From Chryseobacterium sp. IHB B 17019 (lineage in GTDB: Bacteria; Bacteroidota; Bacteroidia; Flavobacteriales; Weeksellaceae), in contig NZ_CP013293.1 in assembly GCF_001456155.1 (NCBI RefSeq), forward strand, positions 186,001-250,000: a DNA stretch of 64,000 nt, written 5' to 3'. How positions within the stretch are numbered: position 1 is the stretch's first letter; every line of letters starts with the position of its first letter. The notes below the pieces were generated by a model. It saw only the letters and a program-made list of their open reading frames with translations. It was not told the origin of the DNA and did no database searches. Position numbers and translations under genes: made by a program. Positions 1 to 64,000 of this stretch are shown one piece after another.

Positions 1-206
1 CAGATGAATTGCAGAAAATTAAAGCAAAACTGATGCAGTCACCACCAGATGAAAGATATTTAACCAATTTCGAAATAGAAAATACTGAAGATCCGATCAT
101 TGTTATTAAAAATGATCATTTTGAATCGGTAACTTCAAGAGAGCGTTCAAAATATTTGAAACACGCTAAAGTGTATGAAATAGGAGTATCCTTATCTAAA
201 TCTTAA
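1..206 (+). CDS. Hypothetical protein, 3' part only
   Basis: This open frame is already running at the left edge (codons GAT GAA TTG from base 3) and stops at 206, so the start lies outside the window. The visible 68 residues are charged, contain no membrane segment, and show no motif I recognise. The TTG at base 9 could be taken as a start, but the in-frame codons before it make a longer gene more likely. The next gene follows after 10 bases in the same direction, so the two may share a transcript. No function can be assigned. Confidence 0.5.
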   Translation, partial: DELQKIKAKLMQSPPDERYLTNFEIENTEDPIIVIKNDHFESVTSRERSKYLKHAKVYEIGVSLSKS

Positions 207-216
207 ATTTTTTATC

Positions 217-408
217 ATGAGTAAGACAAAATATTCAGAAAAAGCTCAGGACAAAGTAGGAAAAGTAATGCACGAATTCAAGGAAGGAAAGCTGAAATCT
301 TCCTCCGGAGAAAAAGTGAAAAGCAGAAAACAGGCTGTAGCCATAGGTATTTCTGAAGCAAGAGAAGAAGGCTTAAAAGTGCCCAAGGAGAAAAAGAAAA
401 AAGATTAG
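217..408 (+). CDS. DUF6496-like small basic protein
   Basis: A 63-residue lysine-rich protein with the pattern of the small DUF6496 family: an N-terminal KYSEKAQDKVGKVMHEFKEG segment, then SGEKVKSRKQAVAIGISEAR, then a KKKK tail. Members are common in Bacteroidota and have no established biochemical role; the basic tail suggests nucleic-acid contact, which is inference. It starts 10 bases after the preceding gene and is followed by a long inverted repeat that probably ends the transcript. Confidence 0.75.
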   Translation: MSKTKYSEKAQDKVGKVMHEFKEGKLKSSSGEKVKSRKQAVAIGISEAREEGLKVPKEKKKKD

Positions 409-435
409 TTTAAGTTTAAAATTAATATTAAAAAT

Positions 436-497
436 AAGTTTGTCATTCTGTAGGAATCTAGGTTTTAATCGCCGATATTTTACAGAATGACAAACTT
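436..497. terminator. 17-bp perfect inverted repeat, bidirectional terminator or dispersed palindrome
   Basis: Arms 436-452 and 481-497 are exact reverse complements (AAGTTTGTCATTCTGTA and its complement) around a 28-base loop. It lies between two convergent genes, so it can end transcripts from both sides. The GTCATTCTG...AGGAATCT wording recurs in modified form at 5745-5765 and 12071-12096, so it also looks like a dispersed intergenic repeat. Confidence 0.6.
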
Positions 498-523
498 TTA
501 TATTTTAGACCTCAGTCTTAATC

Positions 524-2194
524 TCAACCTTTGTAATCATACAAAATTCTATAATACTCATCCGCCATTCTGTCGCTGTTGAACTGCGATTTCACGTCAT
601 TCATAGAATTATACTGGATTTTTCTCCACTTATCCGGTTGGTCGTAATAAGTAGGAAGGATCTCATTTTCAAGGATTTCGTATAATTTATTTAAATCGTA
701 ATTATCCTGTTCATAAATACTCATATTAGAATAATCACCTTTTGGAACCACAAAGGAATTTTCTCCATGTTTTGCAAATTCCGGGATCCAGCCGTCGTCT
801 GTGGAGAGATTTATAGAACCGTTCATGGCTGCGGTCATTCCTGAAGTTCCTGACGCTTCTCTCGGAACCCTCGGATTATTCAGCCATAAATCTGAACCTT
901 GTTTTAAAGATTTGCTTAAAGAAAGCTCATAGCCTGTAAGAACTGCCATATTTTTATGGTTTTTACTTTCCTCAACCAATAAATTGAATGTAGAAATCGC
1001 CGAATAGTCCATTGGATAAGGCTTTCCGGCCCAGATAATTTGTACCGGATATTTCGGGTTATTCAATAACTTATAAAATCTGTCTTTATCATGTAAAAGC
1101 AAGTCAGCACGCTTATAACCGGCAAATCTCCTTGCCCAGACTATGGTGAAAATGTTTGGATTAAATAAGTTTCCCGTCTGATCGGCTACAATTTTGAAAA
1201 GTCTTTTCTTTAAGTGCTTTTTACGGTAATCAAATACAGTTTCGTCATTTTCATCTTTAGAATTATATAATGGTTTATCAGACCAATATTTGAATTCCTG
1301 AGCATTGGTAATAGACATAATCTCGCAAATTCCCGGATATTTACTCCATATCGTCCTGGAAACCACGCCGTGAAGCTGTGAAACCCCATTGGCAACCCTT
1401 GCCATTTTCAAAGCACAAAGTGAGTGGTTGAAACGGTCGTCATCAGAGCCTTCAATGCTTTTCACATCTTCGATGCTGAATCCTGAAAAATACGACATAT
1501 CATAGCACAAGTGCATATTATGCTTCTCATTTCCGGCTTCTTCGGGAGTGTGGGTTGTGAAAACCAATTTTTCTTTTACCCTGTTCAGGTCTCCATTATA
1601 TTTTTTCAGCAAATAAAAAGCAGCAGGAAGTCCATGAGCCTCATTCAGATGATAGACATCTCTCACGACGTTCATTTCATCCAGTAATTTTGCTCCGCCT
1701 TTTCCCAGCAGAATGTATTGGGCTAGTTTTGTTGCTTCGTTGGCATCGTATAATTTATGACAAATTGTTTTTGAAACATGGTCATTTTCAGGAACATCTG
1801 TTGAAAGCAAAAACATTGGTGCTGTATTGAAAATCTCGGGATCGAGATACCATACCTTCACCCAAACCGGTGCGCTATGGATTTCGATTTGGAATTTTAT
1901 GCCCGTATCTTCAAGGAAACTGTACATCTTTCTCGTCCAGACCGGTTGTAAAGTCTGATCGTGATTTCTTGCCTGATCATAATAACCAAATTTCCAGAGA
2001 ATGCCGATTCCTATAAGGTCTTGCTTAAGGTTGTAAGCACTTCTCATGTGAGATCCCGCCAAAAATCCAAGACCTCCGGAATATATTTTTAGTACCTGCT
2101 CAATGGCAAATTCCATTGAAAAATAGGCTACTTTTTTAGAATATTGAGGATTGACGCTGTAGGGTATTTTAAAATTTTTAAAATCCATAAACAC
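524..2194 (-). CDS. glgP: Alpha-glucan family phosphorylase (GT35-like)
   Basis: A 556-residue protein of the short bacterial alpha-glucan phosphorylase family, which normally removes glucose-1-phosphate from glycogen or maltodextrin in the cytoplasm. The N-terminal YFSMEFAIEQVLKIYSGGLGFLAG block and the C-terminal EASGTSGMTAAMNGSINLST block place it in the family, and the length fits. In classical phosphorylases the position after GTSGM is the lysine that carries pyridoxal phosphate; here it is threonine (codon ACC on the minus strand). This may be a Bacteroidota subfamily feature rather than decay, because the rest of the protein is intact. Start ATG at 2194, with an in-frame ATG two codons later; a TACCTTTG box lies 18 bases upstream. 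Confidence 0.85.
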   Translation of the reverse strand: MFMDFKNFKIPYSVNPQYSKKVAYFSMEFAIEQVLKIYSGGLGFLAGSHMRSAYNLKQDLIGIGILWKFGYYDQARNHDQTLQPVWTRKMYSFLEDTGIKFQIEIHSAPVWVKVWYLDPEIFNTAPMFLLSTDVPENDHVSKTICHKLYDANEATKLAQYILLGKGGAKLLDEMNVVRDVYHLNEAHGLPAAFYLLKKYNGDLNRVKEKLVFTTHTPEEAGNEKHNMHLCYDMSYFSGFSIEDVKSIEGSDDDRFNHSLCALKMARVANGVSQLHGVVSRTIWSKYPGICEIMSITNAQEFKYWSDKPLYNSKDENDETVFDYRKKHLKKRLFKIVADQTGNLFNPNIFTIVWARRFAGYKRADLLLHDKDRFYKLLNNPKYPVQIIWAGKPYPMDYSAISTFNLLVEESKNHKNMAVLTGYELSLSKSLKQGSDLWLNNPRVPREASGTSGMTAAMNGSINLSTDDGWIPEFAKHGENSFVVPKGDYSNMSIYEQDNYDLNKLYEILENEILPTYYDQPDKWRKIQYNSMNDVKSQFNSDRMADEYYRILYDYKG

Positions 2195-2211
2195 GGGTTT
2201 TTAATAAGAGC

Positions 2212-2219
2212 CAAAGGTA
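2212..2219 (-). promoter_or_regulatory. -7 promoter box of the glucan phosphorylase gene
   Basis: The minus strand reads TACCTTTG, an exact match to the Bacteroidota -7 consensus TAnnTTTG, 18 bases before the ATG. No convincing -33 TTTG is at the usual 19-21 base spacing. Confidence 0.4.
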
Positions 2220-2347
2220 TTGATTATGAAAATAAACTTTATATTAATTATAAGATAAATTAATTTTAAAATATACACTGAATAGTTTTTTTACTTACCT
2301 TTAATGTGTAAATTTTTGATAATCAAAACTTTCATGATGTGAAACAA

Positions 2348-2355
2348 TAGATTTG
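2348..2355 (+). promoter_or_regulatory. -7 promoter box of the PD-(D/E)XK-like gene
   Basis: TAGATTTG matches the TAnnTTTG consensus, 29 bases before the ATG at 2385. A weak TTTC sits about 17 bases upstream in the -33 region. Confidence 0.4.
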
Positions 2356-2384
2356 TGTTCCGTATTAATTATAAAAATTAACAC

Positions 2385-3182
2385 ATGAAAAAGACATTTT
2401 CTGAAGAAGATCTGATTAAGAATCTCAGTCTGTATTATCTGAATCGACATTTGAAAAAAAAGCCGATAGAGAAGTATCATCGTAAAATAGATGAATCTCT
2501 GCTTCATGACCGTGAGAAATACAGAAAGAAGTCTGAAATTTTGCTGTTGAACTCTTTCATGCACCATTTTCCTGAAGTACAGTTTGAAAATCTTACCTGC
2601 GAAAGTCCGGACTTTATCGCAAAATTTAACGACAAAAAAATTGGTATTGAATTGACAGAAGTAATCAACCATCTTGAAATGAAAAAGGTTGAAAGTAATT
2701 TAAACAAAATCTTCCGTCAGGCAGAAATATTATTGGAACAAGAAGACACTACGAGATATCGTGGTGTTTATTTTTTAGAATTCTACCCAAATATTAAACT
2801 TGATACTGTTGAAAGCCACGAAGAAATTATTTTAAATATTTATAAAAGCATCAAAAGAGGAAAACCCTGCGGATGTGTAAAACGTTTGCGAAAATCTTTT
2901 CACCGGAGAAATGTTTTCATTACCCATGAATATAATATGAACCTTTTTGATGAGCTTTGTTCTGAGAAAATTTTAGAGCTGATTGAAAAGAAAAACGAAA
3001 AATTTCCCTATTACGACAATACGGTGGATGAGTGTTGGCTTGTCATTGTTTCGGATATGAATTCCCTGGCTTCACGATATACTTTTATTCAGGATAAGGA
3101 ACATTTGAATGAGGTAAAAAGCCCTTTTCATAAAATTTTTCACCTGGAAAATCTTTGCGGGAATATTACTAGTATTAAGTAA
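2385..3182 (+). CDS. Hypothetical protein with possible PD-(D/E)XK nuclease fold
   Basis: A 265-residue soluble protein I do not recognise by name. Residues 73-93 read as a possible nuclease core: CESPDF (D76), a short hairpin, then GIELTEV (E89, with T91 where the canonical lysine sits). It is preceded by a helical, charged N-terminus and followed by further alpha/beta sequence. The arrangement resembles PD-(D/E)XK proteins used in DNA repair, restriction and mobile-element biology, but the missing lysine weakens the case. It stands alone with its own -7 box, between convergent and co-directional unrelated genes. Confidence 0.6.
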   Translation: MKKTFSEEDLIKNLSLYYLNRHLKKKPIEKYHRKIDESLLHDREKYRKKSEILLLNSFMHHFPEVQFENLTCESPDFIAKFNDKKIGIELTEVINHLEMKKVESNLNKIFRQAEILLEQEDTTRYRGVYFLEFYPNIKLDTVESHEEIILNIYKSIKRGKPCGCVKRLRKSFHRRNVFITHEYNMNLFDELCSEKILELIEKKNEKFPYYDNTVDECWLVIVSDMNSLASRYTFIQDKEHLNEVKSPFHKIFHLENLCGNITSIK

Positions 3183-3236
3183 TTTCTTGATAAAAATTCA
3201 TTGTTTTTCCTTTTTCATTGAATTATTTTTTTAAAA

Positions 3237-3269
3237 TTTGCAATTATTAACGTAAAATGTTTATATTTG
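3237..3269 (+). promoter_or_regulatory. Promoter of the T9SS type-B cargo gene
   Basis: TTTG at 3237-3240 and TATATTTG at 3262-3269 are separated by 21 bases, matching the Bacteroidota -33/-7 promoter arrangement. The predicted start site would give a leader of about 40 bases before the ATG at 3319. Confidence 0.6.
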
Positions 3270-3318
3270 ATACACACGACTTTATATCATTTTAACTAAT
3301 AATCAAATTGAAAAATAT

Positions 3319-5412
3319 ATGAAAAAAATTCTACTACTTTTCTACTTTTTTCTATCCCAATTATTTTTTTCGCAAGCAGACTGTTCTTCCGCACTTCAGG
3401 TATGCGGAAACTCGGATATTACCTATTCTCCTACGGGAATTGGTGCTGTGAATGAAAGTTTGGGAGGATGTATGATTACGGGAGAGCATAATTCTATATG
3501 GTACAGAATTACGATTGCCACCGGCGGAACGCTTACTTTTAATCTTGTTCCCACTGATCCGGATGCGGATTACGACTGGGCTATTTATGGCCCGAATGTT
3601 AGTTGCGGAAGCCTAGGAGCGCCCATCCGCTGTAACGCGGCAACCGTTATCGGAGTAGGGGCAGACACAGGATTGAATATGACAAGCACCATTACAAGTG
3701 CTCCCGGAGGTTCATTGACCCCTTATTGCAAGTACCTGGATGTTTTACCGGGCCAGACCTATTATTTATACATTGATAACTGGGTAGGAGCGGGCAGCAC
3801 CACGATGGCCCCGTTTTCTTTAACCTGGGGTGGAACTGCAACACTTGCGTCACCTTTTACTGATCCTACCATACAGCCGCACCCTTTTAATCCACCGGGA
3901 ATTCCGGCCGCGAATCCTTCGGATCCAAGAGAAGTAATTGTATGTGAAAATCCTGCTATTGTTGATTTCAATACTTTATCGGCGGGAATTCTTAACGGAA
4001 ATCCGAATTTTTTCGTAACCTATCATACTTCTCCAAATGATGCACTGTCAGGTGCCAATCCTATTTTGACACCACAAACTGTCAGTACAACAATGGTTTA
4101 TTATTATAGCATCCATTATCAGGATCCTACAAATCCAAATAATCCTATTAATTCATGCAGACAGGTTGGACCTTTTAAATTTAAGCTCGGAAATATTGCT
4201 GGAACTAATGTCAATCTCTTTAGTTGTAATAATAACAATGCCGGAATGGCAACATTTGACCTGACTTCTGCCGCTGTCTTTTCTGATCCTACGGCCACTA
4301 AGCAATATTATAACACAATTTCTGATCTTAATGCAGGAATTAATGAAATTACAAATCCTACCAATTTTGTTTCTGCCGAAGGAACGGTTTATGTGAAAAT
4401 TACTTCCCAGTACGGATGTACGGCTATAGCCATAATTACCCTGAAATTTTATCCGGTAGTTGTCGTAACTGAAGCTGCTTTAAGGACTTGCTTTATAGAA
4501 TCTACACCTTCAACAGGGTTATTTAATCTTACTCTTGCTGCGGTAACGTCACAAACAGGTACAAAACAATATTATCCATCTTTATCGGATGCGGAGAACG
4601 GAACTAATGAAATTCTCACTCCTACTGCTTATATCGCTCCGAATGGTGTTATTTTTATTAAAGTTACCAACGGAAACGGCTGTTTTGGTATCGCAAAAGT
4701 AACTTTGATCGTACTTCCGCCAACCTATTCCAATATTCTGGAAGATAAAATTATCTGTATGGAAGATACTACGACTCTTGACGCAGGCCCGGGATTCACG
4801 AGCTATGAATGGAGCACAGGCGCAACTACTCAGACCATTAATAATGTAGGAGTTGGGACCTATTGGGTTAAGCTGAAAACAGGGGAATGTATAACCAAAC
4901 AAACCGTAAAAGTCTATGCTTCCGAACAGCCGGTAATTTCCAATATTGATATTGCCAGCAATACCGTTACCGTCAATGTTACGGGAGGAACACCGCCTTA
5001 CAAATATTCCATGGACGATGTCAACTGGCAGGATTCTAATGTATTTAGCAATGTTCCGCGAGGTGACGGTCATATTTTTGTAAAAGATGCTTATGATTGT
5101 GAGCCTATTGACGTGACAATTATAGTTCCCAATTTAGTCAATGTCATTACGCCGAACGGAGATGGTGTCAACGATGTTATTGATTATTCAGCTTTGGGAA
5201 GCAAACAGAATCTGATCTTCAATATTTTTGACAGATACGGGACTAAAATTTTCCAGGCAGATAAGTCAAATGGCTATAAATGGGATGGAACTACCTTAGG
5301 AAAAAACGTTCCTACAGGCACATACTGGTATTCTGTAACATGGAATGAAAATGATAAAAAGAATACCTTATTCAAATATTCCGGTTGGGTAATGGTGAAA
5401 AACAGAGAATAA
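3319..5412 (+). CDS. T9SS type-B sorting domain secreted protein
   Basis: A 697-residue exported protein. It has a signal peptide (about residues 1-20, ending FFSQA), a cysteine-containing N-terminal region with a jelly-roll-like segment, and two repeated blocks of the form TKQYY...LTPTAYIAPNGVIFIKVTN near residues 320-475. The C-terminus of about 90 residues opens with NVITPNGDGVND, carries FNIFDRYGTKIF and ends in GWVMVKNRE. That is the gliding-motility-associated type-B sorting domain, which directs transport through the type IX system, whose core genes are at 17551-22318. The passenger part probably acts at the cell surface; its ligand is unknown. Confidence 0.88.
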   Translation: MKKILLLFYFFLSQLFFSQADCSSALQVCGNSDITYSPTGIGAVNESLGGCMITGEHNSIWYRITIATGGTLTFNLVPTDPDADYDWAIYGPNVSCGSLGAPIRCNAATVIGVGADTGLNMTSTITSAPGGSLTPYCKYLDVLPGQTYYLYIDNWVGAGSTTMAPFSLTWGGTATLASPFTDPTIQPHPFNPPGIPAANPSDPREVIVCENPAIVDFNTLSAGILNGNPNFFVTYHTSPNDALSGANPILTPQTVSTTMVYYYSIHYQDPTNPNNPINSCRQVGPFKFKLGNIAGTNVNLFSCNNNNAGMATFDLTSAAVFSDPTATKQYYNTISDLNAGINEITNPTNFVSAEGTVYVKITSQYGCTAIAIITLKFYPVVVVTEAALRTCFIESTPSTGLFNLTLAAVTSQTGTKQYYPSLSDAENGTNEILTPTAYIAPNGVIFIKVTNGNGCFGIAKVTLIVLPPTYSNILEDKIICMEDTTTLDAGPGFTSYEWSTGATTQTINNVGVGTYWVKLKTGECITKQTVKVYASEQPVISNIDIASNTVTVNVTGGTPPYKYSMDDVNWQDSNVFSNVPRGDGHIFVKDAYDCEPIDVTIIVPNLVNVITPNGDGVNDVIDYSALGSKQNLIFNIFDRYGTKIFQADKSNGYKWDGTTLGKNVPTGTYWYSVTWNENDKKNTLFKYSGWVMVKNRE

Positions 5413-5431
5413 AATTTTATAATTTAAACAT

Positions 5432-5459
5432 AAAACCGCCGCAATTGTGGCGGTTTTTT
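5432..5459 (+). terminator. Rho-independent terminator after the T9SS cargo gene
   Basis: AAAACCGCC (5432-5440) pairs with GGCGGTTTT (5449-5457), the stem extends inward through the AT-rich centre, and a T-run follows. Confidence 0.85.
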
Positions 5460-5517
5460 ATGAATCAAAGCCACGAACCAATATTCTCAATCATGTAAAC
5501 CTCCATCATCCAGCTTC

Positions 5518-5675
5518 CATCATCCTTTCTTTCTTCCTTTCTTCAAGAGCTATTTCCCGCTCTCCGCACTCGCTATTTTTTTTGTTTCGGCGCGGCGGCA
5601 AAGCCGCCGCGCCGAAACAAAAAAAATGAGCTCAAACAAATGCTGCGATCGGGGCTAGGGTGGCAGGAACGATGA
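5518..5675. repeat. Structured intergenic repeat with a 24-bp perfect hairpin
   Basis: Bases 5576-5599 and 5603-5626 are exact reverse complements around a 3-base AAA loop: eight T, then GTTTCGGCGCGGCGGC, loop, complement, eight A. The GC-rich core is flanked by AAGAGCTATTTCCCGCTCTC upstream and GATCGGGGCTAGGGTGGCAG downstream. From memory, phrases of this kind recur between genes in Flavobacteriia, so this looks like a dispersed non-coding element. An open frame read through it (5447-5629) is low complexity and not credible as a gene. Confidence 0.6.
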
Positions 5676-5987
5676 TTTCGAGAATCTCAATCACCAACGA
5701 CTTGTAGTCTTTTTTCATCCAATTGACAACTCAACACTCTGTTTGTCATCCTGAAAGGATCTCAGCAAAATATTAATTTAAAAAGCTCAAACCCACAGTC
5801 CTACGAAACTTTGTGTAAAGCCTTTGCTGAATAGAACGCCTTTGCGAACAAAAAATATTCACAATTATTAAAAAAAGTCTTTGCGATCTTCGCGTTAAAA
5901 ATAGATTCCACACCATTAAATTAAACAATAAAAGCTCAAACAAGTTTTCCCCTGAAATTTTTTTAACTTAGATAATAAAATTTAGGC
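5676..5987. other. Gene-free stretch with a GTCATCCTG...GGATCT repeat fragment
   Basis: No gene or RNA is visible. At 5745-5765 it carries GTCATCCTGAAAGGATCTC, the short dispersed motif also seen in altered form near 441 and 12071. The rest is simple AT-rich sequence leading to the DinB-like gene. Confidence 0.5.
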
Positions 5988-6578
5988 ATGAAAGAATTAT
6001 TCATAAAACGCTTTGAATACTACAAATCACTTGGTGACAAATCATTCGAACAGCTTTCCGATGAACAGATTTTCTGGCAGTACAATGAAGAAAGTAATTC
6101 AATTGCAGTTATTGTAAAACACATTGCAGGAAATATGCTGTCAAGATGGATGAATTTTCTGACGGAAGACGGCGAAAAATCCTGGCGAAACCGTGACGAC
6201 GAATTTGTCAATACTTTTAAAACCAAACAGGAAGTCCTGGATTATTGGGAAAAAGGCTGGAAATGTCTTTTTGAAGCATTACATCAAATCAATGATGAAA
6301 ATTTGTACGCTACCATTTACATAAGAGGAGAAGCACATTCCGTTATTGATGCGGTTTTCCGTCAGTTAGCGCATTATCCTTACCATATCGGGCAAATTGT
6401 TTACATCGCAAAAATGATGAAAAACGATGATTGGAAAACACTATCCATTGCCAGAAACAAATCGCAGGAATTTAATAATGATATGAAAAATCAGTTTTCC
6501 GGAAATGATTCAAATTCAAATTCATCGCCCGTTTGTTATCAAAACAGCTCCGAAATCCGGGATGAATTTAAGCAATAG
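5988..6578 (+). CDS. DinB-like / DUF1572 family protein
   Basis: A 196-residue protein with the four-helix-bundle pattern of DUF1572 in the DinB/YfiT superfamily. Three histidines in the usual places could bind a metal: H45 in VKHIAGN, and H129 and H133 in LAHYPYHIGQI. Superfamily members are often thiol-dependent transferases or are DNA-damage induced, but no substrate can be read here. The tail from about residue 170 (SGNDSNSNSSPVCYQNSSE) is low complexity and probably disordered. The next gene, mtaB, has its own promoter. Confidence 0.8.
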   Translation: MKELFIKRFEYYKSLGDKSFEQLSDEQIFWQYNEESNSIAVIVKHIAGNMLSRWMNFLTEDGEKSWRNRDDEFVNTFKTKQEVLDYWEKGWKCLFEALHQINDENLYATIYIRGEAHSVIDAVFRQLAHYPYHIGQIVYIAKMMKNDDWKTLSIARNKSQEFNNDMKNQFSGNDSNSNSSPVCYQNSSEIRDEFKQ

Positions 6579-6612
6579 ACTGAATCAATTTCGAAATCAG
6601 TATTAAAATTCC

Positions 6613-6620
6613 TATCTTTG
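6613..6620 (+). promoter_or_regulatory. -7 promoter box of mtaB
   Basis: TATCTTTG matches TAnnTTTG exactly and sits 26 bases before the ATG. Confidence 0.5.
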
Positions 6621-6646
6621 CAGCCAGAAAAATCAGGAGTACATAA

Positions 6647-7993
6647 ATGTCAACTTTTCAGAGAACTGCCGCATTTCACACCCTTGGCTGCAAATTAAAT
6701 TTTGCGGAAACATCTACTATTGCCCGTCAATTAACAGATGCAGGTTATGATAAAGTGAGCTTTGACGAAAAAGCCAATGTTTATGTCATTAATACCTGCT
6801 CCGTAACGGAAAATGCCGATCGTGAGTGTAAACTTCACGTGAAAAGAGCCATGAAGGCCAATCCTGAAGGTTTGGTGGTGATTGTAGGATGTTACGCGCA
6901 GTTGAAACCTGAAGAAATTTCCCAAATTGAAGGCGTGGATTTGGTGTTGGGAGCCAAAGAAAAATTCAATATTTTAAGCTATCTTGATGATTTGGAGAAA
7001 TCCGAAAATGAAGGTATCGTTCACTCCTGCGAAATTGAAGAAACCGATTTCTTTATCGGTAGCTATTCCATTGGTGACAGGACCAGGGCTTTCCTGAAAG
7101 TTCAGGATGGCTGTGATTACAAATGTACGTACTGTACGATTCCTTTGGCAAGAGGGATTTCCCGTTCCGACACCATCGAAAATGTTCTTAAAAATGCTAA
7201 AGAAATTGCCGAAAGAGATATTAAAGAAATTGTTCTTACGGGTGTTAATATCGGTGATTACGGTAAAGGCGAATTCGGAAACAAACGACACGAACATACT
7301 TTCTTGGATTTAATTTCAGAGCTTGATAAGGTAAACGGAATTGAAAGAATCCGTATTTCCTCCATCGAACCGAATCTTTTAAAAGATGAAAGCATCGATC
7401 TGGTTTCTAAAAGTAAAAGTTTTGTTCCGCATTTTCATATTCCTTTGCAGTCGGGAAGTGATGATTTATTGAAAAAAATGAAACGTCGTTACCTGACGAA
7501 GCTTTACAAAGAAAGGGTGATCAAAATCCGCGAGGTAATGCCTGATGCGGCTATTGGTGTTGATGTGATCGTAGGTTTCCCGGGCGAAACTGAAGAAAAG
7601 TTCATGGAAACGTATAATTTCCTCAATGAGCTTCCCATCACTTATCTACACGTTTTCACATATTCTGAAAGAGAAAATACCGAAGCTGCCGAAATGGAAG
7701 GCATAGTTCCTATCCCGGAAAGGAAAAAACGCAATAAAATGCTTAGAATTTTATCTGAAAAGAAGAAAATGGCATTTTACCAGACCCAGCTTGGAAAAAC
7801 TCTTCCCGTACTTTGGGAACACGAAAATAAAGACGGAAAAATGTTTGGCTTCACAGAAAATTATGTGAGAGTACAGAAAGATTTTGATCAGGCATCAGTA
7901 AATCAAATCGAATTCTTGAATTTAGAAAAAATCCTGTCAGATGGCACGGTTTCTGTGCAATCGTCTTACGAAAGTTTTTTAGCAAAAGCATAG
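6647..7993 (+). CDS. mtaB: tRNA t6A37 methylthiotransferase MtaB
   Basis: A 448-residue radical-SAM methylthiotransferase that converts N6-threonylcarbamoyladenosine at tRNA position 37 to its 2-methylthio form. The N-terminal cluster cysteines are C15 (LGCKLN), C51 (NTCSVTE) and C82 (GCYAQ). The radical-SAM cysteines are C156, C160 and C163 in DGCDYKCTYCTIPLARG. The C-terminal TRAM region is present and the length fits the family. Of the related families (MiaB, RimO), the GCKLNFAET opening and the cysteine spacing favour MtaB. Confidence 0.95.
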   Translation: MSTFQRTAAFHTLGCKLNFAETSTIARQLTDAGYDKVSFDEKANVYVINTCSVTENADRECKLHVKRAMKANPEGLVVIVGCYAQLKPEEISQIEGVDLVLGAKEKFNILSYLDDLEKSENEGIVHSCEIEETDFFIGSYSIGDRTRAFLKVQDGCDYKCTYCTIPLARGISRSDTIENVLKNAKEIAERDIKEIVLTGVNIGDYGKGEFGNKRHEHTFLDLISELDKVNGIERIRISSIEPNLLKDESIDLVSKSKSFVPHFHIPLQSGSDDLLKKMKRRYLTKLYKERVIKIREVMPDAAIGVDVIVGFPGETEEKFMETYNFLNELPITYLHVFTYSERENTEAAEMEGIVPIPERKKRNKMLRILSEKKKMAFYQTQLGKTLPVLWEHENKDGKMFGFTENYVRVQKDFDQASVNQIEFLNLEKILSDGTVSVQSSYESFLAKA

Positions 7994-8045
7994 TCTCTTT
8001 GCAAAATTTCCACTAAATTTATATTTAACCTTAAATACTACATTC

Positions 8046-9566
8046 ATGAGAGATAAGTTTTTATCTTGGGGGATTGTATTAGTTGTCGCTACATGGATTA
8101 TAGCGCTACTAATAAAAGCACATTACTGGATACCGATTCTGTTATCCGCAATTTATGCGTTGGGAGTTTACAATGCTTATCAGACGAAACATGCTATTTT
8201 GAGGAATTTCCCTGTATTGGGCTACCTGAGGTACTTTTTCGAAAGTATTTCTCCCGAAATGCAGCAATATTTCATTGAAAGAGAAACAGACGGAAAACCG
8301 TTTCCGAGAAATGAACGTTCTGCGGTGTACAGACGAGCCAAAAACATCAATGATACGGTGGCTTTTGGAACACAGTTGGAGATTAATCACAGAAAATATG
8401 AAGGAATTAAACATTCCATTTATGCAAAATCTCCTATGGAAGAGCTTCCAAGGGTTTGGGTAGGCGGAGAGCAATGTACGCAGCCTTACCACGCTTCGAT
8501 ATTTAATATTTCGGCAATGAGTTTTGGTTCCTTAAGTGACAGAGCTCAAATGTCATTAAACCGAGGTGCTAAAAAAGGTAATTTTTATCACAATACAGGA
8601 GAGGGCGGAATCTCACCTTATCATTTGGAAGGAGGGGATTTGTGTTGGCAAATTGGAACAGGTTATTTCGGTTGCAGAGATGATGAAGGAAAATTCAGTC
8701 CGGAATTATTTACAAAAAAAGCTACGATACCTAATGTGAAAATGATTGAAATTAAGCTTTCACAAGGCGCAAAACCAGGTCACGGAGGAGTTTTGCCGGG
8801 AGTAAAAAATACACCTGAAATTGCGGAGATCCGTCACGTCACCCCGGGAATGACCATTATATCTCCACCATCGCATTCATCATTTTCTGATGCAGCCGGT
8901 CTGTTGAACTTTGTACAGCAGTTGAGAGAGCTTTCGGGGGGGAAACCTGTCGGATTTAAATTATGTATTGGTGATACCAAAGAGTTTGAAGATATCTGCG
9001 TTCAGATGAATGTATTAAAAATTTATCCTGATTTTATCACTATTGATGGTGCAGAAGGTGGTACCGGAGCCGCTCCGCCGGAATTTTCCGATGGTGTGGG
9101 AATGCCTTTGGAACCTGCTTTAATTTTTGTGAACAGGACGCTTAAAAATTTTAATTTAAGAGATAAATTAAGAGTTATCGCCAGCGGAAAAGTACTTACC
9201 AGTCTTGATATTTTGAGAGCCGTTGCAATGGGAGCGGATATGTGTAATAATGCGAGAGGGTTTATGTTTTCTCTGGGCTGTATTCAGGCATTAAGATGTA
9301 ATTCTAATAATTGTCCGACCGGAGTTGCCACACAGGATAAAATGTTGATCAAAGGACTGGACGTTACCGATAAAGCGGAAAGGGTTTATCATTTTCATAA
9401 GAATACGCTTCACATGTGTAATGAACTTATTGCCGCAGCAGGGAAAAGTTCTTATGAAGAGGTTGATGCCACCATGTTTATGAGAGGAGATGAGTTTGAT
9501 CATCTGGCAGACCTTTACTTCCCGGATATATTAGGGAATGTAAAGCAGAAAGCAAGATCTTATTAA
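8046..9566 (+). CDS. FMN-binding glutamate synthase family protein
   Basis: A 506-residue membrane-anchored flavoprotein related to the FMN-binding domain of glutamate synthase. Two hydrophobic segments at about residues 7-25 and 28-43 anchor it; the rest is a TIM-barrel-like domain with AKPGHGGVLPG and DGAEGGTGAAP flavin-site motifs. GCIQALRCNSNNCPTGVATQ matches the cysteine loop that holds a 3Fe-4S cluster in glutamate synthases. The amidotransferase part is absent, so it need not make glutamate; the physiological substrate is unknown. It ends at a strong bidirectional terminator. Confidence 0.88.
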   Translation: MRDKFLSWGIVLVVATWIIALLIKAHYWIPILLSAIYALGVYNAYQTKHAILRNFPVLGYLRYFFESISPEMQQYFIERETDGKPFPRNERSAVYRRAKNINDTVAFGTQLEINHRKYEGIKHSIYAKSPMEELPRVWVGGEQCTQPYHASIFNISAMSFGSLSDRAQMSLNRGAKKGNFYHNTGEGGISPYHLEGGDLCWQIGTGYFGCRDDEGKFSPELFTKKATIPNVKMIEIKLSQGAKPGHGGVLPGVKNTPEIAEIRHVTPGMTIISPPSHSSFSDAAGLLNFVQQLRELSGGKPVGFKLCIGDTKEFEDICVQMNVLKIYPDFITIDGAEGGTGAAPPEFSDGVGMPLEPALIFVNRTLKNFNLRDKLRVIASGKVLTSLDILRAVAMGADMCNNARGFMFSLGCIQALRCNSNNCPTGVATQDKMLIKGLDVTDKAERVYHFHKNTLHMCNELIAAAGKSSYEEVDATMFMRGDEFDHLADLYFPDILGNVKQKARSY

Positions 9567-9579
9567 ATATTAAAAAATA

Positions 9580-9611
9580 AAAAAGCGTTCCAATAATTGA
9601 AACGCTTTTTT
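9580..9611. terminator. Bidirectional terminator
   Basis: AAAAAGCGTT (9580-9589) and AACGCTTTTTT (9601-9611) form a stem between two convergent genes, with T-runs in both directions. Confidence 0.85.
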
Positions 9612-9626
9612 TATGATTTAAAAAAA

Positions 9627-10388
9627 TTAATTTTTTTCTTCAAGAGTAGGCCTTGTTTGGGCATTGAATATTTCAAAGTTGAATACGAAAGATCTATTTT
9701 GAAGTGACGTCCCATTGTAATTATAATGCAAATCCCTCGCAAAAGCTGCTTTTGAAGGAACAATAATCACGCCCTGTAAATTGTAAGGATCACCATCAGG
9801 CTTGTTATCATGTGCTTTAAAATATTGTAATCCTTCCTGAAGACCTTCAATTTCGTAATAGCTTCTCTGTTTTGCAGCATCTGTAGTTGCAGCAGCCAAA
9901 ACTGATTTTCTAACATAATAAAAAAGAGGATCGGTGATAGGAGATCCGGACCCGTTAACTGTATTCAACAGAGTCGCCGAATATGCAGGATTAAAAGCCA
10001 CATTTCCATCAGTATCTGTTGCAAGATAATAATTGGCTCTGATCATTGTTCTGATCTGGGTTTTACCATCATTGGTGATAGGTTTTCCAGGATTTGGCTG
10101 AGCGCCGTCTCTTACAATATATATAACTCCCGATGGAAGCTTAACCGGATTCATCTGGGATAACTTTTTATAATTGTCATCAGCTGTATCTGTTGTGCTA
10201 AATGCTTTTATATTTCCTTGTACATCCAGGTAATTCTCATCCATGAATTTCTGAATCGCCTGCTCGTCATATGAATTTCTTGTTGCGATATCTTCAGGCT
10301 CTGTAAAAGTTGCCACATCATCACCATCCTTTTTACATGCCGTGAAACAAAGAGATCCAGCAAGGATATATAAAAATATTTTTTTCAT
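9627..10388 (-). CDS. FKBP-like lipoprotein
   Basis: A 253-residue lipoprotein. The leader ends LCFTAC, placing the modified cysteine at residue 18. From about residue 90 it shows a divergent FKBP peptidyl-prolyl isomerase outline: KLPSGVIYIVRDG, then RANYYLATDTDG, EGLQYFKAHD, GVIIVPSKAAF and a final SFVFNFEIFNA strand. Such proteins in Flavobacteriia, GldI among them, help fold envelope proteins. Several FKBP active-site aromatics are not evident, so catalysis is uncertain. It is divergent from the S4 protein gene. Confidence 0.65.
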   Translation of the reverse strand: MKKIFLYILAGSLCFTACKKDGDDVATFTEPEDIATRNSYDEQAIQKFMDENYLDVQGNIKAFSTTDTADDNYKKLSQMNPVKLPSGVIYIVRDGAQPNPGKPITNDGKTQIRTMIRANYYLATDTDGNVAFNPAYSATLLNTVNGSGSPITDPLFYYVRKSVLAAATTDAAKQRSYYEIEGLQEGLQYFKAHDNKPDGDPYNLQGVIIVPSKAAFARDLHYNYNGTSLQNRSFVFNFEIFNAQTRPTLEEKN

Positions 10389-10445
10389 TTTTCAAAAAAC
10401 TTTAATTACTTTACAAATAATATAACGACAAAAGTATAAAAAATT

Positions 10446-10886
10446 ATGAGAATAGATAAATTTTTATGGAGTATTCGTTTTTATAAGACCAGAAGCATTG
10501 CTACTGAGGAGATTAAGAAAAACAGAGTATCTATAGGAGAGTCTACCGTAAAATCATCAAAAGAGGTAAAAGAAGGAGATGTTATTAAAATCCGTAAAAA
10601 TCAAATTGATTATAAAATTAAAGTAATTCAGATTCCTAAAAGCAGGATCGGGGCAAAGCTGGTCCCCCTCCATATAAAAGATGTTACCGACAAAGAACAG
10701 TATGAATTGCTGAAAATGCGTAAGATGTCTCAGGATTATTATAGAATCAAAGGGGAAGGAAGGCCTACCAAGAAAGACAGACGGGATATGGATGATTATG
10801 TAGGAAATGACGTTGCCGGAGATTTTACAGATTGGGATGATTTCTTTGGGGAAACGGGAGATGATCCGAAAGAAAAAGAAGATTAA
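10446..10886 (+). CDS. S4-domain RNA-binding protein, Hsp15-like
   Basis: A 146-residue protein. The S4 RNA-binding domain covers residues 1-60 (MRIDKFLWSIRFYKTRS, IKKNRVSIGE, VKEGDVIKIRKNQ), followed by a basic linker with GEGRPTKKDRR and an acidic tail. This is the layout of Hsp15 (HslR), which binds free 50S subunits carrying stalled nascent chains. The acidic C-terminal 40 residues are typical of Bacteroidota versions. The exact role here is inferred from the family. Convergent with aroK across a shared terminator. Confidence 0.85.
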   Translation: MRIDKFLWSIRFYKTRSIATEEIKKNRVSIGESTVKSSKEVKEGDVIKIRKNQIDYKIKVIQIPKSRIGAKLVPLHIKDVTDKEQYELLKMRKMSQDYYRIKGEGRPTKKDRRDMDDYVGNDVAGDFTDWDDFFGETGDDPKEKED

Positions 10887-10887
10887 A

Positions 10888-10911
10888 AAAAGCTCTAGAG
10901 ATAGAGCTTTT
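10888..10911. terminator. Shared terminator between the S4 gene and aroK
   Basis: AAAAGCTCTA (10888-10897), loop GAGA, TAGAGCTTTT (10902-10911). The stem overlaps the aroK stop codon on the minus strand and ends transcripts from both sides. Confidence 0.85.
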
Positions 10912-11410
10912 CTATTATTTCGGTGACAATATCTTCAGGCTCCCGGGTATCTGTATTTACACTAAACTGTGCTTTATTATAAAACTGATTTCTTTCAAAA
11001 AGATGTTTGGCTATGAATTCCGGCAGGTTTTCTTCGGAAATATTTGCAATAAGCGGTCTTTTTTCCTTCTGTTTTGAAAGTCTTTCAGACAAAGTACCCA
11101 CGGAAGCCTTCAAAAAAACGCTCTTCGAATTGTGGTTGATAATTTCCATATTATTATAGTAAACGGGAGTTCCTCCACCCAGGCTCAGAACCACATTTTC
11201 CTCGGAAGCAAGGATTTCTTCCAGTGCCTCTCTTTCCAGCTTTCTAAAGTATATTTCACCCTTTTTCTCGAAGATTTCGGGAATGGTTAATTTATTTCTT
11301 CGGGAAATCTCTTTATCAAGGTCAATTAATCTAAAATTTAGTTTTTCGCTTAATATTTTGGAAATGTGAGATTTGCCACTTCCCATGTATCCTACCAGTG
11401 AAATTATCAT
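10895..11410 (-). CDS. aroK: Shikimate kinase
   Basis: A 171-residue kinase that phosphorylates shikimate to shikimate-3-phosphate in the chorismate pathway. The Walker A loop GYMGSGKS lies at residues 7-14, the shikimate-site aspartates and arginine are in LIDLDKEISRR, GGGTP at about 79-83 follows, and the lid contains KEKRPLI. The length is normal and all key motifs are present. Its stop codon lies inside the terminator it shares with the convergent S4 gene. Confidence 0.94.
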   Translation of the reverse strand: MIISLVGYMGSGKSHISKILSEKLNFRLIDLDKEISRRNKLTIPEIFEKKGEIYFRKLEREALEEILASEENVVLSLGGGTPVYYNNMEIINHNSKSVFLKASVGTLSERLSKQKEKRPLIANISEENLPEFIAKHLFERNQFYNKAQFSVNTDTREPEDIVTEIIEKLYL

Positions 11411-11441
11411 GAATTTTTTTTAAACAAATTTGCGAAAAAGT

Positions 11442-11471
11442 TTTGAGAAATAAAAAAAAGCTATATCTTTG
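11442..11471 (+). promoter_or_regulatory. Promoter of the tRNA cluster
   Basis: TTTG (11442-11445), 18 bases, TATCTTTG (11464-11471): a good Bacteroidota promoter, 55 bases before the first tRNA. Confidence 0.6.
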
Positions 11472-11525
11472 CACCACTTAAAACAAGGGACATTACTTAA
11501 ATGAAAACTTGATAATAAAGTGGCC

Positions 11526-11598
11526 GACTCGGTAGCTCAGCTGGTAGAGCAATACACTTTTAATGTATGGGTCCTGGGTTCGAATCCCAGCCGGGTCA
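11526..11598 (+). tRNA. tRNA-Lys (TTT), copy 1
   Basis: A 73-base cloverleaf. Acceptor GACTCGG (11526-11532) pairs with CCGGGTC (11591-11597) with one G-T, and the discriminator is A. Anticodon loop CTTTTAA at 11557-11563 gives anticodon TTT. D-arm AGCTCAGCTGGTAGAGC and T-loop TTCGAAT are standard. CCA is not encoded. Confidence 0.96.
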
Positions 11599-11634
11599 CG
11601 AGCAAAAAAATTACGAAAATTTGTGATTTTATTT

Positions 11635-11717
11635 GCCTGCGTGGTGAAATTGGTAGACACGCCATCTTGAGGGGGTGGTTTCCTAAGGATGTGCTGGTTC
11701 GAGTCCAGTCGCAGGCA
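11635..11717 (+). tRNA. tRNA-Leu (GAG)
   Basis: An 83-base class II tRNA. Acceptor GCCTGCG (11635-11641) pairs with CGCAGGC (11710-11716). The anticodon stem CCATC/GGTGG holds loop TTGAGGG, anticodon GAG. The extended variable arm TCCTAAGGA supports leucine. CCA is not encoded. Confidence 0.94.
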
Positions 11718-11792
11718 CACTGCAGAAAATTTAAAATAATTACTTCGGAAATTTAAAATATAATTTTACATTTATCGTTGTTAATTGTGGCC

Positions 11793-11865
11793 GACTCGGT
11801 AGCTCAGCTGGTAGAGCAATACACTTTTAATGTATGGGTCCTGGGTTCGAATCCCAGCCGGGTCA
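11793..11865 (+). tRNA. tRNA-Lys (TTT), copy 2
   Basis: Identical to copy 1 over the whole tRNA and for a few flanking bases on the 5' side (GGCC), so a recent duplication or gene conversion is likely. Confidence 0.96.
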
Positions 11866-11919
11866 CAAGTTTACTGAAAAGTAAATTTTTTTCATATTAA
11901 TATTTTGTGATTTGGTGTT

Positions 11920-11953
11920 TCAAAGGCTTCCTTCAGGAGGCCTTTGATTTTTT
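11920..11953 (+). terminator. Terminator of the tRNA cluster
   Basis: A 12-bp stem from 11920-11931 (TCAAAGGCTTCC) and 11936-11947 with loop TTCA, followed by a T-rich run. Confidence 0.88.
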
Positions 11954-12016
11954 ATATATGTTGTTCTCAACCAAAACTCCTCCTTTATTTTAAATCTAAT
12001 TTTATTGCAAAAGCCC

Positions 12017-12093
12017 CCTTCGACTGCGCTCAGAATTACACGCTTATTAATTACGGATAGTATTAGCGATGTCATCCTGAGCGCAGTCGAAGG
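12017..12093. repeat. 17-bp inverted repeat with CTTCGACTGCGCTCAG arms
   Basis: CCTTCGACTGCGCTCAG at 12017-12033 and its exact complement at 12077-12093, followed by GATCTC. Nothing else is visible between the tRNA terminator and panC. From memory, phrases of this type are widespread between genes in Flavobacteriia. Confidence 0.6.
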
Positions 12094-12186
12094 ATCTCAA
12101 AGTAGTATATTAATCAGATTAATTTAAATAAAAAACGTCACTTCAAAAAGCAACGTATTATATAAGTTTTCAATCTTAATCCAACC

Positions 12187-13035
12187 TCAATCCAAATGCA
12201 TATTATCAATCAATCTCACCCCATCAACTACCACCACAATAAACGCCCTGAAATTTCTGTCTTTGTAAAAAAAATCGGTTTCTTTTAAAGTATCTTCATC
12301 TGCAATTAAAAAATATTCCAGCTGCATCCCTTGTTGATTATCAAAAATATCCTGTACTCTTTCTTTGATTTCGGGAATTGTTACAACCCTGAACCAGTCA
12401 TTTACTTTTTTTAAGGTTTCATAAATGATTTTGGAGGCTTCTCTACGGTTTTCCTGTAATCTTTGATTTCTTGAGCTTAAAGCCAACCCGTTTTCAGCCC
12501 GGTAAATAGCAACTCCTTTTATTTTAACAGGAAGTTTTTTTTTGTCAACCATTTTTTTGATAATGGCCAATTGCTGAAAATCTTTTTCTCCAAAATAAGC
12601 ATTGTCAGGTTTTACCTGATTAAAAAGTTCCTCAACCACTGTTCCGACACCGTCAAAATGTCCCGGTCTTGACTTTCCTTCCATTTCATTTTCCAAACCA
12701 TCGAAGTCATAATGTTGACTTTCAGTTTTTTCCGGATAAATATCCATCACTTCAGGAATATAAACAGCATCTACCAAGCCTGAATTTTCAAGGATAAGAA
12801 TATCTCTGTTGATGTCCCGCGGATATTTTTCAAGATCTTCCGGATTGTTGAATTGGGTAGGGTTAACAAAAATTGATGATACGACCAGATCATTCTCCTC
12901 CCTTGCCTTTTCATACAGTGACAAATGACCGTTGTGAAGGGCTCCCATGGTAGGTGCAAAACCTATCTTTTTACCCATTTCTTTCTGTCTTTCAATGAAA
13001 TCCTGAAGAACTTTTTTACTTTTTAGAACTTCCAT
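12187..13035 (-). CDS. panC: Pantothenate synthetase
   Basis: A 282-residue ligase that joins pantoate and beta-alanine at the expense of ATP, the last step of pantothenate synthesis. The nucleotide-binding motifs PTMGALHNGHLSL (about residues 29-41) and FVNPTQF, the pantoate-site FDGV segment and LALSSRNQRL near the C-terminal domain boundary are all present. The length is normal. It is divergent from the glycogen-synthase-like gene, with a TATTTTTG box upstream on the minus strand. Confidence 0.96.
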   Translation of the reverse strand: MEVLKSKKVLQDFIERQKEMGKKIGFAPTMGALHNGHLSLYEKAREENDLVVSSIFVNPTQFNNPEDLEKYPRDINRDILILENSGLVDAVYIPEVMDIYPEKTESQHYDFDGLENEMEGKSRPGHFDGVGTVVEELFNQVKPDNAYFGEKDFQQLAIIKKMVDKKKLPVKIKGVAIYRAENGLALSSRNQRLQENRREASKIIYETLKKVNDWFRVVTIPEIKERVQDIFDNQQGMQLEYFLIADEDTLKETDFFYKDRNFRAFIVVVVDGVRLIDNMHLD

Positions 13036-13055
13036 AGTTTATTTTAATAGTAATT

Positions 13056-13063
13056 CAAAAATA
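13056..13063 (-). promoter_or_regulatory. -7 promoter box of panC
   Basis: The minus strand reads TATTTTTG, matching TAnnTTTG, 20 bases before the ATG. Confidence 0.4.
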
Positions 13064-13170
13064 CTAAAAATATCATATAATTATTGTACAAATTGAGGGT
13101 CTTTTAATAATTTGAGGGTGGTAATTATCGTAAAAAAATGTTAATTAAATTAATGTTGGATGTTTTTTCG

Positions 13171-13178
13171 TAATTTTG
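13171..13178 (+). promoter_or_regulatory. -7 box for the glycogen-synthase-like / DUF4270 / glmS run
   Basis: TAATTTTG matches TAnnTTTG, 39 bases before the ATG at 13218. No -33 element at the proper spacing. Confidence 0.4.
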
Positions 13179-13217
13179 CGCATTAAAGCATTTTTAAAAA
13201 AAATTAGATAGAAGTTT

Positions 13218-13988
13218 ATGCCGAATCAAAAAATACTGTACATTACTACAGAAATGTATCCATATCAGGAAGATACGAATATGGCTGCAGTGGTAAACAA
13301 AATGGCACTTAAGATGCACAATGAAGGCAATGATGTAAGAGTTTTTATGCCAAGATTTGGACAAATAAGTGAAAGAAAATTCCAGCTTCATGAGGTGATC
13401 CGCCTTTCAGGGATGAATATTATTATTAATGACCTGGATCAGCCTCTTATTATTAAAGTAGCGTCTCTTCCGGGGGAAAGACTTCAGGTTTACTTTATTG
13501 ATAATGACGAATACTTCAAAAGAAAACAATATTATTTCGATGATGAAGGCAAGGCTTTCGACGATAATGATGAAAGAGCGATCTTTTTTGCAAGAGGCGT
13601 GATTGAAACGATCAAGAAGCTGAATTGGGTGCCTGATGTGATTCATCTGAACGGATGGATGGCTTCGTTTGTCCCAATCTATCTGAAAACGTATTACGAA
13701 TCTGATACTTACTTTAAAGACGCGAAAATTGTCCTTTCCTTATATAATGAAAAGGATGCGGCGCTGGATCAGAATATTGATGAAAAACTTAAGTTTGATA
13801 ATATTTCAGGTTTAAAAGCGTTAGATAATCCAAGTGTAAAAACTTTTGTAATCGAAAGTATGAACTATGTAGATATGGTGGTGAAAGGAGACGAATTTCT
13901 GGATGAAGACCTGGACAAGGCCTTCAACGAAACAGCAACTCCTACATCAGACTATCTTACCGTAGATTCTATAAATCAACTTTATTAA
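13218..13988 (+). CDS. Glycogen/starch synthase N-terminal-domain-like protein
   Basis: A 256-residue protein matching only the first Rossmann domain of GT5 glycogen synthases: it opens KILYITTEMYPY and carries VPDVIHLNGWMASFVPIYLK (residues 138-157). It lacks the whole second domain that completes the active site. The substrate-binding K-x-G-G-L motif that normally follows the first strand is replaced by QEDTNM. It therefore probably does not make glycogen itself; a regulatory or structural role is inference. It is 13 bases from the DUF4270 gene and likely in one transcript with it and glmS. Confidence 0.75.
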   Translation: MPNQKILYITTEMYPYQEDTNMAAVVNKMALKMHNEGNDVRVFMPRFGQISERKFQLHEVIRLSGMNIIINDLDQPLIIKVASLPGERLQVYFIDNDEYFKRKQYYFDDEGKAFDDNDERAIFFARGVIETIKKLNWVPDVIHLNGWMASFVPIYLKTYYESDTYFKDAKIVLSLYNEKDAALDQNIDEKLKFDNISGLKALDNPSVKTFVIESMNYVDMVVKGDEFLDEDLDKAFNETATPTSDYLTVDSINQLY

Positions 13989-14001
13989 AAAACACATTTT
14001 A

Positions 14002-15552
14002 ATGACTCATACTATTAAAAAAGCGATCACCGTTTTGTCTATGGTGATTTTTGGAAGTGTATTGCTTTATAATTGTGAGCCGGATGCAGACAGCTTAGGT
14101 GAACAATTATTTTTAGACGGAGCAGCACAGGGCAACGAAAAGTCTTTCGAGGTTGTTGCTTTTAATATTGATAATAATGACAGTATCAGAACTGAAGCTT
14201 CCAAACTTAGCTCTGCCGTTCTTGGAGCCTTTGATGAACCTCAGTTCGGAAGACAAAAAGCTTCTTATCTTACTCAGTTGAGATTATCTACTTATGATCC
14301 TGATTTTGGGGCCAATGCAGTAGTAGATTCTGTGGTTTTGGTAATGAAACCTACCTATGCCAGTGATTCTGTAACTACAACTACAGATGAAAGTTTTGTT
14401 TTCGCCGGTGTTGATGGAAATGTGGATGCTAAAAAAGTCGTAAACACATATCCTGTTGTAAAATATGGTAAAGCAAAAAAAACACTTAATATTAAAGTAA
14501 ATGAAGTAACTGAATTCTTAAAAAGTTCTTCCGATACTGTAAAATCCAACCAGGCTTTTGCATTTGATCCTACTGTTTTGGGTTCGAAAGAATTTAAGGG
14601 AAAGGTAAGTTCAGTAACAATTACAAAGGATTCTGACGGTTCTGCCTTATTTACGGCTTCAAGCCCGGGAATCAGAATTCCATTGGATAAAACTTTCTTC
14701 CAGAATAAAATTATAGCAAAGAAAGATCAGCCTGAGCTTCAGGATGCTTCTAACTTTATCAGACATATTAGAGGACTTAGAATTTCTGTCGAGGAAACGG
14801 ATGGTTATTTATTCCAGTTTTCTCCAAACGATATGGAGCTTATCATGTATTATAAATATGATAAAACAGATGTTACACCAGCAACAAGACCTCAAGCAAC
14901 TTATACATTTGCATTAGGTTCTGCAAATACACATATTGGACAATATGAGTATAACAGAACAGGTTCTGCATGGTCATCTGCTACGATTGGTGATCAAAAC
15001 AATGGCGCTCCAAAGCTCTTTTTACAGGGAATGGGAGGCCCTTCAATAGGAGTTAAGATTCCTGATGCAACAATTAATGAGCTTAAGCAATTATATCAAG
15101 ATAAAAAAGCAGCAATCATTGGTGCTAAAATCAGAATTTACACTGATCCTGTAGATTGGAATAATAATTATGCTAAACCAACAGCATTTACTTTCTTACA
15201 GAAAGACAAAAAAGATAATAAAACTACAACAGGCTTTACGGCAGATGTTTTAAATTTGATTGGATCTCCAGGATTTAGCAGTATTTATAAAATTTATGAT
15301 TTGGATAAAAATCCAACATATTATGAATTTATTGTTACCAAGTCTGTTAAAAATATTGTTGAAGGAGAGGAAAGCAACGCAGCCAAATATTTCAGAATTG
15401 ATATGGGATCCTTCCAAAGCAATACTGACGGTACATTAGCAGGAGCCAGATTTACTTCCAGAGCATACAATACAAGCAGAGCAGTATTTGTAGGGTCTCA
15501 GGCAGGTAATGCAAACAGAGTACAGCTTAAAGTTATTTACGGTACAAAATAA
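14002..15552 (+). CDS. DUF4270 family lipoprotein
   Basis: A 516-residue envelope protein. The leader (about residues 1-25) ends LLYNC, consistent with lipid modification. The body matches DUF4270, opening with a GEQLF segment and then LGAFDEPQFGRQKASYLTQLRL, continuing as repeated beta strands such as VDSVVLVMKPTY and ending NRVQLKVIYGTK. The family is nearly restricted to Bacteroidota and has no established biochemical role. Its place between a glycan-related gene and glmS suggests a link to cell-envelope sugar supply, which is inference. Gaps of 13 and 36 bases to its neighbours suggest cotranscription. Confidence 0.85.
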   Translation: MTHTIKKAITVLSMVIFGSVLLYNCEPDADSLGEQLFLDGAAQGNEKSFEVVAFNIDNNDSIRTEASKLSSAVLGAFDEPQFGRQKASYLTQLRLSTYDPDFGANAVVDSVVLVMKPTYASDSVTTTTDESFVFAGVDGNVDAKKVVNTYPVVKYGKAKKTLNIKVNEVTEFLKSSSDTVKSNQAFAFDPTVLGSKEFKGKVSSVTITKDSDGSALFTASSPGIRIPLDKTFFQNKIIAKKDQPELQDASNFIRHIRGLRISVEETDGYLFQFSPNDMELIMYYKYDKTDVTPATRPQATYTFALGSANTHIGQYEYNRTGSAWSSATIGDQNNGAPKLFLQGMGGPSIGVKIPDATINELKQLYQDKKAAIIGAKIRIYTDPVDWNNNYAKPTAFTFLQKDKKDNKTTTGFTADVLNLIGSPGFSSIYKIYDLDKNPTYYEFIVTKSVKNIVEGEESNAAKYFRIDMGSFQSNTDGTLAGARFTSRAYNTSRAVFVGSQAGNANRVQLKVIYGTK

Positions 15553-15588
15553 AATTTAAACTAAACAAACACTTAATCTTAATATAAT

Positions 15589-17442
15589 ATGTGCGGAATT
15601 GTTGGATATACAGGTTTTCAAGACGCCTACAATATAGTAATTAATGGTCTTAGAAGACTGGAATACAGAGGGTACGACAGTGCCGGAATTGTTCTGGAAA
15701 GTATTAACAATAAATTTGAGGTTGAAAAAACAAAAGGGAAAGTTGATGATCTTGTTAACATCTCAAATCAGTTAAAAGGAACAGCTAAAATCGGGATGGG
15801 ACACACTCGTTGGGCAACTCATGGGGTTCCGAGCGACAGAAATTCTCACCCGCATTTATCAAATAATGATAAAATAGCACTTGTTCACAACGGTATTATC
15901 GAAAATTATGATACCATTAAAACAATGCTTACTGAAAAAGGATTTACTTTCAAATCCGAAACTGATACGGAAGTACTGGTAAATCTTGTCCAGTATTTTA
16001 TGGATGCTAATGCAGAGACGGATTTCCCGACTGCTGTAAGATATGCTCTTAACGAAGTGTACGGTGCTTACGCCATTACGGTGATGCACGAAGATTATCC
16101 GGGGGTATTGGTGGTAGGAAGATTAGGTTCTCCTTTGGCAATCGGGATTGGTGATAAAGAATACTTCATTGCATCTGATGCTTCTCCTTTTGTAGAGTTT
16201 ACAAAAGAAGCTATTTATCTTGAAGAAGGACACATGGCTACCATTTCACTGGAAGGTGGAGTTGACATCAGAACAATTAATGATAACTCTAAAATCGAGC
16301 CTGAAATTCAGGAACTAAAGCTGAGTCTGGAGCAGATCGAGAAAGGTGGTTACGAGCATTTTATGCTTAAAGAAATTTTTGAACAGCCAAAATCTGTTCA
16401 TGACACTATGAGAGGTAGGCTTCTTGTTGAGGAAGGAGTTATAAAAATGGCAGGAATCTGGGATCATATTGAGAAATTTAAGAATGCGAACAGAATCATC
16501 ATCATTGCTTGTGGAACTTCGTGGCATGCAGGATTAATCGGTGAATATCTTATTGAAGAATATGCAAGAATTCCGGTTGAAGTAGAATATGCATCAGAAT
16601 TCCGATACAGAAACCCGATTATCACAGACAAAGATGTAGTTATCGCAATTTCCCAGTCCGGAGAAACGGCTGATACAATGGCTGCGTTAAAATTAGCTAA
16701 AGAAAAAGGAGCATTTATATATGGTATTTGTAATGTAGTAGATTCTTCTATTGCGAGAATTACGGATGCAGGTTCATATACCCATGCAGGTCCGGAAATC
16801 GGGGTGGCTTCTACAAAAGCTTTCACTGCACAGCTTACTATTCTTACTTTAATTGCCTTTAAATTAGGTAAACATAACGGTAACTTAGGAAATGCAGATT
16901 TCATGCGTCTTATTGCTGAATTGGATGCTATTCCTAAAAGAATTGAAGATGTGTTAAGCTCTACACACGATTTAGTGCAAAATATTGCAAAAGATTTCGT
17001 AGGTGCTACAAATTTCCTATATTTAGGAAGAGGGTATAACTATCCTGCCGCATTGGAAGGTGCGTTGAAATTGAAAGAAATCTCTTATATTCATGCCGAA
17101 GGATACCCTGCTGCAGAAATGAAGCACGGCCCGATTGCATTAATTGATGAAAATATGCCGATCGTGATTATTGCTCCTAAAAAAGGGCATTATGATAAGA
17201 TTGTAAGCAACGTTCAGGAAATTAAAGCGAGAAAGGGGAAAATTATTGCTGTTGTAAATAAAGGAGACACTCAGGTAAGCGCGATGGCAGATTATGTGAT
17301 CGAAATTCCTGAGACGGCGGAATGTTTCTCGCCGATCGTTGCATCAGTGCCTTTACAGCTTTTAGCGTACTATATTGCTGTGTATAGAGGAGCTAATGTT
17401 GATCAGCCGAGAAACCTTGCGAAATCCGTAACTGTGGAATAA
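15589..17442 (+). CDS. glmS: Glutamine-fructose-6-phosphate aminotransferase (isomerizing)
   Basis: A 617-residue enzyme that makes glucosamine-6-phosphate from fructose-6-phosphate and glutamine, the entry step to peptidoglycan and LPS amino sugars. Residue 2 is the catalytic cysteine (MCGIVGYTG). GHTRWATHG and HNGIIENY belong to the glutaminase half. Two SIS domains follow, with SQSGETADTMAALK and STKAFTAQ, and the enzyme ends LAKSVTVE. Complete and of normal length. No glmS ribozyme-like leader is evident in the 36 bases upstream. Confidence 0.97.
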   Translation: MCGIVGYTGFQDAYNIVINGLRRLEYRGYDSAGIVLESINNKFEVEKTKGKVDDLVNISNQLKGTAKIGMGHTRWATHGVPSDRNSHPHLSNNDKIALVHNGIIENYDTIKTMLTEKGFTFKSETDTEVLVNLVQYFMDANAETDFPTAVRYALNEVYGAYAITVMHEDYPGVLVVGRLGSPLAIGIGDKEYFIASDASPFVEFTKEAIYLEEGHMATISLEGGVDIRTINDNSKIEPEIQELKLSLEQIEKGGYEHFMLKEIFEQPKSVHDTMRGRLLVEEGVIKMAGIWDHIEKFKNANRIIIIACGTSWHAGLIGEYLIEEYARIPVEVEYASEFRYRNPIITDKDVVIAISQSGETADTMAALKLAKEKGAFIYGICNVVDSSIARITDAGSYTHAGPEIGVASTKAFTAQLTILTLIAFKLGKHNGNLGNADFMRLIAELDAIPKRIEDVLSSTHDLVQNIAKDFVGATNFLYLGRGYNYPAALEGALKLKEISYIHAEGYPAAEMKHGPIALIDENMPIVIIAPKKGHYDKIVSNVQEIKARKGKIIAVVNKGDTQVSAMADYVIEIPETAECFSPIVASVPLQLLAYYIAVYRGANVDQPRNLAKSVTVE

Positions 17443-17550
17443 AAATTTGTTGTAAATAAAATAAATTTAGATTTCTTCCGTTATTTCAAAAAAAATCTTA
17501 AAAGTTTCTTAAAAAAATTATATATTTACGGCTTAATTATAAAAATTAAC

Positions 17551-18969
17551 ATGAAAAGGATATTTCTTTTATTATTGTCTGCGTCAGTAGCGTCGGTATC
17601 TTGTTCAGGTGGTGGTACTTCTTCTGTGGGGAAACCAGGAACAAAAGGAGAGTTGATACCAAGAGAAAAAACAAAATCATTTGTAGCGGAAAGACCATAC
17701 GGAATGGTTGCCATTCCTGCAGGATCGTTTGTTGCTGGTCTGGCTGATCAGGATCCTACAAACAGCCCTGAAAAAGCAGGTTTGAAAACTGTTACTGTTT
17801 CTGCTTTCTTCATGGATGAAGCAGAAACTACTAATGCAGAATACAGAGTATTCATTAATTATGTAAGAGATTCTATCGCTAGAACTTTACTTGCTGAAGC
17901 TGCTGGAGAAGGTGGTGAAGGTAAAGGAAAAGGAACAGCTATCGGAGATTATGCTTACCTTGCTCAAAAAGAAGAAAATTTAACACCTTATCAGGAATAT
18001 TTGGAAGGACAGGGAGGAAGAGAAGATGACAGCTTTGATCCAACTAAAAAATTAGACTGGAAAGTTCCATTGCATTGGAATACAACTAAATATCCGGATG
18101 TAGAATACGCCGAAGTTTTAGAATCAATGTATTTACCGGCTTCTTCCAGAATTGCTAATGAAAGAATTCTTGACGTTAGTAAACTGAAATATACTTACAG
18201 ATGGGGAGATATGGATGCTGCTTTAGCTGATAAAGAAAGAGGAGTAAACTACCTTAGAAGTGAAAGCATCGCAATCTATCCTGATACAACTGTTTGGGTA
18301 AAAGATTTCCACTTTGCATACAACGAGCCTTTGTTTGAACAGTATTTCTGGCACAAAGCTTACAAGGAATATCCTGTAGTTGGGGTGACTTGGGATCAGG
18401 CAAGAGCTTACTGTAACTTCAGATCTAAATTAAAATCTGATTACAATGAAAGCTTAAAAAGAAGAAAACAAAGACCATTGATCTTCAGACTTCCTACGGA
18501 AATCGAATGGGAATATGCTGCAAGAGGTGGAATGGAAAATGCTACTTATCCTTGGGGAGGTCCTTATTTAATGGATGACAGAGGTTGCTACCTGGCAAAC
18601 TTCAAACCTAAGAGAGGTAACTATATGGAAGACGATAAGAAAGGTACTTATACATATACAGCTCCAGTAAAGAAATTTAAGAAAAATGGGTTTGGGTTAT
18701 TTGACATGGCTGGAAACGTTTCTGAATGGACAGAATCTGGATATAACAATTCTACTTACGGATTTGCATCTACACTAAATCCTACTATTAAAGATAAAAC
18801 GGATTCAAGAAAATCTGTAAGAGGTGGTTCTTGGAAAGATGTTGGATATATGCTAATGACTGGTGCAAGAGATTGGGAAAGAAAAGATTCAGCGAGAAGC
18901 TATATCGGATTTAGAACTGTACAGGATATCCCTGAAGCTGCTGTTAAACCAAGAAGAGTTAACAGATAA
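17551..18969 (+). CDS. gldK: Gliding motility / T9SS lipoprotein GldK
   Basis: A 472-residue outer-membrane-associated lipoprotein of the type IX secretion system, homologous to PorK, which forms the periplasmic ring with GldN. The leader ends SVASVSC (cysteine at residue 19). The body is a formylglycine-generating-enzyme-like fold, seen in RLPTEIEWEYAARGG, FGLFDMAGNVSEWT and VRGGSWKD, here structural rather than catalytic. It heads gldK-gldL-gldM-gldN and is separated from glmS by 108 bases, with a weak TATATTTA box at about 17519. Confidence 0.95.
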   Translation: MKRIFLLLLSASVASVSCSGGGTSSVGKPGTKGELIPREKTKSFVAERPYGMVAIPAGSFVAGLADQDPTNSPEKAGLKTVTVSAFFMDEAETTNAEYRVFINYVRDSIARTLLAEAAGEGGEGKGKGTAIGDYAYLAQKEENLTPYQEYLEGQGGREDDSFDPTKKLDWKVPLHWNTTKYPDVEYAEVLESMYLPASSRIANERILDVSKLKYTYRWGDMDAALADKERGVNYLRSESIAIYPDTTVWVKDFHFAYNEPLFEQYFWHKAYKEYPVVGVTWDQARAYCNFRSKLKSDYNESLKRRKQRPLIFRLPTEIEWEYAARGGMENATYPWGGPYLMDDRGCYLANFKPKRGNYMEDDKKGTYTYTAPVKKFKKNGFGLFDMAGNVSEWTESGYNNSTYGFASTLNPTIKDKTDSRKSVRGGSWKDVGYMLMTGARDWERKDSARSYIGFRTVQDIPEAAVKPRRVNR

Positions 18970-19027
18970 TTCTATAAACCATTATTTTTCAATAACAATT
19001 TTATTTAACATTAAAAAACTGACTTAT

Positions 19028-19717
19028 ATGTTTAAGACTAAAGATGCTTGGATGAATTTCTTTTATTCATTCGGTGCTGCAATTGTAATTCTTGGAGCTT
19101 GGCTTAAAATTACTCACATTACTCTGGGACCTATTAATGGTAACATGGCTCTTACAGTGGGACTTATCACAGAAGCGATCATCTTCATCATCTTCGCTTT
19201 CGACCCACCAAAATCTGAAGAGTCTTATGCTTGGGAAAATGTATATCCTGAATTATTAGATAAACATGCAAACCCAAATCCTCTACATTCAAATGTGGCT
19301 AAAAGCAATGCCGCTCAATTTGCTGAATTAGAAAACTCTCTTTCAACTAAATTGGACAAAATGCTTCAGGATGCAAAATTAGACGTTCAATTATTCGAAA
19401 GATTAAGAACTGGTATCGACAAATTCTCTAGTTCAGTTGATCAGATCAACCAAACTGTTGACGTTTCAGCTTCTACTCATAAATATAACGAGCAATTGAA
19501 TAAAGCTGCTCAACACATGGAAAGCATGAATGCTTTATATGCAATGCAGTTGGAAAGCGGTAAGAGACAATCAGAATTTGCTAATAAATATGTAGCAGAT
19601 ATGCAAAAATCTGCTGAGCAATCAGAAAAATTCAATCAGGAACTACAAGGTTTAACTTCAAACTTAAACAATTTAAACAGAGTTTACGGTGGTATGTTAA
19701 CTGCCATGAAGTCTTAA
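19028..19717 (+). CDS. gldL: T9SS inner-membrane motor protein GldL
   Basis: A 229-residue cytoplasmic-membrane protein that with GldM forms the proton-driven motor of the type IX system. The start chosen is the ATG at 19028 (MFKTKDAWMNFFYS), because a longer frame from 18863 would overlap gldK by over 100 bases and add unrelated residues. Two membrane helices lie at about residues 10-28 and 36-55, with a conserved glutamate in the second (TEAIIFIIFAF). A cytoplasmic domain rich in coiled coil follows. Confidence 0.95.
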   Translation: MFKTKDAWMNFFYSFGAAIVILGAWLKITHITLGPINGNMALTVGLITEAIIFIIFAFDPPKSEESYAWENVYPELLDKHANPNPLHSNVAKSNAAQFAELENSLSTKLDKMLQDAKLDVQLFERLRTGIDKFSSSVDQINQTVDVSASTHKYNEQLNKAAQHMESMNALYAMQLESGKRQSEFANKYVADMQKSAEQSEKFNQELQGLTSNLNNLNRVYGGMLTAMKS

Positions 19718-19770
19718 TTTCCAAACCATTTCTAAATTTAACTACTTAATCAAAAAACAAGAAAAAGAGA

Positions 19771-21363
19771 ATGGCACAAGGAAAACAGACACCTCGTCAG
19801 AAAATGATCAACCTGATGTATTTGGTGTTCATCGCTATGATGGCCCTAAATATTGATGCAGAAATCATCAGATCATATTATGACTCTACAAAGGCTCTTA
19901 ACGAAACTAGATCTTTAACTGAGAAGAAAAACGAAAAGATTTTCGAAAAGACTCTTGAAGCAAAAGCTCAGCAGGTACCAGATACTTATGCGCAGCCTTG
20001 GGAGCAATATAAAACTTTAAGAGATAAGATCAATTTGCTGGTAAGCGATGCGGAGAAAATTAAAGTTTTGCTAAAGAAAAAATCAGAGTTTCATGATAAA
20101 GATCCTAAAACAGGAAAAGATATCGATGTAAGTGAAAATTTCGCAGCATTGAATAATAATGAAGCTACTACAGAATATTTCTTTAGAGAAGGAGACGAAA
20201 ATACACCTTCAAAAGGAGCTACAGATCTGAAAGCGAGAATTGATGATGTAAGAAATTATATTAACACAACTTTTGGTAATAATCCTCAATTAAAAGACTT
20301 AGTAGAAAGAGCTAATAAATCTTTAATTGCTGAATATCCAAAAGGAAAATCTCCGAATGAGAAAACTTGGTTCCAAAACAAGTTCTATCACCAGCCATTA
20401 ATTGCTGCAATCTCAAATTTAGAGATTATCCAGAATGATGCGAGAAATGTACAATCTGATGCTTTGGCATTGATGTTACAGGAAAAAGTTGATGCAAGTA
20501 TCAAGTTCTCAAGCTATGAGGCAATCGTTTCTGCTCCGGTAGATGTAGTTGCCGGTAAGCCTGCTGAAGCTGTTATTATGTTAGGAAACTATTCTACAAG
20601 TAACAAGATTAACATCTCTGGTGTTAGCAGACAGGAAAACGGAAAAGGATATGCTTCCCTTAATACAGGTGCAATCGGAGCTCACACTTTAAGTGGAAAT
20701 ATTACATTAACAGATGCTTCTGGTAAAGCGCAAAGCTTCCCATTCACGCATACCTATAACGTAATTGCTGGTCCTCAGGAAGTAAAACTTCAAAAAGGAT
20801 TATTACTTTCTGCTGATAAGATGAATGTAATGTACAGAGGTCTTGATAACCCGGTTACAGGTTCTATCTTAGGTGCTGATAACTCTAAACTTTCATTATC
20901 TGCTCCAGGAGCGGTTGTGAAGAGTACAGGTCCAGGTAAATGGGATGTAAAACCAGGTGCAGGAAATATTCTGAAAATTACTTTATCAGGAACAGATCCT
21001 TATGGTAAGGCATTATCTCAGGTATTTGAGTACAGAATTAAAAATGTACCTCCGCCACAAGGTCAGATCAGAGGTAAGAATAGCTTGACAATGCCAGCTA
21101 CATCAGTTGAGAATCAACAGTTACAAGCTGTTATTCCAGACTTTGACTTCCCGGTATCATTTAACGTGACATCGTTCATGGTAAGAGTACCTGGTAGAGC
21201 TTCAATGCAGATTCAAGGTAATTCGTTAAATAATGCAGCAGGATTGTTCAAAAACTTAAGACCTGGAGACGGTGTTTACATATTTGAAATTAAAGCAACG
21301 GCTACTGGTTTAGGAGATCAAAGAATTGGAAATATCTCACCTGTATTAATTAATATCCAATAA
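19771..21363 (+). CDS. gldM: T9SS inner-membrane/periplasmic motor protein GldM
   Basis: A 530-residue partner of GldL. The N-terminus has the typical MAQGKQTPRQKMINLMYLVF, with one membrane helix at about residues 13-32 that contains the ALNIDAE segment. The rest is periplasmic: a long helical first domain (about 35-225) followed by beta-rich domains that reach the GldKN ring. It ends without an outer-membrane anchor, as expected. Spaced 53 bases from gldL and 16 bases from gldN. Confidence 0.95.
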   Translation: MAQGKQTPRQKMINLMYLVFIAMMALNIDAEIIRSYYDSTKALNETRSLTEKKNEKIFEKTLEAKAQQVPDTYAQPWEQYKTLRDKINLLVSDAEKIKVLLKKKSEFHDKDPKTGKDIDVSENFAALNNNEATTEYFFREGDENTPSKGATDLKARIDDVRNYINTTFGNNPQLKDLVERANKSLIAEYPKGKSPNEKTWFQNKFYHQPLIAAISNLEIIQNDARNVQSDALALMLQEKVDASIKFSSYEAIVSAPVDVVAGKPAEAVIMLGNYSTSNKINISGVSRQENGKGYASLNTGAIGAHTLSGNITLTDASGKAQSFPFTHTYNVIAGPQEVKLQKGLLLSADKMNVMYRGLDNPVTGSILGADNSKLSLSAPGAVVKSTGPGKWDVKPGAGNILKITLSGTDPYGKALSQVFEYRIKNVPPPQGQIRGKNSLTMPATSVENQQLQAVIPDFDFPVSFNVTSFMVRVPGRASMQIQGNSLNNAAGLFKNLRPGDGVYIFEIKATATGLGDQRIGNISPVLINIQ

Positions 21364-21379
21364 AACTAATTAGAATATT

Positions 21380-22318
21380 ATGAAAAAATATATTAGCAGT
21401 TTTTTAGTATTAGTTTCGGGATTCATGTTTTCCCAGACTATTCTGAATGCTTCTTCTCCGGAAGAATTCAGAAAAATGAGAGCTGAGAACAAAATGAAAG
21501 TAGGAGATACTGTTATTGACAAAAAAGTAAAACCTTTGGAATACGGATTTGTTGATGACAAGGATATCCTGAAAAGCATGTTTGTTTGGGAAGTTATTGA
21601 TATGAATGATAAGATCAATCAACCTTTCTATTATAACAATCCAGATGGACTATTATCTACAGAGACAAAATCTCTTTACAAGCTTTTACTTGATGGAGCT
21701 CTAAGCGGCGACATCAAAGAAGTTTATGACGATGAAAACTTTGTTACAAGACTTACTCCTCAACAGATCAAAGACAGATTGGTGAGTGTACGTGTTGATG
21801 ATGAAGCGGTAAATATCCTTAACAGTGGACGTCCGTTGACTGAGCAGGAGAAAAAAGAGCTTACTGATATTTATGAAACGACTACTGATAAAGTAAGAGT
21901 TCTTAAAGTATTCGGTATGTGGTTCATCGACAAAAGAGACGGAGCATTGAAGTACAGACCTCTTGGTATTGCTGCAATGGGTCCTGATCCACAGATGATC
22001 GGTAGAGTAGGTCCTGATGGGCAGCCTCTTGAAGGAGCTAATGATTTGATCGATCTTTTCTGGGTATATTATCCGAACGCGAGAGATATTTTAGCTAATA
22101 ACTACGTTTTCAATAGAAAGAATACGTCTGCAGATTTATCTTTCGATGATTTGATCAACGCTAGAAGATTCTCTTCAGTAATTTTCAAATCTTCAACAGG
22201 TTTAGGTGATGGAGTTATCAAAGATTACATCCCTAGAGATGCTGATGAGCAGCTTGAGGAGAGTGACAGAATCAAGTCACAAATCCTTGCAATGGAAAAT
22301 GATATGTGGAATTACTAA
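21380..22318 (+). CDS. gldN: T9SS ring protein GldN
   Basis: A 312-residue periplasmic protein (PorN homologue) that forms the ring with GldK beneath the outer membrane. A signal peptide at about residues 1-19 ends SGFMFSQ. The body contains LEYGFVDDKDILKSMFVWEVIDMNDKINQPFYY and RYPLG-type strands characteristic of the family. It is last in the gldKLMN run and is followed within 21 bases by a strong terminator. Confidence 0.94.
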   Translation: MKKYISSFLVLVSGFMFSQTILNASSPEEFRKMRAENKMKVGDTVIDKKVKPLEYGFVDDKDILKSMFVWEVIDMNDKINQPFYYNNPDGLLSTETKSLYKLLLDGALSGDIKEVYDDENFVTRLTPQQIKDRLVSVRVDDEAVNILNSGRPLTEQEKKELTDIYETTTDKVRVLKVFGMWFIDKRDGALKYRPLGIAAMGPDPQMIGRVGPDGQPLEGANDLIDLFWVYYPNARDILANNYVFNRKNTSADLSFDDLINARRFSSVIFKSSTGLGDGVIKDYIPRDADEQLEESDRIKSQILAMENDMWNY

Positions 22319-22338
22319 ATTTCACTTGATAGTTATAC

Positions 22339-22368
22339 AAAACCTGAGTATTTTTACTCAGGTTTTTT
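22339..22368 (+). terminator. Terminator of the gldKLMN operon
   Basis: AAAACCTGAGTA (22339-22350), loop TTTT, TACTCAGGTTTT (22355-22366), then T. It ends only 5 bases before the next start codon. Confidence 0.9.
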
Positions 22369-22372
22369 TATT

Positions 22373-23413
22373 ATGGAAAATGTAGATTATATCATTGTTG
22401 GTGACGGGTATGCAGGTTTGTTTTTCGCGCACCAGCTTATAAAAAATAACAAGTCTTTCGTTGTTTATTCGGAAGGAAAGAAGAGTGCGTCACAAGTTTC
22501 TGCGGGAATCATTAATCCTGTTGTCCTTAAAAAGTTTACAACTTTTTGGAAGGCCCAGGAGCAGATCGACTTTCTTATATCTTCTTTAAAAGAAATTGAA
22601 GCCTACACCGGTGAAAATTATTTCATAGAAGAACCGATTCACAGAATTTTCCATGATGAAAATGAACAGAAACTTTGGCTGAAAAAATCTCAAAATGATG
22701 AGCTAATTAATTTTTTAGATAAAAAATTCACTCATTTAAACACTGTAAAAAACGATTTTGATTCAGGAAAGGTCAATCAATCTGCCAGACTTAATGTAAG
22801 TGGATTTTTCATGGGTTTATTCGCTTTTTTAGAAAGTAAGAAGCAATTAATTAAGGATAAATTCGATTATTCTAAAATTAATACTACAAATTCTACTTAT
22901 AAGAATTTTAAATTTAAAAATATACTATTCTGTGAAGGTATGGGAGTAAAAAACAATCCCTATTTTTCAGATATTCCTGTAATCCCGAATAAAGGCCATC
23001 ACATTAAAGTAAAACTTTCTGAGCCTCTTTCTGAAAATATTACGATTAAAAAGAAGCACTTTTTGTTTCCGACAAATGGAGGGTTATATTTCTACGGCGG
23101 AACTTACGACCGGGAACAACTGCATAGCCATATTGATGATTCTGCTGTGGAACAACTGGTAAAAGGATTATCAGAATTTTATCCTTATGATTTTGAGGTC
23201 AATGAGGTGAACTTTGGCTTCAGACCAACAGTGAAAGACAGAAGACCGATCATTGGGAGACATCCGGAACATGAAAATTTGTATGTTTTCAATGGACTTG
23301 GTGCGCGAGGAATCCTGAATGGCTGCTATTTTTCCAAAAGCCTTTACGATTTTATTGAAGAAAATATTCCTTTGCATGAGGAGGTTTCTCTGGATAGGTT
23401 TAAAGAAAAGTAG
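22373..23413 (+). CDS. FAD-dependent oxidoreductase (DAO family)
   Basis: A 346-residue flavoprotein of the D-amino-acid-oxidase fold. The N-terminal dinucleotide-binding strand is DYIIVGDGYAGLFFAHQL. The C-terminal FAD-contact region reads GFRPTVKDRRPIIGRHPEHENLYVFNGLGARG, as in amine or amino-acid oxidases. The substrate cannot be read. The start codon lies immediately after the gldN terminator, so its expression depends on readthrough or on a promoter inside that spacer. Confidence 0.82.
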   Translation: MENVDYIIVGDGYAGLFFAHQLIKNNKSFVVYSEGKKSASQVSAGIINPVVLKKFTTFWKAQEQIDFLISSLKEIEAYTGENYFIEEPIHRIFHDENEQKLWLKKSQNDELINFLDKKFTHLNTVKNDFDSGKVNQSARLNVSGFFMGLFAFLESKKQLIKDKFDYSKINTTNSTYKNFKFKNILFCEGMGVKNNPYFSDIPVIPNKGHHIKVKLSEPLSENITIKKKHFLFPTNGGLYFYGGTYDREQLHSHIDDSAVEQLVKGLSEFYPYDFEVNEVNFGFRPTVKDRRPIIGRHPEHENLYVFNGLGARGILNGCYFSKSLYDFIEENIPLHEEVSLDRFKEK

Positions 23414-23592
23414 GCCGTAAAAGTTCCGGAAAGAGCGGGATGAATCTCTAGCCAAAAGCATTTACAAGCCTACTTTGAAATTACTTACAATAACAAACTA
23501 CATATAAACAACAGTTGTAAGTAATTTAAAAAATAATCGGATCAAAATATATTTGTCAAATGACAAGTATTCCTTTATTTTAATAAAAAGAA

Positions 23593-23858
23593 GTAGTGAG
23601 TAAGTTGTTGAATGTCACCCACTACCTCAACCTTATTATGAACATTTTTAATTTAAAAAAAGAGGAAGCAAATACTTAATATAAAACGGGATGAGTTTTT
23701 GTATTAAAATACCTGCTTTCCTACTTCCACTTCACTCTAATTAATTTTGTAAATTATTAATAATTAAAAAGCTATCTTTTATTTTAAATTGATTTTCATT
23801 ATTCTCTTGTTAAAAAAATAGTGGGCATTTTTGCCAACTGCCTTTAAACCCACTATTT
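23593..23858 (-). repeat. Hairpin repeat cluster B (three units) downstream of the TPR-LuxR gene
   Basis: The only structure in the 705-base gap between the FAD gene and the TPR regulator. Three hairpins: 23593-23625 (GTAGTG/CACTAC arms), 23664-23728 (GGAAGCAAATA left arm, imperfect, outer GGAAG/CTTCC) and 23816-23858 (AAATAGTGGG and its complement). On the minus strand each is followed by a T-rich run. They resemble cluster A in the AGGAAGCAAATA arm, in a GGGATGA loop word shared with 26258-26324, and in CAC-rich flanks running into TAATTAAT-like sequence. Confidence 0.5.
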
Positions 23859-24065
23859 AAAAAAAAATCCTTACTAGGGAACAAATTTGTGTTTTAAATA
23901 CTAACTTGAGAATGTTGAGGCAAATGTATAATGAATTTTAGATAAATTCATTACTGCAATACTACTTCGAGTTTTTAATGTATTGAATTTTAGGTATTTA
24001 TGATTTGTTTTGCAGTAAAATTGAAGTGTATCAAAAAAGTAAATTTTTAGACTTATCATAAAAAA

Positions 24066-24090
24066 ATCCTTTAAAAAAAATTTAAAGGAT
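24066..24090 (-). terminator. Terminator of the TPR-LuxR regulator gene
   Basis: ATCCTTTAAA and its complement around five A; on the minus strand a TTTTTT run follows. It lies 29 bases after the stop codon. Confidence 0.7.
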
Positions 24091-24118
24091 ATAATAATCT
24101 ATTTTTTAAGGTGAAAAA

Positions 24119-25537
24119 TTAAAGTTCCATCATCCATTTGTTAAGGTCAACATCCGAAGGAAGCTCTAATTTTTTTCTTAATCTGTACTTTCTGGATTCT
24201 ATGGTACGGATAGAAATATTTTTATATTGAGCAATGGTTTTTGTTGAAAGATTTAATCGAAGAAAAGCTGAAAACCTAATATCATTAGCGGTAAGATGTG
24301 GATAGGTGCTGGTAAGTTTTTCGTAAAACTCAGGATAAACTTCTTTAAAACGGGTAAGAAAAAAGGGATCATTTGTACTGGCGAGCTTAGATAATTCGTC
24401 AAAAGCTACATTAAGTTTACTTTTAAGCTCATCTGTTTCGTGAAGGGTTTCGATGATGATTTCTTCGGTTTCCTTTTGTTTTTTAATATATTTTCTTGTT
24501 AGAACTACCAATATGGCAGCCGAAACTAAAAGAATAATTCCAATAATAACGTATGCCTGGGTTCTTTCTTTCTTTTCCTTTTTTGTTTCCTTGCTTATGA
24601 TTTTATCTACGGGAATCCTAAGTGCTTCTCTTTCAGATTCATCGATACTGTCTTTAGAATCTGAATATTTTTCCAGGAACTCATTTTTCTTAACATCATC
24701 ATTCATCAGTTTGTAGGTGTCAGAAATAGCTTTATAAGTATTTGTGATATCATTTTTTCTGGAAAGCTGCTGCGAAAGAGCGAGGGATTGAAAGTAATAT
24801 TCCAGTGCTTTTTCGTATTCTTTTTTTTCTAAATACAGTTTTCCGAAAGCTAACAATGTCATGGATTTCTGATAAGGGCTGTAATCTCCGGAGATTTTTA
24901 TGGCTTTGTTTAAATAATTTTCCGCAGAATCCAATTCCTTATTTTTCAGAAATTTTTCTGCAATATGAACGTAGGTCAAAGGTTGCGCAGTAAGTTCGAG
25001 CCGTTTTTTAAACACCGCATTCACGGAATCTACCACATGCAGTTCCTCAAAATTTTGAAGTTTCCAGGTGTAATGATAGTAAAGAAGCTTTTCTCTTTGG
25101 CTTTTATTTTTGATTTTTTGAGAATAGAAAATTGATTTATTAAGGTTCTCTGTTGATTGATTGATCAGTCCCAGAGACGCATAATTTCTGCCGTATTCAC
25201 CATAAAGTTTGGCTATCAGGAACGGATTTTTTGTTTTTTCCAGCTGATCTTCAGCAATTTCCAAATGGTTGAGACTTTCCTTATATTTATGAAGATACCA
25301 AAGCAGGCCGCCCAGATTGATGTGTGCAGCAATGGAAATTTCAATATTATTTTTTTTACCATTTCCCTTTATCGCGTCCTTATTCAGGCTGATGCTTTTC
25401 AGGATATTGCCTTCTGTCCGATATTTTTCCGTGATACTGTCCAGTTCATTTATAGTATAAGTCTGTGCAGATAAAGGTAAAATCAAAAATAAAAATAATA
25501 CATAAAATGCTTTTTTGAAATAACAATTTAGGAACAT
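24119..25537 (-). CDS. Membrane-anchored TPR protein with C-terminal LuxR-type HTH
   Basis: A 472-residue regulator of a layout common in Flavobacteriia. It has a signal or anchor segment at residues 1-24 and tetratricopeptide repeats over about 45-310, for example YFQSLALSQQLSRKNDITNTYKAISDTYKL. A membrane helix follows at about 327-347 (YVIIGIILLVSAAILVVLT), then a cytoplasmic coiled coil and a DNA-binding end, ITANDIRF-like with NISIRTIESRKYRLRKKLEL. It probably senses an envelope state through the TPRs and binds DNA from the membrane. The 27938 gene is a paralogue. Its TAATTTTG box 19 bases upstream shows it does not depend on the hairpin array for transcription. Confidence 0.82.
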   Translation of the reverse strand: MFLNCYFKKAFYVLFLFLILPLSAQTYTINELDSITEKYRTEGNILKSISLNKDAIKGNGKKNNIEISIAAHINLGGLLWYLHKYKESLNHLEIAEDQLEKTKNPFLIAKLYGEYGRNYASLGLINQSTENLNKSIFYSQKIKNKSQREKLLYYHYTWKLQNFEELHVVDSVNAVFKKRLELTAQPLTYVHIAEKFLKNKELDSAENYLNKAIKISGDYSPYQKSMTLLAFGKLYLEKKEYEKALEYYFQSLALSQQLSRKNDITNTYKAISDTYKLMNDDVKKNEFLEKYSDSKDSIDESEREALRIPVDKIISKETKKEKKERTQAYVIIGIILLVSAAILVVLTRKYIKKQKETEEIIIETLHETDELKSKLNVAFDELSKLASTNDPFFLTRFKEVYPEFYEKLTSTYPHLTANDIRFSAFLRLNLSTKTIAQYKNISIRTIESRKYRLRKKLELPSDVDLNKWMMEL

Positions 25538-25555
25538 AATTCATGTTTTATCCTA

Positions 25556-25563
25556 CAAAATTA
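25556..25563 (-). promoter_or_regulatory. -7 promoter box of the TPR-LuxR gene
   Basis: The minus strand reads TAATTTTG, matching TAnnTTTG, 19 bases before the ATG at 25537. Confidence 0.45.
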
Positions 25564-25834
25564 AATTATATCAATATTATTAAGTTGATTTTAATATATT
25601 AATATTGCTATTATGGATTTATTCTTAATACAAACTATGGTTGTTGGTTATATTAAATAGTTGGATATTAATCATTTAGGCATAATTCGCTTCTCGTCAT
25701 TTATTTTGTGGTACCTCTTTTTTCTTTTAGGTTTTATATTTTACATAAAATTAAACAATAAAGAGTGAATTTTATATAATAATATCAAAAGAATATTCAA
25801 AATAGTTTAAAATAAATAGTTTCTTATACTTAAA

Positions 25835-25857
25835 AAGTTCCCACAAAGTGGAAACTT
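25835..25857 (-). terminator. Minus-strand terminator ending the hairpin-array transcript
   Basis: A 10-bp stem with one G-T pair (arms 25835-25844 and 25848-25857) and a 3-base loop; on the minus strand it is followed by TTTT. It separates the hairpin array from the TPR-LuxR gene. Confidence 0.6.
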
Positions 25858-25959
25858 AAATAGAGTAGGCAATAACATTAAAAACAACAAAATGATGAGA
25901 TAACTAATCTCTGATAAAAAAATATTGCCAAAAAATGAAAAATGTAATACTTCTTAAAA

Positions 25960-26324
25960 ATAGGGCGCAAATATCCAGTTTTACAGATATAAATTTGAAG
26001 ACTCGGATACTTGCAATCCTATTCACTTACTTAATACTATGAAGATGTATGAGTTGGGTGATTGGTTTTGATAAAAACAGGATGCAAACATTTCTTTTAA
26101 TGTTTAAATGTTTGCAGTCCTGTAAACACACTTTACTAATAATGAGATTAATCTTTCTAATTTTATAAAATAGGAAAGGAACAATCAAGATGCACGTTGG
26201 TGAAAGTCCCTATTCCTATTTTGCACACTATATAAAACATGAAATGTAATTTTTATAATAGGAAGCAAATAGCCAACCTTAGATTGGGATGAAATTCTGC
26301 AATTGGCTATTTGGCTGATCCTAT
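25960..26324 (-). repeat. Hairpin repeat cluster A: four related imperfect palindromes
   Basis: Four hairpins fill a 1-kb gene-free gap: 25960-26022, 26077-26123, 26167-26222 and 26258-26324. On the plus strand the left arms read ATAGGGCGCAAATATCC, ACAGGATGCAAACATTT, AAAATAGGAA and ATAGGAAGCAAATAGCC. The right arms end in TTGCAATCCTAT, TTGCAGTCCTGT, TTCCTATTTT and GCTGATCCTAT. Inner stem bases differ between units yet stay paired (ATCC/GGAT, CATTT/AAATG, AGCC/GGCT), which suggests selection on structure. A weakly conserved CAC...TAATA...ATGA spacer follows units. On the minus strand at least two end in five T, like small terminators. Confidence 0.55.
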
Positions 26325-26556
26325 TCCACCTAATAATACTGTATTGTTCTAAAAGCATTTACATTCAGTAAGGTTTGTTAATTAAATTATTGACAATATT
26401 CCGGGTTTTTCAAACGGCATTATTTACTGATTATGGAACAAGATTTTGCCTTCCGGATATTTAGCTTCATTTCTAAATATTTTCTGATGAGCAGATGAAC
26501 ATGATAAGCCACAAAAGCCAATAATTTTATTTAGTTGTGTTTTTTTAAGATATTAA

Positions 26557-26907
26557 CTAACCTTGAATAGAATGCAAATGCCTGTTCTTAAAGTGTTTTC
26601 TCCATTTTGTTACCGTATTTCTGCTGAGTTTGAAATGATTGGCAAGTTGGGTGTTGTTTAGATTATTTTTTACTTGATAATCTAGGATTTCAATAATTGT
26701 TTTCTCATCATAAGACCGGTGTTTCTGATTGAAGATCTGCGTTTCTTTATCCCTGATGCCAAAAATTATCAGGTTAAGCCTTATCACATCAAGTATTGAG
26801 ATCACTTCCTTGTTGAGAATTGGTCTGCATTCCTCCTTCTTTCCCGGGCATTTGATGCTGATAATATCACTATATATCAATTTATAATTGGGCTGTTTAC
26901 GTTCCAT
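26557..26907 (-). CDS. Transposase-like helix-turn-helix protein
   Basis: A 116-residue protein starting MERKQPNYKLIYSDII. The longer frame from 26967 would overlap the upstream gene, so the ATG at 26907 is preferred. The C-terminal half, ILDYQVKNNLNNTQLANHFKLSRNTVTKWRKHF, is a helix-turn-helix like that of IS3-type OrfA proteins. No catalytic DDE partner or terminal inverted repeats are present, so it is more likely a domesticated regulator than a working transposase. The N-terminal part (KCPGKKEECRPILNKEVISILDVIRLN) looks like a family domain that I recall only from Chryseobacterium-type genomes. It lies 10 bases after its upstream partner. Confidence 0.7.
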   Translation of the reverse strand: MERKQPNYKLIYSDIISIKCPGKKEECRPILNKEVISILDVIRLNLIIFGIRDKETQIFNQKHRSYDEKTIIEILDYQVKNNLNNTQLANHFKLSRNTVTKWRKHFKNRHLHSIQG

Positions 26908-26917
26908 GATACTGAAT

Positions 26918-27391
26918 TTAATTGTTAATATTTGATGTATTATATTCCTTATGTATTCTCTTTTCATGGTTTTGATATTTTACAATCCACCTGTGTAGCG
27001 TTGTTTTGGGAATACTATATTTTTCTACAACCTGTCCGATATTTTTTTCCCCGGAGGTGATAAGCCCCGTGATAAAATCTATTACTTCTTTCGTGTAGAT
27101 GTTTTTTCTAAATTGAGGCATATCGCTCGGCTTCTCTTTATTGCCGCTGTATGCGTTGCTTTGAGGAGAGAAAAGTATCAGATGTTGTGAGTATATTCTG
27201 AAGAAATCATATTCCAGGAGTTTACTCCATTTTAATAAAATATCAGTATCTATACTTTTCGAGTCAAACATTTTTTCAATTTCTTCTTCAGAACAATTAA
27301 AAAAATTACATACTCTGGCAATCTCCATTTCGGATTCTAAAAATCTTAGCTTGATTAAAGCTCCTGCATTTATATTTTTAAAAGATTTCAT
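26918..27391 (-). CDS. Helix-turn-helix protein, partner of the downstream HTH gene
   Basis: A 157-residue protein. The N-terminal half (residues 10-75) looks like a small helical regulator domain with an MEIARVCNFFNCSEEEIEKMF segment. The C-terminal half contains VIDFITGLITSGEKNIGQVVEKYSIPKTTLHRWIVKYQ, a second HTH of transposase type. It forms an operon with the following HTH gene. Together they lie directly upstream, on the same strand, of the hairpin array. A TAGATTTG promoter box with an embedded GTTAAC site precedes it. Function unknown; DNA binding is inferred from the two HTH segments. Confidence 0.7.
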   Translation of the reverse strand: MKSFKNINAGALIKLRFLESEMEIARVCNFFNCSEEEIEKMFDSKSIDTDILLKWSKLLEYDFFRIYSQHLILFSPQSNAYSGNKEKPSDMPQFRKNIYTKEVIDFITGLITSGEKNIGQVVEKYSIPKTTLHRWIVKYQNHEKRIHKEYNTSNINN

Positions 27392-27438
27392 AACAATTTT
27401 TTTTTATAAGTTGGAATTCTTTTTCGAAATTGTTTAAG

Positions 27439-27528
27439 CAAATCTAATAGCTGTTAACCTGAGATTGAAATTTTTGCCTGTTAATTCGTGTTAACCAAAG
27501 CGGTTGTTTCTTCTAAGTAAGTGTTAAC
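27439..27528 (-). promoter_or_regulatory. Promoter of the HTH gene pair with three GTTAAC sites
   Basis: The minus strand carries TAGATTTG at 27446-27439, 48 bases before the ATG. GTTAAC palindromes lie at 27453-27458, 27490-27495 and 27523-27528, spaced 37 and 33 bases, each preceded by T or TG. The first sits just upstream of the -7 box, a position suited to repression. The rest of the gap up to 27937 holds nothing else I can support. Confidence 0.4.
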
Positions 27529-27937
27529 TTGTAAATTATTATGTATTTGATTTTTAATGCATTGTGTTTTTAAACATGTTATTTTTCAAATTAGACGAAA
27601 ATCTAAAAAGTAACAGGCAGGTGGTTAAACGAATTTGTTTTATTAATCAATATTTGAAGTTTTTGATTTTATTGGTTAAACTTTTAACCCATTCTCGGAT
27701 AAATTCCAATTTCATTTGCAAAAGTTTCCAAACAGAACAAAAAACAGAAAAATCAATTCAATTTTTAGATATTTCCAATTTTCTTGATGTTATCAAAATA
27801 CGGTATATTTTGCATCTTAAATTAATTTTTTTAATCTGATTATCAGTTTGTTATTGATAGGGTTGATCAGAATTGTCAATTTGCATAATCTTCAGTCTGC
27901 TCAGATTTTCAATGGTTTTTTTTTCTAAATTGGAAAT

Positions 27938-29650
27938 ATGATTCGTAAGCTAATTTTTGTCCTCATATCATTACTGATAATGAATTCTTGTCATTCTGAG
28001 AATGATAATGACTATTTTCATGGGATAGATAAGGAAGTAACAGAAATAAACCAACACCAGTGGAAAGTTTATGCTATTTATAAGAGAGAACTTAAAAAAT
28101 ATCAGACGACAAAAGATCTCAAATATCTGCTGAGCAGCAAATATGTAGAATCATTTCTGGATCCCGATAATAAATCTAAACAGATATCCATAATATATGA
28201 ACTTTTAAGAATTAATGATGATGAAAATGACTACATTACAATAGCGTGTAATTTTTTTCTTTCGCTTAAAATTGAAGATACATCCCCAAAACTTTCTCTG
28301 CAATTCCTGAATGAAGCCATTAAAATAGATGAAAAAAAAGAGAACCACTTTTTCCTGCCACATCTCTACCATGCAAAAGGGAGGTGGTATTTTAAACATA
28401 AAAATTACTCTCTAGCTAAAATATATTTCGCCAAAGCACTGAGAAATTTTAAAAAAAGTGATGTTTTATATATAGCCTCCATGTACAATAATTTTGCGAT
28501 GTGCAACAGTAAGCTTCGCAGTGTGGATTCTGCAATTAATCATATTCGTTTTGCGATACAACTGTTAAGGAATAAAAAAAATCTTACCGAAGATGAACTG
28601 TTTTTCATGTATATAATGAAAGGAAATCTTGGAAGTTTTTACCTTGAAAAAAAAGATTATGCAAAAGCTGAGCTTTATTTTAACGAACAGATAAATTTTC
28701 AGATAAAAGCCAAAAAGTATCACTTTAATATTGTCCGTAATTCTGATGAGTTGTTTCAGCTTTATGAGCTGACAAAGCAACCGGATAAAGAAAGAAAATT
28801 GGCAAACCTACTGATCGGTATATTGCCGAGCTTAACCAATACTAAGAATAAGATCATTGCATGCGCCCTCTTACGGAGATATTTTGCCAGACAAAATGAT
28901 ATGCAGAATATGAAAATTTTCTCCGATAAGCTGGATGTACTCAATAAGAGATATAATGATGAAATAACGAAAGAAGTAGATAATATCTCTGATGTGTTGA
29001 ACGGCTATATCATAAAAAATATCAACCAGAAATTTGATTTTAAAATAAGGGATCATCGCAGGAAGAATATGCTGCTTTTAAGCCTGGTTCTTGCAACCAT
29101 AATAATTTCTGTAAATATCATATTAAAAATAAGAGAAAGGAATAAAAAGGAAAAAGAAAGACTCGAGCGGCTGAATCTTCTGCTTGAAAGCAGTAAAGAA
29201 ACTCTGGAAAAAGATATACAGATGCAAAAAGGAAAAATAAAAAACCTGCACATGAATCTGAACCTTAAAATAGAAACCGAAAAAGCATTTCTTGAAAACC
29301 TTAAAAAAATAAAGAAATCTAAGAATATTAATGCTGAAGAAACGGTAAAGGATCTTTTCTTTAAAATTAATAATCTTCTTCAGATTGATGAGAAAAACAA
29401 TGATTTTGTAAGCGAAAGCTCTGAAGAAAGTAATGCATTTATGAAAAAGCTGTCCGAAATGTATCCTTTTTTATCAGAACATGATCTTAAGTTTTGCGTG
29501 TATTTCCGCATGAATTTATCTTCAAAAGAGATCGCTTTGCTGGAAAATATTACTCCAGGAAGCGTAAGGGTGTATAAAACGAAAATAAAATCTAAAATAG
29601 GACTTGGAAAAGAAGAAGAACTAAGTGCAGTTCTTAATACAATAAAATAA
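27938..29650 (+). CDS. Membrane-anchored TPR lipoprotein-like regulator with C-terminal HTH
   Basis: A 570-residue paralogue of the regulator at 24119-25537. The N-terminal segment ends LLIMNSC, a possible lipobox. TPR repeats span about 90-345 (LYHAKGRWYFKHKNYSLAKIYFAKALRNF and others). A membrane helix lies at about 377-396 (MLLLSLVLATIIISVNIILKI), then a long coiled coil. The C-terminus LKFCVYFRMNLSSKEIALLENITPGSVRVYKTKIKSKIGL is an HTH of the LuxR type. It is divergent from the HTH pair and faces away from the hairpin array. The signal and targets are unknown. Confidence 0.8.
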   Translation: MIRKLIFVLISLLIMNSCHSENDNDYFHGIDKEVTEINQHQWKVYAIYKRELKKYQTTKDLKYLLSSKYVESFLDPDNKSKQISIIYELLRINDDENDYITIACNFFLSLKIEDTSPKLSLQFLNEAIKIDEKKENHFFLPHLYHAKGRWYFKHKNYSLAKIYFAKALRNFKKSDVLYIASMYNNFAMCNSKLRSVDSAINHIRFAIQLLRNKKNLTEDELFFMYIMKGNLGSFYLEKKDYAKAELYFNEQINFQIKAKKYHFNIVRNSDELFQLYELTKQPDKERKLANLLIGILPSLTNTKNKIIACALLRRYFARQNDMQNMKIFSDKLDVLNKRYNDEITKEVDNISDVLNGYIIKNINQKFDFKIRDHRRKNMLLLSLVLATIIISVNIILKIRERNKKEKERLERLNLLLESSKETLEKDIQMQKGKIKNLHMNLNLKIETEKAFLENLKKIKKSKNINAEETVKDLFFKINNLLQIDEKNNDFVSESSEESNAFMKKLSEMYPFLSEHDLKFCVYFRMNLSSKEIALLENITPGSVRVYKTKIKSKIGLGKEEELSAVLNTIK

Positions 29651-29709
29651 TACTATTATTTTCAAAATACTGCGAATTTTCTTATCTTCATCTATGAAGA
29701 ATTAAGCTT

Positions 29710-29967
29710 ATGAACGAAAATTTTTTAGGCATTGTCGCTGGAATCCTTACTTCGATCTCAATGATCCCGCAACTGGTAAAAGTAATTAAAGAAAAAGACG
29801 CCGAAAATCTTTCCTGGCTGATGCTTCTGGTACTCATTACTGGGCTGTCATTATGGGTATGGTACGGTTTCATAAAAGATGAATTGCCTATTATCTTGTC
29901 CAATGCTTTTGCCGTTCTTGTGAACGTTACACTTCTGATTTGTTTTTTTATTTTTAAAAAATCCTGA
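29710..29967 (+). CDS. SemiSWEET sugar transporter
   Basis: An 85-residue membrane protein with three helices and a PQ-loop: SMIPQLVKVIKEKDAENLSW at residues 17-36 is the conserved SemiSWEET/MtN3 motif. Two copies form the transport path for a small sugar such as sucrose or glucose. The helices lie at about 7-24, 37-55 and 60-82. The length is that of complete bacterial SemiSWEETs. Confidence 0.9.
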   Translation: MNENFLGIVAGILTSISMIPQLVKVIKEKDAENLSWLMLLVLITGLSLWVWYGFIKDELPIILSNAFAVLVNVTLLICFFIFKKS

Positions 29968-30273
29968 GACAACAATTCTATTATTCTTAGTATACCAAAG
30001 ATGCTGAAATTAACTTTTTCAGCTAAATAACTCCACTATTTTCCTCAAATTTTTCATTTTTTTTATACTTCACTTCTACTGAAGGGTGTTTTTTAATGTT
30101 TTGATTTTGAGTGTTTTAATTGTCAAAAGTATAAATGCAGTAGACTGTTTTTAGTCTGTTGGTTCTACATTTGCAACCAGGAATGACGATGTCGGATAAT
30201 CTTAATCCAAAAATATTTGAAGCGCAACAAAATTAAGATAACCGATAAAGAATTTAACACGCATAGAAAAAAA
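29968..30273 (+). promoter_or_regulatory. Gap holding a -7 box for the long-leader surface-protein transcript
   Basis: TACATTTG at 30166-30173 matches TAnnTTTG and would start a transcript about 380 bases before the next gene. A GACTG...TAGTC inverted repeat lies just upstream. Nothing else is visible except a short hairpin (GCTGAAA...TTTCAGC) at 30003-30023 after the SemiSWEET gene. Confidence 0.4.
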
Positions 30274-30366
30274 ATGAAAAACAAAATGAGAGCAATTGTA
30301 CAATTTTTATTAATGAAGATCTTTTCCAGACAGCCGATTTTTATTCTCGTAAAAGATAGATTCTAA
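30274..30366 (+). CDS. Possible 30-residue leader peptide
   Basis: A short frame in the leader of the downstream surface-protein gene. It encodes MKNKMRAIVQ, then a hydrophobic FLLMKIF segment, and ends in a charged LVKDRF. It could be a leader peptide or chance. No homologue is known to me. Confidence 0.2.
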   Translation: MKNKMRAIVQFLLMKIFSRQPIFILVKDRF

Positions 30367-30557
30367 AAATACAAATACATAGTTCCCAAGACAACGAAAG
30401 TTAGGTTATTTATCTTCAAAATAACGCTAAGTCCACAGTATTAACTGCGGAATTAAGAACAAACAAAACAACAAAAACAAACTCAAACAATTTCAGCTTT
30501 CAAAAAATATTAAACATTTGATTAATAGAATGAAAGATGATACAAACACTAAAGAAA

Positions 30558-31877
30558 ATGAAAAATAAAATTACTTTAGCTTTTACTCTTCTATTGGCAG
30601 GTTTAGCTTACGCGCAAGTGGGTATCAACACACCTAGCCCTAGAGCAACCTTAGATATTACCGCGAAAGCAGCCACAGGTAACACAAGAACTCCGGAAGG
30701 TTTGCTGATTCCTAATGTGGACAGACTGAGAGCTCAATCTATGACAGGGATTGCCACTTCCACAATGATTTACGTGAATAGTGTTGCCACTGGTACACAG
30801 GCGGGTATTGCAGCAAATATAGATGCGGCCGGATACTATTATTTTAATGGAGTAGTCTGGACAAAACTAATTCCCGAAGTTCCCACTCAAATAGACACTG
30901 ATACAAATATATATAACACAAACGGATCTCTTACAGCAAACCGTACAGTAACTCAGGCGGGTAACACGCTGGCCTTTACAAGTACGGCTGCTACAGGGAC
31001 AAGTCATTTTACGGTGGACGGAAATACTTTCAATGTTGATGCGAGAAATAACAGGATCGGTATCGGTACAGCAGCCCCGAATAATCTTTTAGACTTAGGT
31101 GCATCTAGTGGAAGAAAATTAGCAGTTTGGAACAGCGCGGCCGGAGATGACTTTTACGGATTCGGAGCGGCGGCAGATGTTTTACAACTATATGCAGGGG
31201 CTACTTCTACACAAAGTCCGCTTATTACTTTAAACCAAAATGGAAGAGTAGGTATCGGTACTACGGTTCCGGTAACAAATTTCCATACAATCGGTACCAG
31301 AAGGTTTGAAAATGCTACGGCAGGAACTGTTCAGGTAGGCTCAGTACTTACTGCAACAGATACCAATGGTACGGCAGAATGGAAAACCCCAGCATCTGAA
31401 ACGATACTTGGAGGGATGGATGCAAATGCAGGAATCAGTATACCCTTTGCTAATGATGGAACACTTAAATATACAGGACGTTTTATAACACTTCCTCCGG
31501 GAAGATGGGCTGTTACGATTACTCAGCTTGCACAGACTTCCGGAACACTGGATAATGACGACTGGATGTTTGTAAGGAGTACTTTTGCAGAAGGAGCTAT
31601 GGCGGTTGGTGCGACTGCAAACAGGTCTAGTGATGTTAATGGAGGGCCCACTTTGATGAGTTTCAGAGTACAAGGTCCCGGAACCACCGGAAATCCACAA
31701 CAGTTTGATGTATTTCAAGGCACTGTTTTTATTACTAATAATACCAATGCTGCTAAAACCTACAGATATATTGCTGGTCAAACAGTAACCGGGGGAGGTC
31801 CTGACTCTGCGACTTTCATTAGGTCGTATGGAGGAACATGGTCAGAAAGTTCAATCTATGCCACTGCCATTAAATAG
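30558..31877 (+). CDS. Secreted surface protein with repeated GIGT-P blocks
   Basis: A 439-residue exported protein of a type frequent in Chryseobacterium. The ATG at 30558 is preferred over 30537 because it gives a clean signal peptide, MKNKITLAFTLLLAGLAYA, cut before QVGINTPSP. The body repeats the motif NRIGIGTAAPNN and GRVGIGTTVPVT, which resembles tail-fibre and adhesin stalks. A beta-rich C-terminal domain follows (ITLPPGRWAVTITQLAQ onward) that looks like a TNF/C1q-like jelly roll. No T9SS sorting domain is seen. The role is probably surface attachment, by inference. Confidence 0.7.
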   Translation: MKNKITLAFTLLLAGLAYAQVGINTPSPRATLDITAKAATGNTRTPEGLLIPNVDRLRAQSMTGIATSTMIYVNSVATGTQAGIAANIDAAGYYYFNGVVWTKLIPEVPTQIDTDTNIYNTNGSLTANRTVTQAGNTLAFTSTAATGTSHFTVDGNTFNVDARNNRIGIGTAAPNNLLDLGASSGRKLAVWNSAAGDDFYGFGAAADVLQLYAGATSTQSPLITLNQNGRVGIGTTVPVTNFHTIGTRRFENATAGTVQVGSVLTATDTNGTAEWKTPASETILGGMDANAGISIPFANDGTLKYTGRFITLPPGRWAVTITQLAQTSGTLDNDDWMFVRSTFAEGAMAVGATANRSSDVNGGPTLMSFRVQGPGTTGNPQQFDVFQGTVFITNNTNAAKTYRYIAGQTVTGGGPDSATFIRSYGGTWSESSIYATAIK

Positions 31878-31920
31878 ATATAATTAGTATAAAAGAAAAA
31901 TCGAGTTTATTTTATAGTGA

Positions 31921-31953
31921 GAAGCGGGAATGAAGTTAGATCTAAGTTCCTGC
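31921..31953 (+). terminator. Hairpin after the surface-protein gene
   Basis: GAAGCGGGAA and TTCCTGCTTC pair with one G-T around a 16-base loop, followed by a T-rich run. Confidence 0.55.
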
Positions 31954-32013
31954 TTCATTTTCATGCAAAGATATATGTGTTTTTTTTATAATTAAATCAG
32001 CTATATAAGCTGT

Positions 32014-32053
32014 AAAACGGGGCAAGATACAGGAATCTTGTCCTGTTTTTATT
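32014..32053 (+). terminator. Strong second terminator
   Basis: A stem of about 15 bp (32014-32028 with 32035-32049, two G-T pairs) around a 6-base loop, followed by TTTTTATTT. Confidence 0.75.
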
Positions 32054-32087
32054 TAAAATAAATCATTATTAAAATAAGTCACAAAAA

Positions 32088-32113
32088 AGCGCTTTCACAA
32101 AAGTAAAAGCGCC
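32088..32113 (-). terminator. Terminator of the META-domain gene
   Basis: GCGCTTT and AAAGCGC form a stem; on the minus strand it is followed by TTTTTTG, 32 bases after the stop codon. Confidence 0.7.
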
Positions 32114-32144
32114 TTACATGTATGTTGATGTGTTTCTTAAATGG

Positions 32145-32612
32145 TTATTTCGCGTTATGGGTCTGCAAAACAAATTTAGCTAATGGGGCCATTCTGGCTT
32201 TGTTTAAGGTCAGTGTATTTCCGTTTACAGAATAATTATCTGATGCAAGCAGCGCGTCTACAAAAGCCCTTTCGGTTTCCAGATCATCACACGCAATCAT
32301 CGTAGACATCCCCTGATTGAATTTGATACGCATCATATCCGGTTTGATTTCAAAAGTTCCGCCTACTCCGTTGCATCCGCCGTGCCCTTCATATCTCATA
32401 TTTGCTGTATTCAGCCTGAAATATGGATTTGCACTTGGGTTTTTAAGGCTTATCGGCCGTCCGTTCAGTTCGGTAAGCTTCCATATCTTTCCTGTGATGT
32501 TGTTTGTGTTCTTAGGAGGTGTAGGAGGATTTGGTGTTGGCATGGTGCTCATACAAGAGGTTACAACAATTGCTAATAGCAAGACGTTGAAATATATAAG
32601 TACTTTTTTCAT
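32145..32612 (-). CDS. META-domain lipoprotein, HslJ-like
   Basis: A 155-residue lipoprotein with lipobox VVTSC (cysteine 20) and a proline-rich linker. The META domain covers about residues 40-150: GKIWKLTELNGRPI, then GHGGCNGVGGTFEI and IACDDLETERAFVDALLASDNYSVNGNTLTL. The domain occurs in heat-shock protein HslJ and in envelope proteins; its ligand is unknown. It lies 38 bases downstream of another lipoprotein gene and is probably cotranscribed with it. Confidence 0.88.
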   Translation of the reverse strand: MKKVLIYFNVLLLAIVVTSCMSTMPTPNPPTPPKNTNNITGKIWKLTELNGRPISLKNPSANPYFRLNTANMRYEGHGGCNGVGGTFEIKPDMMRIKFNQGMSTMIACDDLETERAFVDALLASDNYSVNGNTLTLNKARMAPLAKFVLQTHNAK

Positions 32613-32650
32613 ATTTCTTTTATTTTCATATTAATAATTAGGTGTTTAGT

Positions 32651-33043
32651 TTAATACGAGGCCATTTTAGTATTAGTGGAAGAAGGCTTTTCCTTGTGAT
32701 GAAAAAGAACCATATTATAGTCTTTTTTCAGGAAAGTAATATCTCCTCTAATATTAGAATACTGATAATCAGCATCTGTGGCAGTGTATTCCGGTAATTC
32801 TTCGCTTTTTTTCAATTCATAAGATTTTCCATCCAGACGTACTACTGTTGTGTTTTGGGTCTCGTTTATTGTTACTTCCAGCCGATCTCCAAATTCATCT
32901 GTATAAACATTTTTTGTGATTTTATCGGCATTATCATTCATTGGATTTTGCAGGACAACTTCTTCTTTTGCCTGGTGCTTACATGCTGTTATCATAAAGG
33001 CCAATAAGCCAATGATAGTGCTGATGTAGAATAACTTTTTCAT
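32651..33043 (-). CDS. Small lipoprotein, possibly MliC-like
   Basis: A 130-residue lipoprotein with lipobox ITAC (cysteine 21). The body has the sequence rhythm of MliC/PliC lysozyme inhibitors: DRLEVTINETQNTTVVRLDGKSYEL, then a short stretch and DITFLKKDYNMVLFHHK. The cysteines typical of MliC are absent, so the resemblance is only suggestive. It shares a likely operon with the META-domain gene, another envelope-stress-type protein. Confidence 0.65.
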   Translation of the reverse strand: MKKLFYISTIIGLLAFMITACKHQAKEEVVLQNPMNDNADKITKNVYTDEFGDRLEVTINETQNTTVVRLDGKSYELKKSEELPEYTATDADYQYSNIRGDITFLKKDYNMVLFHHKEKPSSTNTKMASY

Positions 33044-33806
33044 AGTGATGAGTGATTAGGTGTTTCATGAATTTAATATTAATACTTTATAAAATTACAA
33101 ATATTTTTAATTTAATTATGTTAATTTTGTATAAATTAATTAAAAATTTGCACCATTATCAAATTAATGGATATTTTATTCCGTTAAATTCATTAAAAAT
33201 AATTAGACTTATAATTTATTTTCTGGTTGTTAGAAATAGATAGAGGGCTTTTTGTTAAGAAAAGAAAATTTCAATATCGACCTGTGCATTTTTTAATAAT
33301 TTTTTTCATTTGTAGTTTGTTTTTTATCATTTAAAGTTCCGGCAATATTAATTCAATTTTTTTGATATTAAAATGGGAAGTGGTTAATCCTTTAAACTGA
33401 TGAATGAAATTGCTGTTTATCCTTATACATTTTCCCGATATAATACTTTTTAAGAAATAAAATTAATTTCTTTAATAATAAAAAGGCAGTGAAACTTATG
33501 AAATCTCTATAATAAGGTTATTGATTTTCCCGATTTTTCAAATTATGACAGCAAAAAAAGCCAATGCAAAATAAATAATGTTAAAAAATCATCCACAATT
33601 ATCTTAAATAAAAAGTTTCTAGATTCATTTTTGGGTTCCTGTATCAGTAAAATTTTAATCAGACTTTCTTAAACAAAGTTGAAGTGTAACCGCACCCAGA
33701 AATACTTCGGCTATTTATTTCAATTTACCGGAAAAGCTTTATGCAGGCCTTTTCAGCTTATTTAAAGGAGCGTTAAATATTGTTAATATATGTGATTTAT
33801 TACCAA
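33044..33806. other. AT-rich gene-free stretch
   Basis: About 760 bases without a credible gene, RNA or strong hairpin. Short frames here are low complexity. It separates the lipoprotein pair from the divergent efflux locus. Confidence 0.5.
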
Positions 33807-33810
33807 GTTG

Positions 33811-33844
33811 TTTGGAAATGTATTCAAACTAACACCTACATTTG
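33811..33844 (+). promoter_or_regulatory. Promoter of the small membrane protein and efflux locus
   Basis: TTTG (33811-33814) and TACATTTG (33837-33844) are 22 bases apart. The ATG at 33856 is only 11 bases past the -7 box, so the transcript has almost no leader. This rules out the upstream start at 33808. Confidence 0.55.
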
Positions 33845-33855
33845 CATCTGTAAAA

Positions 33856-34248
33856 ATGAGAAATTATATCGTTTATTTTTTGACAAGCCTTTTTCTGCTA
33901 TTTGTAGTGGAAAGCAAAATCAACGTCAAAACTTTACAAAATAATTTTTCGGGACAAGCTTCCCATAATTTACCCAAAAAGACAAACCGCCTGAATCAAA
34001 CCTACGAAAAACTCTCAATACAACAGGCGCCGGACGATACCGGAAATGTTTATTCACTGGAACTTGCGGAAGATGACTTCCAATTTTCAGATACTTTACA
34101 GGATATTGTTGTTTTTGCGAGTATTTTTACATTGGTTTATATTTTTGGGTTAAAAAAATTCAAAAAGTTAAAGCCAACCGTTCACGGCTTTCTATCTGAG
34201 TTTGCCACTGTAAAAAAATTCATTCTGATTCGTTCTATCAGAATTTAA
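33856..34248 (+). CDS. Hypothetical two-helix membrane protein upstream of the RND operon
   Basis: A 130-residue protein I do not recognise. The start at 33856 is fixed by the promoter that overlaps the longer frame. It has a hydrophobic N-terminal segment (YIVYFLTSLFLLFVVES) and a second at about 83-98 (IVVFASIFTLVYIFGL), with a polar middle. The tail is basic. It lies 146 bases before the efflux adaptor gene. A role with the pump is conceivable from position only. Confidence 0.55.
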   Translation: MRNYIVYFLTSLFLLFVVESKINVKTLQNNFSGQASHNLPKKTNRLNQTYEKLSIQQAPDDTGNVYSLELAEDDFQFSDTLQDIVVFASIFTLVYIFGLKKFKKLKPTVHGFLSEFATVKKFILIRSIRI

Positions 34249-34394
34249 AATTCATTTTTTCGTCTTTTTTCTGCTGATCTGTTCGGCGGGAAATATTCTG
34301 CGTTGTGTTTGCGGTAATCATCACATCGTGGCTATTCTCATTACCATTTTTTATTTCAATTAAAACATTAACGATTTATATAAACTCTAGAATT

Positions 34395-35477
34395 ATGATG
34401 AAAAGAGTTGTCGCAAGCATTGCGCTAAGCTGTCTTTTGTTGTTCAGCTGTAACAAGAAAAAAGAAGAAAAAGAAGAAGCTGCAGTTTATCCCGTAACTA
34501 CTCCGGTAGTGATGGATACGGTGATTGACAAAGAATATGTAGCTCAGATCCGGTCTGTAAAAAACATTGAAGTCCGCGCACAGGAAAAAGGTTTTTTAGA
34601 AAAAATCTTTGTGGATGAAGGGCAGTATGTTCATCAGGGACAGACCTTATTCAGGATTATGCCTAAACTCTATCAGGCAGAATTATTAAAGGCACAAGCC
34701 GAGGTTGCACAGGCTACCATTGAGCTTAAAAATTCAACAACATTGGCCAATAACAACATCGTTTCCAAAAACGAAAGGGCCATGGCAAAAGCTAAATTAG
34801 ATGCAGCCAATGCGGAAGCAAAATTAGCCCAGATCCATTTGTCATTCACGGACATTAAAGCACCGTTTTCAGGGATTATCAACAGATTGCCTTTGAAATT
34901 AGGAAGCCTGGTCGACGAAGGAGATTTATTAACTTCCTTATCCGATAACAACGATGTTTACACGTACTTCAACGTTTCCGAGCCGGAATATCTAAGTTAT
35001 CAGACGAATGCAGCATCAAGGGGAAGCAACCAGGTTTTTTTGGTCATGGCAAACGGTGATGTTTTCCCTCAAAAAGGTGAAGTTCAGACCATTGAAGGGG
35101 AATTTGACAGTGAGACGGGAAATATCGCTTTCAGAGCTAAATTCCCGAATCCCGATAAGTTATTAAGAAATGGAGAAACAGGAAAAGTAAGAATGACTTT
35201 ACCGCTGAAAAATGCTCTGATTATACCTCAAAAAGCAACCTACGAAATTCAGGATCAGAAATACGTTTTCGTAGTCGGAAATAATGGAGTTATTAAATCC
35301 AAAAATATTAAAGTCGCTTACGAGCTTCCGGATGTTTATGTGGTCGCATCGGGACTTTCTACAGGAGATAAAATCTTACTGGAAGGCATTCAGAAAGTGA
35401 AAGATGATCAAAAAGTTCAGACTAAAGCTCAGGATCCAAGAAAAGTTCTTCAATCATTGAAATTAAAAGCAGAGTAA
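34395..35477 (+). CDS. RND efflux periplasmic adaptor subunit
   Basis: A 360-residue membrane-fusion lipoprotein (AcrA/MexA type) that links the inner-membrane pump to the outer-membrane channel. The ATG at 34395 gives a signal with lipobox LLFSC. Present in order are the lipoyl half-motif (RAQEKGFLEKIFVDEGQYVHQGQ), a helical hairpin (YQAELLKAQAEVAQATIEL), the second lipoyl half (FTDIKAPFSGIINRLPLKLGSLV) and the beta-barrel. It heads a three-gene efflux set. Confidence 0.93.
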   Translation: MMKRVVASIALSCLLLFSCNKKKEEKEEAAVYPVTTPVVMDTVIDKEYVAQIRSVKNIEVRAQEKGFLEKIFVDEGQYVHQGQTLFRIMPKLYQAELLKAQAEVAQATIELKNSTTLANNNIVSKNERAMAKAKLDAANAEAKLAQIHLSFTDIKAPFSGIINRLPLKLGSLVDEGDLLTSLSDNNDVYTYFNVSEPEYLSYQTNAASRGSNQVFLVMANGDVFPQKGEVQTIEGEFDSETGNIAFRAKFPNPDKLLRNGETGKVRMTLPLKNALIIPQKATYEIQDQKYVFVVGNNGVIKSKNIKVAYELPDVYVVASGLSTGDKILLEGIQKVKDDQKVQTKAQDPRKVLQSLKLKAE

Positions 35478-35554
35478 AAAATAATGATAATTGATCATAT
35501 AAACTGTTCAGATTTAATCATTTATCATTCATCATTAATAATTCATAATTATTT

Positions 35555-38500
35555 ATGTTTAAGAAATTCATTCGCAGACCTGTTCTGTCTATCGTAATCT
35601 CTCTGATTATCGTATTTATGGGAGTTTTATCCCTGGTAAAATTACCGGTTACCCAGTTTCCGTCCATTTCGCCACCAAAAGTAAACATCACTGCAGAATA
35701 TCCGGGAGCCAACAACGAATTGTTGATCAAATCCGTGGTTATTCCTTTGGAAAGAGGTCTGAATGGTGTTCCCGGAATGAAATATATGACTTCCGATGCC
35801 GGAAACGACGGGGAAGCATCTATTCAAGTAGTTTTCGATTTGGGAACCGACCCGAATGTTGCGGCTGTAAACGTTCAGAACCGTGTATCTTCGGTTGTTA
35901 ACAAGCTTCCGCCACTGGTAGTCCGTGAAGGGGTAAAAATCACCCGTGAAGAACCTAACATGTTGATGTATATTAATTTATACAGTGATGACCCGAAGGC
36001 CGACCAAAAATTCCTCTTCAACTACGCCGATATCAACGTGATGTCTGAATTGAGAAGGGTAAGTGGCGTTGGTTTCGCAGATATTTTGGGAACACGGGAA
36101 TATGCCATGCGTATCTGGCTTAAGCCAGATAGGTTAACGGCTTACAGCATTTCAGCAGATGAAGTAATGGAAGCGTTAAATTCCCAGAGTTTGGAAGCTT
36201 CGCCGGGAAAAACGGGAGAAAGCTCGGGTAAAAGATCGCAGTCATTTGAATATATTTTAAAATATCCGGGTCGTTTTAACAATGAAAAAGATTACGGGAA
36301 TATTATCCTTAAAGCAAATCCAAACGGAGAATTTATCAGGTTGAAAGACGTTGCAGATATCGAATTCGGTTCTTCGATGTATGATATTTATTCTACATTA
36401 AACGGAAAACCTTCTGCCGCGATCACCGTTAAGCAATCATACGGTTCCAACGCCAGTGACGTTATCAAAAATGTAAAATCGTTGATGGCAGAACTGCAGA
36501 AAACCACCTTCCCAAAAGGCATGCACTATGATATCAGCTATGACGTATCAAGATTTCTGGATGCATCGATTGAAAAGGTTGTTCATACCTTATTTGAAGC
36601 CTTTATTTTGGTGGCCATCGTGGTGTTTTTATTCTTGGGCGACTGGCGTTCAACATTAATTCCGGCATTAGCGGTTCCGGTTTCATTGGTGGGTACTTTT
36701 GCAATTATGTCCGCTTTCGGAATTACGTTGAATATGATTTCGCTTTTTGCCCTTGTAATGGCAATTGGGGTCGTGGTTGATGATGCGATTGTGGTTATTG
36801 AAGCTGTTCACGCCAAGATGGAAGAGAAACATTTATCTCCATTAAAAGCCACAGAAGAAGCCATGCACGAAATCAGCGGAGCAATTATCGCGATCACTTT
36901 GGTAATGGCATCCGTGTTTATTCCGATTGCGTTTATGTCCGGCCCGGTTGGGGTATTTTACCGTCAGTTTTCCATTACAATGGCTTCTGCGATTATCCTT
37001 TCGGGAGTTGTAGCCTTGACATTGACTCCGGCTTTATGTGCTTTAATTTTAAAAAACAATCACGGGAAACCGAAGAAAAGAACTCCGATTACTATTTTCT
37101 TAGATAAATTCAATGGTTTATTTACAAAAGGAGCCGGAAAGTATGAGAAAATGTTGAATAAAACGGTTAAAAAGAAAACCATCACTTTGCCTTTATTATT
37201 GGCTTTCTGCGCCTGTACATTTTTCCTGAGTAACTCATTGCCTTCAGGATTTATTCCGGCGGAAGATCAGGGAATGATCTATGCGATTATTCAGACACCG
37301 CCGGGGTCTACATTGGAAAGAACCAACCAGATTGCGAAAGAATTATTAAAAGAATCTGAAGATATTGATGGGGTACAATCCGTTTCGTCACTGGCAGGTT
37401 ACGAAATTTTAACGGAAGGTACGGGTTCCAACTCCGGGACTTGCTTGATTAACCTTAAAAGCTGGGATGAACGTTCAGAATCAGCCGCCGAAATTATTGA
37501 AAAACTTGAAGAAAAAGCCAAAAATATTCCGGGCGCGAATATAGAATTCTTCCAGCCACCATCAATTCCGGGCTATGGTGCAGCGGGTGGTTTTGAGCTT
37601 CGACTCTTGGATAAAGCCGGAAGTGGTGATTATCAGAAAATGGAAAAAGTAAGCAACGATTTTGTTAATGAATTAAAAAAACGTCCTGAGCTGGGTTCTG
37701 CATTTACCTTCTATTCTGCAAGTTTTCCTCAGTATATGTTGAGGGTTGACAATGATTTGGCCGAACAAAAAGGCGTTACAATAGAAAATGCAATGGATAA
37801 TTTATCAACTTTAATAGGTTCAAATTATGAGACGAGTTTCATCCGTTTCGACAGACCTTATAAAGTGATTGTTCAGGCAGGCCCGCAATATCGGGCATTA
37901 CCGACGGATTTATTGAAATTATATGTTAAAAACGATAAAGATCAGATGGTTCCGTATTCAGATTTCATGCACTTGGAAAAGGTTTATGGCTTATCGGAGA
38001 TTACGAGACATAATATGTATAATTCTTCGGAAGTAAGCGGAACTCCTGCGCCGGGATATAGCTCCGGACAGGCGATTGCAGCCATTAAAGAGGTAGCTGA
38101 TAAGACACTTCCGAGAGGTTTCGGCATTGATTGGGCAGGTATTTCTAAAGATGAGGTAAGCCGTGGGAATGAAGCCATATTTATTTTCCTGGTGTGTTTA
38201 GGATTTGTTTATTTAATTCTTGCGGCTCAGTATGAAAGTTTCATTCTTCCGCTGCCAGTCATTTTATCGTTGCCGACGGGTATTTTCGGAGCCTTTTTAT
38301 GCTTAAAATTATTAGGATTAGAAAACAATATTTACGCTCAGGTGGCAATGGTCATGTTGATTGGTCTTTTAGGTAAAAATGCCGTATTGATCGTAGAATT
38401 TGCCGTACAGAAGAAGGCGGAAGAAGGAATTCCGGTAGCGCAGGCGGCAATTGAAGGAGCGGCCATCCGCTTCCGACCGATTTTGATGACATCATTTGCA

Positions 38501-38749
38501 TTCATCGCAGGTCTGATTCCATTGGTAATGGCAACCGGACCGGGAGCGATTGGAAACCGAACCATTGGTACAGCCGCAGCGGGAGGTATGCTGATCGGAA
38601 CTATTTTCGGATTAATGATCATTCCAGGATTGTATTATATCTTCGGAACGATCGCGGAAAAATCGAGACTGGCAAGATATGAAGAGGAAAATCCTTTAAC
38701 AGAACAAACAGAACCTTATCAACACGATGACAAACATGAAGATTTATAA
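35555..38749 (+). CDS. RND multidrug efflux pump, inner-membrane subunit (HAE1 type)
   Basis: A 1064-residue AcrB/MexB-like proton-driven pump, full length with twelve membrane helices in two halves. It opens MFKKFIRRPVLSIVISL. The transmembrane proton-relay aspartates sit in GVVVDDAIVVIEAVHAKME (about residues 405-425). The C-terminal half carries LIGLLGKNAVLIVEFA and FRPILMTSFAFIAG. The acidic tail of about 20 residues is encoded across the start of the next gene, which overlaps by 14 bases. Substrates are likely hydrophobic drugs or bile-type compounds, by family. Confidence 0.96.
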   Translation: MFKKFIRRPVLSIVISLIIVFMGVLSLVKLPVTQFPSISPPKVNITAEYPGANNELLIKSVVIPLERGLNGVPGMKYMTSDAGNDGEASIQVVFDLGTDPNVAAVNVQNRVSSVVNKLPPLVVREGVKITREEPNMLMYINLYSDDPKADQKFLFNYADINVMSELRRVSGVGFADILGTREYAMRIWLKPDRLTAYSISADEVMEALNSQSLEASPGKTGESSGKRSQSFEYILKYPGRFNNEKDYGNIILKANPNGEFIRLKDVADIEFGSSMYDIYSTLNGKPSAAITVKQSYGSNASDVIKNVKSLMAELQKTTFPKGMHYDISYDVSRFLDASIEKVVHTLFEAFILVAIVVFLFLGDWRSTLIPALAVPVSLVGTFAIMSAFGITLNMISLFALVMAIGVVVDDAIVVIEAVHAKMEEKHLSPLKATEEAMHEISGAIIAITLVMASVFIPIAFMSGPVGVFYRQFSITMASAIILSGVVALTLTPALCALILKNNHGKPKKRTPITIFLDKFNGLFTKGAGKYEKMLNKTVKKKTITLPLLLAFCACTFFLSNSLPSGFIPAEDQGMIYAIIQTPPGSTLERTNQIAKELLKESEDIDGVQSVSSLAGYEILTEGTGSNSGTCLINLKSWDERSESAAEIIEKLEEKAKNIPGANIEFFQPPSIPGYGAAGGFELRLLDKAGSGDYQKMEKVSNDFVNELKKRPELGSAFTFYSASFPQYMLRVDNDLAEQKGVTIENAMDNLSTLIGSNYETSFIRFDRPYKVIVQAGPQYRALPTDLLKLYVKNDKDQMVPYSDFMHLEKVYGLSEITRHNMYNSSEVSGTPAPGYSSGQAIAAIKEVADKTLPRGFGIDWAGISKDEVSRGNEAIFIFLVCLGFVYLILAAQYESFILPLPVILSLPTGIFGAFLCLKLLGLENNIYAQVAMVMLIGLLGKNAVLIVEFAVQKKAEEGIPVAQAAIEGAAIRFRPILMTSFAFIAGLIPLVMATGPGAIGNRTIGTAAAGGMLIGTIFGLMIIPGLYYIFGTIAEKSRLARYEEENPLTEQTEPYQHDDKHEDL

Positions 38750-40178
38750 TAAATATATAGCAGCCATTGCCTTATCGCTTGTTTTAGCGGGCTGTAAGGC
38801 GCCGATGGCGACCGTTGTAAAAGATGAGGTGAAAGAAAATGTACCTCAGAATTTTAACCAGGAAGAACAGGGAGATGCCAACAATAACAGTGGAACAACT
38901 CCCTGGAGACAGTTTTTTACAGATCCAAATCTGGTTTCTTTAATTGAAACTTCTTTAAAAAATAATCAGGAGTTAATGATCACTCTGCAGGAAATTGAGA
39001 TTGCAAAAAGCGGTGTTTTAGCTAAAAAAGGAAAATTAACACCAACGGTTTCTGCAGGAATCGGAGCGGGAGTAAAAAAAGCCGGCCGCTACACAAGTGA
39101 AGGAGCCGGCGATGCCACCACAGAAATTGAGCCTGGAAGAGAAATGCCGGACCCGCTTGGAAATTTTGAAGGCGGCTTAATGGCCAATTGGGAAATCGAC
39201 ATCTGGAAAAAATTAAGAACAGAAAAAGAATCTGCAGTTGCCCATTACCTTTCAACGGTGGAGGGGAAAAATTTTGTCCTTTCCAATTTGATTGAAGAAG
39301 TGGCGGACAATTATTATGAATTGCTGGCTTTGGATAATCAGCTGGATATTATTCAACAATATATTAAGCTTCAGCAGAGGGCTCTGGAAATCTCAAAAAT
39401 TCAGAAGGAAGCTGCGGCGGCTACTGAATTGGCGGTGAAAAAATTCGAGGCAGAATTAGCAAAATCAAAAGCAACGGAATATACCATCCGCCAGGAAATC
39501 ACCGAAAAAGAGAATCAGATCAATGCGCTTTGTGGCCGTTATCCGCAAACAATTTTGAGAACGAAAGAAGATTTTATGACTACCATTCCGCAAACGGTTT
39601 ATACAGGAATTCCGACCCAATTATTGGCGAACCGTCCTGACATTAAACAGGCTGAATTAGAATTAAAATCATCAAAATTAGACGTAGAAGCAGCAAGAAA
39701 AGAGTTTTATCCTTCATTGGAAATCTCTGCAACTTTGGGATTAGAAGCATTTAAGCCATCATATCTGGTAAAATTACCGGAATCTATTGCTTCGAGTCTT
39801 GTTGGTGAACTGGCAGGCCCATTGATCAACAAAAGTGCTATCAAAGCAAATTTCCAAACGGCAGATGCAAGACAGATTCAGGCTTTGTATGAATATGACA
39901 AGACGATTCTGAATGCGTATCTGGATGTTGCTAATTTAATGTCTAAAGTGAAAAATATAGATCAGTATTACAAACTGAAGTCTGAGGAAACGAAGGCTTT
40001 GGAACAATCTATCGATATTGCAAATCAGTTATTTAAGAATTCAAGAGCAGACTATCTGGAAGTTCTTCTGAATCAGAGAGATGCTTTGGATGCAAAAATG
40101 GAACTGGTTGAGGCAAAACAAAAACAGCTGAATACAGTTGTTGATATTTATAAAAGCTTAGGCGGAGGCTGGAAGTGA
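38736..40178 (+). CDS. Outer-membrane efflux channel lipoprotein (TolC/OprM family)
   Basis: A 480-residue outer-membrane factor. The ATG at 38736 gives a lipoprotein signal with LAGC; an in-frame ATG three codons earlier is possible. It has the two-fold repeat of helical barrel and beta strands, with WEIDIWKKLRTEKESA in the first half and NRPDIKQAELELKSSKLDVEAARKEFYPSLEISATLG marking the second. It overlaps the pump gene, consistent with translational coupling, and completes the tripartite efflux system. Confidence 0.94.
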   Translation: MKIYNKYIAAIALSLVLAGCKAPMATVVKDEVKENVPQNFNQEEQGDANNNSGTTPWRQFFTDPNLVSLIETSLKNNQELMITLQEIEIAKSGVLAKKGKLTPTVSAGIGAGVKKAGRYTSEGAGDATTEIEPGREMPDPLGNFEGGLMANWEIDIWKKLRTEKESAVAHYLSTVEGKNFVLSNLIEEVADNYYELLALDNQLDIIQQYIKLQQRALEISKIQKEAAAATELAVKKFEAELAKSKATEYTIRQEITEKENQINALCGRYPQTILRTKEDFMTTIPQTVYTGIPTQLLANRPDIKQAELELKSSKLDVEAARKEFYPSLEISATLGLEAFKPSYLVKLPESIASSLVGELAGPLINKSAIKANFQTADARQIQALYEYDKTILNAYLDVANLMSKVKNIDQYYKLKSEETKALEQSIDIANQLFKNSRADYLEVLLNQRDALDAKMELVEAKQKQLNTVVDIYKSLGGGWK

Positions 40179-40204
40179 TTGTAAATCCTTAATGTTTTAA
40201 AAAG

Positions 40205-40238
40205 AAAAGAGACTGTCCAATGTGGAGCAGTCTCTTTT
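40205..40238. terminator. Bidirectional terminator between the efflux operon and the GLPGLI gene
   Basis: AAAAGAGACTG (40205-40215) pairs with CAGTCTCTTTT (40228-40238) around a 12-base loop. Confidence 0.85.
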
Positions 40239-40349
40239 CGATATAAATAACTGAGAATAAATTTTGTGGAAAAAGGTCCATTTTACTGAACCTTTGCAAT
40301 TTAATTACGAAATAGCAATTAAATCTATTTTGAAGGTATTAGTTTAAAT

Positions 40350-41213
40350 TTAATAAGTTGGAGCAAGCTCTATTGGATTTTCAAAGATTTTTAAATATTC
40401 TAATTCTTTACGGTTATAGTTATCTTTTACTTCTTTAGAGTTAACGTCTTGTCCGTTAATAACATAAGTTGTCTGGTCGGTATTTAAGTTTTCAAAAATT
40501 ACTGACGGCTGTTTTGTGTACTTCTTCCAGAAAACATCCCATTGTTTCGGGGTTATATTTACAGGCTGATCATACGTGAAATTCCTTTGTTCGAGATCAT
40601 TTTTTTCTTTTACGATTCCCTTTATTTCAAAGTTGTATTCATTTTCAGAATCTGATATTTTCAGGATAAGCCCGGGTAATCCGTAGAATTTATAAGGTCC
40701 GTCGTTGATTGGGATTTCCGTGGTATACCAGGCGGTCCATTTTCTTCCTCCAAAATCTGTTGTGGCCATACTTACGGAATGCCCTAAGATTTTATCGGTT
40801 TTGTTGATGAGCTTCCAGTTTTGTTTGGTTGTATTATAATGGATAGAAAAGATGCTTGTAAAGAAACGTTCTTCCACAATAATATCGTTTTTTGATACAT
40901 TTTTGATAATAAGTGAGCGGAATTTTGCATTACTGGCATCATCACCCAGCCTTAGCCCTCCGGCTTTGTTTGCAAAATATTCATTAACAATTTTTGTGTG
41001 GGTAGAGTCTCTCCTGAAATTTTCATAAGACTGAAAATATGAGTTTCCTTTTTCATTGATGATAAGAGTACAGAGCTCCTGGTTTTTGGTAGTATCATTT
41101 TTATTTCCCCACTTCATTTCGTAAAAAGCTTTATAAGATTGAGAAAGAAGAATATTACTAATTGTAAACAGTACCAGCAGTAGAATTCTCTGAGAAAATT
41201 TTATCTTTTTCAT
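40350..41213 (-). CDS. GLPGLI family protein
   Basis: A 287-residue exported protein with a signal peptide at about 1-25 (ending LLSQS) and the family hallmark YGLPGLILKISD at residues 177-188. GLPGLI proteins are nearly confined to Bacteroidota and have no established biochemical role. It is the last gene of the candidate peptide operon. Its signal-peptide coding region overlaps the end of the HTTM gene by 56 bases, which ties its translation to that gene. Confidence 0.9.
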   Translation of the reverse strand: MKKIKFSQRILLLVLFTISNILLSQSYKAFYEMKWGNKNDTTKNQELCTLIINEKGNSYFQSYENFRRDSTHTKIVNEYFANKAGGLRLGDDASNAKFRSLIIKNVSKNDIIVEERFFTSIFSIHYNTTKQNWKLINKTDKILGHSVSMATTDFGGRKWTAWYTTEIPINDGPYKFYGLPGLILKISDSENEYNFEIKGIVKEKNDLEQRNFTYDQPVNITPKQWDVFWKKYTKQPSVIFENLNTDQTTYVINGQDVNSKEVKDNYNRKELEYLKIFENPIELAPTY

Positions 41214-42081
41214 AATAATTAAAATAATATGATGTTAAATTCCAAATGATCATGATTAATGAAAAAAAGAATAAATTAAAGCTGATGATGATACCTATAT
41301 GCATAAGAATCGTTAAAGTAAGCCAAAGTTTTCTTGTTTTATTAATATTGATAAATATAGGATAAAATAATTCAACACAAATGATTGCCCAGCCGCTGAT
41401 AATGTACATTATGCTGTATTTTTCGTCAAAAAAAGAAGGGATATGTAAAAAACGTGTGAAATTTGGCAGGTTCAATGATTTCCATACAGATTCTCCGTTC
41501 CACCAGTTGAAGCCCAATATTTTATCTAGACCTGAAAAAAAGTAGGCGATGCACACGTGAAGCTGTAAAATCCTTTTAGAGATATTCAGAGATTGTATGG
41601 GGAAATTTAAAATTGTCTTAGGAAAAAACTTCTTCTGAACAGAAAAATAGCTGCTTGTAGGAAACAGAAAAATATAAAAGAGTGACATGCTTGCAAAAAA
41701 ATCTACACCATACATGAAAAGTGATGCGCTTTTCACCAACGAAACCTGTAAAATTAATAGGAACATCGCTGAAATTCTGCTGAAAAAACCTAACATAATA
41801 AAAACAGTGAGTACAACGTATATATATTTGAATGTGAGATTTGGATTTTGGAAATAACCGGATAAAAAGGTCTCTATCTGGCTATATGCAATAATATTGT
41901 ATTCGTAGACTGTTCCGTGGATTTCGATGGGAATAATACTTTTGTTACTGTACAAGAGTTCAAAATCATTCCAAATGGAAATAAAATGGACAAGTAGTAC
42001 AAAAGCGATACTCACTCTCAGAAAAACAATAAAGCTTGGAGTAAATGTCTTGTTGAAATATGTAGATAAAGTTTTTTTCAT
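41158..42081 (-). CDS. HTTM-domain / SdpB-like integral membrane protein
   Basis: A 307-residue protein with about seven membrane segments, the first at residues 17-36 (IVFLRVSIAFVLLVHFISIW). The pattern LRVSIAFVLLVHF, SGLDKILGFNWWNGESVW and a membrane-embedded glutamate in ICVELFYPIFI match the HTTM family, which is related to vitamin-K-dependent gamma-carboxylase and includes SdpB of the Bacillus sporulation-delaying-protein system. SdpB is required to make a secreted peptide toxin. The role here in maturing or exporting the neighbouring small proteins is inference. It overlaps the upstream gene by 4 bases (ATGA). Confidence 0.75.
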   Translation of the reverse strand: MKKTLSTYFNKTFTPSFIVFLRVSIAFVLLVHFISIWNDFELLYSNKSIIPIEIHGTVYEYNIIAYSQIETFLSGYFQNPNLTFKYIYVVLTVFIMLGFFSRISAMFLLILQVSLVKSASLFMYGVDFFASMSLFYIFLFPTSSYFSVQKKFFPKTILNFPIQSLNISKRILQLHVCIAYFFSGLDKILGFNWWNGESVWKSLNLPNFTRFLHIPSFFDEKYSIMYIISGWAIICVELFYPIFININKTRKLWLTLTILMHIGIIISFNLFFFSLIMIIWNLTSYYFNYYEKDKIFSENSTAGTVYN

Positions 42082-42593
42082 TGTACCTGGTCTATTTTTA
42101 TGAGTCTTGTTTTTTTGTCTGGATCCGTTAGATAATTATGGTCGTATAAATATGCTGTAGATTGAAATTGTTTATTATACTTCCTTTCGAATGCTTTATT
42201 TACTTGTTTTAGCAGAATATGATTTATTTTGACATCTGTGCTGTTTTTATTTTCAGGAGTGATATTTTTCATGTAAACATCATTAAGATTACAAAATCTC
42301 AACTTTCCTTCCTTGGTGCTCAACAAATCTGTTGAGAGATAAGTGTTTCCGCTCTTCAGATCTTTAGAAATAATAACAAAATTACTGGCTACATTGGGCG
42401 CAAAAAAACCGTATCCCGTATCAAATCCGGTATAGGCTGCAAAGGTTTTGTCATATTCATTTCCTTCATTTTCAAAAGGATTTTCATATTTGTAAAAGCT
42501 GCAGAAAGACTCAGTAGTAGTCAGAATTCCTGTAATGATTATTTTAAGAACAATCAAAGCGAGAATTGCATATTCGAAAAACGTATTTTTCAT
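42078..42593 (-). CDS. Single-pass membrane protein, SdpA-like partner of the HTTM protein
   Basis: A 171-residue protein with one N-terminal membrane helix (about 7-25) and an extracytoplasmic domain containing YTGFDTGYGFFAPNVASNF at about 54-72. The FFAPN-type motif accompanies HTTM proteins, and the size and topology are like SdpA, which works with SdpB. Direct homology to SdpA is not shown. The 4-base stop/start overlap with the HTTM gene indicates a coupled pair. It lies just after the terminator of the first small secreted-protein gene. Confidence 0.6.
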   Translation of the reverse strand: MKNTFFEYAILALIVLKIIITGILTTTESFCSFYKYENPFENEGNEYDKTFAAYTGFDTGYGFFAPNVASNFVIISKDLKSGNTYLSTDLLSTKEGKLRFCNLNDVYMKNITPENKNSTDVKINHILLKQVNKAFERKYNKQFQSTAYLYDHNYLTDPDKKTRLIKIDQVQ

Positions 42594-42617
42594 AAAGCTT
42601 TCTTTTGAAAGTTAAAA

Positions 42618-42642
42618 AGGATACCCCGATCAGGGGTATCCT
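42618..42642 (-). terminator. Attenuating terminator between the small secreted-protein genes and the HTTM pair
   Basis: AGGATACCCC (42618-42627), loop GATCA, and its complement (42633-42642); on the minus strand TTTTT follows. Only partial readthrough would express the downstream genes. Confidence 0.85.
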
Positions 42643-42648
42643 GATCAA

Positions 42649-42942
42649 TTATTGATATTTTGCGATGATGGATTTCAATCTTTTCTGAACTTCAAAGCTT
42701 GCTGTATAAGGGAAATTTCTATTTCTTGTTAAGCATTGGTTTGTTTCAGATCTTTTGTCGCAGTATGTCCATCCGGCAACGTTCGCGCTTAAAAAGCCCA
42801 GTTCCTCAGGAGTTACCAGATCAGTATCCTTCATAGAGATCACATCTCCGTCGAATTCGATAACACCTAAGTTTGTTGAGCTTGCAAAAGACATCAGAGA
42901 CAGAGCAACAATACCTGCTGCTAGAAAAATTGTTTTTTTCAT
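42649..42942 (-). CDS. Small secreted cysteine-pair protein, copy A
   Basis: A 97-residue protein with a signal peptide (MKKTIFLAAGIVALSLMSFA) and a 75-residue mature part. It contains FDGDVISMKDTDLVTPEEL, a cysteine pair C61 and C70 nine residues apart (TYCDKRSETNQCLT) and a basic helical end (VQKRLKSIIAKYQ). It differs from copy B at only five positions: E29Q, L42K, G49S, R64Q and L71Y. I recognise no family. Duplication, secretion, a possible disulphide and its own terminator suggest an abundant exported peptide or precursor. Confidence 0.75.
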   Translation of the reverse strand: MKKTIFLAAGIVALSLMSFASSTNLGVIEFDGDVISMKDTDLVTPEELGFLSANVAGWTYCDKRSETNQCLTRNRNFPYTASFEVQKRLKSIIAKYQ

Positions 42943-43042
42943 GATAATTAATTTTGTTGTTATTTAAAATTGGTTTATTTATAATCACCTATTCTTATAT
43001 TTCGGTGAATGATAAATTTACTTTAAGAAATTTCCTTAAAAA

Positions 43043-43075
43043 AGGATGCCTCTGAAAAGGATAAAGAGACATCCT
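43043..43075 (-). terminator. Terminator after copy B
   Basis: An 11-bp stem with one G-T pair (43043-43053 and 43065-43075); on the minus strand it is followed by TTTTTTT. Confidence 0.85.
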
Positions 43076-43083
43076 GAAAATAT

Positions 43084-43377
43084 TTATTGATATTTTGCGA
43101 TGATAGATTTTAATCTTTTCTGAACTTCAAAGCTTGCTGTATAAGGGAAATTTCTGTTTCTCGTATAGCATTGGTTTGTTTCAGATTGTTTGTCGCAGTA
43201 TGTCCATCCGGCTACGTTAGCACTTAAAAAGCTTAGCTCTTCCGGAGTCACTTTATCGGTATCTTTCATAGAGATCACATCTCCATCGAATTGGATAACA
43301 CCTAAGTTTGTTGAGCTTGCAAAAGACATCAAAGACAGAGCAACAATACCTGCTGCTAAAAAAATTGTTTTTTTCAT
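43084..43377 (-). CDS. Small secreted cysteine-pair protein, copy B
   Basis: A 97-residue near-duplicate of copy A with the same signal peptide and cysteine pair (TYCDKQSETNQCYT). The ATG at 43377 is preferred to an upstream one at 43416, because it aligns exactly with copy A. The substitutions are all in the mature part, which hints at diversification after duplication. A strong terminator follows. Confidence 0.75.
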   Translation of the reverse strand: MKKTIFLAAGIVALSLMSFASSTNLGVIQFDGDVISMKDTDKVTPEELSFLSANVAGWTYCDKQSETNQCYTRNRNFPYTASFEVQKRLKSIIAKYQ

Positions 43378-43429
43378 GATAATTAATTTTTGTTTGTTGT
43401 TAATTGTTTTTAACATGGTTATTTATAAA

Positions 43430-43690
43430 TCACTGGTTTGCATTGCGCACTGCATCAGGTGACTTGATAAATCTTTTTGGTTTCCAGTGTGTTCCTCCTT
43501 TTATAGGTGGATCACTGGTTGTATCTTGTTCTGATTTTTGCTGGCCTTTTACAATCTTCATGCTCAGAGTAGAAACGTTGTTTTTTTCAGGATAAATTTC
43601 TTCTTCATATTCTCTGCAAGATTTTAATGCAGTTGTGAGAATAGCTATAGTTAATAATGAAATGATTTTTATTGAGATAATCTTTTTCAT
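43430..43690 (-). CDS. Small lipoprotein-like protein heading the operon
   Basis: An 86-residue protein with a hydrophobic leader ending ALKSC (cysteine 25), a possible lipobox, then a polar mature part containing SDPPIKGGTHWKPKRF. Small proteins with a DPP...HW ending are frequent next to TPR/AraC regulators in Chryseobacterium, as I recall, but have no known role. It is the first gene of the leftward operon, 288 bases from the divergent regulator start. Confidence 0.6.
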   Translation of the reverse strand: MKKIISIKIISLLTIAILTTALKSCREYEEEIYPEKNNVSTLSMKIVKGQQKSEQDTTSDPPIKGGTHWKPKRFIKSPDAVRNANQ

Positions 43691-43913
43691 AAGTTTTATA
43701 ATCTTGAGTTAAAGGTTATCCCGGCCGGTTTAGTTTTTCTGAATTCTGAAGTCGAATTTATATGCTAAAAATCAAAAAAAAAAACAAGTGTTGTCTCTAT
43801 TCAGAAATTATGACGTCCTAATTTATGAATTAGGACATGATTAAATGTTTAAAAATCAATGATTTACGCTGATTTTCCTTTTGTCTTTAAAAATTTAATT
43901 TAATTCAACGTAG

Positions 43914-43947
43914 TTTGATAAAATTCAATTGATTTTATGTATTTTTG
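43914..43947 (+). promoter_or_regulatory. Promoter of the TPR/AraC regulator
   Basis: TTTG (43914-43917), 22 bases, TATTTTTG (43940-43947), 31 bases before the GTG start. The rest of the divergent gap shows no matching minus-strand box. Confidence 0.5.
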
Positions 43948-43978
43948 GTTATAAACTTTTACCATATAACTAATAATT

Positions 43979-45700
43979 GTGATTAAAAAACTATACTTTT
44001 TAGTATTTGTAGTAATTTTTAGACTTCTTTCATGTCAAGAAGTATACAGCGATTATTATAAACTCAGACTCAGATATGAAAATCTTGAGGAAAATAATTC
44101 TAAGGCACTTCCATTAATCCAACCTTATATAAATAAAGCTAAAAAGGAAAAAAACTATGAGAAGTTACTTCAGGGCTATAAAGACGGAGTATTTTATTCA
44201 TCCTCAAACGAAGAAAAGTTAAAATATGCTGATAGCGCAGTCTGGGCTGCAAAGCTCTCAAAAAATAAAGACCTGATAAGCTCGGCATATATAGAAAAAG
44301 GGGTTGTTTATTATTATCATTATAAAAAATATCAACCGGCTCTTAATGAGTATCTTACGGCTTATGAATATTCAAAAAACACAGACAATAAATTTTTAAA
44401 ATTTCAGAATTTATATCATATTGGAGTTGTCAAAAGCTATTTGGGATATTATGCCGAGGCTTCGGATTTATTTAAGCAATGCATTTATTATTACGGTCAG
44501 AAATCAAAGTCAAACCTACACCCGAATGAGATTTTCAACAATAAAAAAGGCTATCTGAACAGTCTGCATCAGTTAATTATCTGTTACCGGAACCTTGGAA
44601 AAATCCGTGAAGCAGATTCTGCTATCAAAACCGGGCTTTCAGAAGTGGGGAACAATCCTGATTATGCCCAGGAAAAGGGGTATTTTCTCTTGGCAAAAGG
44701 AATTTCCGATTTCAAAAAAGAAACCTATCCATTAGCTTTAGATAATTTGAACCAATCTCTTTCGCCTATTAAAAAAGCGGGGGATTTCGCCTGGTTGTCC
44801 GTAGATTATTTTTACATTGGTAAGAGTTATTTATATTCAAAAAATACTAAAGAATCTATCGTTTACTTTAAAAAAGTAGATTCTATTTTCCAAAAGCATC
44901 AATTTATCCTTCCTGAATTACGGGAAAACTATGAGATCTTAATTAATCATTATAAAAAGGAAAAAGATCAGGGCCAGCAATTATATTATACAGGTCAGCT
45001 TTTAAAGGCAGACAGCATTATTTCGAAAGACTTTACTTATTTGGCCCCAAAAATCCATAAAGAATATGATACAAAAACACTATTGGAAGAAAAAAATAAA
45101 TTGGAAAAAGCAAACTCATGGGGAAACTTCATTATTATCGGATTGATAATTTTTGCTCTCGGACTCATTATTTTATTAATTAAAAGATATAAAATTCAGA
45201 AAAATATCCAGCAGAAATACATTTTATTGGAAGAAAAATTTATTCTGCAACAAAATCCTTCTGAAAAACCTATTTCCACAACGGAAGAAAAGAGAACCAG
45301 TCTTGATGAAGGTAAAGTGGAAGAATTACTCCGAAAGCTGAAAATATTTGAGGATAAAAAAGAATTTACACAAAAAGGACTTACAATCAATAAGTTGGCT
45401 TCTCAATTTGGAACGAACTCGAACTACCTTTCCCAGGTCATCAATGAATATAAGGAAGTAAACTTCAACAAATATCTCAGCGAGCTAAGGATCAATTATA
45501 TCACAAATTTACTCTTTGAAAACAAGGAATATCTGAAATATGGCATTGAAACCCTGGCCAAAGAATGTGGTATTGCTTCACGCCAGAATTTCTCCGATCT
45601 TTTTTATGAAATCAACGGAATCCGCCCGACAGATTTTATAAGAAAAAGAAAACAGGAACTTGATAACAAAAGGAATTTTTCGACTTTAAAACCGATATAG
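43979..45700 (+). CDS. Membrane-anchored TPR protein with AraC-family DNA-binding domain
   Basis: A 573-residue regulator with a GTG start, which fits the promoter position. It has a signal segment (residues 1-20), TPR repeats over about 55-340 (YQPALNEYLTAYEYS, YYAEASDLFKQCIYYY), a membrane helix at about 381-400 (FIIIGLIIFALGLIILLI) and a C-terminal AraC domain: LTINKLASQFGTNSNYLSQVINEY then LAKECGIASRQNFSDLFYEINGIRPTDFIRKR. It is divergent from the small secreted-protein operon and is the natural candidate for its control. Related in layout, but not in DNA-binding domain, to the LuxR-type pair near 24-29 kb. Confidence 0.85.
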   Translation: MIKKLYFLVFVVIFRLLSCQEVYSDYYKLRLRYENLEENNSKALPLIQPYINKAKKEKNYEKLLQGYKDGVFYSSSNEEKLKYADSAVWAAKLSKNKDLISSAYIEKGVVYYYHYKKYQPALNEYLTAYEYSKNTDNKFLKFQNLYHIGVVKSYLGYYAEASDLFKQCIYYYGQKSKSNLHPNEIFNNKKGYLNSLHQLIICYRNLGKIREADSAIKTGLSEVGNNPDYAQEKGYFLLAKGISDFKKETYPLALDNLNQSLSPIKKAGDFAWLSVDYFYIGKSYLYSKNTKESIVYFKKVDSIFQKHQFILPELRENYEILINHYKKEKDQGQQLYYTGQLLKADSIISKDFTYLAPKIHKEYDTKTLLEEKNKLEKANSWGNFIIIGLIIFALGLIILLIKRYKIQKNIQQKYILLEEKFILQQNPSEKPISTTEEKRTSLDEGKVEELLRKLKIFEDKKEFTQKGLTINKLASQFGTNSNYLSQVINEYKEVNFNKYLSELRINYITNLLFENKEYLKYGIETLAKECGIASRQNFSDLFYEINGIRPTDFIRKRKQELDNKRNFSTLKPI

Positions 45701-45790
45701 AATCAAAGTAAAATTTATTGAAGGCTTTTATTTTTTCGAATACATAAACAATCTTCATTATATTTGATAGCACCATTCAAATTATTGATC

Positions 45791-47323
45791 ATGAAAAAAA
45801 TCCTTTTCATTATTCTGGGTATTCTCATTATTTTAGCTATCATAGTATTGATTAAAACTTTCACCTACCCTTTCAAAAAAATAAACTCTACAGTTTCAAC
45901 GGGTTGGAAGGTAGTTAGAGACGATTCAGCAATTCATAGACTTTCCGGCGGAATAAAAATCCCGACAGTTTCCACAGGAGAACTAGGGAATTTTGATTAT
46001 TCAACTTTTGATACTTTTAAAGAATATTTAAAAAAATCCTATCCGCTGATTTATGGGAATACGGAATATATTGAGATTAATAAATATGGATTAATTTTTA
46101 GATTAAAAGGAAGCAATCCCTCACTTGACCCCATTTTATTTTTATCCCACAGCGACGTGGTTCCTCCTGGTGATGCAGATATAAAAGACAGTGCTGAAAA
46201 TATTTTCAGGCCGGATGATCAGCCGTTGCCTGCTGTTTTAAAAGTTTCCGAAGACTGGGATTTCGGTCCGTTTTCCGGAGCTGTCGCGAATGGACGGATC
46301 TATGGACGAGGTGCCATTGACATGAAAGGAATGCTCTTTTCCTTACTCGAATCCATGAATAATTTAATTAAAAATAAACATATTCCTCAACGGGATATTT
46401 ATCTTGCTTTCGGATTTGATGAAGAAGTGGGAGGACAAAAAGGAGCCGATCAGATTGCCAGATATTTTAAAAGTAAAAATTTAAAATTCGATGCTGTTTA
46501 CGATGAAGGCGGACTTATTCTACAAAAAGGAAGTGTGGCAGGAATTGATTCTGATGTCGCAGTAATCGGGTGTGCGGAAAAAGGTTTTCTGTCGGTGAAA
46601 ATTAAAATAAAAGGTTTGGGCGGACATTCTTCCATGCCTCCCACAGAAACCGCCATGGGAAAAGCAGCCGTTATCATGCAGAGACTTGAAAATGACCAGA
46701 TGAAACCGATGATCACACCATTAATTAATGAATTTTTCACCAATATAGGCGGATCAATGTCTTTTATCAACCGAATGGCAATTTCCAATCAATGGTTGCT
46801 GAAACCCGTTCTTTTATCGCAGCTGACAAAGAATAATTCTACCAACGCCTTAGTTCGTACCACAACAGCTTTGACGATGATGAAAGGAAGCGACGCACCC
46901 AATGTCCTGTCTCCGGAAGTTGAATTTGTGGTTAATTTCAGGCTTCTTCCCGGAAATTCTGTGAAAGACGTCAAAAACCATATTGCAAAAGCAACCAAAG
47001 GTTTTGATGTGGAAATTGAAGAAATTGACAATGTAAAAGAAACGTCTGCCGTTTCACCTACAAATACGAAGTCGTTTAAGTTAATAGAAGCGGCTATCAG
47101 GGAGATCCATTCGACTGCCATTGCCACGCCTTATCTTACCGTTGGAGCTACCGATTCGTACAAATATCAGATCGTAAGCAGGAATATCTACAGATTCATG
47201 CCGATCAAAATTACCGACGCCGAAAAACAATCCATTCACAGCACCAACGAATACATCAGCATTGAAAACTATATGAAAATGATTCATTATTTTGAGTTTA
47301 TAATGACGAACTATGATAACTAA
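45791..47323 (+). CDS. M20-family metallopeptidase, carboxypeptidase S-like
   Basis: A 510-residue zinc peptidase anchored by an N-terminal helix (about 3-23). The ATG at 45791 is preferred because it begins the helix (MKKILFIILGI). Metal and catalytic motifs are LFLSHSDVVPPG, GRGAIDMKGM, FDEEVGGQKG and VYDEGG, the M20A pattern. Zinc carboxypeptidases of this type trim peptides or acylated amino acids. It is 90 bases downstream of the TPR/AraC gene in the same direction. Confidence 0.88.
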   Translation: MKKILFIILGILIILAIIVLIKTFTYPFKKINSTVSTGWKVVRDDSAIHRLSGGIKIPTVSTGELGNFDYSTFDTFKEYLKKSYPLIYGNTEYIEINKYGLIFRLKGSNPSLDPILFLSHSDVVPPGDADIKDSAENIFRPDDQPLPAVLKVSEDWDFGPFSGAVANGRIYGRGAIDMKGMLFSLLESMNNLIKNKHIPQRDIYLAFGFDEEVGGQKGADQIARYFKSKNLKFDAVYDEGGLILQKGSVAGIDSDVAVIGCAEKGFLSVKIKIKGLGGHSSMPPTETAMGKAAVIMQRLENDQMKPMITPLINEFFTNIGGSMSFINRMAISNQWLLKPVLLSQLTKNNSTNALVRTTTALTMMKGSDAPNVLSPEVEFVVNFRLLPGNSVKDVKNHIAKATKGFDVEIEEIDNVKETSAVSPTNTKSFKLIEAAIREIHSTAIATPYLTVGATDSYKYQIVSRNIYRFMPIKITDAEKQSIHSTNEYISIENYMKMIHYFEFIMTNYDN

Positions 47324-47330
47324 ATCAAAA

Positions 47331-47855
47331 ATGAAAATACCTTATTATTTTATTTTAATAATCTTATTCTTCTTTCATAATTGTAGTAAGTCATCTGAAA
47401 CAAAGAAAGGAAAAGAAAGAAAAGATGATTATTATGAAAAGTGTCGTTTACTAGTTCTGTCTGAAAATAAAATAGGAAAAAAATATTTCTTTAGCAGGTT
47501 AGGAAAAAACGTTGATGAAGCCACAGTTGAATATTTAGGACAAATATATACTTCAAATAATGGAATTCTTAAAATTGTTAACATGCAAAATATTGTAGGA
47601 TATCCTCAATCCAAGCGTGGAAATAGTTATTTTTTCATTTATGATAATAATGACAACTTACTTGGATCCTATTATGTTGGAAGTCTATGGGGAGTCCCAA
47701 AATTTATTGATTCTAAAGGGTATTTAATTTTTAATTATAATAATGAATCCTGTGATCAAAGCACTAAAATTAATTTAAAAGACAGTATCCCTAAAAATAT
47801 CTATATTAAATGTTCTAAAGATGGAGGAGATTTTTACACACTTTCGTTACCATAG
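47331..47855 (+). CDS. Hypothetical lipoprotein
   Basis: A 174-residue protein with a hydrophobic leader ending FFHNC (cysteine at residue 18), then a lysine-rich linker. The rest is beta-rich with no recognised domain (VEYLGQIYTSNNGILKIVN, NSYFFIYDNNDNLLGSYYVG). The ATG at 47331 gives the best signal. It starts 7 bases after the peptidase stop codon, so the two are likely cotranscribed. Confidence 0.6.
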   Translation: MKIPYYFILIILFFFHNCSKSSETKKGKERKDDYYEKCRLLVLSENKIGKKYFFSRLGKNVDEATVEYLGQIYTSNNGILKIVNMQNIVGYPQSKRGNSYFFIYDNNDNLLGSYYVGSLWGVPKFIDSKGYLIFNYNNESCDQSTKINLKDSIPKNIYIKCSKDGGDFYTLSLP

Positions 47856-47918
47856 TTTTTAACATTCAAAAATTTTAAATAAAATTATAACACGTCAAGT
47901 TTTGTCGCATTACGCTAT

Positions 47919-47926
47919 TAGCTTTG
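47919..47926 (+). promoter_or_regulatory. -7 box of the 47948 gene
   Basis: TAGCTTTG matches TAnnTTTG, 21 bases before the ATG at 47948, and overlaps the alternative TTG start at 47924, which it rules out. Confidence 0.45.
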
Positions 47927-47947
47927 TCATATCAAAATTACAGAGCT

Positions 47948-48643
47948 ATGGAACTGCCTTTTTATTTAAGTTTTAATGAATTTGAAAACCGTTATTACGA
48001 CAATCTTGAAAAATGGTTTGAAGAATACAAGAATACCTCCGAAACAGAGTATCTGAAAGCCCTTGTAAAAATGTACAGTCCGTATCTGTATTACAATTTT
48101 GCAAATGACAGGCTTCAGGCGGATGCTTCAATTCAGATCAAGGATTGCTTTCTTCCGTATTATGAAAAGATCGGGATTTCATTCTGTACGAACTGTGAAA
48201 ACGGAAAGTCTTCAAAAAATGTAAAAAGCATGAACCATATATTCGAATGGAAAACAATTACCATGATGGAATATGCTCAACATATTTTAGATAAAATCAA
48301 CAGATATTTTTCTAAGAATAACTGCAAAGAAGGTAAAAACACACTAGACTTCATCAATAATTATGAAATTATTACTTCCAGGGAAGGAGCGGGATATTGC
48401 GTGAATTATAATTTGCACCAATCAACGCTTCCTTTCCTGAAGGCTTATCTTCCGGTATATGGACAGACGGTAAACATCGCGGTTTATAGAGATTTTATTT
48501 TCTCAATTGTCCAAATTGCAGAATTTATTGATAAGAAATTAAAGGATATTCACGCTTTTGAACACACAATTTACACAAAACTTAAATCAGATGCCAAGTT
48601 CAAGGTACAGATGAGCCATCAGTTTCTGACGATGTGTAATTGA
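47948..48643 (+). CDS. Hypothetical protein
   Basis: A 231-residue soluble, mostly helical protein rich in aromatic residues (MELPFYLSFNEFENRYYDNLEKWFEEY). It carries a cysteine pair SFCTNCENGK in the middle and a GYCVNYNLHQ segment near residue 150. I recognise no family. The ATG at 47948 is chosen because a promoter box overlaps the earlier start. A strong terminator follows. Confidence 0.55.
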   Translation: MELPFYLSFNEFENRYYDNLEKWFEEYKNTSETEYLKALVKMYSPYLYYNFANDRLQADASIQIKDCFLPYYEKIGISFCTNCENGKSSKNVKSMNHIFEWKTITMMEYAQHILDKINRYFSKNNCKEGKNTLDFINNYEIITSREGAGYCVNYNLHQSTLPFLKAYLPVYGQTVNIAVYRDFIFSIVQIAEFIDKKLKDIHAFEHTIYTKLKSDAKFKVQMSHQFLTMCN

Positions 48644-48711
48644 TTAACACTAAACATTCACATTCATATAGCTAGATTGTTTGGAAATTAGTTGGTACTT
48701 TTTTCAAACGG

Positions 48712-48741
48712 AAAATCCCAGTCAAATTTGATTGGGATTTA
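48712..48741. terminator. Terminator after the 47948 gene
   Basis: AAATCCCA and TGGGATTT enclose a further self-complementary centre, giving a stem of about 12 bp; T-rich on the right. Confidence 0.75.
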
Positions 48742-48919
48742 TTTTGAAATTATAAATAATTTTAAACTTAAATTTGTTTAAAAATAAAAAGTGTCAAATT
48801 GAAGCCTAAGGCTTAGTTATCACCAGAGTGATTAGTCGAATATTGGTACTAACACGGGGAAAATATGATGGTTAAACATTCAAATAAAAATATTAGTTTA
48901 GTATTAAATCTTTCTATTT

Positions 48920-49945
48920 ATGATTAACCTTGAACAATATCCTTATACATATAGTGAAATTTTAGTTGAATTACTAGAATATTTTTCAACTCATCATAAC
49001 TTTGGTGAAACTAGAAAAAATGAAGAAAGAACAATTGTAAAGTTCTGTGAGTATTATAAAGAGAAATATAGTACTCCTGAGATGCCTTATCCAACTCTTG
49101 TTGCACAGTTATGTGAGTCCCTTGCCAAGAATAATTACTTGCATTTAATCATTAAGGATACACCAAGTAATTTTGATGATACATATTGGTATCTGCCATC
49201 TGATGGACATGGTGCAATCTTCAAAAATCCAATCCTTAAAACTTTCTTAAATGAGAAATTGAAGTCCTTAATATTTGGTTTCAAATATATTAATACAGTT
49301 TACAGAGACAGAGTTTTACCAATCTGTCATTATATTAATGAGGACCAAGCTATAGGAAGTTCCTTTATTTTTTTTAATGGTTTAGCTACTGCAAAACATT
49401 GCATTGAAGGTGCTTCTAAAATCTCAATTAAAGGTATTCCAAAAAGTGTCCTACAAGAATCAACATTTTTAGTCCATAATATTGACGCAATGGATTTAAT
49501 CTATATAAAATTTCCAGAGAGTTTCTTGACACAACATCGTTATGCTCAATATGAAGAAGGACAAGTCTTGGATGAAGTCTTAGCTCTTGGATTTCCTAAA
49601 GTCCCAGGATTCCACTCTTTTATTACCGCTGAAAAGGCAATTATCTCTTCAAGATATACAGCCTCTATTGGTAGCATAGCCTCAATAGCAGAAGATATTT
49701 GGATGAGACAGAATTTAATGTTAATTACAGCAAAAATTAAAGCAGGAAATAGTGGAGGACCTGTTATTAATAATAATGGTAATGTTGTTGGTATTTCTTC
49801 AAATCTTCCTTCTGGTGAAGGCAACTATGACGATCTTGGATATGGAACTGTAATTCCAATAAAATTTTTAATTGAAATTATTACAGAAGAAAATTCTAAA
49901 GTATTTAATAAGAATATGATTGATTTTTTAGATTTTATTGAATAA
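48920..49945 (+). CDS. Trypsin-like serine protease with an unrecognised N-terminal domain
   Basis: A 341-residue protein. The C-terminal domain (about 135-335) has a trypsin-fold triad: H160 in GLATAKHC, D192 in DAMDLIYIKF and S278 in AGNSGGPVIN. The N-terminal 130 residues are helical and not familiar (YSEILVELLEYFSTHHNFGETRKNEERTI). There is no signal peptide, so it acts in the cytoplasm. This architecture, an adaptor-like domain plus a cytoplasmic trypsin, recalls proteases in bacterial defence systems. Its place at the edge of the integrated element fits, but the function is inference. Confidence 0.75.
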   Translation: MINLEQYPYTYSEILVELLEYFSTHHNFGETRKNEERTIVKFCEYYKEKYSTPEMPYPTLVAQLCESLAKNNYLHLIIKDTPSNFDDTYWYLPSDGHGAIFKNPILKTFLNEKLKSLIFGFKYINTVYRDRVLPICHYINEDQAIGSSFIFFNGLATAKHCIEGASKISIKGIPKSVLQESTFLVHNIDAMDLIYIKFPESFLTQHRYAQYEEGQVLDEVLALGFPKVPGFHSFITAEKAIISSRYTASIGSIASIAEDIWMRQNLMLITAKIKAGNSGGPVINNNGNVVGISSNLPSGEGNYDDLGYGTVIPIKFLIEIITEENSKVFNKNMIDFLDFIE

Positions 49946-49984
49946 AAAAGTCTCAGATTATAAAACCTAAGACTCTGATTATCA

Positions 49985-50230
49985 GCAGAAAGGAAGGGTT
50001 TCGAACCCATTCTTCTAAAGTGCTATAAAACCTACTTTTGTCGCTTGTGATCTTAAAACAGCCATGACTTAGCCATTTTTTTCAGACATAAAAAAAATGG
50101 GCCTTAAATAAGACCCATTTTCTATTTGGCGGAAAGCGAGGGTTTTGAACCTTTATTCCAAATGTCTTATTTTCAGCTATTTATATTATTAAGATTTACG
50201 GCAGCCACGATTTAGCCAATCTTTGCCTTT
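49985..50230 (-). other. Two tRNA-3'-end-like segments: probable integration-site duplication
   Basis: GCAGAAAGGAAGGGTTTCGAACCC (from 49985) and GGCGGAAAGCGAGGGTTTTGAACC (from 50128) resemble each other and, on the minus strand, the 3' end of a tRNA from T-loop to discriminator. Each is preceded on the left by a hairpin (at 50090-50120, AAAATGGGCC with CCCATTTT). Each is followed 45-60 bases later by a related CAGCCAYGAYTTAGCCA phrase. No 5' tRNA half is present, so these are fragments, as expected where an element has used a tRNA gene as attachment site. Confidence 0.5.
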
Positions 50231-50559
50231 TTCAAAATTTCTCAACAACTTGATTCAATGAACGTTTTAATTCTATTGCTAAATTACAATATTTCTATTG
50301 CATGAGCAAGTATCACTGTACAACCTTTATTTACTGGGCGAATTCACAATTTCTACTTTATAGGCTATAGTAGTCGTAAGCCTTATTAGCTTTTGCACAC
50401 TTAAAAGACCTTATTTAAAGTTTAAAGAGTAGAAATGCGATGAATTTCGACAGATAGTTGTCTAAACCTTATGTATGATCTATGAAAATATTTTACCTGA
50501 TTTTCAGGTGCTTAACCATGGGCACTTGAAAATGTGCCCAATCTGTCTATTTTTGCGAG
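50231..50559. promoter_or_regulatory. Gap with paired hairpins before the first element gene
   Basis: No gene is visible. Two short hairpins lie near the right end: ACCTGA/TCAGGT at 50495-50509 and GGGCAC/GTGCCC at 50520-50539, the second just 20 bases before the ATG at 50560. They could affect translation. Confidence 0.35.
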
Positions 50560-50889
50560 ATGACCGTAACCGTACTGGCTATTTTAGAAACAGATTTTAA
50601 GCCCGAAAAAGCATTGGCGAAAGTAATGAACGACCGTTTAGTCCGGAGTGCCAAGGAGTTGCAGGAAGTTCATTTCAAACCTTTGTCCGGCAGGGGATTT
50701 TCCGATGATGACCTGGTGGTCTATATCAGTTACAACCCTAAATATAAAATCCGCTACCGTATCGTGAATGATGTGCCTGCGGATATCGAGTATTTTGTAG
50801 CAGAATCCTGCGGTAGGCTGGGCTTTATCCTGTGGAGAGCCAATGCGATAGGGGTAAGCAGTGAAGCCGGCCACCTTGGATTTCAATAG
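50560..50889 (+). CDS. Hypothetical protein, element-borne
   Basis: A 109-residue soluble protein beginning MTVTVLAILETDFKPEKALAKVMNDRL. It is alpha/beta in character with no recognised motif. It lies in the first segment of the integrated element, before the histone-like gene. No function is proposed. Confidence 0.5.
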   Translation: MTVTVLAILETDFKPEKALAKVMNDRLVRSAKELQEVHFKPLSGRGFSDDDLVVYISYNPKYKIRYRIVNDVPADIEYFVAESCGRLGFILWRANAIGVSSEAGHLGFQ

Positions 50890-50995
50890 ATCTTTTTTGC
50901 TTTCTCGCTTAAATGTTTAGTTTTGGAGGTGGAATATAATTTCCAAAAACAAAATAATTTATATCCGGGATCAATTGGCCCTTTAAAAAACAGTT

Positions 50996-51175
50996 ATGGA
51001 GAAATTCAAACAGGTACAGGAAGTGATTGCTTCAGTTGAAGCTGATGTAGCAAAATTTTATGATGGCGGGAACGCGGCAGCTGGTACACGTGTCCGTAAA
51101 GCAATGCAGGACCTTAAAAATCTTGCCCAGGCGATCAGGGCTGAGGTGACCGAGAAAAAGAACAGCGCAAAATAA
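50996..51175 (+). CDS. Histone H1-like protein Hc1 type
   Basis: A 59-residue basic protein: MEKFKQVQEVIASVEADVAK, then FYDGGNAAAGTRVRKAMQDLKNLAQAIRAEV and a lysine-rich end. It matches the small Hc1-type histone H1-like proteins of Bacteroidota, which bind DNA. The GNAAAGTRVRK segment is the hallmark. A strong terminator follows 21 bases later. Confidence 0.8.
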   Translation: MEKFKQVQEVIASVEADVAKFYDGGNAAAGTRVRKAMQDLKNLAQAIRAEVTEKKNSAK

Positions 51176-51196
51176 GCAGGAGACTGTTTTGGGAAT

Positions 51197-51226
51197 AAAG
51201 CCACTGATTGTGATCAGTGGCTTTTT
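51197..51226 (+). terminator. Terminator of the histone-like gene
   Basis: AAAGCCACTGAT (51197-51208), loop TGTG, and its complement (51213-51224), then T. Confidence 0.88.
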
Positions 51227-51447
51227 ATATTTAAGGCTTACATGTTTTTTTGTGTAGCCTGTTTTAGTTACAATGAAATAGATTTCTGGATATATGATCT
51301 GAACAAACTATAGCTTAAACAGCGTGCTGCTATTACCTTGATATACAATCAGTGTAGATTCCATACCATCATCCTCATTGGAATACAAAAACACATTGTA
51401 TGATTTGTACTCCCATGCGTGTAAAACTTACTTGAAGCTATTAAATG

Positions 51448-51723
51448 TTATTTTTTGTTTTCATCGGCAAATAATTTTAGTAGATCTGTTCTGCAATAAT
51501 AGTATGAGCCCATTATTTTTTTATACCGTATTTTGCCTTGAATACGAATATTGATCAATTGTGCTGCCGAGATATCCATAACATGGCGAACAGTTCTGCT
51601 GCGAAGCCATTCTTGATCCTCATGGTTAGTTTTTCCTTTTAATTTTTGATCAAGCATTTTTTCCATATCATGCATGAACCTCATTCCCCATTGTCTTAAA
51701 TCGTCTTTTGTTACTGGCTCCAT
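51448..51723 (-). CDS. Excisionase-type helix-turn-helix protein
   Basis: A 91-residue protein with an N-terminal helical part (DLRQWGMRFMHDMEKMLDQKL) and a C-terminal winged-HTH-like region (RTVRHVMDISAAQLINIRIQGKIRYKKIMGSYYYCRTDLLKLF). It is of the small DNA-binding proteins often found beside conjugative transposon regulators. It resembles the 53174 protein in layout. It is divergent from the rteC-like gene. Confidence 0.75.
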   Translation of the reverse strand: MEPVTKDDLRQWGMRFMHDMEKMLDQKLKGKTNHEDQEWLRSRTVRHVMDISAAQLINIRIQGKIRYKKIMGSYYYCRTDLLKLFADENKK

Positions 51724-52061
51724 CTTAATACTTTTCTTATCAATTTATATCGCGACAAAAAGGAGGGTGGCGATTTGGTAATTACTGGTTCATTATGGCA
51801 CTGCATGTCCAAATTGCATTCTTTTCGATATGAGTTCTAATTCATCAATTACCACTGAGATCTGTCACAGCTTGTGGCGAATAAGCGCAGTGTCTGTTTA
51901 ATCCTGATGTCACTTGTCCATATTATATATTAAATAATATAAATCGTCATAATTGATTAAATTTATTTCTCATTGTAGAGAATTAATAATTTATTGATTA
52001 AGTTGAATTGCCTAAAGAAAACTCTCTTAGGATATTATTAACTAATCCTAAAACTACTACC
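51724..52061. other. Divergent spacer between the HTH and RteC genes
   Basis: About 340 bases without a gene. It must contain the promoters of both divergent genes but no clear TAnnTTTG pair was found. An AT-rich palindrome-like run (ATATTAAATAATATA) lies near 51925-51942. Confidence 0.4.
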
Positions 52062-52910
52062 ATGAAAAACAAAATTTACGATGACGTGCTGCGAAGCATC
52101 TCAGCGCGAGAAAAGGGGATCCTACTTGACTCCCGAGCGATTATTGACGATAGTTACCGGATGACATTATTCCTCCATGATTTATTGTCTAAGCTTAAAG
52201 ATCATGTTTTAAAAAACGGATTCTCGAACAAATCCGAAGAAGTAGAATTTTTTAAAGAATATAAGCCACAGATCTTGGGTAAGCTTATTTATTACAACAA
52301 ATTATACAGGATTGAAACTGGTTGTCCATGTCCTATTAGCAGTGGTAAGTTATACCAGAAGTATTATTCGAGCGAACTTCATCATCTAAAACAAGAATAT
52401 ATCGATCAAATCAGTGGAACTGATTTTTTCCGCTACTATCGATCGGGTCGTAGCGATTTAGATCATCAGTTTTTTGAACTTGGAAAAATCAATTTTAATT
52501 CAGGTCTGAGCAGTTACGTGTTTGAAATAGACGAGCATTTCTCCACCTATTACGATTATAAGATTGCCAAAATTGTAGCTTATGAATTACTGCTAAAATT
52601 TTTGCTGACAAAAATTAACGCTGATTATGTAGAAACGCCGGCTACTGACAAAGAGATTTTTTGGACAGAATCCAAAAACGCACTCGTTGAACTTATTTAT
52701 GCCTTACATTGTTCGGAAAGTATTGCCGGCGGCAGGGTCGGAATTAGCAAGATCAGTGCTGTTATGCAGGATGTATTTAGAATTAAGCTGGGCGACATTC
52801 ATCATGCCTTTCATAAGATGAAGTTCCGCGCAGGTAGCAGAACGGTTTATCTGGATAACTTAAAAGCCTCGGTAGAAAATTATATGGACAGGGATTTGGG
52901 CATGAAATGA
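52062..52910 (+). CDS. RteC-domain regulator
   Basis: A 282-residue protein of the RteC family, which in CTnDOT activates excision of the element. The ATG at 52062 is preferred to the longer frame from 52008 because it begins the conserved KIYDDVLRSI segment. Family features include EFFKEYKPQILGKLIYYNKLYRIE, FFRYYRSGRSDLDHQFFELG and a C-terminal HTH-like part (GISKISAVMQDVFRIKLGDIHHAFHKMKFRAG). It marks this region as a CTnDOT-like element. Confidence 0.85.
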   Translation: MKNKIYDDVLRSISAREKGILLDSRAIIDDSYRMTLFLHDLLSKLKDHVLKNGFSNKSEEVEFFKEYKPQILGKLIYYNKLYRIETGCPCPISSGKLYQKYYSSELHHLKQEYIDQISGTDFFRYYRSGRSDLDHQFFELGKINFNSGLSSYVFEIDEHFSTYYDYKIAKIVAYELLLKFLLTKINADYVETPATDKEIFWTESKNALVELIYALHCSESIAGGRVGISKISAVMQDVFRIKLGDIHHAFHKMKFRAGSRTVYLDNLKASVENYMDRDLGMK

Positions 52911-52982
52911 TCTTCGAATCCGTTAACCATAATCTAATAGCGACTACTCAAATCTGTCGTATGTGAAATTCACCTGGCCTTT

Positions 52983-53109
52983 ACCAATGCTAACCAATTG
53001 GCACAAGACACCTTTTTTAAAATTAAATATTCCAAAACCTAAGAGAATCGAGATTAGGCAAGCTATTCTTTTTCAAAATTTTATATAAGAGGTCTTGGTT
53101 AGCATTGGT
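52983..53109. repeat. 14-bp inverted repeat upstream of the 53174 HTH gene
   Basis: ACCAATGCTAACCA at 52983-52996 and its exact complement at 53096-53109, 99 bases apart, in the gap between rteC-like and HTH genes. It could be a regulatory or recombination site. Confidence 0.4.
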
Positions 53110-53173
53110 TGCAGGCTTGGAAGAAAAAACAAAAAAGGCTTTCCAACTTTGGTAAGTATATAAATCACTTACT

Positions 53174-53488
53174 ATGGAAATTGATAAAGCAGAATTCGCG
53201 TATTGGATGAAGCGGATCATGGATAGATTTGACATTTTACAAAACTCCCTTCATAGCCGGATTAAAGATAAGGAAAGTTTGGATGGAGAAGAGCTTTTAG
53301 ACAATCAGGACGTTTTGCAAAAGCTTAAAATTAGCGCGCGATCTTTGCAGCGCTATCGTTCGACAGGAAAACTAAATTACTATACCATTAGTGGCAAAAT
53401 CTACTATAAGCTGTCTGATGTTAATGATTTTATCAGAAGCGGTTTCTCAAATTCTATTGAAAGGCAAAAGACAAAGAAGGACATTTAG
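53174..53488 (+). CDS. Excisionase-type helix-turn-helix protein
   Basis: A 104-residue protein: a helical N-terminus (FAYWMKRIMDRFDILQNSLHSRI) followed by the HTH_17-type domain LLDNQDVLQKLKISARSLQRYRSTGKLNYYTISGKIYYKLSDVNDFIRS. Such proteins act as excisionases or regulators in Bacteroidota mobile elements. It is a distant relative of the 51448 protein. Confidence 0.82.
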   Translation: MEIDKAEFAYWMKRIMDRFDILQNSLHSRIKDKESLDGEELLDNQDVLQKLKISARSLQRYRSTGKLNYYTISGKIYYKLSDVNDFIRSGFSNSIERQKTKKDI

Positions 53489-53563
53489 CGCCTCGAAGTG
53501 CCATTGGGTTTACAAGCATTTATACTGAATCTAGCTTTGCTATCAAATATAAATGTATATGTC

Positions 53564-54898
53564 ATGAATGAATCAGAAACGCTACAACAAGAAACCCCCG
53601 AACAGCTTTCCGATATTTTGCTAGTTCTCAATAAAGAGACAATGAAAATAGAGGCGGTTAAAAAAATGGGGAAGGATGGTAGATTAGAAACGGTTTCACC
53701 TCTTAAGAAGAATGAGAACCAGTTTATGAAGGTTGACAAAAACGGAGATATATTTTCCAACTTCTTTACAAACTTCCTAAGTCAGCTTAAGAATCCTTCA
53801 AACTTTTCATTTTTTAAGGTTCCCGCATCTTCAGCGGTGAAAACAGCTAATGAATTACAGAAAGCAGTTGCTACGCCATCAGTAAAGGGCGATGAGCTAC
53901 TGTCAAAATTTGAAGTAAGTACTACAAAAAATCAGGAAAAGCAAAATGAACATCAAAATAAGAACAATATGGAAAACACACAAACTACTACGCCGACAGA
54001 GGGCGAGTACCGCTATAAAGCGGAAGAAATTGACTGGGATACTATGTCTAAGCTTGGGTTAACCAAAGAAAAATTGGAAAAAAACAACCTATTAGACGGG
54101 CTGCTAAAGGGCTATAAAACCAATGACCTTGTACCGATCAGCCTAAATTTAGGTACCGCAATCACCCGGTTGGATGCAAGGCTTTCTTTGCAACGAGATC
54201 CTGAGGGTAATGTAGTGATGGCGATTCACGGAATCCGTAAAGAGCCGAGCCTCAGCTACCCGTTTTTTGGGCACGAATTTACCAAGGAAGACAAAGATAA
54301 TTTGCTGAAAACGGGAAATATGGGTAGGGTCGTAGATCTACAATTTCCAAAATCCACTGAAAAAACTCCCGCAATAATAAGTATAGATAAGAAGACAAAT
54401 GAGATCGTAGCATTACGGGCTGATAAGATAAAAGTTCCGGATGAATACAAACAGGTCAAGTTAACCGAAGATCAGAAAAAGACGTTGATGGAGGGCAAGC
54501 CTCTGTATCTCGTTGATATGATCTCGACAAAAGGCGAGCCTTTCAGTTCAATTGTTCAGTTTAACGCAGAAAAACGTTACGTCGAAATTCTTTTCGATAA
54601 AGGAAATTCTAATGTATTAAGTCAAAAAAATATTGAAAGTCCGGTACAGGAAGCACCAAGGCTTGTCAGGGGTAAAGAACTCAGCGATGAAGAGTATAAA
54701 AAGTTTAGCGCAGGCGAAAGAATCTTGGTACCCGACTTTAAAGGTCAAAATAAAAAGGAATACGGTGGTTATATCACATTTGATCAAAAAACTGGAAAGA
54801 CCGATTTCTCATTTGCGAATTCAAGCAAGAAGGAACAAATACAGCAAGATAAGTCTGAAATAAGCAATAAGCCACAAAAGAAGACCAAAATATCATAA
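53564..54898 (+). CDS. DUF4099/DUF3945 domain mobile-element protein
   Basis: A 444-residue protein common in Bacteroidota conjugative elements. The ATG at 53564 is chosen because it begins MNESETLQQETPEQLSDILL, a conserved start. It has a low-complexity middle (KNQEKQNEHQNKNNMEN), then DUF4099 (EEIDWDTMSKLGLTKEKLEKNNLLDGLLKGYKT) and DUF3945 repeats (PFFGHEFTKEDKDNLLKTGNMGRVVDLQF, ending with EDQKKTLMEGKPLYL). The biochemical function is unknown. It is followed by a terminator and the topoisomerase gene. Confidence 0.82.
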   Translation: MNESETLQQETPEQLSDILLVLNKETMKIEAVKKMGKDGRLETVSPLKKNENQFMKVDKNGDIFSNFFTNFLSQLKNPSNFSFFKVPASSAVKTANELQKAVATPSVKGDELLSKFEVSTTKNQEKQNEHQNKNNMENTQTTTPTEGEYRYKAEEIDWDTMSKLGLTKEKLEKNNLLDGLLKGYKTNDLVPISLNLGTAITRLDARLSLQRDPEGNVVMAIHGIRKEPSLSYPFFGHEFTKEDKDNLLKTGNMGRVVDLQFPKSTEKTPAIISIDKKTNEIVALRADKIKVPDEYKQVKLTEDQKKTLMEGKPLYLVDMISTKGEPFSSIVQFNAEKRYVEILFDKGNSNVLSQKNIESPVQEAPRLVRGKELSDEEYKKFSAGERILVPDFKGQNKKEYGGYITFDQKTGKTDFSFANSSKKEQIQQDKSEISNKPQKKTKIS

Positions 54899-54912
54899 TC
54901 AATGAAACTATT

Positions 54913-54940
54913 AAAATGCCTAGTCGATAGGCATTTTTTG
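54913..54940 (+). terminator. Terminator after the DUF4099/DUF3945 gene
   Basis: AAAATGCCTA (54913-54922) pairs with TAGGCATTTT (54928-54937) around a 5-base loop, followed by T. Confidence 0.82.
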
Positions 54941-54965
54941 TATGTGGTACAATAAAATATAGAAT

Positions 54966-57047
54966 ATGAAAGCAGTAATAGCAGAAAAACCAAGCGTGGC
55001 AAGAGAAATTGCAGCACTTATTGGCGCTTTAGAGAAACATGATGGTTTCTTCTCGGGAAACGGCTATTGTGTCACCTGGGCGTTTGGTCATTTAGTGGCA
55101 CTTGCAATGCCCGACGACTATGGGATTACAGGATTTCAGAAAGAGGGGTTGCCAATAATACCTGATCCTTTCTTATTGACTGTTCGGAAACTGAAAAAAG
55201 AGAAGAAATTTGTGCCAGATCCAAGTGCATTAAAGCAGTTAAAAATAATTAAAGAAGTTGTTGGCCGTTGTGATAGCATCATTGTGGCAACAGATGCTGG
55301 CCGTGAAGGGGAGCTGATTTTCCGTTATATTTATGAACATCTGAACTTCCGTTCGCCTTTTGAACGGTTATGGATCAGCTCACTCACTGAAAAAGCAATC
55401 CGGGATGGATTTCAGAATCTCCGTCCTGGCACTGATTTCGACGGCCTTTACCAAGCGGCAAGAAGTAGAAGCCGTGCAGACTGGCTTGTAGGTATTAATG
55501 CTTCGCAGGCGTTGAGTATTGCTATCGGTAGTGGTATTTATTCATTGGGTAGAGTGCAGACGCCAACGCTGGCATTGATCTGTAAACGGTTCTTGGAAAA
55601 TAAGAATTTTGATATTAAAAACTACTGGCAGATCCAGCTGGAACACCGCAAGGATTTCCATGATTTTAATAGCTTATCGGAATTTAAATACGACGAAAAG
55701 AAAAAAGCAGATGATGTACTTAGAGCACTTCAACGGAATGGCCCGGCAATAGTAGCAAGTATAAAAAAGAAAACCGTTTCAGAACAGCCTCCTTTGTTAT
55801 TCGATCTTACTGCGTTGCAAAGAGAGGCAAACAAAAAATTGGGTCTCTCTGCCGAGGAAACGCTCAATATTGCCCAAAATTTATATGAAAATAAGTTCAT
55901 CACGTATCCTCGTACTGGGAGCCGATACATCCCAGAAGACGTGTGGCCGCAAGTTGCTCATCTGGTTAGAGCATTGGGAGATAGTATTGACTTTAAAGAA
56001 GCCGTTTCAAAGGTTAGTTGGGGACGCTTTAATAAACGTATAGTTAATGACCTCAAAATCACTGACCATCATGGGCTACTCATCACAGAAAGAGTTCCAT
56101 CAGCGCTACCGCCAAAAGATAAAAAAGTCTATGAGATGATTGCACTTCGCTTGCTTGAATCTATTGCCGGCGTTTGTTCAAAGGAGATTACCGATGTGAC
56201 ATTGAACATTTTGAATCTCAATTTTATCTTAAAAGGAAGTAAGGTTCTTGAACCGGGATGGCGGAAAATTCAAGGTAGTTATTCTGAAAGCACTGCTGAA
56301 ATCCTGCAGGATTTACCAGAGCTGAAAGCAGGTGATGAAGTGAAGATAAATCATGTACAGATTCTTGCCAAAAAGACCAATCCGCCTGTGTTATATACCG
56401 AAGGTACCTTATTATCAGCTATGGAGAACGCCGGAAAAGAGGTCGAAAGCGAAGAGGGAAAAAAAGCTTTGCAGAACATTGGCATTGGCACTCCTGCAAC
56501 GAGGGCTTCCATTATTGAAACGCTACTTGGCAGGGACTACATCAAAAGAGAAAATAAATCGTTGGTTCCTACTGAAAAGGGAATGAAGGTTTATGATCTG
56601 GTAAAAGATAAAAAAATTGCAGATGTAGCAATGACCGCTGAATGGGAACTTGCATTGCAGAAGATTGAGGCCGGAGAAACGAGTGAAGGTTTATTTCAAA
56701 AACAAATGGAACAATACACCGTTTTGATCACATCGGAATTGCTTACCCTATCAATTAGTAAAGAAATTCTGCCCGAACTGACGTGCCCTAAATGCAAAAA
56801 GCAGCATTTGTCAATTCGTGACCAGCTCGTCAAATGTCCCGATAAAGCCTGTAATTGGGTTCAGTTTCGTAATGTTTGTGGTGTATCAATCAGTGTTGCC
56901 GAGATTGAAAGACTTGTTACTAACGGAAGAACGTCACTTATCAAGGGCATGAAAACCAAGGGAGGAAAAAGGTTTGATGCCTATATCGTTTTGAACGAGC
57001 GGGCTCAAACATCTTTTGTATTTCAAGATAAAACAAGTACAAAATAA
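54966..57047 (+). CDS. topB: Type IA DNA topoisomerase III
   Basis: A 693-residue topoisomerase that relaxes or decatenates DNA through a single-strand break, typical of conjugative elements of this class. The Toprim domain opens MKAVIAEKPSVAREIA, with DAGREGEL at residues 110-117. The catalytic tyrosine is Y314 in FITYPRTGSRYIPEDV. A C-terminal zinc-like segment (CPKCKKQH and CPDKACNW) follows. Length and motifs are complete. Confidence 0.94.
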   Translation: MKAVIAEKPSVAREIAALIGALEKHDGFFSGNGYCVTWAFGHLVALAMPDDYGITGFQKEGLPIIPDPFLLTVRKLKKEKKFVPDPSALKQLKIIKEVVGRCDSIIVATDAGREGELIFRYIYEHLNFRSPFERLWISSLTEKAIRDGFQNLRPGTDFDGLYQAARSRSRADWLVGINASQALSIAIGSGIYSLGRVQTPTLALICKRFLENKNFDIKNYWQIQLEHRKDFHDFNSLSEFKYDEKKKADDVLRALQRNGPAIVASIKKKTVSEQPPLLFDLTALQREANKKLGLSAEETLNIAQNLYENKFITYPRTGSRYIPEDVWPQVAHLVRALGDSIDFKEAVSKVSWGRFNKRIVNDLKITDHHGLLITERVPSALPPKDKKVYEMIALRLLESIAGVCSKEITDVTLNILNLNFILKGSKVLEPGWRKIQGSYSESTAEILQDLPELKAGDEVKINHVQILAKKTNPPVLYTEGTLLSAMENAGKEVESEEGKKALQNIGIGTPATRASIIETLLGRDYIKRENKSLVPTEKGMKVYDLVKDKKIADVAMTAEWELALQKIEAGETSEGLFQKQMEQYTVLITSELLTLSISKEILPELTCPKCKKQHLSIRDQLVKCPDKACNWVQFRNVCGVSISVAEIERLVTNGRTSLIKGMKTKGGKRFDAYIVLNERAQTSFVFQDKTSTK

Positions 57048-57076
57048 TAATAAGTACCCATCTTTAGTTGGAAAAC

Positions 57077-57104
57077 TCCTGCTTTAAAAGGCAGGATTTT
57101 TTTT
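57077..57104 (+). terminator. Terminator after topB
   Basis: TCCTGC (57077-57082) pairs with GCAGGA (57091-57096), followed by a run of eight T. Confidence 0.72.
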
Positions 57105-57228
57105 GTTTCTGGCATTTCAAGATTCGACACTGGACATACAATGCCAATCGGTTCCACCGAACTCCATTCCCTGGTTTATCCAAGACTAGTCAACTATTTT
57201 AAGGTGGCTATCCTAAAAGATCTAGATC

Positions 57229-57666
57229 ATGAATACAAAAAAAGAACAGCTGTCGTATTATGCGCTGAGACTAAAAGAATTACTTAACACTAGTTTTCCC
57301 GAGTTATCTGGTAATACCGACTTTATCAACCATAGGTCACAGCATGCCGCAAATGCCTATGAAGCTGCATTCAGATCGGGCAACCGATTGGAGCAATGCA
57401 ACGCAATTGCTGAATATATTCTGTGTGAGAATCTACATTTTTCCAGATTCGACACTGTTTTTAAAGTGGTGTGTGGTGAATTTGATTCGATCATGGCGGA
57501 TGAGGAACTTCGTCCTTTTGCGTTAAAAATGTTCCCTGTCTGTGAGCCTGTTTTCAGGGAATATCCTCTTACAGATGAATTTGCTGACAGCCCTGAGTTT
57601 GATGTGCTTTATACCGAATTGACGGGTACCATTCAAATCTGGATTGAAGAAAATGGGCTTTGGTAA
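57229..57666 (+). CDS. DUF1896 family protein
   Basis: A 145-residue protein of DUF1896, found in Bacteroidota conjugative elements immediately upstream of the giant methylase-helicase, as here. Family features are [40 protein letters not shown] and [23 protein letters not shown]. Its stop codon overlaps the next gene by 23 bases, so translation is probably coupled. The function is unknown. Confidence 0.85.
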
Positions 57667-60600
57667 GCGTCAACATCTAAAGGCGAACATTGATGCTCTG
57701 AGGATTGCTTTTACACTCGGAAAAGAAAAAAGAATGGCCTCGCTAGAAGAGCGAAAGCTCCTGATGCAATACAGCGGATTCGGGGGACTGAAGTTTGTGC
57801 TTAATCCCATCGAAAGCGAAAAAGACATCAACAGCTGGAGGAAAACTGATCATGTTTTTTTTCCAGCAACCATTGAACTCCATCAGCTTTTAAAAGATAA
57901 TTCAGCTGAGGAAAAACAGTACCGTCGCTACGTGGACAGTATGCGTAGTTCTGTCCTAACTGCATTTTATACCCCGCCAGCGATAATCGACGCGATTTCA
58001 CAGAGTTTAAAAGAAAACGGAGTCATTATTAAAAACTTTCTGGAACCATCCGCAGGCATTGGCTCGTTTATACAAGCCTTTGCAGATACCGAAGATATAA
58101 AAGTAACCGCCTATGAAAAGGATTTATTAACAGGCGAAATTTTAAAGCATATTTACCCTGATCATAAAGTGATCATAACAGGCTTTGAAGAAATTCCCGA
58201 AAGCGAGATCGCTACTTACGATGTTGTTGCCTCTAACATTCCTTTCGGTGATAATTCTGTATTCGATCTCTCGTATTCAAGGGGTAAAGATCTTGCGAGG
58301 GCACAGGCTGCAAGAAGTCTTCACAATTACTTTTTCATGAAAGGAACAGATGCACTTCGTGATGGCGGCATATTGGCTTTTATAACTTCCCAGGGAGTTC
58401 TCAACAGCCCTGCGAATCTTGCCATTCGCGAAGCGATGATGAAAGAGCATAACCTTATATCTGCAATTAGATTACCTAATAATCTTTTCAGCGATTATGC
58501 AGGAACCGATGTAGGCAGCGACCTGATCGTCCTCCAAAAGAACACCTTGAAAAAGGGCTTGACTTACGAAGAAAGGGAGTTCTGCCGGTCGATCGTTAGC
58601 AACTATACCGGCGAAAATGGCAACGCACTCTTCTTACATGCTGAGCGGGTAATCTACACCGACCTTATTCAGTCTACCAATATCTACGGAAAGCCTACGT
58701 ATTTATATCATCATTCCGGTGGAGTGGAAAGAATTGCGACGGATCTACGAGCAAAGCTTACCAAAGATGTAAATAAAAGTCTTGATATCAGGCTATATAA
58801 CGGTGAAAGGTATAGTGGCCCGGCTAAAGATATTCTTACCTTAAAAAAAACTGTTCCTGATAAACCCGTTGCCATTGTGGTACAAACAGAGTCTCTCTCG
58901 CCTACAGGAGGGCAGAATAAAATCAGCGAAGAAAAGCAGTTAAGCCTTTTTGATCTCTTTGAAGCGGCGGGAGAAAAGATTACGCCGCTTCCTAATAAAA
59001 GAAAACAGGTAAAAAACAATTCTGTCAAGAAAACGCAACAGGCTATAACGCAAGTGCCTGATCTTTTTACATCGGCATTGAAGTATGACTTTAGTGCGAA
59101 AAATCATGTTAATGCTAGCCATAAATCGAGTAAAAGTGAGGGCGCAAAAATTGTCGGAGACTTGTTCTCTGGACTGAATGGAACGGACAAATACCAAAAC
59201 ATTAATTTAGATCAGATTATTGCCGAGCCTGCAATATTTTCAGAAGCATTAAAGTCTTTCCATCGTGACGATTGTCTTGTGGTCGATAAGGGGAATGTAG
59301 GCTACCTTAAAAACTTTGATAGTTACCGTCAGCAGGCGATGTTTCATCCCCTGAAATTAGTGCCGTCGCAAAAAGCAAGGGCTGAAGCTTATGTTTCACT
59401 GCGTGACTGCTACATAAATCTTTATGATAAAGAAGCCAAGCGGCAAGTTGAACATGTGCAGGAAAGGGAAAGTTTAAATACATTATATGATGAGTTTGTC
59501 AAAAAGTTTGGACATCTCAACAGCGCCGATAATATTAAACTCATAAAAACCGACAGTGCTGGAAAGGAAATTCCCTATCTGGAAAGGGTAGTGGGTGGAG
59601 TAGTTCATAAAGCTGATATCTTCAGCCGTCCTGTCAGCTTCTCGACCGCCGTAGTGGCCACAGACGATCCCAATGAAGTCTTAGCGGCATCGCTTAATAA
59701 ATACGGCTATGTTGATCTTGAATATATGTCAGAGATCAGCAGATTATCGGTGGATGATCTGAAAGAAGCTTTAGCAGGACGTATCTACTATAATCCATTG
59801 CAACAGGGATATGAGATCGCTGAGAAATGGGTCTCTGGAAACGTGGTTGAGAAAGCTGAGCAGGTCCAACTGTACCTCGACCGATATCCTGACGATAAAA
59901 ACGCAGAAGAAAGCCTTAAGGTGCTTGAAGAAGCTACACCTCGGAGGATTGAATTTGAAGAGCTTGATTTTAATTTAGGCGAGCGTTGGATTGCAACAGA
60001 TACTTATAACCGTTTCGCCTCCAATTTATTTGATACAGATGTTCGGGTGCAATATTCGGAAAGCAGCGACGATTTTACAGTGAAGTGTGATAAGAAGAAC
60101 GTCCTCATTACTGAAAAATATGCGGTTAAGTCTGAAAGCAGAACGTTCGATGGCATTTCCCTGCTCAGAAATGCACTGGTAAATACGACGCCAAACATCA
60201 CCAAAAAGCTAACGATAGATGATAAGGAAGTTAAAGTTCGTGATATGGAAGCCATTCAAATGGCAAACACCAAAATTGATGAGATACGGACTGCTTTTAC
60301 CGATTGGCTGCATGAACAGAATGAAGAATTTAAGAAAGACCTGACCGATACTTACAACGATACTTTTAACTGCTTTGTAAGGCCGCAATATGATGGGAGT
60401 CATCAGGAATTCCCTGGGCTAGATAAGAAAGCATTAGGTATAAATAATCTTTATTCCAGCCAGAAAGATGCGGTATGGATGATCAAACTCAATGGGGGGG
60501 CCATATGTGATCATGAAGTAGGTGCTGGAAAGACCCTGATTATGTGTACGGCTGCTCAGGAAATGAAGCGGCTTGGACTGGTACACAAGCCCATGATCAT

Positions 60601-63061
60601 AGGGTTAAAAGCAAATGTACATGAAATCGCAGAAACCTACCGCACCGCCTATCCTTTTGCAAAAATTTTATATCCCGGCAAAGAAGATTTCACGCCTCAA
60701 AAGCGTCAACGGATTTTTGGTGACATTAAAAACAATGATTGGGATTGTGTTATCCTTACCCATGATCAATTCGGCATGATCCCACAGTCCCCCCAAGTGC
60801 AAAAGGAAATACTGGACGGCGAACTGCAAAGTGTTACTGATAATCTTGATGCTGCAAGAACTCAGGGTACGGACGTTTCAAGAGCGATGCTAAAGGGCTT
60901 GGAGATCAGAAAAAACAATCTTGAAGTCAGGCTCAAGACACTGGAACACGATATTGAAAACCGCAAGGATGATGTCGTCGATTTTAAAATGATGGGCGTC
61001 GATCACCTTCTGGTAGATGAGAGCCATAAGTTTAAAAACCTGATTTTCAACACCCGGCACGACAGAGTAGCTGGGCTCGGTAATATGCAGGGCAGCCAAA
61101 AGGCAATCAACCTTCTTTTTGCGATCCGGACGATACAGGAACGAACCGGAAAAGATTTAGGGGCAACATTTCTGTCGGGTACAACGATCAGCAACTCTTT
61201 GACAGAACTTTATCTGCTGTTCAAATACCTGCGCCCCAAAGCAATGGAAAAACAAGGTATTACTTGCTTCGACGCCTGGGCAGCCATTTACGCAAGAAAA
61301 ACAACCGATTACGAATTTTCGGTCGCGAATAACATTGTCATGAAAGAGCGTTTTCGTTATTTTATCAAAGTTCCGGAACTTGCACAGTTCTACTCTGAGA
61401 TCACAGATTACAGGACTGCCAAAGATATCGGAATTGACCGGCCGGATAAAAATGAAATTCTCTACAACATTCCCCCAACACCCGAGCAGCAGGCCTTTAT
61501 TCAAAAACTGACCGAATTTGCAAAAACCGGCAATGCCAGGCTATTGGGTAGGGCTCCATTGTCGCCAACGGAAGAAAAAGCCAAGATGCTGATTGCTACC
61601 GATTATGCAAGGAAGATGTCGCTGGATATGAGGCTGATCAGTCCTCATTATGTAGACCATCCTGATAACAAGAGTTCACATTGCGCGGCCAGCATAGCCA
61701 AATACTATAAAAAATTCAGCGCGCAAAAGGGTACGCAGTTCGTTTTTTCTGACCTCGGTACTTACAAGCCAGGAGTTTGGAACATCTATGCAGAGATCAA
61801 AAGAAAGCTGGTGGAAGATCATGATATTCCGGCCCATGAAATCCGTTTTATTCAGGAAGCGAAGAATGACAAACAGCGCAAAGAACTGATTCAGTGGATG
61901 AATGAGGGCAAGATCCGCGTGCTTTTCGGATCAACAGATATGCTGGGGACGGGAGTCAATGCGCAAAAAAGAGCCGTCGCCGTCCATCACTTGGATACTC
62001 CCTGGAGACCCAGCGATCTTGCACAGCGAGACGGTAGAGCTATACGAAAAGGAAACGAGATCGCTAAATTTTTCTCGGACAACAAGGTTGATGTAATTAT
62101 TTACGCTGTTGAAAAGTCTCTCGACGCCTTTAAATTCAATCTGTTGTATAATAAGCAATTGTTTATTGATCAGCTGAAAAGCAATAATCTTGGCAAGCGG
62201 ACGATTGATGAAGGTAGTATGGATGAGTCGTCCGGTATGAGCTATTCAGAATATGTAGCGATTCTCTCCGGAAATACGGATCTGCTGGATAAGGCCAAGC
62301 TTGAAAAACAGATTGCAGGGTTGGAAAGTGAACGGCAGTCGTTCAACCGCTCCAAATTTTCGTCTAAGTATAAGCTCGAGGATCTTACCGCTTCACTGGA
62401 AGGTATCCGGACCAAATTAGACCGCATGACGCTCGACTGCAACAATTTTCAGAAAAGGCTTCAAAAAAGTACGGATGGGAAACCCTTAAATCCTATAAAA
62501 CTGGTAGGTCTGCCTGAGAACGCCGATATCAATATGATTGGAGCGAAATTAAATAGTATTTCCGACAAAGTAAGAACTGGAGGCGACTACGAGGAGATAG
62601 GAAGCTTGTATGGTTTTACCTTGCTGGTGAAGACTGAGGTTTCAGAGAAAGAGGGTGCGCATTTAAAGACCAACCGTTTTTTTGCGCAGGGAGAAAGCAA
62701 TTTCAAGTATACCTACAATAACGGGCAGATTGCTGCTGATCCTAAATTGGCTGCGATGAACTTTCTAAGCGCGTTACAGAAAATATCGGGGCTTATTGAT
62801 AAGGAAAAAGAAAATATTGAGGCGATAGAAAAAGATATTCCTGTACTTACACATATTGTTAATGGTATATGGCCAAAGGAAAATATATTAGCAGTGCTGA
62901 AATCGGATCTTTTAGCTATAGACCGAAAGATACAGTTATCCTTAACGCCTGAATCAGAAACAGGATCGGATGTGCAGGAGCAAAAGCAGGCCCCCGCATC
63001 TGATAACTCTATATCATTGGCCTCGGTTAAAGGCATTCATTTGCCCAGAGGTGTTCTTTAA
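57644..63061 (+). CDS. Giant N6-adenine-methylase / SNF2-type helicase fusion
   Basis: An 1805-residue protein of Bacteroidota conjugative elements. N-terminal methylase: SAM-binding [11 protein letters not shown] at about residues 132-142 and NIPFGD at about 197 in place of the usual N-P-P-F/Y. A long middle region follows. The helicase begins near 945 with Walker A GAGKT at about 960 and DESH at about 1123, and motif [13 protein letters not shown] is near 1460. A coiled-coil tail follows. The combination suggests DNA modification plus remodelling that protects or processes the element, which is inference. The start overlaps the DUF1896 gene. Confidence 0.88.
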
Positions 63062-63163
63062 GCATTGGTTTTCTTGGTATCCGGGAAGCTGAAGAAGTAG
63101 GACAGAGAATAGCGCTGGTTCTCAAATGGTATTTTGACGAGCAGAATTTGCGTTGAATCGGTT

Positions 63164-63193
63164 AACCGGCTTGGATAAGATACCAGGCCGGTT
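63164..63193. terminator. Hairpin between convergent genes
   Basis: AACCGGCTTGG and CCAGGCCGGTT pair with one G-T around an 8-base loop. No T-run follows directly, so it may be a weak terminator. Confidence 0.45.
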
Positions 63194-63211
63194 GGACTTA
63201 ATTACAGTATT

Positions 63212-63568
63212 TTACGAATTTTTTTTGACGACCTCTATCATATCATCGATATCAAAAGGCTTTTGGAGGTAGTCATCTGCCTGGCTTTCTTTTGCCGTTT
63301 GAGGCAGGTCGTTTGCTGTTGACGTGAGGATAGCACCGATGTCCTGCGTTTGAGGATCGGATTTCAATTCTTTGATCACTTTGGATCCTCTCTTTTCACC
63401 CTTGATGTGATCATCTATAACAACTACGTCAGGATCGATTTCCTCAATATTTTCTACAGGTTCGGTAGTTAGTGATGGAGTGACATCAAAGCCTTCCTCT
63501 TCCAAAACCTGGTCCATTATTTCCAGGATTTCTTCATTATCCTGAATCAGGACAACCTTTTTTTTCAT
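63212..63568 (-). CDS. Single-domain response regulator (receiver only)
   Basis: A 118-residue CheY-like receiver with no output domain. Phospho-acceptor D52 is in DVVVIDDHIKG, the switch threonine T82 in AILTSTAND and the lysine K103 in YLQKPF. The acidic pocket is D10 with E12 and E13 (QDNEE). All catalytic positions are kept, so it can probably be phosphorylated, but no histidine kinase is in view. It is convergent with the methylase-helicase and divergent from the TetR gene. Confidence 0.88.
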   Translation of the reverse strand: MKKKVVLIQDNEEILEIMDQVLEEEGFDVTPSLTTEPVENIEEIDPDVVVIDDHIKGEKRGSKVIKELKSDPQTQDIGAILTSTANDLPQTAKESQADDYLQKPFDIDDMIEVVKKNS

Positions 63569-63733
63569 ACACGTTAATTTTATATAAAAATAATGAAAAA
63601 ATCATTACACTATGATGTCACGATTTGACTTTGGATAAAGAACCGCTTACATAAGTTTATAAAAAATCAGGCAGTTAAAAAACTCTTTATATCTTGAGAT
63701 AAAAGTTGCAAATTGCTTATGAATTTAATTTTC

Positions 63734-64000
63734 ATGACAAGAAAAATCACAAGCGGACCTATTAGGGATAAAGACCGTACCAAACTGAAACTGTTGACTG
63801 CTGTTGGTCTGATCTTAAAAAAGAAGGGCTTTAGTGGCATCAGTGTAACTAACATAGCCAATAAAGCGGAAGTAAACAGAAAGCTGATTTATGCCTATTT
63901 TGGCAGCTTAGAAAAGCTTGTGCAGGACTATCTGAACAGCAGGGACTATTGGAGTATGAGCCCAGAAAAGATTGATGGTATCATAGAAGAGAGTAAAAAA
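63734..64000 (+). CDS. TetR/AcrR-family regulator, 3' end cut by the window
   Basis: The visible 89 residues hold the DNA-binding domain: KLKLLTAVGLILKKKGFSGISVTNIANKAEVNRKLIYAYFGSLEKLVQDYL. An in-frame ATG at 63719 would add five residues. The ligand-binding part lies beyond the edge. It is divergent from the receiver-domain gene. Confidence 0.82.
   Translation, partial: MTRKITSGPIRDKDRTKLKLLTAVGLILKKKGFSGISVTNIANKAEVNRKLIYAYFGSLEKLVQDYLNSRDYWSMSPEKIDGIIEESKK

Follow-up and report, generated by a model that had tools for sequence, protein, structure and literature searches.

Two small adjacent genes in the genome of Chryseobacterium sp. IHB B 17019, here called A and B, raise the question whether they are a leftover of a mobile element or a working regulatory device and, in the latter case, which protein acts at the sites in their promoter. 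They lie in a window of 64,000 nucleotides (G000:C1:186001-250000; genome size 4.08 Mb; Table 1), which a sequence-only reading had interpreted as holding a self-regulated pair of proteins, each ending in a transposase-type HTH, with GTTAAC palindromes in the promoter and no transposase nearby. The pair itself was readily recovered: A and B are adjacent minus-strand genes forming one bicistron, and a gap of 546 bp separates A from the divergent gene T570. The promoter element was found where it had been placed, as were the three GTTAAC sites (27453, 27490 and 27523, with start-to-start spacings of 37 and 33), and a Pfam scan of 14 window proteins (the pair, both TPR regulators T570 and TPR472, and ten neighbours, 17551-34248) detected no transposase. 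The start of gene B probably lies at 26907 rather than at 26967, since conservation begins at ORF residue 21 and the 20 leading residues are non-conserved.

Table 1. Features of the A-B locus, in positions of the window
Feature	Position	Strand	Remarks
TPR472	24119..25537	-	TPR/membrane/LuxR-like regulator, the second at this locus; lies downstream of B
Hairpins in the B-TPR472 gap	25957-26325		four; most share the outer ends AATAGG..GCAAAY
Gene B	26557..26907	-	116 aa; conserved, probable start 26907; ORF list gives 26557-26967
Gene A	26918..27391	-	157-aa ORF, with orthologues and a predicted structure
-7 promoter element TAGATTTG (TAnnTTTG)	27439..27446	-	kept in 11/11 orthologues
GTTAAC adjoining the -7 box upstream	27453..27458	-	shared by L036 and L037, missing at this place from the other eight orthologues
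Operator box 3, TTAACA (AATTAACAGG)	27479..27484	-	10 bp after box 2 in 11/11
Operator box 2, TTAACA (GGTTAACACG)	27489..27494	-	follows box 1 by 33 bp, against 32 bp in the ten other loci
Operator box 1, TTAACA (AGTTAACACT)	27522..27527	-	starts 80-81 bp upstream of the -7 box in 11/11
AT-rich element between boxes 0 and 1 (TTGAAAATCAAATNATTA-like in relatives)	27541..27558	-	judged by eye
Operator box 0, degenerate here (ATAACA)	27577..27582	-	53-55 bp upstream of box 1; 10/11 within one mismatch
T570	27938..29650	+	570 aa; TPR, hydrophobic segment, LuxR/GerE-like HTH; divergent from A in 11/11
Secreted-looking 'AQVGINTPSP' protein	30537..31877	+	family recurs beside A-B pairs

The pair is a conserved two-gene unit of a multi-copy family without a name. 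Homologues of A were present in 143 of the 148 genus genomes searched, with up to 20 copies per genome, and B homologues accompanied A in 58 of 60 paralogue loci (in one case at a distance of 2.7 kb) and were missing from two, these 60 being the best-scoring matches listed and not a random draw. Named relatives among the best 80 of 561 belonged mostly to Chryseobacterium, and also to Epilithonimonas, Empedobacter and Soonwooa. The window genome itself contains one additional A-B pair, whose A is an intact 150-aa ORF, though the aligned match crosses stop codons, plus one solo B. The additional pair (L045, G000:C1:130000-148000) is followed by three tandem TPR-LuxR-like genes with gaps of about 1 kb, and the solo B homologue (L046, G000:C1:449000-467000) is located at C1:457555 beside a 452-aa ORF, presumably a tyrosine recombinase. 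Orthologues of the window copy of A were found in ten of the other 147 genomes at 66-90% identity, and in all ten loci the divergent neighbour T570 was kept beside A. Six comparisons put dN/dS of A at 0.05-0.11 with dS of about 1 or more, so that by this measure A is under strong purifying selection; for B, dS was saturated in five of six comparisons and the remaining one gave a ratio of 0.05. The highest within-genome identity was 76% in 17 pairs compared, drawn from the sampled loci and not from every copy, with no near-identical copies among them. An origin as phage or plasmid cargo was rejected: tblastn of A returned one phage record (41% coverage, E 1e-3) and two plasmid records (41 and 49%), all matching only its N-terminal half. 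Searches of open-licence full texts brought up no description of such a two-protein HTH family and nothing that seemed to bear on the present system.

The predicted folds of both proteins were those of DNA-binding regulators. AlphaFold2 models (mean pLDDT 79.8 for A and 79.7 for B; pTM 0.55 and 0.41) gave A an XRE/lambda-repressor-like helical domain at residues ~6-70, a flexible linker at ~72-95 and a homeodomain-like HTH at ~100-157, and gave B a helical N-terminal part followed by a tri-helical C-terminal HTH at ~67-114. In the A model the block-mean pLDDT was >90 over residues 11-60, which form part of the five-helix XRE-like domain, while the linker was of low confidence and the C-terminus tri-helical. 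Residues 6-68 of A aligned best with 7t8i, the DNA-binding domain of ImmR (Z 7.1, rmsd 2.4, 63 aligned; VIA-align), followed by Stl, PrgX, CylR2 and P22 c2, the top Z values being modest and tied. The five-helix lambda-repressor-like fold was recovered, with modest scores. The tri-helical homeodomain-like HTH was recovered at both C-termini, with DesR as the match for residues 101-157 of A (Z 7.1, rmsd 1.5, 56 aligned; VIA-align) and 68-116 of B (Z 6.2, rmsd 1.6, 49 aligned; VIA-align). Since these Z values are in the range reached by common folds, they support the fold class only. At the sequence level, residues 1-81 of A resembled Bacteroides/Parabacteroides HTH regulators (E about 1e-3), and sequence searches of solved structures gave nothing significant. 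At E<=0.1 the Pfam model HTH_7 matched 59 of the 72 A proteins, HTH_28 matched 36 of the 43 B proteins, and the Cro/C1 model HTH_26 matched just 20 of 72 A-family members; in the window A and B proteins the C-terminal HTH signatures were below the gathering cut-offs. The transposase-type HTH reported earlier at both C-termini stands as a signature, yet it does not serve as a family label: A and B form a conserved unit of two genes, and A also has the N-terminal XRE-like domain. Through residues 6-68, which match the ImmR, PrgX and CylR2 structures, A is similar to the XRE (Cro/CI) repressors, and it differs from them by the additional C-terminal homeodomain-like HTH and by its same-operon partner B.

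The alignment of 11 orthologous upstream regions, in which at most one mismatch per box was accepted, revealed an array of direct repeats in front of the -7 element (Table 1). The consensus over 33 operator boxes was ATTAACAC, with A at -1 in 29 of the 33. The boxes are all on one strand at spacings of ~54, 32 and 10 bp, which are near whole helical turns, and the distance from box 1 to the -7 box was held in L044 and L043 despite ~40 and ~190 bp extra, respectively, between promoter and gene. Three boxes together with the -7 box occurred in 0 of 3300 dinucleotide shuffles, and in 1.5% without the -7 box. The -7 box is that of the Bacteroidota sigma-A promoter (TAnnTTTG), here joined to a fixed upstream array of TTAACAC boxes. 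In F. psychrophilum the -7 box is reported to lie at -12 to -5 (PMC9723704), and with that placement the boxes would begin near -146, -92, -60 and -50. Phylogenetic footprinting thus strongly supports the TTAACAC array upstream of A-B as a real conserved regulatory array.

The GTTAAC palindrome overlies this conserved operator and was itself rejected as the motif. It was present 16 times in the whole window against 13.7 expected, i.e., at chance level, and seven of the ten orthologues had no copy closer than 1500 bp to the start of A; L036 and L037 each have one, at -68, and L043 has three, farther upstream. A G precedes TTAAC in just 4 of 33 operator boxes. The clustering of three GTTAAC within 76 bp was nevertheless unusual (3 of 200 shuffles). 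The upstream sites singled out by the sequence-only reading are hence part of a regulatory array, but not as GTTAAC palindromes: a real conserved device had been pointed out under a wrong motif and, probably, with a wrong binder.

The same boxes with the same spacing were found at independent genes across species, as in a direct-repeat regulon. The strict pattern with the -7 box found 15 sites, spread over 12 of the 148 genomes, and none in the reversed control. Eleven are at the A locus, where they are expected because the pattern was derived from these 11 orthologues. Of the four elsewhere, which alone are informative, one each precedes a metalloprotease in G122, an NRPS-like gene in G143 and a secreted-looking protein in G105, and the fourth is a weak site in G094. 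The four-box pattern gave 19 sites in 10 of 148 genomes against three in the reversed control. With the gene names read off the sequences by the analyst, these comprised six orthologous A promoters, one paralogous T570-A gap (G059) and one A-B pair (G082:C30); four metalloproteases, one NRPS-like and one dioxygenase-like gene (G043); and two secreted-looking proteins (G105), one secreted-looking protein opposite T570 (G082:C4) and two sites without a convincing close gene (G094). The degenerate box 0 leaves the window genome without a four-box match. When the draw was widened to 296 genomes of the family, 22 four-box sites turned up in 12 genomes (reversed control 5), adding two new genus members, G307 (three sites) and G298 (one), plus G217 of another genus, whose site is probably due to chance, the gene behind it being of another kind. 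In G307, a T570 gene stands opposite one site, and another site lies in front of a TPR regulator (L370), with an A-B pair further along in the same orientation; for the third G307 site and the one in G298, no ORF of >=45 aa begins within some 500 bp. As a side observation, the four-box operators of L350/L357 (G094), L367 (G307) and L368 (G298) are followed by no same-strand ORF for about 500 bp, and the sequence after the operator is near-identical in G094 and G307 (AGCAGTCAATAGCAGGAAATTCAG); a small RNA gene is possible behind these operators.

Metalloprotease homologues were present in 10 of 148 genomes, and those with >=56% identity numbered six, two in G122, two in G143 and one each in G075 and the window genome, with no others among the 148; all four genomes belong to the 11-genome orthologue set. 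The four-box pattern preceded four of the six, and the metalloprotease gene of the window genome (G000:C1:2765186) had a degenerate array whose TTAAC/TTAAT boxes show just the 55- and 32-bp spacings. The array was absent from the second G122 gene and from seven more distant homologues examined. Looser patterns were less informative. In the window genome a relaxed three-box pattern gave six matches (reversed control 0), among which only the A operator was convincing in context, and TTAACANNNATTAACA with up to one mismatch gave 40 matches against 33 in the reversed control, which is no clear excess. The two-box pattern with the -7 box gave 60 sites in 52 of the 148 genomes against eight in the reversed control, and was dropped as evidence because many of the sites represent a different conserved promoter (TTAACAAA..TTTAACA...TTAATTTTG). 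The latter, exemplified by L238-L246, has TTAACAAANTTTAACA followed by a TTAATTTTG-like box and occurs in many genus genomes.

The divergent neighbour T570 is the candidate binder of the boxes. Its Pfam profile included TPR_12 (2.9e-8), and the C-terminal GerE match (E=0.027, 14.5 bits) did not exceed the Pfam cut-off of 23.5; TPR472 likewise matched TPR_12 (7.5e-12) and, below the cut-off, GerE (0.00028). T570 has a lipoprotein/signal-like N-terminus and one internal hydrophobic segment at ~376-400 (mean hydropathy 2.4 at 379-397), which sits between the TPR and HTH parts. In ToxR and CadC the DNA-binding winged helix is at the N-terminus. With such membrane-bound one-component regulators T570 would share an outside sensor, one membrane segment and a DNA-binding domain in a single chain, as well as a position divergent from or beside the target, and it differs from them by the TPR repeats and the C-terminal LuxR/GerE-like HTH. 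LuxR-type proteins often use inverted repeats, which, like the sub-cut-off GerE match, counts against T570 as the binder. The weak C-terminal GerE-like HTH links both T570 and TPR472 to this LuxR/NarL (GerE) group, from which they are set apart by sub-cut-off scores, an apparent membrane anchor and helically phased direct repeats as candidate sites.

The reading that we prefer, with moderate confidence, is that T570 activates A-B from the boxes and that A and B are secondary regulators. The case for T570 as the putative binder was built by comparing genomes. T570 orthologues (54-79% identity) occurred, each beside A, in exactly those 11 of the 148 genomes that have the A orthologues. All ten four-box genomes were among the 39 of 148 that have a T570-family gene by a hand count at E<1e-80 (hypergeometric 6e-7); since seven of the ten form the linked orthologue group, the other three alone give p about 0.008. 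Furthermore, operators opposite a T570 gene were found in G082 (C4) and G307 with no A-B in the 9.5-10 kb fetched.

Twenty T570 paralogue loci, taken from the ranks below the orthologues in listed order with gaps, extended this comparison. An A homologue was present within the 14 kb fetched in ten of them, one being a fragment, and three-box arrays were found in L312 (two), L324 and L327, the background being one match in 592 kb of A-paralogue loci and one in 400 kb of arbitrary regions. The presence of the array followed the predicted recognition helix of T570. This helix reads TPGS(V/A)RVYK in the orthologues (RPGS in L042) and T(S/V)GS(V/I)RVYK in L312, L323, L324 and L327, and the other 16 loci have TEGS, TDGS, TPNT, KDVT, KDAS, TMGT and AEGS helices. 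Arrays were present in all three testable T(S/V)GS(V/I)RVYK loci against 0 of 16 with other helices (1 in 969, by hand), with L323 excluded because its sequence ends too soon, and with L324 and L327 being similar modules that are not fully independent. In L325 and L326, T570 and A are also divergent but the helix is of another class; both loci were without an array, which counts against the T570 reading. The T570 genes found through the operator, which are not independent of it, had TVGSIRVYK (G082) and TSGSVRVYK (G307). The minus-strand array of L312 is located just upstream of T570 and points away from it, with TTAAC/TTAAT boxes and no A behind; its 54/32/10 spacing helps the T570 reading. 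The plus-strand array of the same locus has a 30/10 spacing and, like the other, is not upstream of A, both of which count against that reading.

Self-regulation, in which A and/or B would bind the TTAACAC boxes of their own operon, is possible, but we consider it unlikely. Both proteins carry predicted HTH domains, the boxes are in the A-B promoter in all 11 loci, and at the A-B pair of G082:C30 the operator is present with no T570 within the 15 kb fetched, where T570 would have to act in trans. Against this, the array tracks T570, including the operators with no A-B nearby, and the four-box array is present in just ten genomes compared with the 143 that have A homologues. It was also absent upstream of all 60 sampled A paralogues; this absence is weak evidence for 45 of them, in which a co-directional ORF ends within 300 bp upstream and which may therefore lack a promoter of their own, so that only ~15 are likely to own one and the case against self-regulation is weakened.

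We consider it rather improbable that the boxes are bound by a third factor (TPR472, a further TPR/LuxR protein or a global regulator encoded elsewhere) and that T570 is linked to them only genetically. The metalloprotease and NRPS-like targets, which are far from any T570 gene, would fit this explanation, as would the large number of TPR-LuxR genes and the G307 operator preceding another TPR regulator (L370). TPR472 in particular is missing from the locus in 2 of 11 cases, L035 and L044, which keep the operator, and the match between array presence and T570 recognition-helix class over 19 testable paralogue loci argues against third factors in general.

That A-B is a remnant or accessory of a transposable element, with the repeats as its end sites, is very improbable despite the mostly weak transposase-type signatures (HTH_Tnp_1, HTH_28, HTH_7), shared with the accessory HTH proteins of IS3/IS630/IS66, and the high copy number, since the bicistron is conserved and under selection with the same neighbours in 11 orthologous loci, A has an XRE-like domain, the repeats share one strand and keep a fixed distance from a promoter element, no catalytic partner was found among the 14 scanned proteins, and no recent copies in different contexts were seen among the compared pairs. 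The A-B region looks like a regulatory circuit instead. Among the repeats listed in a general repeat search, no flanking terminal-repeat pair was obvious.

The surroundings of the pair were also recurrent. Secreted-looking 'AQVGxxT' proteins, one of which is encoded downstream of T570 in the window and has no Pfam or NCBIfam match, were found at 51 of 60 A-B loci against 4 of 40 arbitrary 10-kb regions (Fisher 2e-14), and TPR-LuxR genes at 33 of 60 against 1 of 40 (Fisher 7e-9). These values overstate the significance, since the queries were drawn from the pair loci, with same-locus matches removed, and some loci belong to genomes related to each other. The 40 regions used for comparison were hand-chosen at arbitrary coordinates, and one contains an A gene. 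Downstream of B follow a hairpin-rich kilobase, TPR472, and then FAD oxidoreductase and gldN/M/L genes. The hairpin array, which had been suggested as a target of the pair, is a feature separate from the operator: its motif AATAGGNNGCAAAY has two exact copies in the window genome, both at this site, and similar stems were present downstream of B in the closest orthologues L035-L037, with none of the searched kind in L042-L044. An Rfam search over 24000-30500 gave sub-threshold matches only, among them DUF805b at 25845-25871 (28.1 bits against a gathering threshold of 35.6).

Following the T570 reading, the protein would cross the inner membrane once, with its TPR part in the periplasm and its LuxR-like HTH in the cytoplasm, and would sense something outside this membrane. 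Once signalled, it would bind the phased boxes, which face the same side of the helix, upstream of where RNA polymerase sits, and recruit the polymerase to A-B and, in some species, also to the genes of a secreted metalloprotease and other secreted proteins. A, with its XRE-like and homeodomain-like domains, and B, with its HTH, would then regulate further genes. Given the spacing of the boxes and their upstream position, activation is more likely than repression at the A-B promoter.

The probable device, a membrane-bound regulator with a direct-repeat operator, is of a known type and is combined here with a two-protein HTH family. To our knowledge, few regulator-operator pairs are known in Bacteroidota. 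The array supplies a searchable operator, a candidate activator and two targets conserved across species, which makes the TPR/HTH regulators and the 'transposase-like' pairs directly testable. It also cautions that a small protein carrying a transposase-type HTH may be a conserved regulator. A broader and tentative proposal is that the genus may possess classes of membrane TPR-LuxR-like sensors, each with its own phased direct-repeat operator, controlling A-B-type pairs and secreted surface proteins. If this is true, dozens of paralogous XRE/HTH pairs would be wired to sensors of different specificity classes in a network so far unrecognised in the genus, which would set the surface proteins that the cell shows, with A-B as its second tier.
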